This document shows, piece after piece, positions 1-64,000 of a DNA stretch of 64,000 bases. The position numbers and the translations under genes are program-made. The stretch is taken from the NCBI GenBank assembly GCA_029204225.1, contig CM055095.1:68222755-68286754 (forward strand), given 5' to 3'. This DNA is from Diphasiastrum complanatum (taxonomy: Eukaryota > Streptophyta > Lycopodiopsida > Lycopodiales > Lycopodiaceae). The notes under the pieces were generated by a model. That model saw only the letters and a program-made list of their open reading frames with translations. It made no database searches and was not told the origin of the DNA. Each line of letters starts with the position of its first letter. Position 1 is the first letter of the stretch.

Positions 1-1180
1 GTCGCATGTATATATACATAACAGCAACACACAATTCATATACATATGTTCTAAGTGAGATACATGAATGAATATAATCAGAGTCAATTTAGTGCAAGCG
101 TGATTTAGAGTTCTTTAGCGAATACATTGGTGTATTTCTACACCATCCAAGTGATGCTATTATCAGATAATTTAATGCTACAAAATAATATTCATTTCTT
201 ACCTTTAATATTAGTTGGAAACCATATTGTTCCATATCTAGACAAACCTTGATGATCTTGTGTTGACCCAAGGATTAAAATTGGAGGGTAGTTTGTATAG
301 GCTATATGCCTGAATACCCAACTATATCTAGTGCAATTTAAAGTTCTCAAAACAAGCTACGGCATGAGCACTATGAACACTTGAACCTTTAGAGTTTGCT
401 CATGGTTTGATTTACACAGTCGTACCTATTGTGTGTAACTTGCAAATGCAAGCAAAGACATCAGAAAACAAGGTAATCAATGAGTATAGATAAACATCAG
501 TACTATATATCTTTCAGTTGTTTATTAGTTGCAAAGAGATTAGTTGATTAGGTTTTTAGACATTGGTGTATGTATACACCATTATATAATATGCTATTGT
601 CAGCTATGATTATGTGTTTCAATGTTTGGACTAATTTGTTTTTAGAGCTGAGTTTCTACAACTTATGGCTAGGTATTGTTGGAAATAATGTCCAATACAT
701 CTTGGGATCTATGGGTCACGACAGAGTGTTGACATTATATGGGAATTGTAAATAGATGACAAATGACCACTTGAAGTATTTGTAATATGGTCACAAGTTT
801 AACTCAATGATGTTACAATTAGGTGACTGAGCAAAATAAGGAATCTTGGTAGACTCAGAGTGAGCTTTCTTGATAAGTGTTGTAAAGTTGTATATATATC
901 ATATTTTGGAATAGAGCTGAGTGTGTCTTGTTTTGGCCATTCTCTTGTTGTTTCTTTCTTGTTTTTCTTTTCTTTGCTACTATGTGCTTTCTTCTTTTAG
1001 CTTTTACTGCTAAGATTGTTGCTCTAGCATCAACATCTGCTCAAGCTTTGACAACGTTTTCCTTCAAAGGTCACGGGACCATGCATGCCCACACTCATTC
1101 TTGGCTATGTTAGAATAGTACTTGGTTGTCTTCTAGACTTTCTAAGGTAATTTTGGTTGTGAACAACGGGAGCTACATTT
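1..1180. other. No supported gene (AT-rich intergenic)
   Basis: I see no conserved protein signature, RNA gene or repeat boundary here. Short open frames, such as one rich in Phe and Leu near 928-1113, have no recognisable domain and are not called. Confidence 0.5.
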
Positions 1181-1860
1181 GAACATGAGCAGTGGAGGAT
1201 GCAATGAGAGAAGAGATGAAGTCCATTCAAACCAACAAGGAATGGAACCTAGTGCTCTTACCATGAGTGTCGATGAGTTTATAAGGTGAAATAGGGCTAT
1301 TTGAACAAGGAAATAACCGCTGAATCCATCCAAGAAGCTGAAAGCTTCATTTCCTGCCATTTCCTCTAATATCTTGGTCGTTAAGGGCAAGGGAAAATGG
1401 TCTTTCTTCGTAACCACATTAAGGTTCTTGAGGTCGACACAGATATGAAGCTTGCTGTTTTTCTTGGGTGCAATCACAATGGGTGATACCCAATTAGTAT
1501 GTTGGACCTCATAAATGAAGCCAACATCCAGCAATTTCTTTACAATAAGGTTTAGCCCTAACAGGCTTAGCATTGTCTTCTAGAGGAATCCAATGTACCA
1601 CTATTTCAGGGGGGATTCCTTTCATTTCGGTATAATTCCATGCAAATACATCTCTATATTTGTGTAATAAAGTCTCTAGATCAGACAGTTGGGTTGATGA
1701 CAGATGTGCACCAACATGAACTATTCGATCTATGTCCTCGTCAGGATCTTTAAAGTTTAGTGGAATTGTCGTAGTGGGTCCTTCAAAGGAATTGGAACTT
1801 GGTGTAAGTTCCCGATTGGCTGTGGTAACTAGATAACAACGTCATCCAGTGTAAAATCTT
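1142..1860 (-). pseudogene. Ty3-gypsy reverse transcriptase fragment
   Basis: The open part (1573 to 1142) begins in the palm N-terminus of a gypsy RT: IVKKLLDVGFIYEV, then WVSPIVIAPKKN, an ICVDLKNLN segment, and FLDGFSGYFLVQIA. These are the standard motifs leading to the first catalytic Asp of the polymerase (FLDG/FSGY). Upstream to about 1860 the frame is broken but reads like the protease-RT connector. The YxDD, RNase H and integrase parts are absent, so it is truncated. It probably belongs with the 1868-2506 ORF and the LTR at 5140-5920, all on the same strand and in the right order for one degraded gypsy element. Confidence 0.8.
1188..1312 (+). pseudogene. Ty1-copia reverse transcriptase N-terminal scrap
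   Basis: One plus-strand frame reads EDAMREEMKSIQTNKEWNLV followed by LLP and a stop. This matches the conserved start of the copia reverse transcriptase region, where a Trp/Glu-x-x-A-M-x-x-E-M segment precedes NxTWxLVxLP. A frameshifted continuation reads VYKVK. It lies head-on against minus-strand gypsy sequence, so it is an isolated fragment. It is far too short for function. Confidence 0.55.
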
Positions 1861-1867
1861 TGAACTT

Positions 1868-2506
1868 CTATGGAAGATCAAAAGGCGGATCCACAAAATT
1901 TTCTGGGACTTTGGGAATCATCTGAGTTGATTCACTACCGGATGTGGAAGCTTGGTCTGATTGTTTGGTGTCTGTCTCCTTAGACAAGGGCTTTATCGGC
2001 TGTTTAAGCTTCGCACGCATCTGTTTTTGACACTTGGTTAATTGTGTATCAATGATTTTATTTTTTTGTAATTGAGGTTTTTGCAGTTTTTGAGTGGGCG
2101 GTGTTGTTACCTCACTTATCATATCATCATTGATTGTATCCCAGACTTTGTCTGGATACACATCCCATGTATAAACTTTGAAATTGGGCCTATATGCTTG
2201 TGTGTTGGGTATTTTGGACGTCAGTTGGACATGAGCCAACGGTCCTGGAGTCTTGATCTCCTTAGGAATTGATTTTGGTGGATGAGGTTGGGCATCTAGA
2301 TAGAGGAGTACATGTTCATCCGTCATTTCTACATCATCTATAGAAAGAATACCTTCTTCCGAAACATGGGCGGTAGAGACGCTAGGTTCTCCTGGGCACC
2401 AAGCTATAGGAATCGAGTCAATCATCATAAGTGGGATGATGGGTGTGTCAATGTTGTAGAAGATGGGATAATATCCACATCTGCTGCAGCGGTTTCGATA
2501 CGACAT
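1868..2506 (-). pseudogene. Ty3-gypsy polyprotein linker (gag/protease-RT region) remnant
   Basis: A 212-residue open frame, Pro/Lys/Gln-rich in its second half. It has no catalytic motif I can name. I assign it by position, immediately 5' on the same strand to the gypsy RT fragment at 1142-1860, and by composition typical of the variable stretch between gag or protease and RT in plant gypsy polyproteins. No aspartic protease D-S/T-G is visible. It could be an independent hypothetical ORF, but its context is all retroelement. Confidence 0.5.
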
Positions 2507-3140
2507 CGATTGGAATCCGCACAGTCGCCCTGAGTCGCAACCCGCACTCCCCTATAGTATTGGTGTGATTCGGCACCCCCCTCTCATACCAAGCACTCTA
2601 CCCAAGCTGGTAAAGCACATTTTTCTCTCTCTAGGATTTTCTCTTTCTAGAAAGTCATTTTCTCTCTCTAGATTTTATTGATCCCCAGGCTTCCTTTAAT
2701 CATGCCTAGATCGTGTGAGGTGATTGCACATCGATCTGAGCTCTCTGGACTCTGCTAGGACTGATCAAAGATTTTCAGCCATAGGAACTTGGTGCCGGCT
2801 GGATTTTGGTCACAGTGGCACCGGGAGCGGCGCCGACGTCGTTGGCGCCGGGAGCAGCAGGGGTGCTGCTCCCGCCGGGGACATAGCTGGCGCTGATGGC
2901 GCCGGAAGTAAAGCTTGTAAAGGTAGTTTTACAACAACAAAGCAGATTAGAGGAGAGAGCGGGGCTGGGCACAGCTCTACACAGAACGCAGGCAGGGTAG
3001 AAGGATCTCGACAGGGTAGCGGATCAAGCAGGGAGACCACATGTAGCAAGAATTGGGATGCACAGATTTGTTGGCCACAATCCGAGGCAGCAGGAACAAT
3101 GATAGCAAAGTGGGAAAAGCTTTTAAAGTTTTAACTCCCA
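2507..3140. other. GC-rich segment, probably gag-region remnant
   Basis: Between about 2800 and 2910 base composition jumps to strongly GC-rich with repeated GGCGCCG / GCGCCGG / GCTCCCG words, unlike its AT-rich surroundings. Open frames exist on both strands (136 aa plus, 79 aa minus). Their Gly/Ala- and Pro/Ala-rich content follows from base composition, so I do not call either a gene. The place corresponds to gag in the minus-strand gypsy layout. Confidence 0.4.
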
Positions 3141-5117
3141 ATGGCTGTCTTGCAGGATACTGATCTGCTACCAGTGATCTGTAAGGTGTTGAAAACTCTC
3201 AAATGGATTCTATAGAGGGCAACAAGAGTTTCGATCAATTAATAACCAAATGATCATATAGTGAATAGAACTCTGGGTAAACCATCCCACAAACAAGCCA
3301 CAGTTCTCAAAAAGTGAATTAGCACTAAGGCTAGCAGGGTTCAACCATTAAATAAACTTTTGTGGCAACATACAAGATAGATAGAATGTGATTTCTTCTC
3401 TGAGTAATGAGTAATCATAACCAACTTCTCAGATCTTAATGTTTAACTAAATAGTCTGTTATAAAGCAAATTAAAAATCAATGATCCTCAGGTAGATGCT
3501 AAGCAACAAGCCCACAGTCTTCCACAGATCAAAAGCCTACAACCACAATGTTAGAAGCCACAAGAACCAACACCAAATCTGATCCAACAAAAGAAATGAT
3601 GATAACACAGTGCTAGAGATCAAAGCAGTGATTCAATAGCAATGAAATATAGGCAGTTTACAGCAAAGACCAACAAAGAAGTTAGAGTGAAAGGCACCAA
3701 GCAGATCAGCCTTTTCTCCTTCCCTTCTCCCTTCCAAAGTGAGCAGTGTATAATGATGGACAACAAGATGAGACAGGCTGAGAGAGGAGTGGGAGGCACA
3801 GAAATGGGAGGCACCAAGCAAGGATCAAACAACCTTGCTTCTTCTCCTTCCCTCTTTCTTTTTCCACAAGCTCTCTCTTTGCACCTAGTTTCTCTTTCTC
3901 TCTCTCTCAAAAGTGACAATGGCTGAATGCTACGTAGAGGCTGGCCCCTTCTAATGCTAGAGAGAGTTGAGGCCCAAAAATGTGCACCACTTCATGAATG
4001 GGCACCAATAGGGGCTTCTTGACAGTTGGGCCCAAACTTAAGGGCTGAGCCCCAAGTTTGGTTTTAAATTCCTAAAGTGGCCCTCACTCTGATCAGGTTT
4101 TTTTGACAAATTTAATGGATTTAAACTTCGCTGAACTCTCAAACAGAGAATCTGACTCAGATAAATCTAGGGTAGAACTGGCGAAGGTTCCTAACACATA
4201 AAAATAAAATTTCTGTAGTTTGATAGAGATTTTCTGTGATCCAGACAAAATTAACATTCATCAAAATTAATAACCTACTATAAATAGAATAATCAAAAAT
4301 TCGGTGAAAGATTTGGCAAAAAATCAAGAGTAATAATGGTATTTTTGTAAAAAAATGTCTTTTTTGGCAAAAATAGGACAATATGACAACTGATCCTTTG
4401 GAAAACCTTCACCCAACTTACTAATTATCAAAGATATTAAGTGGGACTGACACAGATTTTGGCAGAGGTTTAGGCGAAGGTTCTTCTCAGAGAACTGATA
4501 TTTTTGTAGAAAGTTATGAATTTCTTACAAAAGGTTACCAACAACTGGATGAACAATCACTTTGGCCTTCTATTTTTGGTATTATTCTTTGTCGACTTGG
4601 CAGTAGATAGATCTGAATCACACCTATGCAAATGAATCAGACGAAGGTTCTTTTGCTGTATTTTTTAGGGTTTTGGTGATTTTTTGGTGTTTTTTCATAG
4701 TTTTTCTGATGTTTTTGGAAATCTGTTGGGAAGGAATGTTCACCCTTCAAACTGAAGGTTCTGTGATCAAAACCAAAGGTGCCTGCAAATCGGTGAACAT
4801 TTTCTGAACGAGGGTAAAAGTTATCAGCTCTGATGATGACAATTTTTGTGTCCTTTTGACCAAGATCTGGTAGATTTGACCGATTGTTATTTTTTTTGAT
4901 ATCTCAGATCCAAATGGATATTAAGATTGGTGATCTGAGTAGTTGTCCCTGTTCAACAATCAGATAGATTCCAAACAAGAAAATCCACTCAAATCAGGTA
5001 AAATCTCTTCCAAACTAACCCTAAATGCAGATTTAACACTATTCATGCCAAGACAAGATGCCTAAATGCAAGCCAACCATCCAACAAACATGCTGCAAAC
5101 TGAAAAATTGGCATAGC
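3141..5117 (-). mobile_element. Gypsy untranslated leader with GCGAAGGTTC-type repeats
   Basis: No coding capacity is recognisable. The block carries scattered degenerate copies of GGCGAAGGTTC or GACGAAGGTTC (near 4180, 4470, 4640, 4760), words shared with 8880-9700. On the minus strand it lies directly downstream of the tRNA-Asp primer site at 5118-5135, so it is the leader between primer site and gag. A CT-rich stretch occurs near 3890-3910. Confidence 0.5.
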
Positions 5118-5135
5118 TCCCCGGCAATGGCGCCA
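5118..5135 (-). other. Primer binding site, tRNA-Asp type
   Basis: On the minus strand this reads TGGCGCCATTGCCGGGGA. It is complementary to the 3' end of plant tRNA-Asp plus CCA with one mismatch (the consensus is seen unaltered at 59598-59615). It sits 4 nt inside the LTR end, which fixes the orientation of the gypsy element as minus. Confidence 0.85.
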
Positions 5136-5139
5136 AAAA

Positions 5140-5920
5140 TGTAATGGGTTTTTGTCCTAGCCTATCCTCAACCCAAGATCCAAGCAATCTAGCATCAAGG
5201 AGATGAAGTTAGTTGTTACGCGTAGGTTCATTTTCATGAGAGCGATAGCATATCTCAGATTTCAGCATGAATGTAAGATCCACATATAACTCTAACATCC
5301 ATTAACCCTAAGCATTAACACTATGATCCACAATGAGGATAGCTTACTCTTTCTCTCTCTCCCTTTCTCTCTCACAAAAAGCATAAGAAATGACAATACC
5401 AATATTACTCAGATCCAACAATTAGCAAACACAATAAAAGTATGAGAGATGGAGGAAAAGTGATAGAGAGCAAGGACATTCACAAATCCATTTCACAAGA
5501 GAACCAATTTGCCTTTGGAAATGAGGATATGAACATGGTTTCCAAACTCGAGTTTGGCACTATTTATAGTAGAGAGGAGGGCTTGGCCTCAAAATCCTAT
5601 TGGCCCATAACTACCTCCCTAACTATTCAAACTTAGAAAAAGAGTGAGAACCCATTCAAAATTGGAAGGAACCAATTTGAATTTGAATTTGAATTTGAAC
5701 CAGTTTTGTTGGGGGTCTCAACTTTATTCACTAGCTTGACATTTAGGCCCTGCAACATTAAAAGTCCCGCAAAAAGGCCTAAAGTCCTTTTATTGACTTT
5801 CTAATTAATCAAATAACTATGTGATCATCGGGTTGAACTTTCACACATAGGAGGGTGCCAAATCCCTCTCGCTTATTCAATAGGATTAGGGTTGTCTTGA
5901 TATCCGTATACCCTCCAACA
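5140..5920 (-). mobile_element. Gypsy 5' LTR (781 bp)
   Basis: Bounded by TG at 5140-5141 and CA at 5919-5920. On the minus strand it starts TGTTGGAGGGTATACGGA and ends ACCCATTACA, followed by the tRNA-Asp primer site. It contains a CT-microsatellite (about 5348-5375) and, near its minus-strand start, a segment (about 5818-5890) related to LTRs at 6731-6887, 10240-10398 and 45880-45973. No partner LTR of this exact copy is in the window, so the element is truncated on the left. Confidence 0.75.
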
Positions 5921-6459
5921 CTCAACCTGATCCACAACAAGAACATGCCTTGGTAGATGAAGCACCCACAATAAGGCACAAGGTCATGCCCAATGCACCA
6001 AGCAAGGATTTTCTTATATCTTAAGAGTTTGCCAAGAAGTATCCAATGTTAAAATTTCACAATTCTAGCTTGACCATTTTTTGGTCATATTGCTTGTAAA
6101 TTGTATTATGGTCATGTTGTGGCTTGTCACACATGCCAAATAGCATAGGATACTCTTTGTAGGTCTCATTCTTAACCTAGCATAAGAGTGGCACCTTTGG
6201 AATGAGTCCAAATAGTGCTTTGATTGGCTAGAGAGATTCTAGGAGCTAAAAATAACATGTTTTTCATTGTTTTAGGATGTCAAGATCTTGACTCCTAATT
6301 AGGGTGGAGCAAGTGGATATTTACGTTAGATACTAGGGTTAGGTTATGATGAATGCATAGAAGCCCTAATGTGCTCAGATCCGAGCTCTACATATATAAA
6401 TTTGTGATGGGATTTCCATCCAATAATGAGCAAAATTGAGATTTTTCTTCTTGACTAGT
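5921..6459. other. No supported feature
   Basis: Flank of the LTR at 5140-5920. I see no coding signature. The left edge of the next LTR (ending at 6887) may lie within this stretch but cannot be placed. Confidence 0.4.
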
Positions 6460-6887
6460 GGCTCCCTCTTATAGATTTTAGAAGTGCGCCTCCTTCACTT
6501 TGATTGGCCACTTCATTGAGGCAAGGATTCTAATCCAAGCCTTTCAAAAAAACTCAACTTAAATTTAATGGTAAGAAAACACAAGACAAGTCACATGAAT
6601 CATGTGAGTCTTACTTTGTGCAAATTAGATTCCTTATTTTTCAACTTGACTTTGTGAACTTGGGCCTCAAACTTATTTATTTACACCTAGGGACCAAGTC
6701 ACTAGAACACAACTTAATCTATTTAACTAGTGTGCTCATTGGGCTGGGCTTCTACACACAGAAAGCCAAGGCCTCACACTTATTGCTCTATTGTATTGTG
6801 ACGGGGCCCACTTGATAAGGCTTGGCCAACAGTAGTTTTAGTGGTGGGACCCACTAATTTATTATTGTATAGGAAATACTCACAACA
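6460..6887 (-). mobile_element. Gypsy-family LTR, 3' copy (left edge uncertain)
   Basis: The block 6731-6887 is a near copy of 10240-10398, sharing TGTGCTCATTGG, GCCTCRCACTTATTGCTCTA, GGTGGGACCCACTAATTTAT and the end AGGAAATACYCACAACA. On the minus strand the LTR begins TGTTGTG. The 6480-6545 part resembles 45680-45730 of another LTR in this window. I interpret 6887 as the start of the 3' LTR of a minus-strand element whose 5' LTR ends at 10398. Confidence 0.55.
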
Positions 6888-7078
6888 AGGTCCTTGGCCC
6901 AAAGTAGTGTCGGTCCCTCGGCACTATGCCTGCATTTGTCGTGGAGGAGCATTGTTGTCAGTTTGTTTATTGTTGGGACATGGATGCTTCAGGAAAAGCG
7001 TGGATAGAATTCGCTTACGTAAAACCTGAGGCTTTATTTGATGATGGTGAACAGCAAGAACTCGGACTTGCCAGATTT

Positions 7079-8490
7079 TCAATAATACTCATAAGGGTCT
7101 GGTGGCCATTTCGGATAACCTTGTTCATCGACAAGTGGATAGTCGAGGCATTCCATCAGAATATCCCAAGATAAAACTTGCTGATATTGCTCCACATAGA
7201 TTGGCGCAACTGGTCCCAATGTCCTAGACTCTCCCAATTTGTCATGTGGATACGATGTGCTCATTTGACTACTTTGTCTATCCAGGTATTCGTGGTATGC
7301 TTGAACCTGATGACTTTCCTCCGCAGTCAATTTTACAAATTGAGGACAAGGTTTTGTCGTTGTGAGTGCTGGTGCTTGCTAGACTGGAGGCCTATTCGGG
7401 CTTGGATTCCCTAGATTTGGCCTTTTGAGAATGGATATACCCGGATTTGTTTTGGTTATATCCTCTTGCATGTCACCGAACTCAATAGAGGACCACAATA
7501 GCCTTCCAGTTTATTTTGTGAAAGATCATAAGGAGAATCTATTACCAATGTATGCCTATAAACTTAGAGATGGTGTATTGCACTTGGTAAGATGCTCTGG
7601 ATGCGGAGGAAAACATCGTCGAGTCGAATGTCCACATCAAGGGGATCCATTAACATTCGAATCCTGTTGTACACAATGCAGAGTTAATCATCCATGCTGA
7701 GATTGCCCAATGAGAAATTCACAATTAGCTAGGAGGCATTTGGATTTATGTGAACCGACATGCACATGTGTTTATCAACCTACCTATCAATAAATTGCAC
7801 TATAAAAGAAAAATCCTAGTGCCACTGGGTTATGAAACTAGTGAGGAAGAAGACATTCTGACAAAAATCCCAAGGTATGCAGACACACCCACGAGAAAAC
7901 CAACAACAATATCACAGAAGCAAGAGCTGGTAGCATCCATCAAGCAATTGATAGCTGAGGAAGTCAAGATATTGGCAACCAAGGAATTCTGGCAGGTTCT
8001 ATCAGGGCTCTTAGCGCAATAATTGCACGGATTTCTTCATGATGAATTACAAAGGGGACCAGTGTCAAAAGAGCAAATTCAAACCAGCTCAGCATGAGAT
8101 CCAAGGGAAGGTGCAGTCACGCAGCCTTCAATTGGGAAGTGCAATGACCAGGGAAAGACTAAAGTTGATGATTGCCCCTCAACGAGCAAGATTCAACCAA
8201 AGACTCATTGTTCCACAATGCAGTAGCCCAAAGCTAGGAAAAATCCTTCATCCCGTGTGAGATTTCCATCATGGTAGCATCCTTATAGAGTTGTGCGAGT
8301 GACGCATAGGATGCTAATTCTGACATACCAGATCTGATCCTTTTGGGCAGTCCAACATAGTATTTTTCCGTGATGATCTTTTCAAGAATTGGACAATCCC
8401 TCACTAGATGGAAGATCCGATAGGTGTAGTCTCAAATTGTTTCATCAAGGAACTTCTTTAGCTTAGATAATCCTGCAATGGCAGTCTCCA
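7079..8490 (-). pseudogene. Ty3-gypsy gag remnant
   Basis: Reading the minus strand from 8490, a gag-like core reads KLKKFLDETI, then HLVRDCPILEKIITEKYYVG, LPKRIRSGMSEL and ASLAQLYKDATMMEI. This pattern (Leu-rich helices, 'GLPxxIR', 'xAxLAxLYxxAxxxE') is seen in plant gypsy gags. After a broken stretch (about 8260-7430) the frame resumes with QAPALTTTKPCPQFVKLTAE and a 83-residue ORF (7330-7079) ending in WPPDPYEYY, a gag C-terminal type region. Several stops and frameshifts show it is dead. Position downstream of a GCGAAGGTTC-rich leader (8780-9850) fits the gypsy family layout. Confidence 0.55.
7425..8260 (+). other. Antisense open frames with a Cys/His-rich module, not called as a gene
   Basis: Plus-strand frames of 91, 90 and 73 residues occur here. 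The first has a Cys/His cluster (RCSGCGGKHRRVEC, then CCTQCRVNHPC) that could bind zinc. The frames overlap a minus-strand gag remnant and lack a coherent start or splice structure. I cannot tell a decayed ORF of another element from chance. Confidence 0.25.
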
Positions 8491-8499
8491 TAGCTCAGC

Positions 8500-8779
8500 A
8501 TTAAAATGTCGCAAAGTAGTCGGTTGGTGGATTGCTTCAAGTTCCGCACAATGATGCTGGTGTTCCGACTTTTTCTTTTTTTTTTGGAGTAGAAGAAGAA
8601 AATAAAAGAATCAATAAAAGATGTGATGGATGGATGGTGGCTGATGTGGAGGGTACTAATCGTCTTAATCTGAGGTTCATTCACTTGGTTCAGTCAAGGG
8701 ATGTTGGATCTTAATGGATATTGTGACTGCAACCTAGATTTGACAAGATCTTATCAGTTTTAGTTGGCTAATAGTGTGA
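8500..8779. other. No supported feature
   Basis: A T-rich stretch with no recognisable coding or repeat signature. Confidence 0.4.
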
Positions 8780-9850
8780 TTTTAGCTCTTTTTCTTGGTT
8801 TTTTCCTGATATCTCTCTGATCTTAACTTTGATTGGCTTGAAATTTTCATAGTAGACAAATCTACGACAAATCTTTCCATTGATTCTATCTGCGAAGGTT
8901 ACTCAGTGCAAGGGTTGGTGATGTGAGGGTTCTTTGTACTGTTTTGCAGTCAAAAAATCACTTTTCTTGCAATCTACTGGGAACTCTCACCCTCTTAATA
9001 GTAGTTGGATCTGGGTCAGAGATCTAACTTGTGTGAAGCTTGCGAAGGTTCTTTCCCAGTGGTGCGAGAGTTATTCATGTCTGCTAAGGTTCTTTAGATT
9101 AAAAATTCACTTTTTTCCTTACAGATCATTCAATATTGGAAATTAAGTCTTGCAGACTTCATCACTGATGGAAAATAACATTCTAAAGATTATGGGATGG
9201 TCTGCGAAGGTTCTTTCTCAGTGGTGCGAGAGTTATTGATGTCTACGAGGGTTCATGATGACTTCTTGCCTCACAGAACAATCAATAATTCAAAATAATT
9301 CTCGCAGGCTCTTTTATGTCCTTGTCTCACTGATATGGAACCTCAAAATTCTCTACGAAGGTTAGTTGCCACAAAAAACCAAAATTTTGATGTATGCGAA
9401 GGTTCAGCCTGATTTTCTCGTCTTTTTTACCTTGGGAGCCTTTGCAAAGGCACTTTTTTTGGGATCTAACCTTTGCAGACTTCTCTGTGTCATGGTCTCA
9501 GTGAGATGGAACTTCAGAGGGCTCTGCAAAGGTTAGTTTTAAGTTTTGAATTGTTTTTTGATTTTTACAAGAGATTTTTGAATTTTTATGGGTTTTTCTA
9601 TGTTTTTTCAAAATTTGCTAGGAACTAACCTTCGCAGGCTTCTGTGCAGGTTGGGACAGTACTTTGGAGCTGTTGCCAGTCATGCGAAGGTTCATGCCCA
9701 CTGGTTTTTGAGAAATCAAAATCTGATGAGATTTTGGCTCTCTTTTTCCCTCGTTTTTTTTTCTAGATTTTATGGATTTTCATAGGTTTATGGAAGGAAT
9801 TGGGAGCTAGGAATTGAACCTCCCACCCACAATCTCTCCCTACATTACTT
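8780..9850 (-). mobile_element. Gypsy leader with repeated TGCGAAGGTTC words
   Basis: Contains about ten variants of (T)GCGAAGGTTC, GCAAAGGTTAG, ACCTTCGCAGGCTTC or CTTTGCAGACTTC between 8890 and 9700. An imperfect duplication of the unit TGCGAAGGTTCTTTCYCAGT plus GGTGCGAGAGTTATT occurs at about 9045-9075 and 9200-9235. It is the counterpart of 3141-5117 and precedes gag (7079-8490) on the minus strand. There is no coding potential. Confidence 0.5.
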
Positions 9851-9957
9851 CCAAACAAAAAATCAAGACAAAAATGGCAAAATTTTAAGAAAACCGCAAA
9901 ACTAACACTAAATCACAGTAATCTAACCTAAAAAAATCCGATTTTTTGTGTGAAAAA

Positions 9958-9963
<6 letters not shown>

Positions 9964-10050
<87 letters not shown>
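9964..10050. repeat. (GA)n microsatellite
   Basis: Nearly pure AG dinucleotide array of about 87 bp. It lies at the left edge of an LTR remnant. Other LTRs of this family contain shorter GA or CT tracts (about 5350, 45495), so it probably expanded from an LTR-internal tract. Confidence 0.95.
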
Positions 10051-10055
<5 letters not shown>

Positions 10056-10398
10056 GCTATGCGACATGACGCTCCCTGACAAAGGCACCACTGTAGTGTC
10101 GTCTATGTAGCATAGGGGTTCATCGCTAGGAGCGTCGACCCCACCCTCACCTGCATAGTAAAAGGGAGAGAGGAGAGAAGAGGGAGGAGAGAGAGTGAGG
10201 GAGAATGCCTAGGTTGAGAACTCAAAATATTAAATTACTTGTGCTCATTGGTGGGTGGGCTTATACACGCAAAAAGCCAGTGCCTCGCACTTATTGCTCT
10301 ATTGTACTGTGACAGGGCCCACTTGGTAAGGCTTGACCAACTATAGTTTTAGTGGTGGGACCCACTAATTTATTATTGTATAGGAAATACCCACAACA
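10051..10398 (-). mobile_element. Gypsy-family LTR, 5' copy (left edge uncertain)
   Basis: Ends at 10398 in CCACAACA (minus-strand start TGTTGTGGG). Its 10240-10398 block matches 6731-6887 closely. It interrupts a gypsy pol frame exactly at 10398/10399, showing a nested insertion. No primer site is visible on its left, where sequence is replaced by GA repeats. Confidence 0.55.
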
Positions 10399-10950
10399 GA
10401 TCAATTGTCTACTGAGAAATTGGATTGGATAGTCCTTTTTGAATTCTTCCAGTTGGGTGAGCACTGCCCCAATGGCATACTTGGATGTATCGGTATGCAC
10501 ATGAAATTCCTTTGAGTAATCAGGAGCCCGAAGAATAGGTGCATTGGTGAGGGCTTCTTTCAACTAAATGAACAAAACTCATTGTTCATCAGTCCATTTG
10601 GAAACAACGACCACTTTATAAGTTAATTGTGCTTTATTTGTGAAATCGAGAATAAAGCAGAGATAATAATGAATGTGGTCTAGAAATGAATAGACTTCAC
10701 GGATAGTATGTGGTTCCGGTAGATTTTGAATGATCAAGACCTTGTCAAGTCAATTGGGATGCCATTTTTTGAAATGATATGCCCTAAGACGATGCCATGT
10801 GTTACCCAAATCTGACATTTTTCAAGGTTCAATGAGATTTCGGAGTGTTGACATTGAATAAATTTTTTTTCCAACATAGACAGATGATGTGTTTCTTCTG
10901 AATGTGCTCCTAAATCGTCCAAGTAAACTTCTAGGGTATCTCCCATCTAC
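10399..10950 (-). pseudogene. Ty3-gypsy RT/RNase H fragment
   Basis: On the minus strand, 10946-10734 begins GDTLEVYLDDLGAHS, the polymerase YxDD motif, followed by a LEKCQIWV-type thumb segment and VLGHIISKNGI. The frame resumes at 10563 with LTNAPILRAPDYSKEFHVHT and ASKYAIGAVLTQ-like RNase H sequence ending in QFLSRQLI at 10398. The RT stops short at 10950, where copy C of the H3-bearing element begins. The downstream side is cut by the LTR at 10398, so this pol was invaded on both sides. Confidence 0.8.
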
Positions 10951-11159
10951 TGAGAAAAAGGAGCTTGCATATAAATAGACTTTATTTGATACAATATTAA
11001 AATCATGTCTATTTTTGAAAAACTTTTTCCTATATAAGACCACTTTATCTCATTTTCAAGCACACATTTTTCTTGCTCTCTTGGCTTTCTTAGTTTCGAT
11101 AAATGCTTTGCACTTGCGCTCGTACTAATAGTCTTTCGTATTGTCTCATTACGTTCACG
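10951..11159 (+). promoter_or_regulatory. Likely promoter/5' leader of gene C, copy C
   Basis: TATAAATA-like words lie at about 10968-10975 (GCATATAAATAGAC) and TATATAAG near 11030, about 130-190 bp before the chosen ATG at 11160. The dense CACGTG region seen in front of the gene C homologue in copy A is not present here. Confidence 0.35.
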
Positions 11160-12246
11160 ATGCATCCTCCAAAGACAAAGTTGGCAAATCTATTGGCCGA
11201 CACAACATTTGCTGATCAAATAGATCGCATCTATGCTATGTTCACTGCCAGAATAGATACCCTAGCAACTCTACATGCGAATAGTAATGATTTCAGGTAT
11301 GTAAGTGAGTATATAGAAGAGAACTTAATGCCTTACTCAGTAAGAATACCTGGCTACAATATTTCTTGGATTTCGTATAGTTTGCTAACATATATATGGA
11401 AAGGAGATAGAGCTTTTGCTGTCCGACTCAACAGGTTTGTTAGCCACCTTGGGAACGAGCACTTTTTGGAGTTAACACGCGATCAACAAGTAAATTTCAA
11501 TCTCAAAAGTGCAGGAAACAAGTTCTTGTCAGGTGAAATTAGTGTGATTTTTTTGTTGAATGAATTTCCTAAAAATGTCGCTGAAGAAAAAAAGCATCCT
11601 AGCATGAACGTCAGCGAAATGGAAGAGCAAGAAGCAGAAGAGGAATTGACACCCGTGAAGGAAGCGGAGCTTGCACGACAGATGGCTTCAGTTGCATCAA
11701 CACCTACCCAACCGGAGACGTAGACGACTCCGATCACATGTTGCGAATACGTGACCTTGCCCCAATGATAATTAATGGGCAAGAGTATTTGTTTCTGCAT
11801 GACTTGCAAAGTATCCTCGACTTACGAGAGGATGAGATGTTGGCAGGATTAGTGAAATTGCAAAATGGCACCAACACCTTTGACCACTCAGTGCCAGACG
11901 ATACATTTCGACAGCTGATTGGAGATGACACAGATACTACTGAGCAAGCTCTAGCAAAATTTTTGTGTAAACTGAAGACTCTGGAGCCACCGGAGGTTGA
12001 GCATAAAAAATTTGGGAAATTACTGATTTCCACAACTGAGAGGCCATGGAATTGTGCTTGCAAAAAGTGAGAATGAGGATGAAGGATCTCAGGCAAGTTC
12101 TTTGTCAACAAATACTCTCATCCATGCTTATTCCCATTTCTGAATCTGTCCATTGTAATTATAACATTCTTATATAATGTATTGCAGTATGTGGTGGAGA
12201 TTGACAGTTTTGCAATGAGGAGCAGAAAATTTGGAGTACATCGTTT
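11160..12246 (+). pseudogene. Gene C of the H3-bearing element, copy C (unrecognised)
   Basis: Starts at ATG 11160 (MHPPKTKLANLL). The first open part runs to 11723, then a one-base shift leads into 11738-12070. The second part reads PMIINGQEYLFLHDLQSILD followed by LREDEML. It aligns with copy A gene C (LPIYYVNDDVYFTTADLCQF, then DYHKDEVL), so the genes are homologous though strongly diverged. After GSQ a GT-like donor and a TATTGCAG acceptor (12185) precede YVVEIDSFAMRSRKFGVHRF. This aligns with the copy A second exon (DALIIHDFAAKRGGCRQYAS), after which homology stops at the 3' end of the H3 gene. I know no function for the family. The middle is acidic (EEQEAEEEL). Only the 5' half of the gene is present. 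Confidence 0.6.
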
Positions 12247-13530
12247 TTAATTCCTCTCACGTCTTAGCCTTTTTGCCAACAACATGTCCTTTGGAAGTAT
12301 AGTAACTCTTTTACAATGGACAACACATAAAGATGAGTCTTCAAAAAAATTTGTGAGATACATTTCTGTCGCCTCTTGGATAGCCGATGCAGCCTCACCC
12401 GTAATTCTGAGCCCAAGGGAGAATTCGTCCATGATCTCCTTGATCGTCCGAAAAATGGAGCTCTCAATATGAGGAATTTTGTGGATTTCTGGTATTTTCG
12501 AATCTCCTTATATCAGTTCAAAATTCGGCTCTTCCTTCGGCGGCGTGGTTGCAGAGGCTGCATCCTTTTGAGGACCTTGCCTTGCCAGGGTGGTGGCAGT
12601 GTGGTTGCCCTTCTCCGTGTTGCCGGCTGGCTAGGTCCTGTCTCATCTTGCATGGGAGGGTCCTGTGGGGGTCCTGCGACACCTTTGGAGCTGGCTGATC
12701 TCGAGGCACCTAGGGAGCTTCCGGCTGCGGTTGTGCTTGAGAAATGGTCCGCGGAAGGCATCGAGGCTTTGAGCGATCTCTCTTTCGATGAACAACTTTA
12801 GATTTCGGTCATGATGTGGGTGTGACATGCTGAGAAGCCTCCCCAATGGCTTCTGCATTTGGTGTCTGGTCCGAGCTGACGAGCAAGGACATCATGGGCC
12901 CCATTACAGGCCCTTGCACATGTCCGAGTGATTGTGTTGGAGTGGAGTCCCCTGAAGCTGCTCCGACTCCTGATGAACCAACCGCAAAGCCATGAAGAGG
13001 CACCTGTTCCTAAGACCGTGATCGTCAAAGATCCCAAGGAATTCATTGGGAATCGGCCCGAAAGCAGCTACCTTACTGTCCAAAAAAGCCTGAGTGGTGT
13101 CACGCTGGCTCTGTGTTGGAGAGGGGCTTCCCAGCACTCACCTCACACCAAAATCATGCAGCAGGACATCGTCCATTGCTCTGGCTATATGCTGCTCATC
13201 CATAGGTGTTTGTTGCTACCCCTGCTCCTACCCCTGCTCATCCATTGTTGCTTGCTATTGCCCAAGCTCCTCCATTGCCACATGCTGCTACCCCTGCTCC
13301 TGCCCTTGCACCTGCTCACAATCCATGGGAACTTGCCCAAGATCATCCATTGCTGCCTGCTCATCCTGAGTTCTGTCCATTTCCTCCGCCACAGGTTCAA
13401 TGCTACTACTTTTGCTCCTACTCCTACTCCTCGAGCGCCTTTCCTGTGATTCTATTGCTTCTAAAGCGGCTTGGTGCAATAATGATGTTTCCCTTGGATT
13501 CTGCCTTGTTGTTTGTTTCGTACATGCCAT
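12247..13530 (-). pseudogene. Divergent histone H3-like gene, copy C (long N-tail)
   Basis: Start ATG at 13530. The N-terminus MACTKQTTRQNP imitates the H3 tail (ARTKQTARKS): T3, K4, Q5, T6 and R8 are kept, R2 is Cys and K9 is Gln. The C-terminal core reads KEIRKYQKSTKFLILRAPF (alpha-N). After a single-base shift in a T-run near 12455 it continues through RTIKEIMDEFSLGLRI (alpha-1/loop 1), ASAIQEATEMYL and FFEDSSLCVVHCKRVTILPK (alpha-2/loop 2), and DMLLAKRLRRERN with stop at 12247, the canonical H3 end. Between tail and core lie about 1 kb of Arg/Ser-, Gln/Gly- and Pro-rich sequence with tandem repeats and frame breaks, so it holds introns or is decayed. Loop 1 appears of ordinary H3 length, but the long tail is CENH3-like. 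It is tail-to-tail with gene C. Confidence 0.8.
13190..13330 (-). repeat. Coding-type tandem repeat in the H3 N-tail
   Basis: Degenerate repeats of GGGGTAGGAGCAGGGGTAGCA alternating with CAATGGATGAGCA-type units (plus strand CCCCTGCTCCTACCCCTGCT). Read on the minus strand one frame gives Gln/Gly- and Met-Asp-Glu-Gln-type repeats with stops. They sit in the long tail of the H3-like gene and probably expanded there. Confidence 0.6.
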
Positions 13531-13544
13531 AAACTAGGTTGCCA

Positions 13545-14041
13545 TGCAGATATAATAGAGTACTAATGTATAGGAATTGCAATAACGACACTAATTTCAC
13601 TTGTGTGAGCATAGCAGGATGATATCAACCTATGAAAAACAAAGGAAACTCTCTGACACTAAGGATGAAATGGTGAAAGGGGACCCACACCCCCTTATAT
13701 AGTGTGCCATTCCAATTAAAGCAAGCATTCCAAAAAGATCTCTCGATTGTTCAGAAATAGTAAAGTAGTATATACACAATGAAATAATTCTATACATTTC
13801 CAAAACATGTTATCAACAATTTCTTATAGAAAATGTCTAGTCAAAACATTTACATTGCAATTGCATACCAAACCAAACCATAGCTAATGTTCTAACAAAC
13901 ATGGAAATGATAGAACCAAATCTCTGATGAAATCTCATCGGATAGATCAATGTTATTAGTTAAAGCTAGTACATAAATGCAACTCATAGTTCATGTATTT
14001 TTATGGTGACCGAATCTAAAAATGATGTGCACTTTTGGTCT
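13545..14041. other. No supported feature
   Basis: AT-rich flank upstream of the H3-like gene. A TATATAG word near 13696 (plus strand) and CACCCCC runs are visible but nothing supports a gene. Confidence 0.4.
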
Positions 14042-14327
14042 CATAGGGCTTCTTATTCTTGTTCAGATTCTTCAGGTACATTCTCGTGTATCTGCACATC
14101 CCTTGAAAGAAAGGTCAGTGTTCATAATACCATCAAACATGGTCCATCGAAGATTCTTAGTTCTACAGGTGTCAATGCATGTTACTCAATTCATTAAAGC
14201 AATAAATTCATACAATATTGTAAAAGAATATTGATCATTGATAATTCTATATCATCAAAGTCTATTTGGGTTGGAAGCTGGGAAAGTCTTTATTTTCTTA
14301 GGAGCAATTTGTCTCTGCAAATTACAC
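14042..14327 (+). repeat. Inverted repeat, left arm
   Basis: Arm of about 285 bp starting CATAGGGCTTCTTATTCTTG and ending TCTCTGCAAATTACAC. Its reverse complement recurs at 14939-15223 with scattered substitutions. Short open frames in it mirror each other and are not genes. Confidence 0.85.
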
Positions 14328-14938
14328 TGTATATCCATGCCAACAATTAAAACAAGCTCAAAAGTTGCAATGACGAAGAAATCTCGAATCCATCAGTGAA
14401 TGGAATTATAGATACACAACTCCAAGGACAAATGTCATTTTCAACGACAAACAATGGTGACTCTTTGAAAAATTGTACACTGAGCATTGGTTATGAACAT
14501 GTATAACACAACCCACAACATCTCTATCATCCCTTGTCCACACCCATTCCTTCCTGTTCCACCATATAATTCATCTTGAAGCTTCATCTCACTTTTCCCA
14601 TCCACGCTTCAAGACCTCCTTCCCACCCGATTGATCACTCTGAACTTGCTCTAGTTCTCAATTGCAGCACTTCGTGGAGCAGACAAGTCTACAACAACTA
14701 CAGCATACAAACGATGCCAAGTCAGAACTTTCGCTGAGCAAAGACAAGCATATTGACCTTGGAGATTTTTCATAAAAACAACAAGTGGTATTTTTGCAAT
14801 CAAAGAAATCGACAAGTTATTCACTTGTTGACTATTCAAAGGGCACTATGTGCATAATAGTAACAACATCTTGTTTCTTAGTAGATTGTTTTCCTGAACT
14901 TTTGATTTGACTTGAAACAATAATAATTATCGAGGATG
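14328..14938. other. Spacer between inverted repeat arms
   Basis: About 610 bp without a recognisable gene. Short minus-strand frames, such as one near 14651-14839, have no known motif. Confidence 0.5.
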
Positions 14939-15223
14939 GTGTAATTTGTAGAGACAAATTGCTCCTAAGAAATAAAGACTTTCCCAGCTTCCAACCCAGA
15001 TAGACTTGGATAGTATAAAATTATCAATGATCAGTATGCTTTTAGAATATTGTATAAATTTATTGCTTTAATGAATTAAGTAACAGGCATTGACACTTGT
15101 AGAACTAAGAATCTTTGATGAACCATGTTTGATGGTATTACGAACACTGATCTTTCTTTCAAGGGATGTGCAGGTACACATAAACGTACCTAAAGAATTT
15201 GAACAAGAATAAAAAGCCCTATG
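14939..15223 (-). repeat. Inverted repeat, right arm
   Basis: Begins GTGTAATTTGTAGAGACAAA and ends AAAAAGCCCTATG, the reverse complement of 14042-14327. Together with the left arm it could form a stem-loop of about 1.18 kb, as in a foldback or MITE-like element. No target-site duplication is obvious by eye. Confidence 0.85.
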
Positions 15224-15334
15224 GGCTTAAGGACTGATCTCTCTTTGAGAAAATGTGCAGGTACTTGAGAAAGTGCCAAAAGAACAAGAATCCAATCAAG
15301 AAGCTTTCTAAGCTTAAAGACAATATACAAGATG

Positions 15335-15560
15335 GCTTTTAACAAAGTCTATAATGAAGGCTCAGTAGAGTCTATAAAGAAGGCTTATTTCTAAGTCTAT
15401 AATGAAGGCTCAGAGGAGTCTATAAAGAACAGGACAAGGCTTAGGGTCTGATCACCCTAGTGACTTGTTCCACCATGATTGAGGATGGGAAACCTCTAGA
15501 AAATAAGTGCCAATGATCATGACTGAGGATGGGCAACCTCTAGAAAAAAGGGCCTAGGAA
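15335..15560. repeat. Short direct repeats
   Basis: A unit AGTCTATAATGAAGGCTCAG plus GTAGAGTCTATAAAGAA repeats at about 15347-15385 and 15393-15430. A second pair, CATGA(T)TGAGGATGGG(A/C)AACCTCTAGAAAA, occurs at about 15474-15505 and 15520-15548. No coding sense is seen. Confidence 0.7.
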
Positions 15561-16228
15561 TTGATGGACATTATGCAAAAACAAGATGGGCATATACCTT
15601 GGCTCTTCCATAGGATAATTGCACTTGGGTGAATTTTCAAGTTGTAACCATGTAAAATTATATGTAATTAAAAGTCACAAGTTGGAACCTTGTACCACCT
15701 ACTTTTTCACATGCATTCTAGGCTAATTGACACCTAGAATGGGGCGCCCTCCTACACTCTCACTTCATATGCCAACTCACCATAATAACTCTCCCAAACT
15801 AGTACACATCACCCATTCACCTTCCCTAACTAAAACACCTCTTCCATGCACTCCACTTCTCCCTAAGTCCAATTGGAGTCTCCCTCACACCTCATACACT
15901 TGAACTTGATACCTCACTCACTTTTGAAGGCCTCTCCACTCTCTATATAAGTAGAAATGTGCCCCTCTACCAGGAGGATGAAGGGATAATGCATCCAGAC
16001 TCTGCCATTTTATTGTTTGTTGTGTACAGGTGCTCTGGAGAAGAGGATTGAGAGATTATCTCAAGGAGACTATGTCATTTTTGTGATTGCAGGATTAATT
16101 GGAGCTCAAACCCTCGGATTTCTATCTCACTCTCAGATCACCACACAAACACACACTCTCTCTCTCTCCCTCTCTCACTTTCACCTTCTTTCGAAACTAT
16201 GGTATGCTCTTGAAACTGTTACCCATAT
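15561..16228. other. No supported gene
   Basis: Contains a CT-microsatellite at about 16158-16176 and a TATATAAG word at about 15945. A possible small exon around 16030-16120 lacks any known motif. Confidence 0.4.
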
Positions 16229-16625
16229 GTCAGAATGGCTGATCAGTACTTTTGCATGTCATAGTATCTGTGGCCAATTGTCTATGCATGTCAGATCTAG
16301 AGCTTGCATGTCATAGCATCAGTGGCCTATTGTCTTTGCATGTCGGATCTAGAGCTTGCATGTTAGTTTGGAAGCTTGCATGTCATAGCATCAATGGTCT
16401 ATTGCCCATGCATGTTAGATCTAGAGTTTGCATGTCAGATCTAAAGCTTGCATGTCAGTTTTGAAGCTTGCATGTCACTCCATGCATTCCTGAAAGGCCA
16501 TGCATGTCACAGCAGTTGCATGTAAAGAATCTATGAACCCTTATGATTGCATGTAAAGAATCTAAGATCCATTGGGATCGCATGACAAGAATCTAAGATC
16601 CAACATGATTGCATGTCAGAAAGAT
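16229..16625 (+). repeat. GCATGTCA-rich tandem repeat array
   Basis: About twenty copies of TTGCATGTCA or GCATGTTAG, arranged in larger degenerate units such as GATCTAGAGCTTGCATGTCA and ATAGCATCAGTGGCCTATTG. The last part uses a spacing with AAAGAATCTAAGATCC. CATGCATG (RY-type) words are included. An ORF through it is a by-product of the repeat. Confidence 0.85.
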
Positions 16626-17100
16626 TAAGACTGATGAAGAAATTTCTATGGTTTTGTTAAGCTAGATATGAAATTAAGAACAAGGAATATGAACTAAGTT
16701 TATGTAAGTTGATGTTCTTACATCTGAGATCCCTATTGGAATCCATTGTATATGTAATTGGATTTGCATAATGATAAGAAAGCATCTTGACCCCTCAGTG
16801 CTTCCGCTATTGTGTGAATGAATCTATGTGATGTAATGTTTTTCGAGCTTTGATTTAAAATCTTAATTGATTTTCATTAAGTTGATTCAAGACTAGCTTC
16901 ATGTGAATGATAAGCCAATTAATTCTTTTGGCCTTTAAGAACTTAGAACAGGCCGTCACCCCTGGAGTTCACATACAGCTGGAAAAGCGTGAAATTTGTA
17001 TCGCTTACATAAAACCAACTGCTTATTGATTTTAGTACAACATGTATATATGCATTCAGAAATCAAAGTACATGATATCAATCCTCATGATCATCGAAAA
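16626..17100. other. No supported feature
   Basis: AT-rich sequence with no recognisable coding or repeat structure. Confidence 0.4.
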
Positions 17101-17149
17101 TGTAATTGTAAGTATATCAAAACATATGCACTCTACATCAATCATAAGT

Positions 17150-17465
17150 GATTTTCTTTATTGATGCTCTTCAGATTATGATTTAAATGCTTCAACATTG
17201 TTATTTTCTTTCAGATTTATATCCATCATGCATAAGTGAATGGGAGCTAGCACAATAACTTGCAAGAAAACAAGCTGACTAGGATTATTTCTAGTTATGT
17301 GGTGGACGACACGGTAGAATGGAGCTCTAGGAATCAGCAGAGCGATTGATCTTTGATACTTACGAATATCGAGAGCCACCTGCTACAAATGTGCCTTCTA
17401 GATCTAACTGGAGGAGTAATGGCAACCGCAAGGGCTGAGGATGAGCTAGCAGAAAAGAAATTCCT
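17150..17465 (-). pseudogene. Histone H3-like fragment, copy D
   Basis: On the minus strand a segment reads AVAITPPVRSRR, then VALDIRKYQRSIALLIPRAP and FYRVVHHITRNNPSQLVF. This is the end of the tail, alpha-N and alpha-1 of an H3 fold (compare the H3 words VALREIRKYQ and LLIRKLPFQRLVREI). It is clearly the same lineage as copy A (37140-37412): the plus-strand words TTATTTCTAGTTATGTGGTG and TACTTACGAATATC are shared. The initiator region of copy A has been lost (HRER where copy A has DRRK). The rest of the element is absent, so this is an isolated relic beside a copia LTR. Confidence 0.75.
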
Positions 17466-17469
17466 CTTC

Positions 17470-18098
17470 GTTCTCTATGACAAGAGCACAATGGCATACA
17501 TCAGATGAAAAAATCTAATCCTCACTATGAGAAATGAATGTCATAAATAATTCTAAGTGTTTAGTATGGAAATAAGAGGCTGCTCTCAAGTAGAGAGAGA
17601 AAATCAATCATGAAAAACTTGAGTAGAGAGAGAATGAGTCCAAAACACCAAAATCTCAATATTCATAATATGGCAAAACATGCCAAGCTTACCCTACACA
17701 AGAGAGACTCGAATTCCTACATTGGAGTTGCATGGAAAGTCCACTTAACTGAACTAATTCACCTACCATAGTTCCGCATGTGTAACTGCATGCATGTATG
17801 TTGCATGTACTACATGTCAACTCATAAAACTGCCTAGACATGTGTAGATCACAGAAACCACTTTGCATGTTGCATGCACTGATTGCATGTGGCTTGCATG
17901 CATATAGTATGACATTGCATGCTATCTAAACTTCTGCATGTCATCAAAATTGAATCTATCTAACTCAAATCCGAGCTATACTAGAAGGTTATGTGGTCAA
18001 TTCACATACCTTTTATGCACAACATGAAATCTAGTGGAATCACCATGGACATGGCCCCAAACTCGAGATAAGAAGATAATATTTTAATAATCTTCACA
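17470..18098 (-). mobile_element. Copia 3' LTR region (left edge uncertain)
   Basis: The right edge is set by the minus-strand start TGTGAAGATTATT directly after a purine tract. The block includes many TGCATG words between 17770 and 17945 (GCATGCATGTATGTTGCATG and similar), echoing the 16229-16625 array. No matching 5' LTR is recognisable right of 22060, so the left boundary is a guess. Confidence 0.5.
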
Positions 18099-18109
18099 CT
18101 CCTCCTTAA
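18099..18109 (-). other. Copia polypurine tract
   Basis: Minus strand TTAAGGAGGAG immediately before TGTGAAG, the expected second-strand primer beside a 3' LTR. Confidence 0.65.
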
Positions 18110-18349
18110 AATTTATGTTCCTATCAACATAGACTTCAAAATTAGGTCAAGGTTAGACCTCATCTTTATAAAGACATGCTTGAGTAGAGGCTTGGTGAGA
18201 AGATCTGCAACACAATCTGAAGATGCAACATGTTCCAATGAGATCTCTCTCCCAATGACTTTTTCTCTTACAGGATGATGAGCCACTTCGATATGTTTGC
18301 TCCTTGCATGAAATACTGGATTATTTGCAAGAGACTAAGCAGAAATGTT

Positions 18350-19918
18350 ATCATTCTTGATAATTGGAAGATCTTCATCTGCATAACACTTTAGCTACAA
18401 AAGTAGTCTTTTAATCCATAAAACCTCCTTTGTTGTGGTTGTAAGAGATTTGTACTCAGCTTCACAGGATGATAAGAAAATAGTTGCATGCTTCTTTGAT
18501 AGCCAAGAAACCAAGTTCCCTCCAAGAAATATAGTGTAAGCACTTGTGGATTTCCTATGGCAACCTGTCTCCTGCAAAATCTGAATCTGAAAAAGCAATC
18601 AAAGTCAGATCTTCTCCTTTGTAGAATAATCCATAATCTAAGGTAGAAGATATATACCTCAATACTCTTTTAGCCAACTTCCAATGATACAACTTTGGAT
18701 CCTGCATGTGTTGACTTAGCTTATGAACACAGAAGCTTAGATTAGGCCTAGTCACTCTTAACCAAATAAGTGAGCCAATAAGACTCCTATAAAGAGTGAT
18801 GTCCTCGAACGATTTTTCATCATCTTTCATAGGAACTTTTACAATGTGCTCCATAGGTGTATCTATGCCTTTACAATTTTTCATATGGAATTTCTTGAGC
18901 ATGGAAAGTGCATATCTACTTTGGCTTATAAATGCATGACCTTTCCAAAAATCTATTTCAAGGCCTAGAATATAATGAAGAACTCCTAAGTCCCGCATCC
19001 TAAGCTCAGTACCAAGTGCTGCATGCTTAGTTTCTTCAACTAACTTCTCATTGTTTCCACAAAGAATGATACCATCTACATAGATGAGAAGAATAATTAC
19101 AAAGTTATCTACAAACTTATAATACAGTGAAGGGTCATATTCACTTAGACAAAATCTGAGTGATATGAGATAGGAGTTGAGCCTTGCATACCAAGACCTT
19201 GGTGCCTGTTTCAGTCCATACAGACTCTTGAACAAAAGACAAACTTTTGATTCATCACCTTCCTTCACAAAACCTGGAGGCTGCTCCATGTAAATCTCCT
19301 CCTCAAGGTAACCATTGAGAAATGCATTAGAAACATCAAGCTGGAACATACTCCATTTGTGAAAATAGGCAAGAGATATGAGTATTTGAATTGTTACCAT
19401 CTTTGCAACTGGTGCAAAGGTGTCTTCATAGTCAAGACCTTTGATCTGTGAGTAGCCTTTGGCAAAAGTCTTGCTTTATACTTACTGATAGATCCATCAT
19501 GATTATACTTGATTTTGAATACCCACTTACATCCAATCACATGCATGTTATTTGGTGGCTCCACAAGCTCCCATGTGTTGTTTGACATCAAGGCTTCAAA
19601 CTCTTGGGTCATTGTTTCAACCCACTCCTTGGATTGAAGAGCTTCTTGGACATCTTTAGGCTCTTCATCTGATATGAAGAGAGTATGATAGGAAGTTTCA
19701 CCTTCCACTTGCCTTCCTTCTTCATCATATCTGAGCCTCCTTGGCTCAAATCTTGCTCTTGTAGATCTTCTGGGTGTGGTAGCTTGAATTTGCTCCTCCT
19801 CAAGCCTCGGCCTCACCTCTTCTTGAGCAGCATCAAGATTGATGATTGTAGATCTTGCATGAGTCTCTTTGATCTGTGCATCATCCAAGTTAAACTTCTG
19901 ATCTTCATGGAAGATCAC
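18350..19918 (-). pseudogene. Copia reverse transcriptase / RNase H
   Basis: The minus strand reads ALMSNNTWELVEPPNNMHVI, then GCKWVFKIKYNHDGSISKYK (RT N-terminus). After a one-base shift near 19400 it continues with the conserved QLDVSNAFLNGYLEEEIYME, the PPGFVKEGDESKVCLLFKSL segment leading to YGLKQAPRSWY, and YVDG at the catalytic YxDD box (second Asp replaced by Gly). The RNase H part includes DSDFAG and, in the 18598 frame, SCEAEYKSLTTTTKEVLWIK. The C-terminus after LLL is lost near 18390. Frame breaks and the altered YxDD box mean this copy is not autonomous. It is continuous with the integrase region to its right. Confidence 0.9.
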
Positions 19919-20004
19919 ATCTCTACTAGCAATATTCTTGTCAGTAGAGGGTAAATAAACTTTGTATGCTTTTTTGGTAGATGCATATCCTACAAAAATT
20001 TCTT

Positions 20005-21160
20005 TTACAACATAGGATCTTCCTTCTTCCTAGTTTCTAGAGGCACATGCACAAAGCATACATAGCCAAAAATCCTAAGATGATCTACCTTAGGCTTTTT
20101 CTTATACAACATCTCAAATGGTGTCGTTCCTCCTATTGCAAGATTTGGAAGTCTATTACAAAGATAGTTTGTACATGCAACTACCTCTCGCCAAAATTTT
20201 TTAGGCAGAGAAGCTTCTAGCCTAATGGCTTTTGCACATTCACACAAAGTTCTATTTTTTCTCTCAGCAACTCCATTTTGTTGAGGAGTATATGAACAAG
20301 AAAACTCTCTTTGAATACCCTCTCTCTCACAAAAGTCTTTAAACTTATTGGAAGTGTATTCTCCTCCACTATCATTTCTCAAAGCTTTCAACTTGAAAGA
20401 AAACTGCTTTTCTACATAAGCTTTGAAAGCAAGAAAAACATCATAGGTCATGGCTTTAGAAGACAACATATAGATCCAAAAATATCTTGTATAATCATCT
20501 ACAAAAGAGACAAAGCAATTTGCTCCTACTTTTCTCTTACTTGATGAGAAATGAACATCAGAGTGCACAAGTTCAAATGGTTCCTTTGTCTTGATACTTG
20601 ATCTAGGAAAAGACCTTCTGTGTGATTTTGCCAGCACACAAGCTTCACAAGGTAGAAGCTTCTCTGACAATGTCTTTGGTAGTCCAACAACTTTTTCTTC
20701 CTTCACCATAGATTGCATGGCTTTGAAATTGGAATGTCCCAATCTCATATGCCACAGATCCTCCTGTAGAACCTTTGTCTCATAAGCAATATCTGAAATG
20801 TTAGCACTCTCCCTAGAATCTAGTTTGTACAACTTACCAATTCTAGATCCACTACCAATAACTTCATTTTCTCTTGAGATTATACCCTTGTCAACTTGAA
20901 ACTTGACATCCAATCCACTATCAAACAACTGTCCTACACTAATGAGATTATTAGTCAATCTAGGTACATACAATACATCATGTAAGCAAAAAGATTTTGA
21001 TGATGATGCATGCAATGGAATACTACCTATTCCTTCAATCCTACACTCTACATCATTAGCAGTATAGATTGATCTTTTTGCACCTAGATAAGGCATGAGA
21101 TTAGTGAAAGAGTTTCTAGAACTAGACATATGGGAACTAGCCCCACTATCTATCCACTAG
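20005..21160 (-). pseudogene. Copia protease end and integrase
   Basis: At the right end the minus strand reads WIDSGASSHM, the aspartic protease active site, preceded by an in-frame stop. The 374-residue frame then holds the GAG-pre-integrase zinc segment (LWHMRLGH, later CEACVLAK) and a full D,D-35-E integrase core: HSDV, RNDSGGEY and NGVAERKNRT. It ends in the FGYVCFVHVP segment. Length and order are normal for Ty1-copia. The integrase itself shows no stop, so this is one of the better preserved retroelement domains in the window. Confidence 0.92.
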
Positions 21161-22023
21161 ACTTCTCCAATCTTAAAAGGAAAAGATGAAAAAGTAGACA
21201 TCATTAATGAATCCTCTCTTTCACTCTCAACACCCTCACACTCATCCTCATTAGTAAGGTTAGCTTGCTTAGATTGGTTCTTCTTCTTGAAACAGCTTGA
21301 TGCATAGTGTCCTTTCTTGCCATAGAAAAAGCACTTGACCTTTGACAGCTTCTTCTTGCCATTGGATGTTGCAGCTTGTGAGGACTGATCCTCACCACCT
21401 TCTTTGGCTTTGTCCTTCTTGAAGTGTTGTTGTCCTTTGCCCTTGCCTCTTGACTTGTCTCTGATGAAGAGTGCTTTGTCATCTCCACCATCTTTCAATG
21501 AAAGTCTGTTGATCCTCATCATCTTGTTCTCCTGTCTGCTTTCTTCAGCAATGAGAACACCTTGCAGTGTGTCTCCAAGGATGGAAGATCCTCCCTGACA
21601 GCATAAGTTTGTACAATATTGTCATACTCATCTCTACTTGAACAAGTTCAGTGTTCTTAAGAGCATCTCCAATACCAACTAACTCTTGATGAAGATTCTT
21701 ACCTCTCATGACATATGATGAAGCACTCTCATCTACTCTCTGATAACTTAGAAATATTTGGTTTCTAAGTGTCAGCAATCTAGAAGTATTCTTGATTTCA
21801 TAGATTGTTTTAGAGTATCTTAAGCTTCCTTGGCAGTGGTGCATGTACTGATCTCTCTTAACACTTCATTGGTAACATTCATTTTTATAAAATGAAGGGC
21901 AATTTTGGTTCTTTTGTGGAATGCTGCAGCTTCATTAGGTGCAGCAGGTTCTTCTTCAGCTCCACTCACAATATCCATTACATCTTGTAGAATCAATAAT
22001 GATTCCATTCTAATCTTCCACAT
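21157..22023 (-). pseudogene. Copia gag with CCHC zinc knuckle
   Basis: The N-terminal part (22023-21820) reads WKIRMESLLILQDVMDIV, the conserved start of UBN2-type copia gag. A second piece (21844-21545) has RNQIFLSYQRVDESASSYVM. The third (21522-21157) has a lysine-rich stretch and a retroviral-type knuckle C-x2-(Y/G)KKGH-x4-C (KCFFYGKKGHYASSC; the second Cys is replaced by Tyr). Three frame changes separate the pieces. The gag start codon is not preserved upstream of the WKIRMES segment. Confidence 0.88.
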
Positions 22024-22039
22024 TGCATAATTGGAAGAT

Positions 22040-22060
22040 GTTATTGGAATTGAGGGTTAC
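22040..22060 (-). other. Degenerate copia primer binding site region
   Basis: The sequence beyond gag (GCCATTGATATCAATA on the plus strand around 22060-22078) resembles a mutated reverse complement of TGGTATCAGAGC. No LTR end can be fixed beside it, so the 5' end of the copia element is lost or rearranged. Confidence 0.3.
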
Positions 22061-22374
22061 CACCAATAGCCATTGATATCAATAAACCTCTACAAATGTA
22101 AGACGACCACATCAATGTAGCACGACTTTATTATTTGGCAGCCCTCACTTCGACACTACACGTTGATATGGTAGAGCTATGGAAAATCCATGACTTTCTC
22201 TGGGGTATGCTCCACTACTACAAACACATGCCCTTCCTTAACAAACTACACTAGCAAATGATGGAAGACATCAGCAACAAAATTTACCAATCCCCACAAC
22301 AACAATGTCGTCTCCAAGAAACTCAAAAAATCGAGGACGAAAATGCTTCGATTGGTGTGGGACCGCCAATCCAA

Positions 22375-22389
22375 TAAGGAGGGGGAAGA
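22375..22389 (+). other. Polypurine tract before an LTR
   Basis: AAGGAGGGGGAAGA directly followed by TGTTAGCAAC. This is a typical second-strand primer and sets the plus orientation of the next LTR. The 300 bp to the left (22080-22374) should be the 3' end of a gypsy element but has no recognisable coding sense. Confidence 0.65.
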
Positions 22390-23224
22390 TGTTAGCAACT
22401 GTGTAGCATAGTGAAAAAAATAAAAAAGAGAAATAACATTCTGTGTCATGTGTATTGTAAGCCCGCGTATGAGTATTTGTCAATAAACTTCCACTATGGC
22501 ATGTGTTTTGTAAGTCCATGGGTAAAAGCTTAAATAAATAAAATAACTTAAACTTAGACTTCGAACTTAGACTTAAGAAACTTAAGCTTAGAAAGATTCT
22601 AAGTTAGCTTAAGTTACAAAGTTAGAAACTTCTAAAGTTCTAATTTCCAAGTTAGAAGTCTTAGAATGGCTAGTTTAGAACTTATTCCATAAGCTAGTGA
22701 AAGCTGATGGAAGGCCCTCCTTGCTATAAGAGGAGAGGTATTTCCCATGTACACAACACTTTGTGATTAAGGAAAAATTACTATTGTGATTATCTTGCAT
22801 TTCATTGTGTTCCCATTGGAAGGTGCATAGCTTGAGGGAAGGTGCTCGGACCTCCTCTTGTCTCCTTTCATTGGCTTTTAATAATTGCATAATTTTATTT
22901 GCTTATTGCTTAGTTTAGCCGCAATTCTTATTATCTCCCTTTGGGTGTTAAAGTAGGATTTAGATTAAGCATCTTGCTAGTTGGGAAGCCCTAGCAAGAT
23001 CTTGACATTTTTGTTCACCTTTGCTAGTTGGGTACCGCCTTAGCCACACTACTTTATTCTGAGCACCAGTTGGGAAGCCTTGGCGCTCCTTCTGTTTATG
23101 TTTTTATATCACAGTTTTTAAAGCTTTGTAGATCTTAGAAGGTGGACGACCGATCTACCACTATACTACGCACTAACCTCTTCTTTAGACCTAGACACTT
23201 AGTGAAGTAGAAATATTTCCAACA
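22390..23224 (+). mobile_element. Gypsy-type LTR (835 bp)
   Basis: Begins TGTTAGCAACTGTGTAGCAT after a polypurine tract and ends TATTTCCAACA, followed by TTGGCGTCGGTGCCG, a degenerate primer site. Inside are a low-complexity CTTAGACTTAAG-type stretch (22540-22665) and direct repeats of AGTTGGGAAGCC (about 22978 and 23068). Having a polypurine tract on its left and a primer site on its right, it looks like an LTR shared by two adjacent element copies. Confidence 0.6.
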
Positions 23225-23240
23225 TTGGCGTCGGTGCCGC
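23225..23240 (+). other. Degenerate primer binding site
   Basis: TTGGCGTCGGTGCCGC abuts the LTR end. It resembles TTGGCGCCGTTGCCGG (tRNA-Asp type) with several mismatches. Confidence 0.4.
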
Positions 23241-23560
23241 TTTTTAAGTTTATCTACATAGCTTTTTTGTTTTTCTTTTTGCATTTTCTAATGTGCTTGT
23301 GTGTATGCTTTTCTATTTCTTTTCTTCACACTCCAGCACAAGAATTTTCTTTAGGTCCCAAACAAGCTAGTGTGCAACCTATCAAGCCATAGCAAAGCAA
23401 CAAAATTGTCAACTTGGGCATATTCTCTGAAAGAAGTGACCCGAGTGACATTTTTTTTAACCAAACAAGTATATCAGAATTCGCCAAGCTGTCTGCAGCC
23501 ATAATAGGCCCTGAGCTTTCATTCTATCACCTCCATGAATTCTGAATCTACTCAGATTTT
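23241..23560. other. No supported feature
   Basis: T-rich leader-like sequence after the LTR, with no gene signature. Confidence 0.4.
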
Positions 23561-23574
23561 TTAAAAACAACCTG

Positions 23575-24718
23575 AGCTCACAAAGCTCTGTATGATTTGA
23601 AACAGTCTCCAAGAGCCTGGTTTTAGAAAATAAATACATTTCTAATCAAGAATGATTTCATTCCAAACTTGGCAGACTCAAATGTTTATATTAAGTCTGT
23701 ATCAAATTCCTTCATAATCATCACTCTTTATGTTGATGACACATTTTTGTTTAGTAACAATTTAAATTTGTTGAAGGATACCAAATGCTTGTTAGCACAA
23801 GAATACAAGATGACATATATGGGTCCTGCACATTACTGTCTTGGCATTCAAATTTTCCGAATTCGACCCAGTAGGCATATTTTCATCAGCTAGTAGAGAT
23901 ACCTCACCAATGTGTTGAAGAAATATGGAATGGCCAAGTGAAAACCAAGCCACTTCCCACTCGACCCTGGTTTGAAGCCGTCAAAAGAGCAATGTCCAAA
24001 ATTTGAGTCAGAGAAGGAGGAAATGAAGCAATATCCATTTCACTCCATAATTGGTTCATTGATGTATGTTATGCTCTACACTCGACCCGACCTTGCTTAA
24101 TCAATCAGCTCTCTCAGCCAATTTCTTTCAAATCCAAGTCCAGTCCATTGGAAGGCTCTCATTAAAGTCATGAAGTATGTCCAGGCTACAAAACACCTTT
24201 GCATTTGCTATGGAGGTAGCCAATCTACCAACATTCTCGAAAGCGATACAAATGCAAATTGGACATGCGATATAGACACAAAACAATCGACATCTAGATT
24301 TGTGTTCTTGTTCAATCAAGGCCCAATTTCATGGACCAGTCAGAAATAGACCTCTGTAGCATTATCCTCCATAGAATCAGAATACATAGCTGCCACAAAT
24401 GCTACCAAGGAGGCAATTTGGCTGAGAAACCTGTTTGCAGATATCAAAATTATCCAGTCACATCCAACAACCCTCTACTGTGACAATCAAAGTGCCATTG
24501 CACTATCTCTGAATCTGAGATTCCACTCTTGAAGTAATCATATCAAAATCTGATATCACTATCTTAGAGAGAAAGTACAAAACAAGGAAATTTCTTTGGT
24601 TTACTACACGACAGAGTTATAGACAACAAATTACTTCACCAAGGCTCTAACAAAGGAGCATCATCTCAAATTTAACAACCTACCAAATCTGAAGATCAAA
24701 TTTTTTCAGGATCTACAT
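23575..24718 (+). pseudogene. Copia reverse transcriptase / RNase H remnant
   Basis: Plus-strand motifs in order: ALYDLKQSPRAW (the YGLKQxPRAW box), IITLYVDDTFLFSNN with intact YVDD, YCLGIQI, then ESDTNANWTCDID (RNase H), SSIESEYIAATNATKEAIWL, LYCDNQSAIALS, and the terminal TNYFTKALTKEHH segment. Many stops and shifts interrupt it. It ends directly at a polypurine tract, so the 3' end of the element is preserved. The N-terminal half (gag, integrase) is absent. Confidence 0.88.
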
Positions 24719-24728
24719 TAAGAGGGAG
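24719..24728 (+). other. Copia polypurine tract and 3' LTR start
   Basis: TAAGAGGGAG followed by TGTTGTAATTCATGCTC at 24729, the classical plant copia junction. The extent of the LTR to the right is not definable by eye. Confidence 0.7.
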
Positions 24729-25464
24729 TGTTGTAATTCATGCTCAAGCCAATTTCATTAGGTAATGAGCATCTTGAAATCTGTTCATACCTATTCGAAA
24801 AAAAAAGTACACAAAACTATGAAGACTTGAAATTTTAGCAAAGGATCGAAAAAATCCGAATCAAATTTTTTCAACCCAAGACTATTTTTCGACCCAGTGT
24901 CGTTCTTGTCAAAGAGAGATTTTTTGACCTTGGGTCAGGTCGAATCGATTCCAATTTTTTAGATTATGGATTGGATCGGGTTCGATAAATTCGAGAGTCT
25001 TCGACCCTGGATCGAACAGGTCTAATAAATCTAGCTCTCCTCTTCCAATTATCCATTGAGAAAAGCATTAGTCACGTCAAGTTGAATATCTCTTAGGGCT
25101 TTAATACACTGTTCATCTAACAGGCATCTTGTGTATCAATGTACAGGTAATATTCTGCAATGATGTTCAGTGACTATGTAGGCTTATGTAGAATTAGTTA
25201 GTTGTTAATTCTAATTATCTAGCTATCAACAATTTCAGCTAAAGATCGATTGAGCGCCCTATTGTTTCGCGGCCAACTTCAAGCTTCTGTACTCACATTT
25301 ATGATTTTCTCTGAGTGCATTTTTGTGTCTACATTATTGTTTCCATTGCGCATTGCAATATTCGTTTCATCTTGAATTCATAGTTGGTAACTGACACACT
25401 ACCGATCTATCTCCATCTGCTCACCACTTCTGCTGCACACCGCGTTTCCATCAAAATCTGATAG
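24729..25464. mobile_element. Degraded copia LTR and scraps
   Basis: Starts as the 3' LTR of the plus-strand copia. At about 25050-25105 a minus-strand scrap reads QLDVTNAFLNG, the copia RT motif, from another element. A segment rich in TCGAC, TTCGACCC and GACCTTGGGTC words lies at 24860-25015. No gene is called. Confidence 0.5.
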
Positions 25465-25766
25465 GTGAAGCATACTTACTACACACTAGATGAGATGCCA
25501 CCAATATATGATGGAGATTGTTTATTGAACATCCCTGTATTGAGGACAAAAATTCAACGTCTGGGATGGAAGCTAAATATGATGGATGTGCTTGGACTGA
25601 ATATGTCATTACAAAAGCAAGTTTCTCTGGCGTTGTTCGAAAAGAAAATTGTGCAAGTCACTTGATGTGCATAAATGATTTATGTCTCTTCAATATAAGA
25701 TTTGGACAAAGAAATAAAAAGAATGGAGAGGTAGAATTGCCAAGATACAATAAGTTGGAGTGGTAG
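25465..25766 (+). other. Short ORF with Cys/His pattern, unrecognised
   Basis: Frame 25518-25766 reads IEHPCIEDKNSTSGMEAKYD, then GCAWTEYVITKASFSGVVRK, and ENCASHLMCINDLCLFN. Spaced Cys, His and Trp residues could form a small zinc-binding fold of the kind found in transposon-derived proteins. No start, splice sites or neighbours support a host gene. Treat it as a possible transposon fragment. Confidence 0.3.
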
Positions 25767-26225
25767 GAGAAGAATATGGATCTTTGGTCATGCATTGTTT
25801 TGATAGCCCACAATGCATTGCTTTATGCTATTGATGTGTATATTATTGTTTGTCTAGTTGTTGGACCCTTTCCATGACTCCCTAATCGGATGGATCTAGA
25901 GGGCAAAGAGGGGGTTTTATGGATCTAATCTGGGTGAGTATGGCTTGTAGTATCGGGCTTTGCTCCAATGGAGAGAGGGTAAACTACGAGATAGGAATGG
26001 GAATCTAAGCCTACTAAGGGTTTCAAGCTTAGTGTAAGATCTAAAAGTGGAACTACTTAAATCTAGGGGTGAGATTCATCTGTCTTTCTTCTTTTTTTTG
26101 GAGTTTTCTTGTTTCTACTTTTATCTTTTCTTGGATCTTGGTTGCCTTTGGTTTATCTAGGCATCTTTAGCTCTAGATCTTCTCCTCAAGAGGTAGATCT
26201 TCTCAAGGGAGGTGGAAAAGGGAAC
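25767..26225. other. No supported feature
   Basis: AT-rich with short direct repeats (GATCTAGAGG, GTAGATCTTCTC). Nothing is callable. Confidence 0.4.
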
Positions 26226-26359
26226 CTACCTAAGGATATTCGTGATCTCTCCAAAATGTGGATCTAACACCAATTTTTCTTGTGTGTTGATTTTGTGGAT
26301 TAGTTTTAGAGGGATAGATGGATGAATGCTTCTGCTAAAGTAAGACTCAACATCGAATG

Positions 26360-27418
26360 GAGGTACAAAATTGGTTATCTGACCATTCGGGCTTCCTATT
26401 TGTTCATGCAAGTTTCTCTCAACGTTTCCCATTGGTTATAATAGATAGCTAGGAAAACTTACTCCATTAAAAAAAATTGGACTATTGAACAAAAAACTAC
26501 AAAAGTAGTCTGGGCCCCATGCCCTAGCTACATTACTTGTGGGACAAAGAACATTTCTGAACAAACAACGTTGAATTTCAGTAGCATTGGTTGGGTCCAC
26601 GAACATGTGACCACCGTCTGTACAAAATTTTGAATGATTTCCGTCAAATTTGAAGGTCTTGACCAACAAACTAGCCCTTGTGCCCTTTCCCATGCTCAAC
26701 TTCAATAAAGGTCCCAAGTCACCTATCTGACCATTCGGTGTCTAGTCTATTCCTACTCATTTTTCTTGAAATTGCCCACTAGCTAGAATTGACAGTAGGA
26801 GAAACTGAAATGTTGAATGAAGCTCGTCCATATTGGGTCCACGAACCTGTGACTCCCTTCCATATGAAAAGTTGAATGATAGTCATTGAATCTGACCAAT
26901 TTCAGATCTTTACCGACTAACTAGCCTTGAATCCCTTTCCTGGTTTTTAAATAGAAATCCCAAATTAGCCATTTGACTATTCAGCATCTAGTCTATTTCC
27001 ATCTCTCTCGATATTGTCCATTGGTAACCAATTTTGGTCAGAGAAACTGGACCGTTGAATGTAGAATTGCAAAAGTAGTTTGAACCCCATGCTCTAATTG
27101 AGTTACATGTGGGATGAAGGGTATCTTTGAGTAAATGATGTCGTATTTGAGCAGCATTGTTTTTGTCCAGTCCATATTGGGTCCACGAACTTGTGACCAC
27201 CCCCTATTCAGAATTCCAAACAATATCCACCAGATCCGACTAATTCTAGATCTTGACCGGCCAACTATCCATGAAGCCCTTTCCTAGACTCAACTTTGAA
27301 CAGAGGTCCCAGATCACCTACCTGACTATTCCTATAGGTTCCTCTCAATGTTGTCCACTAGCCAGAATAGATAGCAGGAGGAATTGACCTCGTTCGAGAA
27401 AGTAGTCTGGGTCCCATG
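26360..27418. repeat. Degenerate tandem repeat, unit about 240-340 bp
   Basis: The words TGGGTCCACGAACNTGTGAC recur at 26592, 26834 and 27177. CTGACCATTCGG/TGACTATTC words recur at about 26379, 26729, 26977 and 27332. GTAGTCTGGGYCCCATG recurs at about 26504 and 27402. Units also share TTGACCRRCMAACTA and GCCCTTTCC. The open frames within are inconsistent between units, so this is a noncoding repeat. Confidence 0.75.
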
Positions 27419-28050
27419 TGTGAAGAAATATAAATCATTAAGATCCAATCTATTATCTTGATATTTGGTTTAGAAAGGCAACACAACCTACAACATTTGC
27501 AACATAGAAAATCAACATCCACTTAATGGAAGAGATGCAAACTCAACAAGATATTGATCAAACATCAAACATATACAAAATGAAGTTGCTTTCCATACAA
27601 AAATAGTAAGCTATTGTATTTCACACATGTAGATCCGAATATAGCATAATATGAGCATTCTACACACAAGAGTGCAAGTATTACCAATATAGTCCACCAA
27701 TGGATAGATGAACCCAAGAGAACTCATTTATAAGCATGAAATGAGATGAGAGAGAGAGAATGCTTCTCTTCCCATGTATGTACAACTATATATAGCAAAT
27801 CAATGTCTCATTAATAATCTTGGTTTCCCTCCATATCAATAATGTGGACTAGATTCAATGTCTCCAACATTTTGAATCTAGCAAACTCGACCTCCTACTA
27901 TTTCCCTCACTTTCTAAAAGTGGTATCTCAAGAAAATTTGAACTAAAATATCTTTGAAATGACTATCTCTAAGTCTAAAATGTAAATGGACCTCAATTGC
28001 CAAATAAACAAATATGACCAAAATATCAAACTAGTTGACAATTTCTCACA
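27419..28050 (-). mobile_element. Copia 3' LTR (632 bp)
   Basis: Minus-strand start TGTGAGAAATTG directly after a purine tract. The plus-strand left end is TGTGAAGAAATATAAATC, giving matching inverted ends TGTGA-GAAAT. A GA tract (27747-27763) is inside. The right part (27842-28050) is closely related to 45974-46172. Confidence 0.65.
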
Positions 28051-28113
28051 CTCCCTCTTCAACTAGTTTTAGCATAGACTTTGAGAATACTCTAAGTGAA
28101 GTCCTAGACTACG
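28051..28113 (-). pseudogene. Copia pol C-terminal scrap and polypurine tract
   Basis: The minus strand reads SLRVFSKSMLKLVEEG, then the GTTGAAGAGGGAG purine tract. The homologous end in 46173-46240 reads SLGVFSRSMLKLVEEG, so this is the last few codons of the same copia family. Confidence 0.75.
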
Positions 28114-28237
28114 ACATGCTTATGTGGCAGACATCAGACCTATGCCATGCCTATGTGGCCTACCACGCAAGCCTATAGTAGGCCTGCGTGGCTTTTCACA
28201 TGGCAACTTTCGAGTCCAACTATCTCTCTCTCTCTCT

Positions 28238-28639
28238 TAAGTGTAGAACATACCTCATCTTGCTTGGATGGTCTTTAATTCCTTCTAAGATGCATCTCTC
28301 TTTTTTTCTACAAAAGCAAACAATGAAAATCAAATCATTCAATAACTTTGTTCTCAAAGAATCACTGTTAGATTACAAATTAATAAAAAAAAATGAAATG
28401 CACAAATGAAATGTAACCTACATCAATTTGAGATGTAGAAGATACTATGAAGTGCACTTTATGAATCAATTTTAATCTTGCAAAATTTAGGATGTATAAC
28501 ATACCTCATGTATTTGCTTGGATTGTCTCCTTTCCATCAAATTGCATCACTTTCTTCTACAAAAGCTAACAATGAACAATCATTCATTAATCTTGTTTTA
28601 AAATAAACATTGTTAGTTTAGAAAAACCAATAAACAATA

Positions 28640-28640
<1 letters not shown>
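28238..28640. repeat. Direct duplication of about 150 bp
   Basis: Two diverged copies lie at about 28243-28385 and 28493-28636. Shared words in order are ACATACCTCAT, TTGCTTGGAT, TTCTACAAAAGC, ACAATGAA and TGTTAG. No coding sense is seen. Confidence 0.65.

Positions 28641-28714
<74 letters not shown>
28641..28714. repeat. (TC)n microsatellite
   Basis: Pure CT dinucleotide array of about 73 bp. Confidence 0.95.
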
Positions 28715-28717
<3 letters not shown>

Positions 28718-28982
28718 ATCTTCTCTTCAAACATCCCAAAAATCGATCTCCAAAAAGAGTCGGGGACACCCAAATTTTCATTTCGCGGGTTTGTTTTTTG
28801 TTCCTAAATTTTTGCGTGACAGTGCTACGCCAAAATAAAAAAAATCAGGACCTTTGCCACATGTGGAAACACTCTCTGGAAAATTTCTTGGAGATTTCCA
28901 ACCATGGCACAACCACATGTGGCAGATTTCTAGGTTTGCGTGGTAGTGCCACGCATATTCAAAATTCAAAGTAGCCCGACCC

Positions 28983-29009
28983 CACCCCCCCCCCCCCTCC
29001 CCCCCCCCT
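28983..29009. repeat. Poly-C tract
   Basis: Runs of C interrupted by single A or T bases within an AT-rich surrounding. Predicted proteins through it are proline or glycine artefacts. Confidence 0.9.
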
Positions 29010-29985
29010 CACAAAACTGTTTGGAGGAAGGTTCGATGATGGAAAATTTTGACGGCATGGCAGTGCCACACGTCCATTGCCAAACGAGGGCCGATGGGTC
29101 AAATCTGGTCCCCATCTTATGTGTGTGGCAATGGGCTTATATTTGTAGTTGTCGAGGTAAATCATTCACAAGTAGTTTTTAGACCTTTGCACCATAAGCA
29201 ATGAAAGATTTGTTTTTCTAGCTATAGTCCTTTGGCTCTTTTTGACTACGTGCACCATTTTGCCAGCAAAATGGTATCTGCAGTCAATATTTCAGATATG
29301 ATTGCACGAGTTTTTTTGTTACTACAAACACCATTCTGCCGGTAGACTACCAACAAAATGGTGTCTATAGTCAAAATTTTTGCATTTGCACATTTGCACA
29401 TTTGCTAATAATCATGGAACTATCCTCAACTTATTGTAAAATATTTTTTGTTCGCCTTACAATAGTACCTCAAAATCTTTATGTCATCTTCTGTGAATGG
29501 TTGTAAGAACTGAAGGTGAATAATATTGAAGGCATGCTTGTTTTTCTCTATATGTTTTGCAGTTCAAATTACATAAATCAATTGCTATATATTGCTAAAG
29601 TTGTGATTTTAGCCTCTTGGTCTACCTTTTGTGCTTTCTCCACTGAAACAATGCTAAAAAAAAACGCATTTTCAAAATAGAGTTGGCATGTTTTGTTCAC
29701 ATTTAGCTATGCGTACTCACATTCAAAGGAAAATTTTTCTTGATGTTGTCTTGAGTTTCACTCTGTTGGAGATTAAGCTCACAGTTTCCTCCATGGTGTT
29801 TGAATATCATTCAAGACTCTTCTAGCACATTTTTTTGATCCTTGAATTAAATCATTGATCGAGGATTAGATGCAACCTCTTTAGGCTTCTGTCTACTCAT
29901 TTGATACTTGTAGAAATCATAGTTTTCTGTGTTGCTATTTTGCATATTTAGTCGTGTTTCTTAACACAGATCGCAGTACCTACAC
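29010..29985. other. No supported gene; short palindromes
   Basis: A perfect palindrome ACCATTTTGCCAGCAAAATGGT lies at about 29250-29271. A related imperfect one with CACCATTCTGCCGG and CCAACAAAATGGTGTC follows at 29328-29362. Otherwise I see nothing coding. Confidence 0.5.
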
Positions 29986-30006
29986 AACGACTTTCATTTT
30001 GTGTGC

Positions 30007-30217
30007 AGAGCAATGCCTGGTAAAATACATGGGTTTCTGTGTAGCAGTTCGACACCTGCAACTTTCTACATAGAATCGAATCAACTGAACTATTCGAAAG
30101 ATGAATACATCGACCTTCTGGCTAATTCTCATCTTTGGAGAAAAGGGTTTCCATTTCCGTCAATCTCTACATTCGAATGTCATTTCAAACCATTTGAAGA
30201 AGATCAAAGACCTGATT
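30007..30217 (+). CDS. Possible exon of an unrecognised gene
   Basis: A good acceptor (TTTTGTGTGCAG, ending 30008) precedes an open frame with non-repetitive composition: MPGKIHGFLCSSSTPATFYI and later DEYIDLLANSHLWRKGFPFP. It ends at TGA after EEDQRPD. It could be a terminal exon, but no upstream exon or domain is identified. It may equally be a decayed transposon piece. Confidence 0.25.
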
Positions 30218-30299
30218 GATTACAGTCTCTCAATTGCTTTTCTCAGCTCGTTCATGACTCCTTTAAAATTCAAGCAGACGACGACTGTCTCTGATGCCT

Positions 30300-30775
30300 G
30301 AGGAACGAACACTATCTTCCTACACTAACCTAACCTCAAAGACCATACATAAGCATAAACGGGCTATAATTGGTAGCCGAATGCTTACTACTATTATTGG
30401 CAAACTTGATCAATGGAAGATACTTCTCCCAATCATATTGCCGTTGGGAAGCATATGCTCGTAGCATTTGTTCCATCGTCTGATTTGTTCTCTCCTGTCT
30501 GTCCATCCGTTTCAGGATGATCAGAAGAACCCAAGCTTAGAGTTTTTAGTTTAGCAAACAGCCGACCAAAAGTGACCGGTGAACTTCGGATCGCGATCGC
30601 TCACAATACCACTTGGTAATCCATAAAGTCTAAACGTACGCTCTACAACTACTTGAGCAAAATCAGATGTATTTTTAGCGGTCATTACGCAAATAAACAT
30701 AGCTGATTTGGTAGGATGGCTAGTCAAAACCAAAATTCCAGTATCATGTTTATTCATCCGGGGTAGTCTTACCAT
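30300..30775 (-). pseudogene. Ty3-gypsy integrase fragment
   Basis: On the minus strand, LTSHPTKSAMFICVMTAKNT and ERTFRLYGLPSGIVSDRDPK, then FTGHFW, form the second catalytic Asp region of a gypsy integrase. Below 30550 a shifted frame continues with HPETDGQ and the AYASQRQYDWEKYLPL segment. The first catalytic Asp and the flanking domains are missing. It is of a different (Reina/CRM-like) gypsy type from the tRNA-Asp elements, judging by the DRDPKFTG word. Confidence 0.85.
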
Positions 30776-31513
30776 GATCTAAGTCCTTTGTTATTGATCT
30801 GATATATTATAGAGTCTAAGTTATGATTCTCCAATCACAACTCTCCAAATTTCCGAGACCATACCATATCATAAGAGTGCATCACAATTCTTAGAAGACA
30901 CATGAGTTGTTGAGCAAAAAGTCCTTTCCATCTGGAAAGAGTATATTCCGAGGTCATCTGGAAAGTGCATATTCCGAGGTCACTGGACTAACTCTAGGCT
31001 CAAGGGTTCCACTTCCTCCGTGCCCCATTTTTTATTCTATCTTACAAAAAAATGCCCAAGAAAACTGTTTAAAATAGCGCATCTTATTGTAGTGATGAAG
31101 AAGCCATTTGGCTTAGAACATTATTCTTAGATTTGAAAGTACGAACTTTTGAAGACATAAAAGATTCAAGCGATTCTGATATCAAATGCTTTGACTCCCG
31201 AGCTCGGCAGCAATGCATTCAGCATTACTGGAATCTGAGAACTAAGCTTTACCAACAAAAGCCTAATATGCTTGGAACAGATATGTTGTACGAATGAAGA
31301 TAACAAGTAAACTCTTCTACCTTTATTTAAGTGAAATTTTCAATAAATGGAATTTACTAGGCTTATCATAGCTCGCCTTTTTATGACTTTCTAACACTAC
31401 TTAATTCAGATTCTCCAGTTCGTACTGAAAGACATTTCCAGTCATCGTGAATCGAGTACAAATATCAAAGCAAAGACAAGTTTAATTACAGCATACATGG
31501 CAAAAAATCGGTA
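30776..31513. other. 3' flank of the GRAS gene, no gene seen
   Basis: Includes a small direct repeat (CATCTGGAAAGWGYATATTCCGAGGTCA at about 30929 and 30957). The stretch next to 31513 probably contains the 3' UTR and poly(A) site of the GRAS gene (AATAAA-like words on the minus strand). Confidence 0.5.
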
Positions 31514-33307
31514 TTAACAGCTCCAAAATGACGCAGACACTAAAGGTTTGCACTTCCATTTCAACAGCAGTTTATTCTCATCTTGATCCAATCCATACTC
31601 ATTTGTAAACATCCCCAGAAGAAGCTTTGCTTGTCTACGATTGTAACCGCTTACCGCAGCTTTCCTGAATGTCCCTGCGAGTATAAGTTTACGCCAAGTA
31701 GTTCCAGTGAAGTCTCTGTTTTGAACAAGTTGGCCTTGTTGTCGGTAAGATGAATTGGTTAGAGCACTGTATATTCTATGAGCAAGATATCTACCCTCCG
31801 CAAGAAATTGGGTTGATTTGCAAGAGAATATGGCGTCCAGTGAATCGAAGATGGTATAGTAGTGCTCCAGCGTTTCGACGAAGTACCCCACAAACGTATG
31901 TGGTATGGACGTCGTCAGCTCTTCCTCCACTAAGGCAATCAATTTCGGAGAAAGCTTCTGCATGGCATTGAAAAAGGAGGAGACTGAAGCTGATGAGATG
32001 GGGGAGGCGTGCAAGAGATGGAGCATGCAATTCACCACCAGAGGCTCCCTATCTACCACGTTCAACCCCACCACGAGAAACTCGTCATCCTCCTGCTGGA
32101 TTATCGCCTGCTGGAATGAGAAGGGCAGATTGAGAGCAGCTGCACAGCGCGAGAGATTTTCTCCAGCTTCATCAACGCTGACAAGACCTCGTGGGAATTT
32201 ACAAGGGCGAGTCAAAGCTGTGATGCGTAAGTATGGAGGGCCCTCAGGCCGTGCTGCGAGATCTTGCATCAGCGATGGCCACTGCAATCCTTCCATTACG
32301 TCATAGTCAATAATGTGGAGTCTTCTTTCTCCCTTTGCAACCTCTAGGATAGCTTGATTTGCAGAAAAATAGCCGAATTTGGCGTAGGGAAAAAGATTCT
32401 GGAGCGCTTCGAAGGCGCAGAGAGATCCACCACTGCTGGGGAGGTCAGGAGCTGCTGGACTTATCCCATCAACGAGGAACTGCATGGCGTCGCAGAAGTA
32501 AGCCGCCACACGTTGGATGGTGTTGCCGGATAGGGACACCATCTCTCTGAGCCGTTCCAATATCACCGCAGTGACATCACTACGTGAAGAGGAGGAGAAG
32601 GACACTGCACTTGCGAGGAGTAGATGGATGAGCCTGAGCTCGGTGAGGTCCTCCTGGGGAAACAAACCCGCCACAGCTTGGAAGGGAAATTGAGGTAGAA
32701 GCTCAGTTTCTGCCAGCACCTCAGTGTTCACTTGTGTTGCCGTTGGCTGCAGCATAACGTCATCGATGTCAATTGGGTTTGGAGCAGAGATGTCTCTATC
32801 CATGCTATCTTGCATTTGTACAGACATAGCCTCCTGAACGCGGGATGGATCGTCTGAGGAGGTGATGCATTCCCCAGAAGAGATGGAGACACAACGTGGC
32901 GATGGAATTGGTGAACTCTGCAATCTCCCATAGTGCATCTCCAGGAGAATACTCTCCATCAAATCTGAGTTCTCTTCTGCCCGGAGTGCCTGATCCGAGT
33001 AACCAAATGTGTCGTAGGTCGAATTGGAGGCGTCACTACCATCAAATTCGCCAAAACAATCCATCCAATCATGTCCTTGCCAAAGCTGCATGGATGAGCT
33101 GCTCTTGAGCGAAGACCCGCAGCTCAAGCTAGGCAAAGAAGGCAGAGACGACTCCGTTATGGGGAAAGACTTGTTAGTGCTGCCGTTGATAGAATAACAC
33201 ATGGCTGGGCTATCTGAAAGATGGATCGCCATGATTGAACTGCTAGTACCACTGAGAGCTCTAGCTTCTTTCTGCCACACTTTACTGCCCATCTCTACAG
33301 ATTCCAA
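31514..33307 (-). CDS. GRAS-family transcription factor, NSP2-like
   Basis: Intact 597-codon, intronless frame, the usual size and structure for a GRAS gene. The N-terminal 200 residues are variable and Ser-rich. The GRAS domain follows: leucine heptad I (LIHLLLASAVSF, about residue 228), a VHIID-type motif LHIIDYDVMEGLQWPSLMQD (about residue 330), heptad II, a PFYRE-type region around FVGYFVETLEHYYTIFDSLD (about 475), and the SAW end with NRRQAKLLLGMF, LLLKWKCKPLVSASFW (last 60 residues). The wording DYDxMEGxQWPSLM and KLLLGMF is typical of the NSP2 (Nodulation Signaling Pathway 2) subfamily, which with NSP1 regulates strigolactone biosynthesis and symbiosis genes in the nucleus. The subfamily call is from motif wording only. 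It is the one gene here with no defect. Confidence 0.92.
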   Translation of the reverse strand: MESVEMGSKVWQKEARALSGTSSSIMAIHLSDSPAMCYSINGSTNKSFPITESSLPSLPSLSCGSSLKSSSSMQLWQGHDWMDCFGEFDGSDASNSTYDTFGYSDQALRAEENSDLMESILLEMHYGRLQSSPIPSPRCVSISSGECITSSDDPSRVQEAMSVQMQDSMDRDISAPNPIDIDDVMLQPTATQVNTEVLAETELLPQFPFQAVAGLFPQEDLTELRLIHLLLASAVSFSSSSRSDVTAVILERLREMVSLSGNTIQRVAAYFCDAMQFLVDGISPAAPDLPSSGGSLCAFEALQNLFPYAKFGYFSANQAILEVAKGERRLHIIDYDVMEGLQWPSLMQDLAARPEGPPYLRITALTRPCKFPRGLVSVDEAGENLSRCAAALNLPFSFQQAIIQQEDDEFLVVGLNVVDREPLVVNCMLHLLHASPISSASVSSFFNAMQKLSPKLIALVEEELTTSIPHTFVGYFVETLEHYYTIFDSLDAIFSCKSTQFLAEGRYLAHRIYSALTNSSYRQQGQLVQNRDFTGTTWRKLILAGTFRKAAVSGYNRRQAKLLLGMFTNEYGLDQDENKLLLKWKCKPLVSASFWSC

Positions 33308-34372
33308 GCTTCAGGGCCGGCAATCATCACGTGGAGGAAATTGTTCCAAACAAGCTCATTACCTCCCTTAAACTCAACGCATGCATCTGCAACCTTCACA
33401 TTGCACAAGGTTATAAGGTGCTCCAATCACAAAAGACATTATCACTCAGAAAAGACACGCACAGAGACACAGATGCGACACAGATGCAGCAGTAGTAGCT
33501 GGCACGTTGATGCTGCATGCCCGAGAATTTCAAGCCATATTTTGTCTCAAACTAGCGGCCATTCTTGAAACTTAAGCCCAGGAAAGACATCACGCAAAAT
33601 GGGCAGTTGATCCACTATATATTATCAAACCTCTTGCTACAACCAAGCTACATCATCCAATTTCTATCATCCACTTTTATACAACTCCACCAGAATATCT
33701 CCGAGTGTGAGGTAAGGGCCATTCGCGTGGCTCTCCGCGCCTCTTTGGCATCGGTCCCATGCCCTCGAGAAATCTCATGCGTCGCATCTTGCAATCGCCA
33801 GTGCGGAGTAGACAAAAGAACAGCTGAAAAGAAATGCAGGCGGCTATTGTGCCACCCGCCGATCTTGGACCGCGTCCCTCGCTCTCCTCTCACTCATAGG
33901 AACGATCATCCATCCATCCATCTACCGTCTTCCCTCCCCCCAATCCCTACTTTTCAAGGTTTGGCAGTTTCAAGATTATTTAGGGTTCAGCTAAATGTGT
34001 GCACATCTCTAATTAGCAAACCTCAAACTCAATCTTTGAGCCAGCTTGAGCTCGTAACACTAACACACCTATTACAGGAGTTTCGAGCACCAAAAAGGCC
34101 TTTTGTTAAGATGTTGTTTTTGACTTTTTAACTATTCGACGTACACTTGGCCCAATTATATATTTACACCTGTGAAAGACCGTAACGTTGTTTGCCGATC
34201 GAATTTTTCTTGAAACTTTTCGATCATATTTTTATACAATTCAAAACTCCTGCCGGGCATGGTCTTGACTTGTGATTGGACCGTAATCACTGCCCGTGAG
34301 TTTCCTGAGTGTTCGGGACCTAACACTTGTGGTTAAAGTAAGTCTATTTTGATCTAACTGTAGTTAGAGTAT
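33308..34372 (-). promoter_or_regulatory. GRAS gene upstream region
   Basis: About 1 kb separates the GRAS start codon from copy A of the H3-bearing element. A TATATATT-like word on the plus strand (33618-33627) is the nearest TATA-like candidate for the minus-strand gene, about 310 bp before the start codon. The longer plus-strand frame through 33565-34131 has no known motif and looks like chance. No promoter motif can be assigned firmly. Confidence 0.35.
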
Positions 34373-34483
34373 ATGATTTATGAAAGACCGCTAGCATTTA
34401 TTACAAATTTGGTTTTTTATTTTCATACTGATTCATCTACTTTTAGTTTCAAACTCTATTGTTCATCTTCTTTTAACTTTGCA

Positions 34484-35630
34484 ATGGCTTCCGGAAGCCG
34501 TAGACCACGAAGCAATATTGTCTCAGTTTCTGTTTGTAATGAAAAAGACTCTGATGGCTCTTGGATACCATGTATCTATAAAAAATTTCATGGTAAATTA
34601 AAAAGAGAATAAAAAATGGATTATAGGAGCTTTTGGAAAGGTAGAATTTTGAGTGGAAGGCGTAGGTTCAAAATGACAGACTCAAATGCAATTGTAAGTT
34701 TGGGAGAATTTTTTGCTTTGAGCTTTTCATCAATCATTTAGACGTGTATCTGAGTATTTAAATGATATAGAGTTTTATGGGTTTGTGCAGATTTGTACAT
34801 CAGGCATAATCGAATGGCAACCTATACAATCCCTTGTAAACATCATGGACGTTATTCATTCTGATAATGGTCTTCTACAATACAAGAACCACTCCACGAG
34901 GTCACTTTTGGATTCTTGTATTTTCTTCTATGATTCATCTTACACACCATCCAGTTTAGGTGGAAGATTAGAGACGATATCATTACCCTCTTTCTCAAGC
35001 GAAGAATAGATTCCTCTGGATTCCACCATAGCAGAGAGCTTTCGATCAAAGTTTTTTATGGACATTCAAAACTGTATGAAATGTAGCACAGGTTCAAAAA
35101 ACAATACATTGCACTGGTTTCTGCCTTTTGCGATGTTTGTAGATTTTTTTATTGTGTGTAATATTCGTAGAACAGCGACAATGTTTATTTGTAGTGATTT
35201 AACAGACGATATGTTATCAAGCCTCCTTGATGATCAATGGGATAAAAAGAGTAATGACAATATCGAGTGCATAGTTAATAAATCGTCAATGAAATTTAGA
35301 TATCTTATAGAAAAACAAATGCTTTCTTTAACATTTTATAATAGAAGATGGTCCAAAGTTGGCAACGAATGGAAAGCATTGGATCAGGATTTTACAGTGA
35401 ATCATCAAGATCAAATAGAAATCCAAGTGAAGCAAAATAATTCTACTATTACAACAATTGAGGTGGAGGAATATTGGACACTCGATCACATTCGATCAAA
35501 GCCTACCTTGCTGCAATATGAAATTCCTGAAAACTTATTTTATTTAGACTTATTTGAATGTTTTCGGTATTGCAAGATTGCATTTAAAATAATCTCAATG
35601 CTGATAATGTTTAACAAGTTTGTTTGATGT
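34484..35630 (+). pseudogene. Gene A of the H3-bearing element, copy A (unrecognised)
   Basis: Probable start at ATG 34484 (MASGSRRPRSNIVSVSVC). An in-frame stop at 34610 follows. An acceptor TTTGTGCAG (34789) leads to CTSGIIEWQPIQSLVNIMDV, and 35058-35627 gives 189 open residues including CSTGSKNNTLHWFLPFAMFV, then DFFIVCNIRRTATMFIC and IEVEEYWTLDHIRSKPTLLQ. Copy B (58238-59002, minus) has the same gene: CKDLSHEIL and VEVEEHWKLDFIRIELMLLQ align. I recognise no known domain; there is no transmembrane or nuclease motif. Shared presence in both copies with partly conserved sequence says it was a real element gene. Confidence 0.6.
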
Positions 35631-35639
35631 ACAGGTAAG

Positions 35640-35855
35640 ACCCAGACAAGAAAATCGCATACAGTGCAAGGATTTAAATAGAAGCGTCAAAAATTGTCGA
35701 AACTGCATAAACATTGGGATGGTAGACATGCAACAACAATGTACAATACTGTTAGGATCTAGTGCAGTATGCAGATCACATAATCAATCACCGTAGACAC
35801 TCTTCAGAAGCTCTCAAAGATGGCATAGCAAAAGCTTTAGATTACAAAGAAACAC
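35640..35855. other. Diverged gap between genes A and B, copy A
   Basis: Not alignable by eye to the corresponding part of copy B. The last exon of gene B, present in copy B (57776-57913), is replaced here just after its acceptor (TTGCAGTTTA on the minus strand, near 35866). Confidence 0.5.
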
Positions 35856-37412
35856 TGTTAAACTGCAAGATAGAACATTCATGTATTAGTAATGGCTAAA
35901 AACATCAACAAAATAGAAAACTAATCATGATTCCAAAAATAAGAATAAACAAAATTAATTACCTTAGAAATATCAACATCTTCCTGAAGGTTGAACCACT
36001 CAAAAAATAACTTTGCATTATATAATGTGTACCACCCATAACTGAATGAATCCTTTTGCTGGGGTGACTGCAAAAAAATTCAGCACACAAGAAATCAATT
36101 ATGAAATAGAATGAATTAGAATGAAACAAATACATTAGAATACTGATGTCAAAATGTTGTTAAGAAAGACATAATTTACCTCCAAACTAATGATCTGCCA
36201 GTCCACTGAACGGGGAACATCTGTTGGAATATATTTACTTAAACATGGCAAGTATATATCTACATCCTTATGCATATTGCTAGCCGAGTTCATCTTGAAA
36301 CAAAAACCTTTAGCAATATTATCTGCAGATCTTTTAATAGAGATCAGGTTTAAACTCCAGTGGTCACTGCAAAATAAGATAGAAATTTCATTAGCTGCAA
36401 TTCTAAGAACTTTTTTCATTTATAATGCCAATGATAAAGCATTTAACATGTACTTGGTATGATAAGGCACGACCAGGTATTTTGTTGCTGGTGTGAGTCC
36501 ACTAGTCAGACATTATGACAATGTGTCGTTATTCTCCTTGAAAGGCCTGAAGCAAAAAGTTACTGAGCACCAGCAATTCATTGGATGAATCTCTTGCAAT
36601 GTCATATTGCAAGAGTGTAATCCCAGACTCTATCACAGGATCACTAATAGAAGCCCGTCTATTTTTAAGATCCAAACAATCGATAACTCTATAATTTGTA
36701 CTAAAGTCAATTTCCTCTATTCTGAAACAAAATGGAGTACCAATTCTATCTACAGCATCGGCTATGTCCTTCTGAAATTTTAGATAATCATCGGAATCTA
36801 TATGTGTATAAAGATTTGAAGGAGCAAGAGGAGGTGGATGAGTAATATCTACAAGAATTACAGGAGTATCCAAAATCGATGTAGCTATATTTACAACCTT
36901 ATCTAGGGCAACATTATCTACATTTGCATCCGGGTTAGGCTTGGCAGAGTCGGTGGTATCTACCCTCCTTACTTTTGGGGCTCTCTTGGGGGTTGTCTAC
37001 TTCCTAGGACGCTTGGTAGGAAGATCAATCCTATCTAGAGGAACAGGTTTGGGAGCAGCAGGCTGAGATATGTGTAAATTGCAAAATCTCTCCCTCATTC
37101 TCATCAGTAACTGAAGGTCCTTAGGCATAATGGTGACTCTCTTAGAATGAATAGCAAGCAAAAATGGATCTTTAAAAGAATTATGAATCTAACAAGCTGG
37201 CCGAGATCATTTCTAGTTATGTGGCAGATGGCACGATAGAATGGAACTTTGGGAATTAACAAAGTGGTTGATCTCTGATACTTACGAATATCAGAGAGGC
37301 ATCTGCTGCTGTTGCGTCTTCTAGATCTAACCGGAGGTGTAATGGCAACCGCAGGAGCTGAGGATGAGCCAGCAAAGAAGAAATCTCTCCTTGTCTGCTT
37401 TCTCCTATCCAT
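35856..37412 (-). pseudogene. Gene B, copy A: histone H3-like fold joined to Ulp1-like protease
   Basis: Start ATG at 37412. Tail MDRRKQTRRDFFFAG, then SSAPAVAITPPVRSRRR, alpha-N DIRKYQRSTTLLIPKVPF, alpha-1 YRAICHITRNDLGQL. About 20 residues of alpha-2 are missing, and after a frame change DPFLLAIHSKRVTIMPKDLQ and LLMRMRERF complete the H3 core (37175-37085). A basic linker has a TAG at 36998-37000. Then comes a conserved segment (VILVDITHPPPLAP onward, 36873-36529), and after introns the C48 core: SDHWSLNLISIKR with the His, then SVDWQIISLEV, and QQKDSFSYGWYTLYNAK. The oxyanion Gln is present, but the nucleophile Cys is Tyr (36038-36040). The usual Asp position reads MNSA, so Asn. H3 packages DNA; Ulp1-type proteases remove SUMO. 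Frameshifts make this copy dead. Confidence 0.8.
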
Positions 37413-38208
37413 GGAAGTATACTCGGGGATATCGCACTTGTTCGTGACGATGAGGATAAGAAGGGGAAGAATATGAAGCGTTCATAGAGGAGCGATATGT
37501 ACGGTATATAGAAGAGAGGCAAGTCCAATATGAGGAGACACGCAGGTAGAAATATCGGACCTGTGCACATGGAATGCAGTAAGCAGAATATCGATTACGA
37601 AGGGGGCGCACAAGTGCGATATGCAAAGCGAAAAAAAAAGTGAAAAAAATTCATCGGAGTTTGTGATTTTATATCACGGTTCGCACGTGCGAAAGAACGT
37701 CATGTCACACGTGCGAGTTGTCTAGTCATCAACACGTGACAACAAGTCAGCGAATGATCATTTGACACATGTCAGATTGTCATTTCACATGTGTGGGATT
37801 GTACGACCAAATGCGAGAGCGACACGTGTTGTCCATCCGACTAATGAACACGAGGCATGTGTCCTTGTGTCATTTCACACGTGTCCAGGTGTCACCTCAC
37901 ACGTGCTAGTGCATGCAGACCAATAAAAAATGAACACATGTCTGTTGACCGTTGACCATGCGTGTGAAAATTCAGTATAAAAGGCACGAAACCAGATTAA
38001 TTTTTTACTTTTTTCTTTCTCAAAATTCACATCATATCGCTCTTGTGTGCGCGCTTTGTTGTCCATTTTATTCATCAATCCTACTTGCGCACAAGTGCGA
38101 TATTCAGTTGCTACCTGCTATACATATCCCTCTTGTGCGCGATCTTTACAGTTAGTTTTATTTCATTTTGTCTCCCTCGTGCACAGGTGCGATCTCTGTC
38201 GTAGTGCC
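37413..38208. promoter_or_regulatory. Divergent promoter between genes B and C, copy A, dense in palindromes
   Basis: Between 37680 and 37975 there are about ten CACGTG, ACATGT or CACGTGT words (GCACGTGC, TCACACGTGCGAG, CAACACGTGAC, GACACGTGTTG, CACACGTGTCC and others), which are G-box/E-box cores. A second family, AATATCGCACTTGTGCGC and its reverse complement, occurs near 37430, 37555, 37605-37622, 38040, 38085-38105, 38130 and 38180, on both flanks. TATAAAAGG at about 37975-37983 could serve gene C. The same two families occur in copy B at 56240-56650. Confidence 0.7.
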
Positions 38209-39777
38209 ATGGCCTCTTCCTCAAGATCCACACGAGATTCGGGCCTAAGTTTAATTTTTATGGAATTTGAGATTATTGAATATCTAGACTACTTCCATAG
38301 TCTATTCAGGCCATATTTACATGTTTTTAAGATTGCACAACCAAATGTTGACGTATTTTATGAACATTATGTTAGATTCTATACTCAGTAAGCTTGTTAT
38401 CTTCATAGATTCACTCTCGTACATGCATTATACTGATCTTGTTCATTTCTTCCCAGCTTTCAAACATAGACTAGATAGAATGTTCACCAAATTGTTTGAT
38501 CTTTTTAAAAGCAGTTCAATGTGTCCTTCTTGCAACAAGAAATGTCAATTGGTTGAATACCAGAGTGGTTTTGGACTTTTCATGTTAGTTCAGATCCTGG
38601 ATGATGAGGAAGTTTCTGTTGCTGACCCTCCTATTGCATCATCCTCTATTCAGTCAGCTATTAAGGATATTAGTCACTTCCTAATCGACACCCATGATAA
38701 GGATAGTGACTTTATTGATGTAAATACTGATGTGCTTCGGGATTCTTTTATTGGCCAAAATACATTTGCTGATGAATTGATCCCTATAGAGGAGTCAAAA
38801 TGTCTTTTCAATTTGCCAATATATTATGTAAATGATGATGTATATTTTACTACAGCTGATTTATGTCAATTTTTTGACTATCATAAAGATGAAGTTCTAC
38901 GTTTATTATCCGGCACAATTTCTGAATTCTTCGACTTTGTAGATTTTGAAACAGATGACCTTGTTGTTGGAATTGATTATGATGATGAGGAGGGACTTAT
39001 GACTGGTGAAGAGTGATTGACTAAGACTTTATCAAATATTGCGGAGGATGGACGAGACAGACCATCCAATGAAAAAATTAATGGACGAGACAGACCATCC
39101 GATGAAGAATTCATGACATTTCAATCCCAGATGGGCTTCCCTCATCTATCATTAATGCATTTTACAGATGATTCCACTTCAGTAGGTGGTCATTATATTG
39201 GTCATCCTGATCTGGTTGCTGCTGATGATGAAGAATGTGTAAGTGTTTAAACTTCCTTGCATTAGAATGTTCTTAACTACTGAATGTATTTTTTCTAATA
39301 TATTTCTTATTGCAGGATGCTCTCATAATTCATGACTTTGCTGCGAAACGAGGTGGTTGCAGACAATATGCATCCTCGTTCCAGAGAGATAGTGGACTTG
39401 GCCACTGTCTTAGGCATTTCTTGAAGAATGAGATCTATATTGCTCATTCGAAACTGAGCATAGTTGGGGAGAGTCTGATAATGGTAGTTAAAGCTTTATC
39501 ATTTTATCTAGGAGGACATAAATTTGTTAAGAAAAATAAGATCATTTTCGTCAAAAGATCTTATGTTTTGAACATTCTAGGTTTTACTGATGGGAATGTT
39601 CCTTTAAGGAGCTCTCATTATTCATTGTACTCTACTTATATTGAACTTAGTAGAAATAAGAATAATGCACATCTATTAGATGCATACTCTAGAAGAAAAT
39701 TTTTTCATGACAATACTACCATAGAATCTATCACACAAGCTGATGATGAATGGTGGACACTTTGTATTTTGTTATAA
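38209..39777 (+). pseudogene. Gene C of the H3-bearing element, copy A (unrecognised)
   Basis: ATG 38209 (MASSSRSTRDSGLS). The first frame (LDYFHSLFRPYLHVFKIAQP, then NVDVFYEHYVRF) breaks near 38385 relative to copy B and continues at 38400 with MHYTDLVHFFPAFKHRLDRM. A CPSCNKKCQL zinc-ribbon-like CxxCxxxC follows, then an acidic middle and LPIYYVNDDVYFTTADLCQF. A TGA at 39014 replaces a sense codon present in copy B. After it, GRDRPSNEKIN is tandemly duplicated. Exon 1 ends about 39235 (GAATGTGTAAGT), and exon 2 starts after TTATTGCAG (39315): DALIIHDFAAKRGGCRQYAS to WWTLCILL. I recognise no known domain; the family is also seen in copies B and C. A role in DNA binding is possible but unsupported. 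Confidence 0.65.
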
Positions 39778-39849
39778 TACAATTGATACATTTACATTGA
39801 GTATTTCTCCTCTCTCTTGTTCCATGAATTTGCATGCAATTCTGAACAT

Positions 39850-42580
39850 GTCACACTTTTACATTGAGTATTTCTCCTCTCTTGTTCAATGAATTTGCAA
39901 GCAATTCTGAACATGTCATAATTTGATGACAATGATGATTGAATGTCTTTGTTATCTTCTGTATGTCAAATCTGAACTCTACGGTAGAACCACTGAAACA
40001 ATTGACAAATGTAGTTTCGTTTTTCATTGGTTCCTCCATGTTGTGTATTTCGATGAAATGCTGCTCGTGCTTGCCCATGCGACTTCTCCATCCCTTGTGA
40101 TGACCATACACTCAACCTTCCATATGTGTTTGCAAAAAATGTTGTATGATCTCTTAGTATGTGCTGCATATGTCAAAACCATAATGTTAGTCTATGTTTG
40201 AATCTAAATATGTATGGAAAATTGAAAGCATCTTGAAGAATTTATACTAACCATGTAATGAGTGATGTAATCTTCTCCCCATGCTTTTGATACTGCATTA
40301 ACAAACTCGACACAAGTCCTTTGTACAACTTTCTTATCAATATCAAAGTATTTATCTTTTTTTAAAATAGCAATCATACTATCAAGCTTCTTCCATACAT
40401 CAACTTTTAGTACTCTGGTTTTGCCGTCTTTCTCAAAGTCCTGAGTGGCACCAATAATATTTGTCCAGACTGAGTGTTGAATATTAGAAGCCTTACCAGT
40501 ATGATTTGATAGAAAATGACGTGCTTTGGCTCCTCTTGTGCTTGGCTTAGTTGGCATGTTCCCATTCTTTCCTGAAAGCTTTTCATCTTTTTGAATTTTG
40601 ACATGTCCCTTATGAAGTATTGCTTTTGATAAAACATCTTCTAATCGAGAGATAGCTTCCTTTGCTAATGATGTTGGCTTTGTATTCCAAGCAAAAACAA
40701 TATGAAGATAAATGATCTTTTCTATTCATCTAACTTCTGCATGAAGAGTACAAACATGCACATTTTTCAAGGGGATAGGCAGCACAGGCTTCCAGTTTGG
40801 ATCTGCATATTCTCTAGTAATTCCTGTACTCCTAGTAACATCTTTTGCCATTTTCATGCAGTACAAACAAGGGTGTTTTGATGTAGCACCGTGAGAGACA
40901 TTATACATACATTTCAATGCTTTCAAATCACCTGCTAAGTGTCATTCAACATTGAAGTCTCCAACTCCTGGAACATTGAGAAGTTCTCCATCCATATGGT
41001 CCTTGATGATCCTAGGATAAGATGTCCTTTAGAATATCCATGATAATATATCATGATCCTCCTTCAGCACCTGTCCAAAGAATTAATCAGACTTAGTTAT
41101 CAAAGAATTAATATTATTCAATGAATGTAATGTAATAATGAGGCTAGTTACCTGAAACGCTGCCAACCACCATATATCATTTTCTGACTGGACACTGAAT
41201 CTAAAATTTTCTTGGTCCTTTGTTTGTGATAGTGCACCATTCGTGAGAGTTATACTAACCTTCTCCATCTTTTGCCCTTTCACAATTTCTGACTATAATT
41301 ATTTTGTCATTCACCTTTTCAAAGGTTATATTATAGAATGTGACGATGTATCTCAGCAAGTAATTTAGATCAACAAATAAGTTGTTTGATGAATTATAGA
41401 ATATTGATCTTCCATCAGTTTCATACACCACCTCAATATGAAATGGAGTTCCAGTGATCTTATGCATACCTATGTTTAATGTATCCATCTCTTTCTTCAA
41501 GTGATATGTCCTAGGGATTGGGACTTTTCTAATTTGAACTTGCTTAAAAGCTTCTCTAATGAGTTTAAATATTGTTGCATATGCTTCCTTGCTAATACCT
41601 GCAAAATCACAAGCACCTTGAACTATAGTCTTATCTAAAAGAATTTGAATGTCCACCATCAAAGACTCTGTTATTTTACACTTTACATTTGAACTCCTAT
41701 TGTTCATCATGATACGCTCAGTGGATTTGCCTGTCAATATTGTGCCCAATGACATTTCTAGTGAAGCATTGTCTTTAATATTCTGAGGAGCTACTAATGC
41801 AGATAGTTAACAGAATATCACCATAGCTGAAATTAAATCCAAATGTCATTGAAAAACCTACAAAAATCAGAATATGCTTACTTGAATACACGGTTCCTTC
41901 TATTTCAATAACCTCCTTTTGAAAGCATTTGAATATCCTTGCAACTTTGTCGCTTTCACTTCTTACTTTCAGCTTTTTTATTTGCCAATTCCACATCCTT
42001 CAATAATTGTAAGTTTTCAATACGAATAGATTGTAAGATTGATTGCATTTGCTCTAGTTCTGATTTGATATTGATTGTTATCTTCTGTAATGATTCATTA
42101 TTTTTTTTAAGTTGTTCATTTTTTTCTAACGTCTTTTGGAGATGACAATCTCTCTTCTGACAATAAGAGGATATCCGAATCAACTCACCTTCTAAAAAAT
42201 GAACTTTATTCATATAAAGTTGTTTTCCGTGGTTCTACAATCTTTCACAATATCCTAGTAATTCACTATGTCCATTGCATATCCATGTAACTAAATGAAT
42301 TATTGAGGAGAATGTGGGATGTGTCAAAGTGCTTGGATCTTGTGGATATAATGTTCCATCTATCCACAAATCCAAGTTTTTCTTTCCTTCTTCTTTGTAA
42401 CGAGAATGATCCTCAACAAATATTTGAATTCTTTTGCCTCCTCTTCTCTGCAAAGGTGCCAAATCAATAGAGAAACCAAATGTAGATCATACAATGTCAT
42501 CATCAGGAAAAACAATAGAGTAATCAGTTGTGTCAAAGTACTATGACCAAATTCTATGTAACAAAACAAAATACTCATCT
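39850..42580 (-). pseudogene. Gene D, copy A: candidate transposase (unassigned family)
   Basis: Start about 42578 (MSILFCYIEFGHS), followed by a globular N-part (GKKNLDLWIDGTLYPQDPST, HLVTWICNGHSELLGYCERL). A coiled coil (QKTLEKNEQLKKNNESLQKI) ends in a basic tail. An exon with FKLIREAFKQVQIRKVPIPR follows, then a core: FNVE-HLAGDLK, KCMYNVSHGATSKHPCLYCM (a CxxC knuckle), TLHAEVR, and a distal exon GRLSVWSSQGMEKSHGQARA with FHRNTQHGG. The GDLK Asp, the CxxC insert and the late M-E-K-S-H Glu/His are arranged like RNase H-fold transposases, but I cannot place it in a named superfamily. Introns have good AG/GT sites. Several stops and frameshifts are present. It is convergent with gene C. Confidence 0.6.
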
Positions 42581-42589
42581 TTGATTATA

Positions 42590-43084
42590 TTATATACGCT
42601 ATACGATCAATCCAATCTCCATGCTTGTATGCTTGATTCAAATTTGGAAATGCCGCTCATTTTTTCATTCCAATAGGTAGTTGGCGCTCATATTTCCATT
42701 CCAATGTAAAGATGACATTCATAATTGGAGATGGCACCCATATTTTCATTCTCGTGGAAGGAATGCATATGTAAACATTTTGCTATTTTTTCTGATTCGG
42801 ATTTGGGGATGGTGATCATATTCTAGATCTAGTGAAAATATTGCCCTTTTCGTAACCAATGGAGGGACTATTTTTGAATTTAGTCAAGTTATACTGCGAA
42901 CTGTTTATAGTTCTTAACAGTGACTATAGACACTGTGGTTAGATCATTGGGAGTTGGGGAGGCCTCGGGAGTGGTGGGGGCAAGCAAATAAACAATATTG
43001 TTTTTTTTATTTTGATATTTTTCTATATCTTACATGGCATTCCTTAAAGGGTCTTTTTGATATTGAGAACTCCTCTAATGTCCA
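42590..43084. mobile_element. Terminal noncoding segment of the H3-bearing element, copy A
   Basis: It mirrors 52831-53280 in inverted orientation, including AACAATATTGTTTTTTTTATT, GGCATTCCTTAAAGGGTCTT, and the last shared word GAGAACTCYTCTAATG. Beyond 43084 the two copies diverge abruptly into different gypsy fragments, so 43084 is a candidate element end. Imperfect repeats of GGCGCTCATATTTCCATTCC-like words occur at 42650-42760. Confidence 0.65.
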
Positions 43085-43215
43085 CTAAATGAGGAACTTA
43101 TGCCTATAAGGTAATCCCATTTGGTCTTTACAATGCCCCTAGTACCTTCCAGCGAGTAACGCAAGCGGCATTCAAAGAGTACCTAGAAAAGTTTCTGTTT
43201 TCTTGAATGATCTAT
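43085..43215 (+). pseudogene. Ty3-gypsy RT scrap
   Basis: The plus strand reads GTYAYKVIPFGLYNAPSTFQ, then RVTQAAFKEYLEKFLF and a stop. This is the RT segment (PFGLxNAPxTFQR) just before the YxDD box. It abuts the end of copy A directly, so copy A probably inserted into or recombined within a gypsy pol. Confidence 0.8.
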
Positions 43216-43245
43216 GCGTGCACGGACGGAACTTTGAACATCGAT

Positions 43246-43446
43246 TCAATTTGGAGAAAGTGTTAAAGCCATGTCGCTAGTATTCAAGATATTCTTGGTA
43301 ATAGATGGAATGAACAAAATATCCTCCGAGTGAACATTCCTATTTGTAGAGAGAGAAATAGGAATTGTGCCAATCCCTTTGATTGCACACTCATCATCAT
43401 TGGCCATGTAGATCACCCTCTTATCATCCCCAAGTGTTTGTTCCAA
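43246..43446 (-). pseudogene. Copia pre-integrase scrap
   Basis: The minus strand reads YMANDDECAIKGIGTIPISL and EDILFIPSITKNIL, matching the segment between protease and the GAG-pre-integrase domain (compare ECRIEGIGSIPLH in 20005-21129). It is an isolated fragment. Confidence 0.8.
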
Positions 43447-43919
43447 AATACTAAGGTTTGGTATGAAATATCTAACAATAGTGGACGTTTGTCAACCCAA
43501 GTCAAAGTTGGTCAAAATTGATCAAAGCCAGCCAAATTTTGGTGTCATTGACTTCTGCTAGGTTAGATAAACATGCCTGCAAATTTTCGTGTGGTGTGGA
43601 CTTGAAACGAGGAGAAATTTTAGTTTGAGAATTTTTATCAAATCCCAATCTTTTTCAGAAACATGAATATTTTCAAAACTTCTCAGAATCATCCGAATTT
43701 AGGCTGGTTGGGTGGGGCTGAGTGTGTTGAGATAGAAGGTACTTGATTTGTTCAATTTGGCTAAGTAGTTTATCCAAGTCTCAATTAAAAAATTCCAAAT
43801 TTTGTATCCGAATCTAGGTCCAAATGAGGACACGTCCGAGTGGGTCGTTTACGTCCGATGAGGGAAGGGAAGGACATCTGGTTGCAACCGACAGAGAAGG
43901 GAAGGCAAGGAGGGGGCGT
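43447..43919. other. No supported feature
   Basis: AT-rich. The short direct repeat AAAGTTGGTCAAAATTGATCAAAG near 43503 is the only structure noted. Confidence 0.4.
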
Positions 43920-44205
43920 CCGATGGCTGTTTATGGCCGAAGGCCTGGTCTATTGCATCCGATAGAGGAGAGAAGGCTATTTATAGCCAGACATGGTTTA
44001 TTGCATCCGATAGAGGAGAGAAGGCTATTTATAGCCAGACATGGTTTATTGCATCCGATAGAGGAGAGAAGGCAGGAAGGGACGTCCGAAGGCTATTTAT
44101 AGCCAAAGGTCTGGTTTATTGCATCCGACAGAGGAGAGAAGGCAGGCAAGGGTGTCTGAAGGCTGTTTATGGCCGAAGGCCTGGTTTATTGCGTGCAAAT
44201 CCGGG
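43920..44205 (+). repeat. Tandem repeat, 48-bp and 70-bp periods
   Basis: ATTGCATCCGATAGAGGAGA starts at 43952, 44000, 44048, 44118 and (mutated) 44188, giving periods of 48, 48, 70 and 70 bp. The units share GAGAAGGCTATTTATAGCC and CTGGTTT. Both repeat periods start with the same core, and the longer one has an extra GGAAGGGACGTCCGA-type insert. An open frame of 92 codons runs through because 48 is a multiple of 3; I do not call it a gene. Confidence 0.9.
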
Positions 44206-45018
44206 GCGTTCAATCCGATGGAGTTGGGTTTCGCAGGTCAGATCCCAAGGAGAGTGTTCTAAAGCCTCTCAGATCCGACAACTTTGGACTGGAAGGTCAG
44301 GTCCGACAGTTTCTTTTTTTTTTGGTTTACCACAACCACTCGACCTCCTTCCCCATTCTATCCTCACAGGAAAAAGATATCTGCAATCGGGTAGGTAATT
44401 TTTCTGAGTCCTCCAATCTGAACCCAGATTCAAACGGAGGCAAACATCCTATTCATATCGTCAGATACAAATAGGAAAGACAAACAAGGAAGAATCGCTC
44501 AGTTAAGCTTCAGTCAAAGCACATGATCAAATTTGTAACATCAATAGCATCTGATTCGACCACTAACTTCATGCTTGCATTGATTTGTAGCTTTTTTTAT
44601 TCATGAACAGATGAATAAGGTAGAACAACAAACAATGTTCTAGCCAAAAAACCTGTAACCCCTTAACTCCACAAACAGGATCATGTCTCAAACGTTTTGA
44701 TTTCCACATGCACTCAACTATTCCAAACAATCATTTCTAAGGATACTGCTGCAGGAACAGAACCAGCTGACTAACATATTTTGGTAGCTATCCAGGTTCT
44801 CCAAGTTCAAGAGCGAGTTCAAAAGGAGAACAATTTCTAGTCGTAGTATTTTTTGTTGAATCCTGCAATTATATTTAAACGTTTTTTTACATTTGTGGTT
44901 CCACGCAGATATTGGTCTACGATTACAACTGGCTAGTTCTCATGCAGTGTGGTTCTGAAGTAGAATCTATTGCTTTCAAATTTGCTCTTGGTTGTTTTTC
45001 TGTTGGGGGCAGCTACAA
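44206..45018 (-). mobile_element. Probable gypsy leader, no gene seen
   Basis: Downstream (minus) of the primer site at 45019-45035. No gag motif is visible and the GCGAAGGTTC words of the other leaders are absent. Confidence 0.35.
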
Positions 45019-45035
45019 GCTCGACAATGGCGCCA
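45019..45035 (-). other. Primer binding site, degenerate tRNA-Asp type
   Basis: Minus strand TGGCGCCATTGTCGAGC, one nucleotide from the LTR end. It matches the tRNA-Asp site with a few changes. Confidence 0.7.
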
Positions 45036-45036
45036 A

Positions 45037-45481
45037 TGTTTGACGATTCTAGCACATGTCAGAATTTGTTTTTCTCTCAACCACTCATCCCATCCTGTTG
45101 TAGTATAGTTCTCTTTCACCTTCACCCTTCCCACCGAGCTCGAACCTAGGCTTGCAATAATGATCCTCAACCCAAAAACCAATCAAGAAACCAACCCTTC
45201 AAGAATCCAACAGGAAACCAATCAAACAAGAACCCAAAACATGCAAGAAATCAAAAATTAAAGAGCTATTTACAACAAAGAAATGCTAAGAAAGACGAGA
45301 ACACAAAGCATAAAGAGCAAAACTTATCTACAATATTTACGTTTCCAAACAAGAACACACAAAGAAGTACATCTTAACTTCTAACTTACAAAACATTAAA
45401 ACATCATCCATATCTATGCTAAATCATCAACCATCTACATTAACCTTTTATATATATATATATATATAGATATATATATAT

Positions 45482-45512
<31 letters not shown>

Positions 45513-45973
45513 ACCAAGAAGTAGAGAGGGAGAGAAAGATGGAGGAGAGGGGAGGAGAGGAGACATGAGAGAGGAGAGGCACCAAAGTTGAGTAGAGTTT
45601 CCTCTATTCAAAATAGTATATTAAAAATGGTGTACAATAGGTGTCTTTTTATCTTTGGGGTGACCCTTGCCCCTTGCTTCCTATTGGCTACTTGCAAAGA
45701 GGTGGGATTGAAATCCACACCCTTCACAAGAAACACAAACTAATCTAAGGTATACAAAGAAGCACATTCCACCTAACTACAAAATCTTAGGAGCTTAAGT
45801 TTAACTTAAACTTTGGCCTTTTAATATTATTTTAATCACATGGCCCAAAGTCTAGTTTATTCCAAAATAGATTATTTACAAGTGCTCATTGGGTCAAGGG
45901 CTTATGCACGCAGGATGCCATGACCCTCACAACTTATTGTTAATTAATGTTGGCCTTAAGGAATCCGCCAACA
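45037..45973 (-). mobile_element. Gypsy 5' LTR (937 bp) inserted in a copia LTR
   Basis: Plus-strand ends TGTTTGACGATTCTAG and AATCCGCCAACA. It contains a TA/GATA/GA microsatellite (45450-45512), a GGAGAGGAGAGG tract, and the family block GTGCTCATTGGGTCAAGGGC (45882) shared with the LTRs at 5140, 6731 and 10240. Right of 45973 the sequence is copia LTR, showing the gypsy inserted there. Confidence 0.75.
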
Positions 45974-46172
45974 GGACTAGATTCAAATGTCTCCACATTC
46001 AAATTGAATCTTTTAAAACTCGTGTATTACACTTTCAAAAAGTTTTTATTCAAATGATTTTAGACTAATATAACTTCTAAAATTTAAACTCTAAATCTAA
46101 TATGAAAGTTGGCGTCAATTGCCAAATATACAAATATGACCAAAATAGCAAAACTAGCTGAAATTTCTCACA
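45974..46172 (-). mobile_element. Copia LTR fragment
   Basis: Shares GGACTAGATTCAA, GTCAATTGCCAAATA and GACCAAAATA with 27842-28050 and ends AATTTCTCACA before the purine tract. It is truncated on the left by the gypsy LTR. Confidence 0.75.
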
Positions 46173-47060
46173 CTCCCTCTTCAACTAGTTTTAGCATAGA
46201 CCTTGAGAATACTCCAAGTGAAGTCATATGCTTCATGAACAAGTCCTTTCCCAATGCTTTAAAGTAGAATCCATAATTGATATAAAGAATAGTGTCTACT
46301 TTGGATGCTTCACTATCTCTTACATCAATTTTACACATCAAGATGTAAATAGAACATGAAGAACCAAATAAAATGTAAATGAGATGATTACTCCATGCTA
46401 TAAACTTTGAACTCTCAGTAAAATTACAGTAACCAAACAATAAATGTGAGTGATAACCATTTGCTTGCTTGTATCCTCCCTCTTTGTCTTTTTTTTATAT
46501 GTCTTCACCATAAAACTCCATGAACGAGCCTCCATCTCCATCTTGCCACAAGATGCCATCATCACTTGATGACTTGATCATGAATGAGTGATATAATGAT
46601 CATCCAATAGCTTCATTTCCATCAACAAAATCATCCAAGAATGCTAGTACAACTCCAACATCAAAATGATACTCACCAATGTGCTCTTCAGTAGATAGAT
46701 CCAACAAAATTTACTAAAATCATCAATGAAAGTTACAGTATAAGGTAGTCTATGTGACTTTGACAAAGCACAAGACTCACAAACATGATTGATGCTAGTT
46801 AAGAATCATGAAAGACCAATCACAACTTGCTTCTTAGCCATTACCTCCAATGACTTGAACTTGAGGTGCCCCATCCTTTTATGCCAAACCTCTTGAATAA
46901 GTATTTGCTCAACCAAATTGGTTAGAAATAACACAAGCATCTAGTTTGAACAACTTCCCTTGACTTTTATATTTTGCAATAAGATATCCTTCATTATGAT
47001 CATGCAAGCATCTCCATCAAACTCGACTTTGAAACCTTTACTTAGCAATTTACTCACACC
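46173..47060 (-). pseudogene. Internally deleted copia pol remnant
   Basis: From 46173 the minus strand gives a purine tract (GTTGAAGAGGGAG), then upstream FKALGKDLFMKHMTSLGVFS and RSMLKLVEEGV, the C-terminus of copia pol (TKALGKxxF). Farther right, 46860-47050 reads minus-strand scraps such as LEVMAKKQVVIG and YVESCGLLCFVKVT-like words from the pre-integrase/integrase region. RT is deleted between. Many frames are broken. Confidence 0.6.
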
Positions 47061-47758
47061 AAGTACGACAGTCAAGTAGACATTTTGTCAAGCAGTAGTC
47101 ATTCCGTTATAAGCAGTTCTGTACATATTCATTTTGGCAGTTTGGTACTTTCGCGGGAAAAGACATTATTTTTCGTTCAAATTTCGTTCAAAATCTTTAT
47201 GTTAAAAAACAATTTTTTTAGATTTTCAGCTCGTTACTGTAAAGAAATAACCCTACGTAGTAATTCAGAAGAAGATACAAAGTTAACTTAGGAGCTGTTT
47301 GATGGAACATTGCTCCCGGTCAAGCTAGAAGAATTCGACAACTTACCAGTTGGCCGTTACACAAAATCAACAGAAGACTTGTTGTTGATCGAAGCTCAAC
47401 AAAACTTGGAGTTTGTTAAAAAATTATATGAAGAATTGAATTGCTCATGAATATTCGTTCATGTCTTTGTCGTGCTGATTTGTCTATGGGATGCTGAATT
47501 TTTGAAGTTTAAAGACGTTTTGAAGTTTGATTCCAGATTTTATCAACGATTCAAAGATCAACTCAAAAACAACCAATTCAATTAAAGAAACAGCAAGACA
47601 CATATTCTCTAAGACGAAAAAATATCTAAAGGACGAATAATATGAAGAAATATCTTTTCGTCTTAACGAACATCTGAAGAACAAAAATGTTTCTCGAATA
47701 ATCTTTGAAATAAAAATGATATGTTCACGAGGACGTTTCACATTTGAGAAAGGGGATA
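47061..47758. other. Undetermined; possible retroelement tail on plus strand
   Basis: A broken plus-strand reading (ELFDGTLLPVKLEEFDNLPV, then GRYTKST) near 47290-47375 resembles the basic end of a gypsy integrase or a gag piece but is not diagnostic. Purine-rich GAGAAAGGGGATA abuts the LTR at 47759. No call is made. Confidence 0.3.
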
Positions 47759-48830
47759 TGTGATGCCACGAAATTGTTAAATATTGAATATCAACATAAA
47801 TATGACATGATATACTCGAAAACGAAGATATGAGCCGGATAAGTATAAATCATGAAGAGGCCTAAGTCATTTTTTGAGAGCCTTATAATAAAGGACAAGA
47901 CCTTTAAAAGGAAAGACATCGTCTTGGATAACCTTTATTAGGTCGTCCATACGAAACGACTAGATATGGAAAGACATGTTAAACTGGAGTAATCTTAACT
48001 CTTAGTTAAATATATCTTTCATGGTATAATTGAACGTATTTTCAATCTAATTGTTAACTCTACCCTTTCGCGGGAGCGACGCACCTATTCTTTTAGAGAT
48101 GTGTTTGTTCGTTCCGTAGAACATATATTGATCTCACACTTCAATCTCGAGCATCGAGAGAGAAGAGTTTATGCATATGTAAGAGGTTGAAGAAGTGAAT
48201 AGAGTTCTGTGAGTTATTCTCCCTTATCTCTGTTCTCCGCACTGCTAAGTGTGAGTGATCTTGAGTCTACTAGCAATCTCTAATGCATTACATGAATTAA
48301 TCTCTGATCAGACAGACACTCTAGTGCATTAGAGTCGTTTGTTGTGTATCCGTAAAGCATGCTCTAAAGAACTATCTTAAAACCATCTTATTTGTCTGTC
48401 GCAAATACTTTCTTTTCGGCACTCGAATAACAACTATCTTAGGTACAATCTAGCACGATCATTGAATAAAGTTGTATGTATACAAATCAGATGACAGTCC
48501 CTGTCTGAAGAATTGAGTCTTTGATCTGTTTTCCTGACTGTAACTGACATAAGTTTCTAACGTGTACTAAAACTATTCGTGTTCTTTAACCATTAATTTG
48601 GACTTTAGTTGTTGAGGACTTCTGTCTAGAAACAAACAGTTTGCGAACGCGATTAATTAATTGTCTACACAGTTGCGAATACATCGAACACTTCTTGATT
48701 CTCTGTTGACACCTCAATTAGCCAGAGTGTAGTACTGTTGTACTACTCTGATAACATCTCATCTGTAGAACGCGTTTTGTTCGATTTGATAGAGGCCAGA
48801 TTGTTGTTCTGAAATTATCAACACAACACA
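47759..48830 (-). mobile_element. Gypsy 3' LTR (about 1072 bp)
   Basis: Plus-strand left end TGTGATGCCACGAAATTG, right end ATCAACACAACACA. On the minus strand it starts TGTGTTGTGTTGATAAT immediately after ATATTTGGGG (purine tract). It follows integrase on the minus strand (49130 onward), so it is the 3' LTR of that element. The 5' LTR is not in the window. Confidence 0.6.
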
Positions 48831-49129
48831 CCCCAAATATAAGTAATACTGGTTACTTTTTTATGTCTGTCGACAACCAAAATAACACTCGAAACCATTT
48901 GCCATAAATTGTACCAAATACATAACTTTCTAACACTGTCCTCTATGGGAACGACACTATTTACTACAAAATCTATATTAACCTTGTTGGTATAGTATGA
49001 CATATACCAGTTTTAAATTTTCTAGAAAAGATAAAGGAAAAGTCACGAAAAATATTAGAAAAGATAAATAAAAATTCACGATCAATTATAGAAAAATACT
49101 AGAAAAGAATAAGAATAAAAAAAAATCTA

Positions 49130-50111
49130 GTCAAAGGTAGTATTTCTTTAGTCTGGACCCATTAATACGTGTAGGTAACAGTTCACCTTCAAGTGATTGA
49201 AGTTGTACAGAACCATTGTCAAACACCTCTATAACTTTATAAGGTCCAAGCCATCGCATGTGGAGTTTTTCGGAGAACTTCTGATGTCGACTGTGTCCTC
49301 AGCGCTTAAGATCACATTGCTTAATACGACTGTCATACCTCTTCTTCCTTTGTTCCTGAATTTCCTCCGTTAATTTTTGTGATTTCTCAGGAGCTTCAGC
49401 TAGTTCTTCAATATTGGTCAACCTTTCGTTAATACAGTCTTCAACTATTCGTTGAGCTTGAATACGAAAAGTTTTCACCTCAAATTCAATAGGCAAAATA
49501 GGATGCATACCATACGTAAGAAAATATGGTGTTTGTTTAATCGTGATTTTTTCTGTATTACGATAAGCCCAAAGAACTGATGGTAGTTTTTGATCCCAAT
49601 CCGTTGCATGAGCAATAGTAATTTTGTTTAGGATTTCATATAAAATTTCATTAGCTCTCTCTGTCAACCCATTTGCTTTTGGATTATACGATGTATTTTT
49701 TCTGTGTTTAATCAGAAAATATGTTGTCAGTAACCGTATAGTGTCATTTATAAAATGTGTACCTCAGTCACTTACTAGTTCAAGTGGACAACCATATCTT
49801 GTGATTATACTTTTGAATAAGAACGTCGCGACGATTTTTGCATCGTTTTGTTTCGTCGCCTCTACTTCGACATTCTTTGTAGCATAATCCGTTGCAACTA
49901 GAATATAACGACATTTCGTATGTCGAGTCACAGGTTTGATTGGACCGACAAAGTCAATCCCCCACTTCTCAAATGGTGCAAAAGACAGGATTGGTGTCAA
50001 CGGCCAATTCATTGCTTTTGTAGGCTTGCCAGATCTTTGGCGTGGATCGCACGATCGAATAAAATTTGATACATCCTTGAACATTGTTGGCCACCAATAC
50101 TTGGTAGTCAA
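49130..50111 (-). pseudogene. Ty3-gypsy integrase
   Basis: The minus strand reads YWWPTMFKDVSNFIRSCDPR (zinc domain end), WGIDFVGPI and ATDYATKNVEVEAT (first Asp), RYGCPLELVSD with a stop after it (second Asp), then PKANGLTERANEIL (Glu), WAYRNTEKITIKQTPYFLTY, and KRYDSRIKQCDLKR. After a shift it runs to a GPYKVIEVFDNGSVQLQSL end near 49140. All three acidic residues are visible; an in-frame stop near 49767 breaks the core. Domain order continues rightwards with RNase H and RT. Confidence 0.9.
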
Positions 50112-51645
50112 TATCTTATTAACTGTGCTCTTTAGGGCAAAGTGTCATGCAGCATCTTCTGAGTGCAAGCCTTTAATGACTTTTTAAATGTCTTCAATTT
50201 TGAGACATCTTCGTAGTTGATGGTCAGCACCAAGCTTGTACAGAACATTGTTAATAATCGTTTAAGGTGCTACCTTATATTGAAAAGCTGTCTTTTGCTC
50301 CAAATCATAACCATCCGGATATATATTTGATCCTTGAGATAAATAATGATATCAGAATATAGCAAATTTGTAGATGAAATCTCGAATAAATGTTCGTCTA
50401 GAAAATCATCATTGATAGGTTCTTCAATTTTTCTTGTGCTGAGTCGCGATAGATAATCAGCATTTGTATGATATTTTCCTTGACAAAGCTCTACTTGATA
50501 AGTGAATTCCTACAGAAGTAGAACCCATTGAGCAATTCGTCTTGATAGATCTGGTTTATTTACAAGATACTTAAGAGCATAATGATCCACATGAAAAATA
50601 AATACATATCCCAACAAACAATGTCGAAATTTCTTTACAGTGAAAATCATGCCAAGTGCTTCCCTTTCTGTAGCCGAATAATTCTTTTCTGAGGCACTGA
50701 GCTGTCGACTAACATAGTAGATGGGATGATCCTTCTTCTAGTCGTCCTTCTGGCTCAGACAGACGCCAATAGCAAATGTAGAAACATCAACATAACTATG
50801 AAATAAAATAGCCCAGTTGGGTGGTCTCAGAATAGGAGCATTGATCAACCTTTGCTTAAGGTCTTCGAATGCTTTCTGTTGTTCATTTGTCCACAAGTAT
50901 TCCACTTGTTTCTTCAGTAGATGTGTAAGAGAGGCAGCAATAGAAGCATGATTTTGAATATATCTCCGGTAATAGCCGACATGTCCTAAGAAAGCTCTTA
51001 GTTCACGTAAATTGATTGGTATCTGGAGATTCTTTATAAGTCGACTTTATCTTTGTCGACTTCTATTCCTCATTTAGATATCATGTGTCCGCTTCTTTCA
51101 TACCGAAAAAACATTGCTCTGGATGAAGGAAACACGTATCTCGACACCGTTGCAATGTAAATTTCAGCTTTTGCAGGTGTGTCTTGATATCACTATATAC
51201 ACAGAAATCATCAATAAATATTTCGAGAAAAGTCCTTAGGAAGGCAGCGAAATCATGATTTGCTGAAAAGTTGCTAGAGCGTTATAAAGACCAAAGGGCA
51301 TTTTGTTGTAGGCATAAGTGACTCAATCCGTAGTGAATGTGGTCTTTGAACGATCCTCCTTTCGCACTCCAGCCTGATTATATCCAGAAAATCCGTCACA
51401 AAAACTGTAACGCTCTTGACCAACAACCTGATCTAAGATAGAATTAGTGAAGAGCAGAGGATGATGGTCCTTCCTTGTGACAACATTGGCATATTTGTAT
51501 TTTTCCAGTCTTCTTCTTTGAGACGACAACAATGGGTGAAACTCATTCACTGCTTAAGACGGGATAGATAATACCTGCCTTAAGGTGCTTGTTGAGTTTG
51601 TCCTTAACCATGAGAGAGTACTTGGAATTGAGATGATATTGTCTC
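50112..51645 (-). pseudogene. Ty3-gypsy reverse transcriptase / RNase H
   Basis: From right to left on the minus strand: KYANVVTRKDHHPL and YSFCDGFSGYNQ (RT, 51550-51323), YAYNKMPFGLYNA (51300), a broken YxDD region near 51215, INAPILRPP-like and ASVYVGIVVC-like RNase H start (50840-50760), LSASEKNYSATEREALGMIF, VKKFRHCLLGYVFIFHVDH (50700-50590), and GKYHTNADYLSRL (50450). There are many frame breaks. The FCDG form of the usual FxDG box is retained. Confidence 0.88.
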
Positions 51646-51647
51646 TG

Positions 51648-52722
51648 TCAAACAGGTACAGCATCTTCCTTAAGATCAATACGCTGCTCTTCAAATTCTA
51701 CATGTATATCTTTCAAATTGTCGAGCGACCAGGTGAAAACATCTTGATACTCCTTCAATAATTCAGTGAATTCCACCAACTCCGATTCTCCAAGTGACTT
51801 TGAAACATGCACAAATTTTCCAGGTGCAAGTTCAATTAGTTCAGTAGAATCTGATAATATGATACCTTGTGTCATACTGGCCTTGGTATGGCCATGAATT
51901 TTGCGCATGGTTGACTCCATAGATGTTTTCTTGTCGTCAACCTGATTCTTGTTACCAAATTCATGTTTAGATTCGTCACTCGAATCATCAGACTCTTTCG
52001 AGTTCGTGTCTGCAACTTTTATTTCTTCATAGAAACATCCGCTTCAGCATTGCAGGCATCAAAGAATTGTTCTTCGTCAGCATTCTCATAACATTCGAAA
52101 TATTGAACTTCAACGTCAGATGCGTTAGAAAAAATATTTAAGGCATAAGAAGATTTCTCTGATGTAAAACTGGTGTCTGAAAAAGGCGTTTTACCTTCAT
52201 ATTTGTCCTGACTCCAGGTGATTATTTGTTCTGCTGGCTTACCATGATTATTGGTCTCACCAGAAATCTTAGCTCTCTGGATTTTCAATTAACACTTGCG
52301 TTTGATTGATTAAGCCAAGGTCGTGCAATCAGCACAGAATAAGATGACAAACCAAGTGGTTTGATAACTATGAAATTCATTGTCAATGGTTTGGCTTGAA
52401 TGTAAACAGTGACATCCTTCAGTTCTCCAACAGGTTTTTGTCGCGTCGAATCAGCTAACTTGATGTTTCGCTGGGTCGGTTGAATGTCAGTTAGCCCCAA
52501 AGCATAAGCTGCGTCTTCTATTATTATGTTTACATTGGAACCAGAGTCAATTGGCACTTTTTCGATCAGGCATCCCACAATGGTAACATCAATTTCAGGT
52601 GCATCGAGATCACCTAAATCAATAGACAAAACGCCAGCATCTAGTAGAGAAACTTTTTTCTTCTTTTTAGGTACAGAAAGATCTTTTAGTTGCTTTCTGT
52701 AATAAGTGTTATCTGCCAACAA
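51648..52722 (-). pseudogene. Ty3-gypsy protease and linker
   Basis: 52722-52285 includes VGCLIEKVPIDSGSNVNIII, an aspartic protease with the D-S-G triad, then LGLSSYSVLIARPWL, typical of retropepsins of plant gypsy elements. 52288-52019 is an acidic linker. 51920-51648 (DIHVEFEEQRIDLKEDAVPV) is the RT connector. Frames change twice. The gag side is cut off at 52830, where copy B begins. Confidence 0.85.
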
Positions 52723-52830
52723 CTATTCAAAAGTAATGTTCGGACGAAGAGAACCAATATCAATCATGATGTCATAGTCTTTCGTCTTCGATTTCGAGAT
52801 TGGCTTATCAATAACAACACTAGACAATCA

Positions 52831-53279
52831 TTAGAAGAGTTCTCAATATCAAAAGACCCTTTAAGGAATGCCATGTAGGATATACAAAAATATCAGAATA
52901 AAAAAAACAATATTGTTTATTTGCTTGCCCACACCACTGCCAAGGCCTCTCCAACTCCCAATGATCTAACCATAGTGTCTATAGTCACAGTTAAGAACTG
53001 TTAACAGTTTGCAGTATAACTTGACTAAATTCAAAAATATTCCCTCCATTGGTAACGAAAGGGACAATATTTTCACTGGATCTAGAATATGACCGCCATC
53101 CCCAAATTCGAATTAGAAAAAATTGCAAAATGTTTACATATACATTCCTTTCACAAGAATGGAAATATGAGCGCCAACTACCTATTGGAATGAAAAAATG
53201 AGCGGCATTTCCAAATTTGAGTCAAGCATACAAGCATGGAGATTGGATTGATCGTACATAGTATATAATATAATCAAAG
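52831..53279. mobile_element. Terminal noncoding segment of the H3-bearing element, copy B
   Basis: Starts CATTAGAAGAGTTCTCAATA and is the inverted counterpart of 42590-43084. Left of 52831 is gypsy protease/gag sequence unrelated to the flank of copy A. No matching inverted terminus was found at the other end of either copy by eye. Confidence 0.65.
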
Positions 53280-54965
53280 ATGAGTATTTTGTTTTGCTTC
53301 ATAGAATCTGGTCATAGTACTTTGATGCAACTGATTACTCTATTATTTTTTTGATAATGACATTATATCATCTACATGTGGATATCCTTATTGATTTGGC
53401 ACCTTTGCACAGAAGAGGAGGCAAAGGAGTTCAAATTTCTACTGAAGATCGTTCTCGTTACAGGGCAGAAGGAAAGAAAAACTTGGATTTGTGGACAGAT
53501 GCAACATTATATCTACAAGATCCAAGCACTTTGACACATCTAACATTCTCTTCAATAACTCATTTAGTTACATGGATATGCAATGGGCATAGTGGATTAC
53601 TAGGATATTGTGAAAGATTGCAAAACCATGGAAAACAATTTTATATGAATAAAGTTTACTTTTTAGAAGGTGAGTTAATTTGGATATCCTCTTACTGTCA
53701 GAATAGAGATTGTCATATCCAAAAGACGTTAGAAGAAAATGAACAACTTAAAAATAATAATGAATCTTTACAGAAGATAACAATCAATATCAAATCAGAA
53801 CTAAAGCAAATGCAATCAGTCTTACAGTTTATTCGTATTGAAAACTTACAATTACTGAAGGATGTGGATTTGGCAAAGAAGAAGACTGAAAGTAAGAAGC
53901 GAAAGCGACAAAGTTGCAAGAATATTTAAACGCTTTCAAAAGGAGGTTATCGAAATAGGATCCGAGCATTCAAGTAAGCATATTTTGAATTTTGTAAGTT
54001 TTTCAATGACACTTGGATTTAATTTCAGCTATGGTGATATTCTGTTAACTATCTGTTTTTTTTGCAGATCTGCATTAGTAGCTCTTCGGAATATTAAAGA
54101 CAATGCTTCACTAGGAATGTCATTGGGCACAATATTGACTTGCAAATCCACAGAGCGTATCATGATGAACAATAGGATTTAAAATGTAAAGTGTAAAATA
54201 GCAGAGTCTTTGATGGTGGACATTCAAAAAAATTTAGATAAGACTATAGTTCAAGTGGGTGCTTGTGATTTTGCGAGTAATAGCAGGGAAGCATATGCAA
54301 CAATATTTAAACTAATTAGAGAAGCTTTTAAGCAAGTTCAAATTAGAAAAGTCCCAATCCCTAGGACATATCACTTGAAAAAAAAGAGGGATACATTAAA
54401 CATAGGTATGCATAAGATCACTAGAACTCCATTTCATATTGAGGAGGTATATGAAACTGATGGAAGATCGATATTCTATAGTTCATCAAACAATTTATTT
54501 GTTGATCTAAATTACTTGCTGAGATACATCGTCACATTCTATGATATAACCTATGAAAAGGTGAATGGCAAAATAATCATAGTATTTAAGTTAGATGAGT
54601 CAGAAATTGTGAAAGGGTAGAAGATGAAAAGGGTTAGTATAACTCTCATGAATGCTGCTCTATCACAAACAGAGAACCAAGAAGATTTCAAATTCAGTGT
54701 CCAGTCAGAAAATGATATATGGTGGTTGGCAGCGTTTTAGGTAACTAGCCTCATTATCACATTACATTCATTGAATAGTATTAATACATTGTAAACTAAG
54801 TCTGATTAATTCTTTGGACAGGTGCTGAAAGAGGATCATGATATATTATCATGGATATTCTCAAGGAAATCTTATCCTAGGATCATCAAGGACCATATAG
54901 ATGGAGGACTTCTCAATGTTCCAGGAGTTGGAGACTTCAATGTTGAATAGCACTTAGCAGGTGAT
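53280..54965 (+). pseudogene. Gene D, copy B: candidate transposase, 3' truncated
   Basis: Starts near ATG 53280. The 53351-53929 frame is open for 192 residues: DLAPLHRRGGKGVQI, LDLWTDATLYLQDPSTLTHL, HLVTWICNGHSGLLGYCERL, coiled coil, and the basic end KKTESKKRKRQS. After an intron ending TTTTTGCAG (54067) come exons with FKLIREAFKQVQIRKVPIPR, NNLFVDLNYLLRYIVTFYDI, FKLDESEIVKG and QSENDIWWLAAF. After another intron, VLKEDHDILSWIFSRKSYPR runs to VPGVGDFNVE and HLAGDLK. It ends at 54965, where a deletion joins it to the 3'-truncated gene C of the same copy. The second-Asp motif is present; the CxxC and Glu/His exons seen in copy A are lost. Confidence 0.6.
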
Positions 54966-56258
54966 TTGAAAAAATTTATGTCCTCCTAGATAAAATGATA
55001 AAGCTTTAACTGCCATTATAAGACTCTCCTCGACTGGGCTCAGCTTGGAATGAGCAATACAGATCTCATTCTTCAGAAAATGCCTAAGATAGTGGCCCAG
55101 TCCACTGTCCCTATGGAACGAGGATGCATATTGTCTGAAACACCTCGTCTCACAACAAAATCATCTATTATGAGAGCATCCTACAATAGGAAATATGTTA
55201 GCAAAAACACACTCAGTGATTGAAAACATTCAAATGCAAGGAATATTAAACACTTACACATTCTTCATCATTAGCAGCAACCAGATCAAGATGATCAATA
55301 TAATGACCACGTATTGAAGTGGAATCATTAGTGAAGTGCATTAATGATGGATGAGGGAAGCCCATCTAGGATTGAAATGTCGTGAATTCTTCATCGGATG
55401 GTCTGCCTCGCCCATCCTCAGCTATATTTGATAAAGTCTTATTCAGGCATTCTTCACCAGTCATAAGACCCTCCTCATCATCAAAATCAATACCAGCAAC
55501 AAGGTCATCTGTCTCAAAATCTACAAAGTTGGAGAATTCGAAAATTGTGCCGGATAATAAACATAGAACCTCGTCCTCACGATAGTTAAAAAATTTACAT
55601 AAATCAGCAGTAGTAAAATATACATCGTCATTAACATAATATATAGGCAAATTGAAAAGACATTTCGAATTTCCCATAGATTTGGATTCATAATCAGATG
55701 TATTTTGGCCAATGAAAGAATCCCGGAGATCATCAGTATTTACATCAATGAAGTCACTTTCTTTATCAGGAGTGTCGATAAGAAAGTAACTGATATCCTT
55801 AATGGCTGACTGAACAGAGGTGAAAAAAGAGGGTCAGCAACAGGAACTTCATCATCATCTGGGATCTAAACTAACAGAAAAAGTACAAAACCACTCTGAT
55901 ATTCAACCAATCGACATTTCTTGTTGCAATACGGACACATTGAACTACTTTTGAAAAGATCAAACAATCTGGTGAACATTCTATCCAGTCTATGTCTAAA
56001 AGCTGGGAAGAAATGAACAAGATCAGTATAATGCATGTACTAGAGTGGACCTATGGAGAAAACCGGCTTGCTAAGCATATCTTTGAATCTGACATACTGT
56101 TCATAAAATACGTCAGAATTTGGTTGTGCAGTCCTGAAAACATGTAGATATGGCCTAAATAGATTGTGAAAGTAGTCTAGGTTTTCTAATAATTCCACAT
56201 TCACTCACAAATGAGCTCAAGCCTGATTCTCACGAGGATGATAAGGAAGAGGCCATGG
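54966..56258 (-). pseudogene. Gene C, copy B, 3' truncated
   Basis: The minus strand starts at ATG 56258 (MASSLSSS, early stop), with an open 55677-55366 part: NVFSICLYIMLMTMYILLLL in one frame and CLFNLPIYYVNDDVYFTTAD, then LCKFFNYREDEVLCLLSG, in the gene C frame. ECLNKTLSN reads through the place where copy A has TGA. The CPYCNKKCRL counterpart of the zinc-ribbon-like motif lies at about 55910-55940. Exon 2 begins near 55245 and breaks off at about 54970 against gene D. Confidence 0.6.
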
Positions 56259-56689
56259 CAGTAACGTGAATATCGCACTTGTGCACGCGGGAGAATTGAA
56301 CCAAAACTAATTATCAAAATGGCGTAGAAGATGGATATGTATGGCAGACAGATACAGAATATCGCACTTGTGCGCGAGTCGGTATAGTTGCAAGCAAACG
56401 GACAGCAATGAGCACGCACAAAAGCGATATGTCGCGAATTTCGAGAACTGAAAAGGTAAAAAATTAATCAGTTTTCGTGCCATTTATACTAAGCTTTTGC
56501 ACGTGTGGTCACGAGACTTAGGACACGTGTCTACTTTCAATTGGACAACAGACACATGCACGTGTGAGATGACACCTTCACACGTGTGAAATGGCACCTG
56601 GACACATGTCACGTGTTCATTCGATTGCTCAAAAACACGTGTCGCTCTCACATTCGATCGTACAAATTTCACTGTGACGCCTATCCCAT
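56259..56689. promoter_or_regulatory. Divergent promoter, copy B, with CACGTG and TCGCACTTGTGCGC motifs
   Basis: GTGAATATCGCACTTGTGCA at 56267 and CAGAATATCGCACTTGTGCG at 56355, then GCACGTGTGGTC, GACACGTGTCTAC, CACGTGTGAGATG, CACACGTGTGAAATG, CATGTCACGTGTTC and AACACGTGTCGC between 56495 and 56650. The layout matches copy A, but the H3-encoding exon that should follow is missing. Confidence 0.7.
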
Positions 56690-57913
56690 AATCCATTGTA
56701 GATAACGCTGCTGTTGATAATGTTGTAAAGATAGCTACCTCTATTTTGGATACTCCTATAATTGTTGTAGATACTACACATCCACCTCCTCCTCCTCGTC
56801 CCAATTTTTATACATATATAGATTCGAATGATTATCTTAAATTTGAGAAAGACATATCGGATGCTATAGATACAATTGGTACTCCTTTTTGTTTTAGACT
56901 AGATGAACTTGATTTTAGTATAAATTTTAGAGTTCTAGATTGCCTGGATCTCAAAGACAGACGGGCTTCTATCAGTGATCCTGTGATAGAGTCCAGGCTT
57001 ACACTCTTGCAATATGACATTGCAAGAGATTCATCAAATGAGTTGCTGGTGCAGAGTAACTTCCTACTTCAGGCCTTCAAGGAGAACAATGACACATTGT
57101 CACAGTGTTTGACAAGTGGATTTACACCAGCAACAAAGTATCTGCTCATACCTTATCATACAAAGTAAGTTATATTAAATGCTTCTTGTTGTTTTATGCA
57201 TTAACATTGGCATTGTCAATGAAAATAATACTCAGAATTGCAACTAAAGAAATTTCAATCTTATTTTGCAGTGACCACTGGAGTTTAAACCTGATCTCTA
57301 TTAAGAGATCTGTAAATAATATTATTAAATATTTTTGTGTGAAGATGAATTCAGCGAGAAATACGCATAAGGATGTAGATATATACATTCCATATCTAGG
57401 TAAATATATTCCTACAGACGTTCCCCATTCCGTGGACTGGCAGATCGTCAGCTTGGAGGTAAACTTTGTCTTTCTTAATGGCATTTTGAAATCAGTATTC
57501 TAATGAAATATTTTTAATCTATCTCATTCTGTTTCATAATTGATTTCTTGTGTGCTGAATTATTTTGCAGTCACCCCAGCAAAATGATTCATTCAGCTGT
57601 GGGTGGTACACATTGTACAATGCCCAAGTTGTTTTTTGAGTTGTTCAACCTTCAACAAGATGTTAATATTTCTAAGGTAATAAATTCTGTTTATTCTTAT
57701 TTTGGAATCATGATTAGTTTTCTATTCTGGTGATGTTATTGGCCATTACTAATATATGAATGTTCTATTTTGCAGTTTACACTTCCTGAGTACACATCAA
57801 ACCAGGTGTACAGATTTAGACAAGAAATTATCCTGAGTATACTGGCTAGGGCAAGGCTTCAGCCTCCCGTTATTGATGATGGTGCAAAGGATGATGTAGT
57901 TGTACTAAATTAA
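56690..57913 (+). pseudogene. Gene B, copy B: Ulp1-like protease without the H3 part
   Basis: The first exon (about 56690-57164) contains DTPIIVVDTTHPPPPPRPNF, GTPFCFRLDELDFSINFRVL and DIARDSSNELLVQSNFLLQA. Intron GTAAGT. Exon 57272-57458: DHWSLNLISIKR (catalytic His), KMNSARNTHKDVDIYIPYLG, SVDWQIVSLEV. Exon 57571-57676: QQNDSFSCGWYTLYN with the Gln and the Cys (57598-57600), then a 1-bp insertion shifts the frame at NAQVVF. Last exon 57776-57913: TLPEYTSNQVYRFRQEIILS to VVLN. Three GT-AG introns align with those of copy A. The family is C48 (Ulp1/SENP-like), though the Asp position reads Asn. Everything encoding H3 is deleted upstream. Confidence 0.75.
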
Positions 57914-58237
57914 GATCAGAAAAAATATAGATAGCATAGAACAAAAATACATGTATAGACTTCATAGAAAAATATACATTGATATATGAAATGGTGCTCC
58001 AGTTTATGAATTTGGAAGCACAAAATACATTTATAGATGCCCAACTTGGGCTTTCATTTATTGAATGCAAGAGTGTATACACAGACTTTTACTAAAGTTT
58101 ATTTGGAACTATTGTTCTCCCACAATGGTGATTGTTGTAGGTAGATCTTTGCAGCACATTATCAACTCCTGTCTTTTTCGCATCTGTGACATGGCAAATA
58201 TTAGTGAATGTGCAATTGTAAATGATGATATTTTCTA
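57914..58237. other. No supported gene
   Basis: Intergenic between genes B and A of copy B, where the two converge. Confidence 0.45.
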
Positions 58238-59002
58238 TTATTTTGTTCTATTTTGAAATGGCAATAAACATAAAGTACTTACAAGTCTTCCGTTGATGAT
58301 AAATCTGAAATATGTTGGTAGATTGGTTTGTAATAGCATGAGCTCTATTCTGATAAAATCAAGCTTCCAGTGCTCTTCCACCTCAACCATAGTCAAATAT
58401 TCCTCATTGTAGATAATGCTTATCTCCATTCGGTTTGTGTGACCATTTAGTTCAAAGTCTTGATCCAGTGGTAGCCATGTACCTTCAATTTTCTTGTATC
58501 TCTGGTAGCTAAATGTGAGACTGAGCATTTGCTTTTCGATATGATAATGAAAGATCATTGAAGACTTTTTAATCCTGCATTCTATGTCATTATTTGTTTA
58601 ATTATTCCAGTCTTGATCCATGAGATTTGACAAAATCTCATGTGATAAATCCTTGCAAACAAATAAAGTTGGTGTCCTACGAACACTAGCACTCGAGAAA
58701 AAATCAACAAATGTATGCAATGAGATAAACCAACTTAGGTGAACAATCTTCGAGCCTGTGCTTATCTTCATAGCAAATTTAATATCAATGAGTAGCTTGC
58801 ATCTCAAGGATTCAAAAACAATGCTGTCAGGAGTAGGCCACTCATCAGTTTGAAAACTAGGCAATGGAATTGCTTTGAGCTTGCCAAAACCTCCATCTAT
58901 TTGTGGCGTATATAAAGATTCATAAAAATAGAAACCACAATCTGCAAGTTCCTTTGGACTTTGTGATTGATTGTGATACTGTTCTGTTTGCATCACACAC
59001 AT
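58238..59002 (-). pseudogene. Gene A, copy B (unrecognised)
   Basis: 59002-58598: KELADCGFYFYESLYTPQID, IPLPSFQTDEWPTPDSIVFE, KISTGSKIVHLSWFISLHTF, then VDFFSSASVRRTPTLFVCKD. After a stop near 58600 it continues 58558-58238: YHIEKQMLSLTFSYQRY, EISIIYNEEYLTMVEVEEHW, KLDFIRIELMLLQTNLPTYF. It aligns with copy A 34785-35627. No known domain is seen. The 5' exon (MASGSRRPRS in copy A) was not found; the sequence beyond 59010 belongs to another element. Confidence 0.6.
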
Positions 59003-59039
59003 TTCTTACGTTATACTGAATTTCAATTACTCTAACATG

Positions 59040-59592
59040 GATTTTTAGGCGACACCAGCAAGTAACAATTCTGACTAATGTGTGCAAGGAATTAGCCGAA
59101 GCTGTTAAGCATAACCTTTAGCAGAACTTCCTTCAAACTCTGAATGAGCTATGTGTTCAGATAATGAGATTGTTTGATGTTTTGATTTGTTTGCTTTCTT
59201 CGATAAGAACTAATCCTCTGTGTTTGATTAAGAAGAATCCTTAGCCAATGTGATTCTGCTTGATGAATCTATTTGCTAGTTGTTGTCTGTTCTGATTGTT
59301 TACTTGATGTCTGAAGAGCCTGGAAGATAAAGTAAAATTTACAATTGCAGACCTTGACCAAATCGTTTCATCATTGATGTTCCTGGATGCCAATTTACCC
59401 AAATATCTTTGGATAACCAGTTATGTCGCTGTAGTATACATTGTGAATTATATACATTCTAGTCTGTTTACCATCATACATACATTTGCCATGCAAAGGA
59501 TGAGATTATTCTCTCTCTTGGGGAATGATCAAACCTTTTATACTACGTGATTCATCACTTTTGTGAAAATCTATAACGACTAGGTCACCACA
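59040..59592 (+). mobile_element. Gypsy 5' LTR (start uncertain)
   Basis: The right end is fixed by CACCACA at 59592 followed by a perfect tRNA-Asp primer site. The left end is somewhere after 59010, where copy B ends. TATACTACG-like words lie near 59540. Confidence 0.5.
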
Positions 59593-59597
59593 TAATT

Positions 59598-59615
59598 TGG
59601 CGCCGTTGCCGGGGA
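59598..59615 (+). other. Primer binding site, tRNA-Asp
   Basis: TGGCGCCGTTGCCGGGGA, an exact complement of the plant tRNA-Asp 3' end, used by many plant gypsy (Athila/Tat-type) elements. Confidence 0.9.
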
Positions 59616-59639
59616 GATGAATTCCACCTTTTGCGATAG

Positions 59640-60599
59640 TTTTAAGTGTATTACATCTACAAAAGCAACTATTCAGATACTCTCAAGCAACTATTGAACA
59701 GAAATGTTTAGAGCGTGCACAGCGATTAGAAGCATATAGGAAGTCTAGAGATTTGTATTTGCAGAATTTGCAAAACTCACCAGTTAGAGCAAGATTGACA
59801 CCTGAAGCGCTTAATGATCTTCTAAACGCTACTACGGCATTTGTAGATTAATTTGAGGAAAGATATGTAGAAACACCAAGTTCTACAGATTCACCTGAAT
59901 CAGATTCGTCTGATTCTACTTCTGAACCAAGTTTAGAATCTTTGTCCGAGCAAAGTTTAGATTCAGATCCTCCAAGTCCATCTCGTTCACCACCATCTGT
60001 AAATATGGCTAATCCAGCGCCACCCACATCTACAAAAAATCAAATACGATTTCTTTAAGAGATCATCATCTGAAGATGCGGATAGTTATTTGTCGCAATT
60101 TGAATCCATTACCATAGCAAACAAAGAGCAGACGGACGAGGATAAAGTTAGAATTTTGTCAGGTCTTTTGCGGAAGCAGACTAGGATTTGGTACAGTCAA
60201 TTAGTACCGAAAACGGTTAATACTTGGAACGCTTTATAAGCAGCATTCCTTAAACAATTTAGGGAAATAGGATATTCCACTAGATTGTTGGCTCGGCTTA
60301 ACTTTGTTGAGAAAAAGCCAAAGGAATCACTTAGGAAATATACTCGTAGGGTTAAGAATTTAATAGGAAAGTTAGGAGCCCAATATCCAGTTCCTATGCA
60401 AAATGAATGGTTCTTGGGTGGTTTGCCTAAGAAAATAGATCGTTATTGTTAATAGGGTTTGATGATTTCTTTGGAAGATGTCATTGCCTCTGCCGAGAAT
60501 TACAAAACCTCTCGAATTTCTCGCAGACGGAGAAATGAAAGAAAAAGTAGTAAAAAGCACAAATTTAAACGAACAGAAGAATCTGAAACATCTATTGAG
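59640..60599 (+). pseudogene. Ty3-gypsy gag N-terminal half
   Basis: A broken plus-strand frame: SPVRARLTPEALNDLLNATT, a Ser/Pro-rich acidic stretch, then the Retrotrans_gag core SEDADSYLSQFESITIANKE, VRILSGLLRKQTRIWYSQLV, AAFLKQFREIGYSTRLLARL, NFVEKKPKESLRKYTRRVKN, and WFLGGLPKKIDRYC, with a basic end (RRRRNERKSSKKHKF). Stops occur at ALF-like and C-stop positions. It is cut at 60599 by a copia LTR. Confidence 0.85.
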
Positions 60600-61454
60600 T
60601 GTTGAAAATTGTCACTTCTCACTTGACATTGGTTAGTGTAAATATTGATCAAACATTAGAATAATGTGATGATCTAATTTCACACGTGTGGAGCCTGTTT
60701 CCACATGTGAAAGGATGTACTTTTCATGCTTGTATATATCTAAATTGATTTTGTATCAATCTAGTTAGTGTGAACATCATATGACTAGTTTTTTAGTCAA
60801 GTTGACTAGTCACCTAAAAATTAGCTTTTCCTTGCATGTGCATAAGTAAATGCTCCCACATGGCAAGTGGATGTTCACACGTGTGTATAGAGTACTAGAA
60901 GATAAGAGTTGACCATTTTCCTTAGATCCTATTTTGTAGGAAATAATTCTAGGAGACTAGCTTTTTGGATTTTAGCCATATTCTAGAAGGTCAACTATTG
61001 GATAAGGATCAAGGATGAATCAAATGGATAGATCTGAGTGATGTGGCACTCTTCACACATGTGAAGACCTGTTGGACTGTACCAGACTCATGGATGTACT
61101 TGATCCATAAAAGGATCATCATTTTGCTAGGAAGATTGATGAGACTTTTGCATTCTACACTTTTGTGAGGTTCTAGTCATTTGTCTTGTGATTTCTATGA
61201 ATGATTGCTATCTAGGATGATTATACTTGTTGTTTCAGGTGTAGGCCATACTGTGGATAGTACTCCACACGTGTGAGGCCACTCTCACTAATTAATGATG
61301 TGTTGATCCATTGCTCTTGCTTAAATCCAAGTGTAGTGAATCTAGATCAAGATCTAATGTGTAGAACTTGATAGATCCATTGATTAGACAACCAACAACT
61401 CTCTATGATTGTAAAGTACAATCATTATTGTCCTAAAAATTGTAAAATTTATCA
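60600..61454 (+). mobile_element. Copia 5' LTR (855 bp)
   Basis: TGTTGAAAATTGTCACTTCT to AATTTATCA, followed at once by the tRNA-Met primer site. It is inserted in the gypsy gag. It contains the palindrome CACACGTGTG at 60681, about 60877 and 61266, with CACACATGTG and CCACATGTGA variants, an unusual density for an LTR. Confidence 0.85.
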
Positions 61455-61466
61455 TGGTATCAGAGC
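61455..61466 (+). other. Primer binding site, initiator tRNA-Met
   Basis: TGGTATCAGAGC, the standard plant Ty1-copia primer site, directly at the LTR end. Confidence 0.97.
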
Positions 61467-62048
61467 TACGTAAGAGAGTGATCATTGAATCATAAATCTT
61501 GTAAAGATCATTGGCAAAATTTGTTTCTGGCCAATACTAGTGAGGGCGAGTTCATCTAGAGTGATAGCTTGTAATCATTTGGATCAAAACTACTTGGAGG
61601 CTGTGTATGTACTTTTCACACGTGTGAAACCGTACAGCAACTTTCATTTCAAGATACTTGTGTTTGATTGGTCCCAAAATCACAATACTAGTTCATTATT
61701 TGTGCTTTTTGAAGCATAATATTGATCTAGATTCAATCTAGCTAATGCCTATGACCAAAAAGAGTTTTGAATCATTGAAGCATTTCTTTTTAGAGTCTAA
61801 GATCAGATCTTAGAGGCTGATTTGTTCAGATCCTTAGTTGAAGTGAAATCTCTAAGAAAAGTGTAAAGCAATTTTTTTTTGTGAGAGTGAAACCTAGGAA
61901 TTTTTGGCAAGATCTTTGTGTATCATTCAAGCTTGTGTGCTAGTTTGATAAAGACAAGCCTATAGGCATTCTTTTAAGCTTTAGAACCTTCATAGATCTT
62001 TTAAAATTCAGAAATCTTTGTGATTTTTAGAAGAGCATTCATTCTACA
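61467..62048 (+). mobile_element. Copia leader
   Basis: Noncoding stretch between primer site and gag start, with one further TTTCACACGTGTGAAA palindrome (about 61615-61630). Confidence 0.8.
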
Positions 62049-63033
62049 ATGTCATCCATGGGTGGATATTTGACGGAATCAAGTGAGAGACTCACTTCCA
62101 CAAATTATTCCATTTGGAAAGTGAGGATGGAATCACTCCTAGTGATCCATGATCTATTTGACATAGTTCAAGGAGTTGAGGAAGAGTCTCAAACTCCCCA
62201 AGAACAAGCCAAATACAAGAAGAGAGCAAGATTAGCTCTACATTGCATAAAGTTAAATGTATGCAATGACCTCTTGAGAGGTATCTTCTTGTACCTCATC
62301 CAAAGAGGCTTGGGATTCATTAAAGAGCATCTATGAATCCAATAATACTTCAAGAATCCTCATGCTAAGAAATCAAGTTTTCCAAAGCATGAAAGGAAGT
62401 GGAGAGAGTGGATAAGAGTATGTCCTTAGGATCAAATCTCTTAACAAGGAGTTAAGTTCAATAGGAGAGAAGATCCAAGATCAAGAGCTAGTACAAATCA
62501 TCTTGAATGGTCTAGGTGATGAGTTCACCAACTTAGTCCAATCATTTGCCATTCAAGACACTCTTCCATCCATTGAAAAGTTGCACAATGTTCTTGTGGC
62601 CGAGGAGAGTAGGCTTCTACACCTCAAGACAAGAATGGATAGCATGTCACTTAATGGAGGAGAGGAGAAAGCTAACTTTACATCTAAAGGCAAGAAGAAG
62701 CAACATCCATTCAAGAAAAATCAAGGCAAGGAGGCCGAGATGAAGAATGATGGATCTACTTCCAAAGGCAAAGTGAAAAACAAGGCAAAAATCAAGTGTT
62801 TCTTTTGTGGAAAGAAAGGACACTTTGCCTCAGAATGCTACTTGAAGAAGACTCAACAAGCCAAAGGATATCAAGGGAACATTGCTCAAGAGGAAGAAGA
62901 AGAGGATGGATTCAACACATCCTTAATGGTTGCATCTACACCAACTTCAAGTCAAGACATATGGTGGATAGATACTGGGGCTAGTTATAGTGCCTGGACA
63001 GCAGATCAATATTTGGTTATATTTTCAAACTAG
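62049..63033 (+). pseudogene. Copia gag and protease start, truncated
   Basis: ATG 62049: MSSMGGYLTESSERLTSTNY, SIWKVRMESLLVIHDLFDIV (UBN2-type gag). After a frame break, the 62503-63033 frame: NGLGDEFTNLVQSFAIQDTL, a lysine-rich run, a complete CCHC knuckle CFFCGKKGHFASEC (62800), and WWIDTGASYSAW, the aspartic protease motif with D-T-G. Homology ends at about 62990, after which sequence is unrelated. Integrase and RT are absent from the window. It is similar in type to the copia at 21157-22023 but not the same copy. Confidence 0.88.
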
Positions 63034-63613
63034 TAAGAGCTGTTCTCGTTAGTTATGAGAAGCACTAGAGGAAACTTCTTTGTAAGTGCTTTTTCTGTCC
63101 ATTTGTTTCTCAACATGTGGTGGAAGTTACTTGTGATGAGTAAGTAGCAATATGCTCAAGTAGCTTTGGAATGGTATTAAGCAAAATGGTGATGTCATAA
63201 TAAAAGAGTCTACTTTAACTGAAATTTTGGAATCGTGCATCTTGGATTTCTAATAATCAAACCTGTTTGTCAATCTTTTGTGAAGAGTGAGGCGTTCCCA
63301 TTCCATGCACAAGCATGAGCACCAAGTATATGCTTGTGTACAGATGAGACCTAAGCAGTGTTGGTTGGCTAAAATTAATTGTTTTTTGAATTCTTTCTAC
63401 TTGTTTATCATGGATCCTTTGACTTTTTCTGTTGCATTTGAACTTTTTATAAGCTTACCTTGTGAAATCACTGACTTGTCAAATTAAATCTCTGAATTTG
63501 GATATGTTCCAATCTCAGAAAATATATATGCTTGTGGCCTTTTGTACATGTTGTGTTGTTGCATATTCACATCAGTTATTAGTGATTGAAGTTGTCATGT
63601 TATACGAATCCAG
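63034..63613. other. Intron-like sequence, no gene seen
   Basis: T-rich noncoding, probably intron of the host gene whose exons follow. Confidence 0.4.
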
Positions 63614-63709
63614 GGCTACCTTATTTATGTAGTGAAGCAAAAACTGAAAGCAGAATATGTTGGTCTTCCTGGAGATGAAATAAAGAAGCTGAAATTTTCT
63701 GGAATAGTG
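63614..63709 (+). CDS. Probable host gene exon (product unrecognised)
   Basis: Follows an acceptor (ACGAATCCAG). The open frame reads GYLIYVVKQKLKAEYVGLPG, then DEIKKLKFSGIV, with non-repetitive, protein-like composition. The donor would be GT at 63710-63711 (GTGGTCCGC), not strong. It is in the same strand and plausible phase with the next exon. I do not recognise the family. Confidence 0.4.
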
Positions 63710-63835
63710 GTCCGCATCTGTTTCTATATCTCAAGCTTAGTTGCTCCCTTCTATATTTCCTTTATAAGTAGTGCTTTTTAAAGTTGTGGGAACCCCAGTA
63801 TACTACTAGCTCAGGGAGTCACCCTATTGTTGCAG

Positions 63836-63946
63836 ATTACTGATGTGATCAGGTCTCCAGAAGTTGCTTTTACTGGAGACACAATGGTTTTCATTGTAGA
63901 TGAATCCAATCTTGATGTGCTCAGGGCAAAGGTGCTCATCATGGAG
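63836..63946 (+). CDS. Probable host gene exon (product unrecognised)
   Basis: A good acceptor (CTATTGTTGCAG) and a strong donor (GAGGTAATAAG) bound 111 nt, exactly 37 codons: ITDVIRSPEVAFTGDTMVFI, then VDESNLDVLRAKVLIME. The exon has no stop and no retroelement resemblance. The gene continues beyond the window edge. Confidence 0.55.
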
Positions 63947-64000
63947 GTAATAAGTTTTATGTTTTGCTCAACTATTCTCCTTGAAAATTTTGATAATAAA

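What the first reader, a model, noticed from the sequence alone, without database searches (positions are those of the whole stretch)
34300..43084. Multi-gene repeated element that carries a histone H3-like gene
Copies A, B, C and D share a non-retroviral gene set: unrecognised genes A and C, an H3/Ulp1 gene B, and a long gene D. Copies A and C contain unmistakable H3 words (IRKYQ, RVTIMPKD, HCKRVTILPK). Copy A has all four genes in alternating orientation with spliced exons; copies A and B end at the same terminal sequence. Copies lie among unrelated flanks and are broken mostly in different places, as decayed transposons are. A DNA element encoding its own H3-like histone is not a family I recognise.
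Basis: partly seen in the sequence, partly recalled or inferred. Interest (0 to 1): 0.95.

Follow-up and report, generated by a model that had tools for sequence, protein, structure and literature searches.

The report
Plant transposon carrying its own histone
This stretch of plant DNA holds worn copies of a large jumping gene with a RAG1-like moving enzyme and its own histone H3-like protein, a pairing I did not find described that may help it deal with the plant's chromatin.

Summary
Copy A is a 9.0 kb DNA element (34070-43080) with terminal inverted repeats (CATTAGAGGAGTTCTC...) and gene order A(+), B(-), C(+), D(-). The TIR word has 1780 matches in the 1.74 Gb plant genome, control 0.

A second family has stand-alone H3 genes: 14 of 51 scored gene D loci lie within 8 kb of one of 137 scored non-canonical H3 loci, 0.06 expected. 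Between families the H3 fold shows saturated synonymous change but pN about 0.36, so selection kept it.

The histone's job is inferred: most likely countering silencing or guiding integration. Target-site duplication is not established (one 3-bp match in six end pairs).

The parts
34070..43080 (.). Copy A: whole element, about 9.0 kb, decayed
   Evidence: left end from three left-end loci, right end from ten loci including copy A
34070..34101 (+). left terminal inverted repeat (imperfect)
   Evidence: aligned with the right end
43049..43080 (-). right terminal inverted repeat
   Evidence: a 56-base right-end word has 343 exact copies in the genome, control 0
34484..35627 (+). gene A remains, function unknown; start codon placed by eye
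   Evidence: frames; relatives at about 47% aa identity in c16a and c2; Pfam scan of 35010-35627 gave no match
37000..37412 (-). gene B, H3-like histone part, deletion in helix 2
36529..36996 (-). gene B, linker domain
35958..36528 (-). gene B, Ulp1 (C48) part; residue at the catalytic Cys place is Tyr here
   Evidence: Peptidase_C48 6.5e-5, frames
38209..39777 (+). gene C remains, function unknown
   Evidence: Pfam scan of two frames gave no match over its cut-off
39969..42540 (-). gene D remains, RAG1/Transib-fold transposase
   Evidence: frames; relatives; fold of a relative
52829..59005 (.). Copy B, reversed; H3 exons missing; Ulp1 Cys kept
17203..17480 (-). fragment of the same H3-like gene (N-terminal half)
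   Evidence: 82% DNA identity to A37191-37384 over 194 bases; frames
12244..13533 (-). second-family H3-like gene with long N-terminal tail, decayed
   Evidence: 72% aa identity over 67 residues to a family-2 H3, tail matches to 13128; frames to 13533

Best explanation
These are decayed copies of a terminal-inverted-repeat DNA transposon that encodes its own transposase. Gene D is that transposase: an RNase H-fold DDE enzyme of the RAG1/Transib structural class (fold and acidic/zinc pattern shown on relatives; cutting at the CATTAGAGGAG ends inferred). The element also carries an H3 histone variant as a standing part of its gene set: fused to a Ulp1 protease domain in family 1, stand-alone with a long basic tail in family 2 (shown). 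Both families keep the H3 fold although synonymous sites between them are saturated, so the histone works for the element. Most likely it enters or borders nucleosomes on element DNA, and in family 1 the Ulp1 part strips SUMO from silencing factors there, so that element genes stay expressed and the ends stay reachable (inferred, about 0.4); a variant is that it steers integration to chosen chromatin.
Against: No expression, activity or protein data. TSD not established. Of 17 family-1 gene B loci that could be tested one is open, so family 1 is mostly dead. Within family 2 changes are few (4-7 of each kind per pair). The fold match rests on a predicted model of a relative (P0015), not of the window protein, and on a re-ranking of Foldseek's top 1000; gene D has no significant sequence match to RAG1. 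No H3-Ulp1 protein was found outside this genome.
Confidence: 0.72

Rival explanations
1. The H3 is a passenger: a host H3 was captured once by the transposon and spread with it without any use.
For: Plant and fungal elements capture gene pieces; fungal hAT elements multiplied an H3 gene (abstract of PMC6710886). Most tested family-1 copies are broken (16 of 17).
Against: Two families with different H3 architecture both keep a complete fold; pS about 0.86 against pN about 0.36 between them; 112 of 137 non-canonical H3 loci have no stop in the match (my count).
Confidence: 0.15
2. The H3 is centromere-type (CENH3-like) and the element uses it to settle in or drive with centromeres.
For: LLIP..PF and a longer loop 1 recall plant CENH3 (recalled traits, alignment).
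Against: Family-1 H3 is equally close to H3.1 (47 of 85), rice CENH3 (48 of 87) and Arabidopsis CENH3 (45 of 85); the family-2 copy in the window is nearer H3.1. The TIR matches listed on C1 spread from 1.9 to 99.2 Mb (first 100 places only). Centromere positions are unknown here.
Confidence: 0.12
3. The H3-like loci are a host gene family and transposons merely inserted beside some of them.
For: 123 of 137 non-canonical H3 loci had no scored gene D locus within 8 kb, though only 51 gene D loci were scored.
Against: 12 of 14 linked pairs share the convergent layout, 11 of them with gaps of 2.3-3.1 kb (some pairs may be duplicates of each other); in family 1 the H3 lies inside TIR-bounded copies.
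Confidence: 0.06
4. The unit is a decayed DNA virus integrated in the genome.
For: Several genes, a histone and a C48-type protease in one unit.
Against: The frames scanned gave no viral core gene over Pfam cut-offs; size, TIRs and transposase explain it. Genes A and C remain unidentified.
Confidence: 0.03

Closest known systems
RAG1, RAG-like and Transib transposons
   Same: Predicted fold, two Asp and a Glu in the expected places, CxxC and HxxxxH zinc pattern. Transib-like proteins in plants have been reported (39, passages of PMC9435367).
   Different: No significant sequence match to RAG1 or Transib in the PDB; ends begin CATTAG, not the CAC-type ends I recall; extra genes A-C with an H3 histone. 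I did not compare gene D with those 39 proteins.
CACTA (EnSpm) elements
   Same: Ends CATTA recall CACTA (recalled); D then CxxC spacing looks alike by eye; one 3-bp duplication seen
   Different: No Transposase_21 match in gene D (Pfam up to E 1); hhalign against the genome's own CACTA enzymes E 0.28
Kaonashi/VANDAL Mutator-like elements with Ulp1
   Same: Multi-gene plant DNA element that carries a Ulp1 domain; an anti-silencing role is known for VANC (passages of PMC13317346; listing and abstract starts of PMC5735166 and PMC10398659)
   Different: No Mutator transposase domain matched (Pfam); Ulp1 is fused to an H3; the review text held no occurrence of 'histone'
Fungal hAT elements that multiplied histone H3
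   Same: A DNA transposon that multiplied an H3 gene (abstract of PMC6710886)
   Different: There a captured housekeeping H3, inactivated by RIP in Pseudocercospora fijiensis; here a diverged H3 in two element families with another transposase fold

Membership tests
RAG1/Transib transposases | RNase H-fold core of RAG1 type | tested here: met
RAG1/Transib transposases | D, D, E with CxxC and HxxxxH zinc pattern | tested here: met
   P0002: D411 invariant and D508 nearly invariant in 10 relatives; HxxxxH and Glu motif in the 3 of 68 held proteins that match it (most are fragments) and in copy A; Glu aligned to RAG1 E962 by hhalign at E 0.09
RAG1/Transib transposases | Detectable sequence similarity | tested here: not met
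   hmmsearch of PDB with 23 relatives: 13 hits, best E 0.24, none RAG1 or Transib
RAG1/Transib transposases | 5-bp target-site duplication and CAC-type ends (recalled) | tested here: inconclusive
   Ends begin CATTAG; no 5-bp duplication in six end pairs, but pairing of ends is uncertain in decayed copies
CACTA/EnSpm | Transposase_21-type transposase | tested here: not met
   no match up to E 1; hhalign E 0.28
CACTA/EnSpm | CACTA ends and 3-bp target-site duplication (recalled) | tested here: inconclusive
   CATTA ends; one of six end pairs has a 3-bp match, TCA
Kaonashi/VANDAL MULE | Mutator-type transposase | tested here: not met
   no such Pfam match in the frames scanned
Kaonashi/VANDAL MULE | Ulp1 domain carried by the element | tested here: met
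   Peptidase_C48 6.5e-5, cut-off passed
Histone H3 | Complete H3 histone fold | tested here: met
   complete in L052 and L069-L072; incomplete in copy A
Histone H3 | Incorporation into nucleosomes | not testable with these tools
   needs protein work

The most novel reading that the evidence does not exclude
A plant transposon superfamily with a RAG1-fold transposase that has carried its own histone H3 variant, fused to a SUMO-type protease in one branch, since before its families split, and uses it to give its DNA a chromatin state of its own that escapes host silencing or directs integration.
Probability: 0.4. Interest if true: 0.95.

Novelty: new variant of a known kind. Interest (0 to 1): 0.9.

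Why it matters
Transposons are known to carry proteins that counter silencing, but my searches (open-licence papers only) listed none with its own conserved histone. The nearest were fungal hAT elements that copied an H3 gene. If the histone is used, the element writes chromatin directly, and how a genomic parasite escapes heterochromatin could be tested with one protein. A RAG1-like fold in a plant transposase family, with relatives in the fern Adiantum, also bears on the spread of RAG-type enzymes.

Tried and rejected
Kinship of gene C with the + strand ORF at 11103-12067 looked likely by eye but was not supported. A search for H3-Ulp1 fusions elsewhere gave three H3 proteins without a Ulp1 domain, so no fusion was found outside this genome within that search's reach. 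Filing gene D as Transib, CACTA or Mutator failed on the features listed. A CENH3 origin of the H3 is not decided by identity. Codon-position counts over all pairs give third-to-first-and-second ratios of 1.54 (tail), 1.38 (H3 fold) and 0.97 (linker, gappy alignment); in the 69 fold pairs over 12% apart the three positions differ at 0.134, 0.095 and 0.248. Foldseek 'pdb' never ran for the first gene D model, so both fold results are VIA re-rankings of Foldseek's top 1000. No full-element consensus was built. Two papers opened but little used: PMC8355894 (passages, nothing on plants found) and PMC9435367 (passages).

Full report
OBSERVATION. Self-comparison of the window shows copies A and B of one element in opposite orientation, with shared blocks A35859-36940, A37799-39528 and A40921-43080 at 82-89% identity. 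Copy B lacks the block with the H3 exons. The H3 words are real histone: the joined gene B of copy A scores Pfam Histone 5e-13 and Peptidase_C48 6.5e-5. The residue at the Ulp1 cysteine is Tyr in copy A and c2, Cys in c6 and copy B.

ENDS AND COPY NUMBER. The window lies in an unnamed plant genome of 1.745 Gb (that it is a plant is my reading of the sequence). A 552-base piece of gene D gave 2173 candidates, of which 40 were scored and matched at 92-100%. I fetched 10 of these places. One, on C4 at 68.4 Mb, is a duplicate of the window region (97%) and not independent. The right ends of nine fetched loci and copy A stop at the same base or within one base; flanks differ except for that duplicate. 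Of six left-end loci, three reach the left end of copy A at 34070 and three diverge inside the element. The ends are inverted repeats, imperfect in copy A and nearly perfect in copy c2, which is 9.09 kb long. The TIR word within 2 mismatches occurs 872 + 908 times, control 0; a 56-base right-end word occurs exactly 169 + 174 times, control 0. Target-site duplication: L057/58, L059/60, c2 and L073/74 show none, L061/62 shows TCA on both sides, copy A shows ACC and TCC. This is not enough.

GENE ORDER. On other chromosomes c2 has all four genes in the order and orientation of copy A; c16a has A and B (with part of gene D by DNA) but no gene C match; c6 has B, C and D but no gene A match. The other fetched copies keep only C and/or D pieces. 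In c16a the H3 fold has one stop, then runs in one 253-aa frame through the linker towards the Ulp1 part. Of 26 gene B loci, 17 carried the exact start word used for the test; one (L052) is open from there for about 327 codons to the end of the piece, and 16 are not.

SECOND FAMILY. A CENH3-core query scored 150 of 5753 candidates: 13 near-canonical H3 loci (69-70%) and 137 at 47-57%, of which 112 have no stop in the match (my count). P0015 scored 51 of 19996 gene D candidates. Of these 51, 14 have one of the 137 H3 loci within 8 kb; 0.06 are expected. None of the 13 near-canonical H3 loci is near one. In 12 of the 14 the genes are convergent (gap 2.3-3.1 kb in 11, 0.6 kb in one); two differ in strand. 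Some pairs, such as C20 and C21 with the same gap, may be duplicates. Both lists hold best-scored loci only. In family 1, by contrast, H3 and D point the same way. Four family-2 H3 loci, picked for long frames or linkage (two lie beside a scored gene D), show a complete H3 fold at the end of a long frame, with a stop right after it and so no Ulp1 fusion. The window's 12244-13533 is a decayed member. I did not see the ends of family-2 elements.

SELECTION. L052 against four family-2 sequences: pS 0.85-0.87, pN 0.35-0.36 over 83 codons. Within family 2, dS 0.07-0.13 and dN 0.02-0.04, on 4-7 changes of each kind per pair. L052 was used because it is open, and the four for long frames or linkage, which favours constraint somewhat.

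MECHANISM. Shown: TIR element, many dispersed copies, RAG1-like predicted fold, linked H3 in two architectures, constraint on H3 between families. Inferred: gene D cuts the ends; the H3 enters chromatin; Ulp1 removes SUMO from silencing factors. VANC proteins, some with Ulp1, are the precedent for element-coded anti-silencing (passages of PMC13317346; abstract starts). Fungal hAT elements that multiplied H3 are the precedent for capture (abstract).

NOVELTY. As a mobile element it is of a known kind, a TIR DNA transposon, and Transib-like proteins have been reported in plants (passages of PMC9435367). The histone as a conserved element gene was not found in the searches named. I call it a new variant and put the bolder reading at 0.4.

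Noticed in passing
31517-33310: Long open frame on the minus strand that looks like an intact GRAS-type transcription factor (by eye), just left of copy A.
   Followed up: no
11103-12067: Two overlapping open frames on the plus strand, convergent with the decayed family-2 H3; perhaps another gene of the second element family. No significant kinship with gene C.
   Followed up: partly
28001-44945 and G000 C4:68.39-68.41 Mb: The window region around copy A is duplicated about 140 kb away at 96-97% identity, so copy c4 is not an independent insertion.
   Followed up: yes
G000 C1:49901522-49905285 and C1:50386274-50390036: TIR words pointing outwards about 3.7 kb apart, twice; perhaps two neighbouring elements in a duplicated segment.
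   Followed up: no
L013/L014 (C18 about 0.89 Mb): A second, more diverged gene D match (57% aa identity) in opposite orientation beside a copy of the window's family.
   Followed up: no
18558-21865 and 62031-63030: Frames that look like Copia-type retroelement proteins; judged by eye only.
   Followed up: no
L054, L053, L042, L044, L045, L049, L055: Seven of the 20 fetched gene B loci lack the exact start word of gene B and were not tested for an open frame.
   Followed up: no
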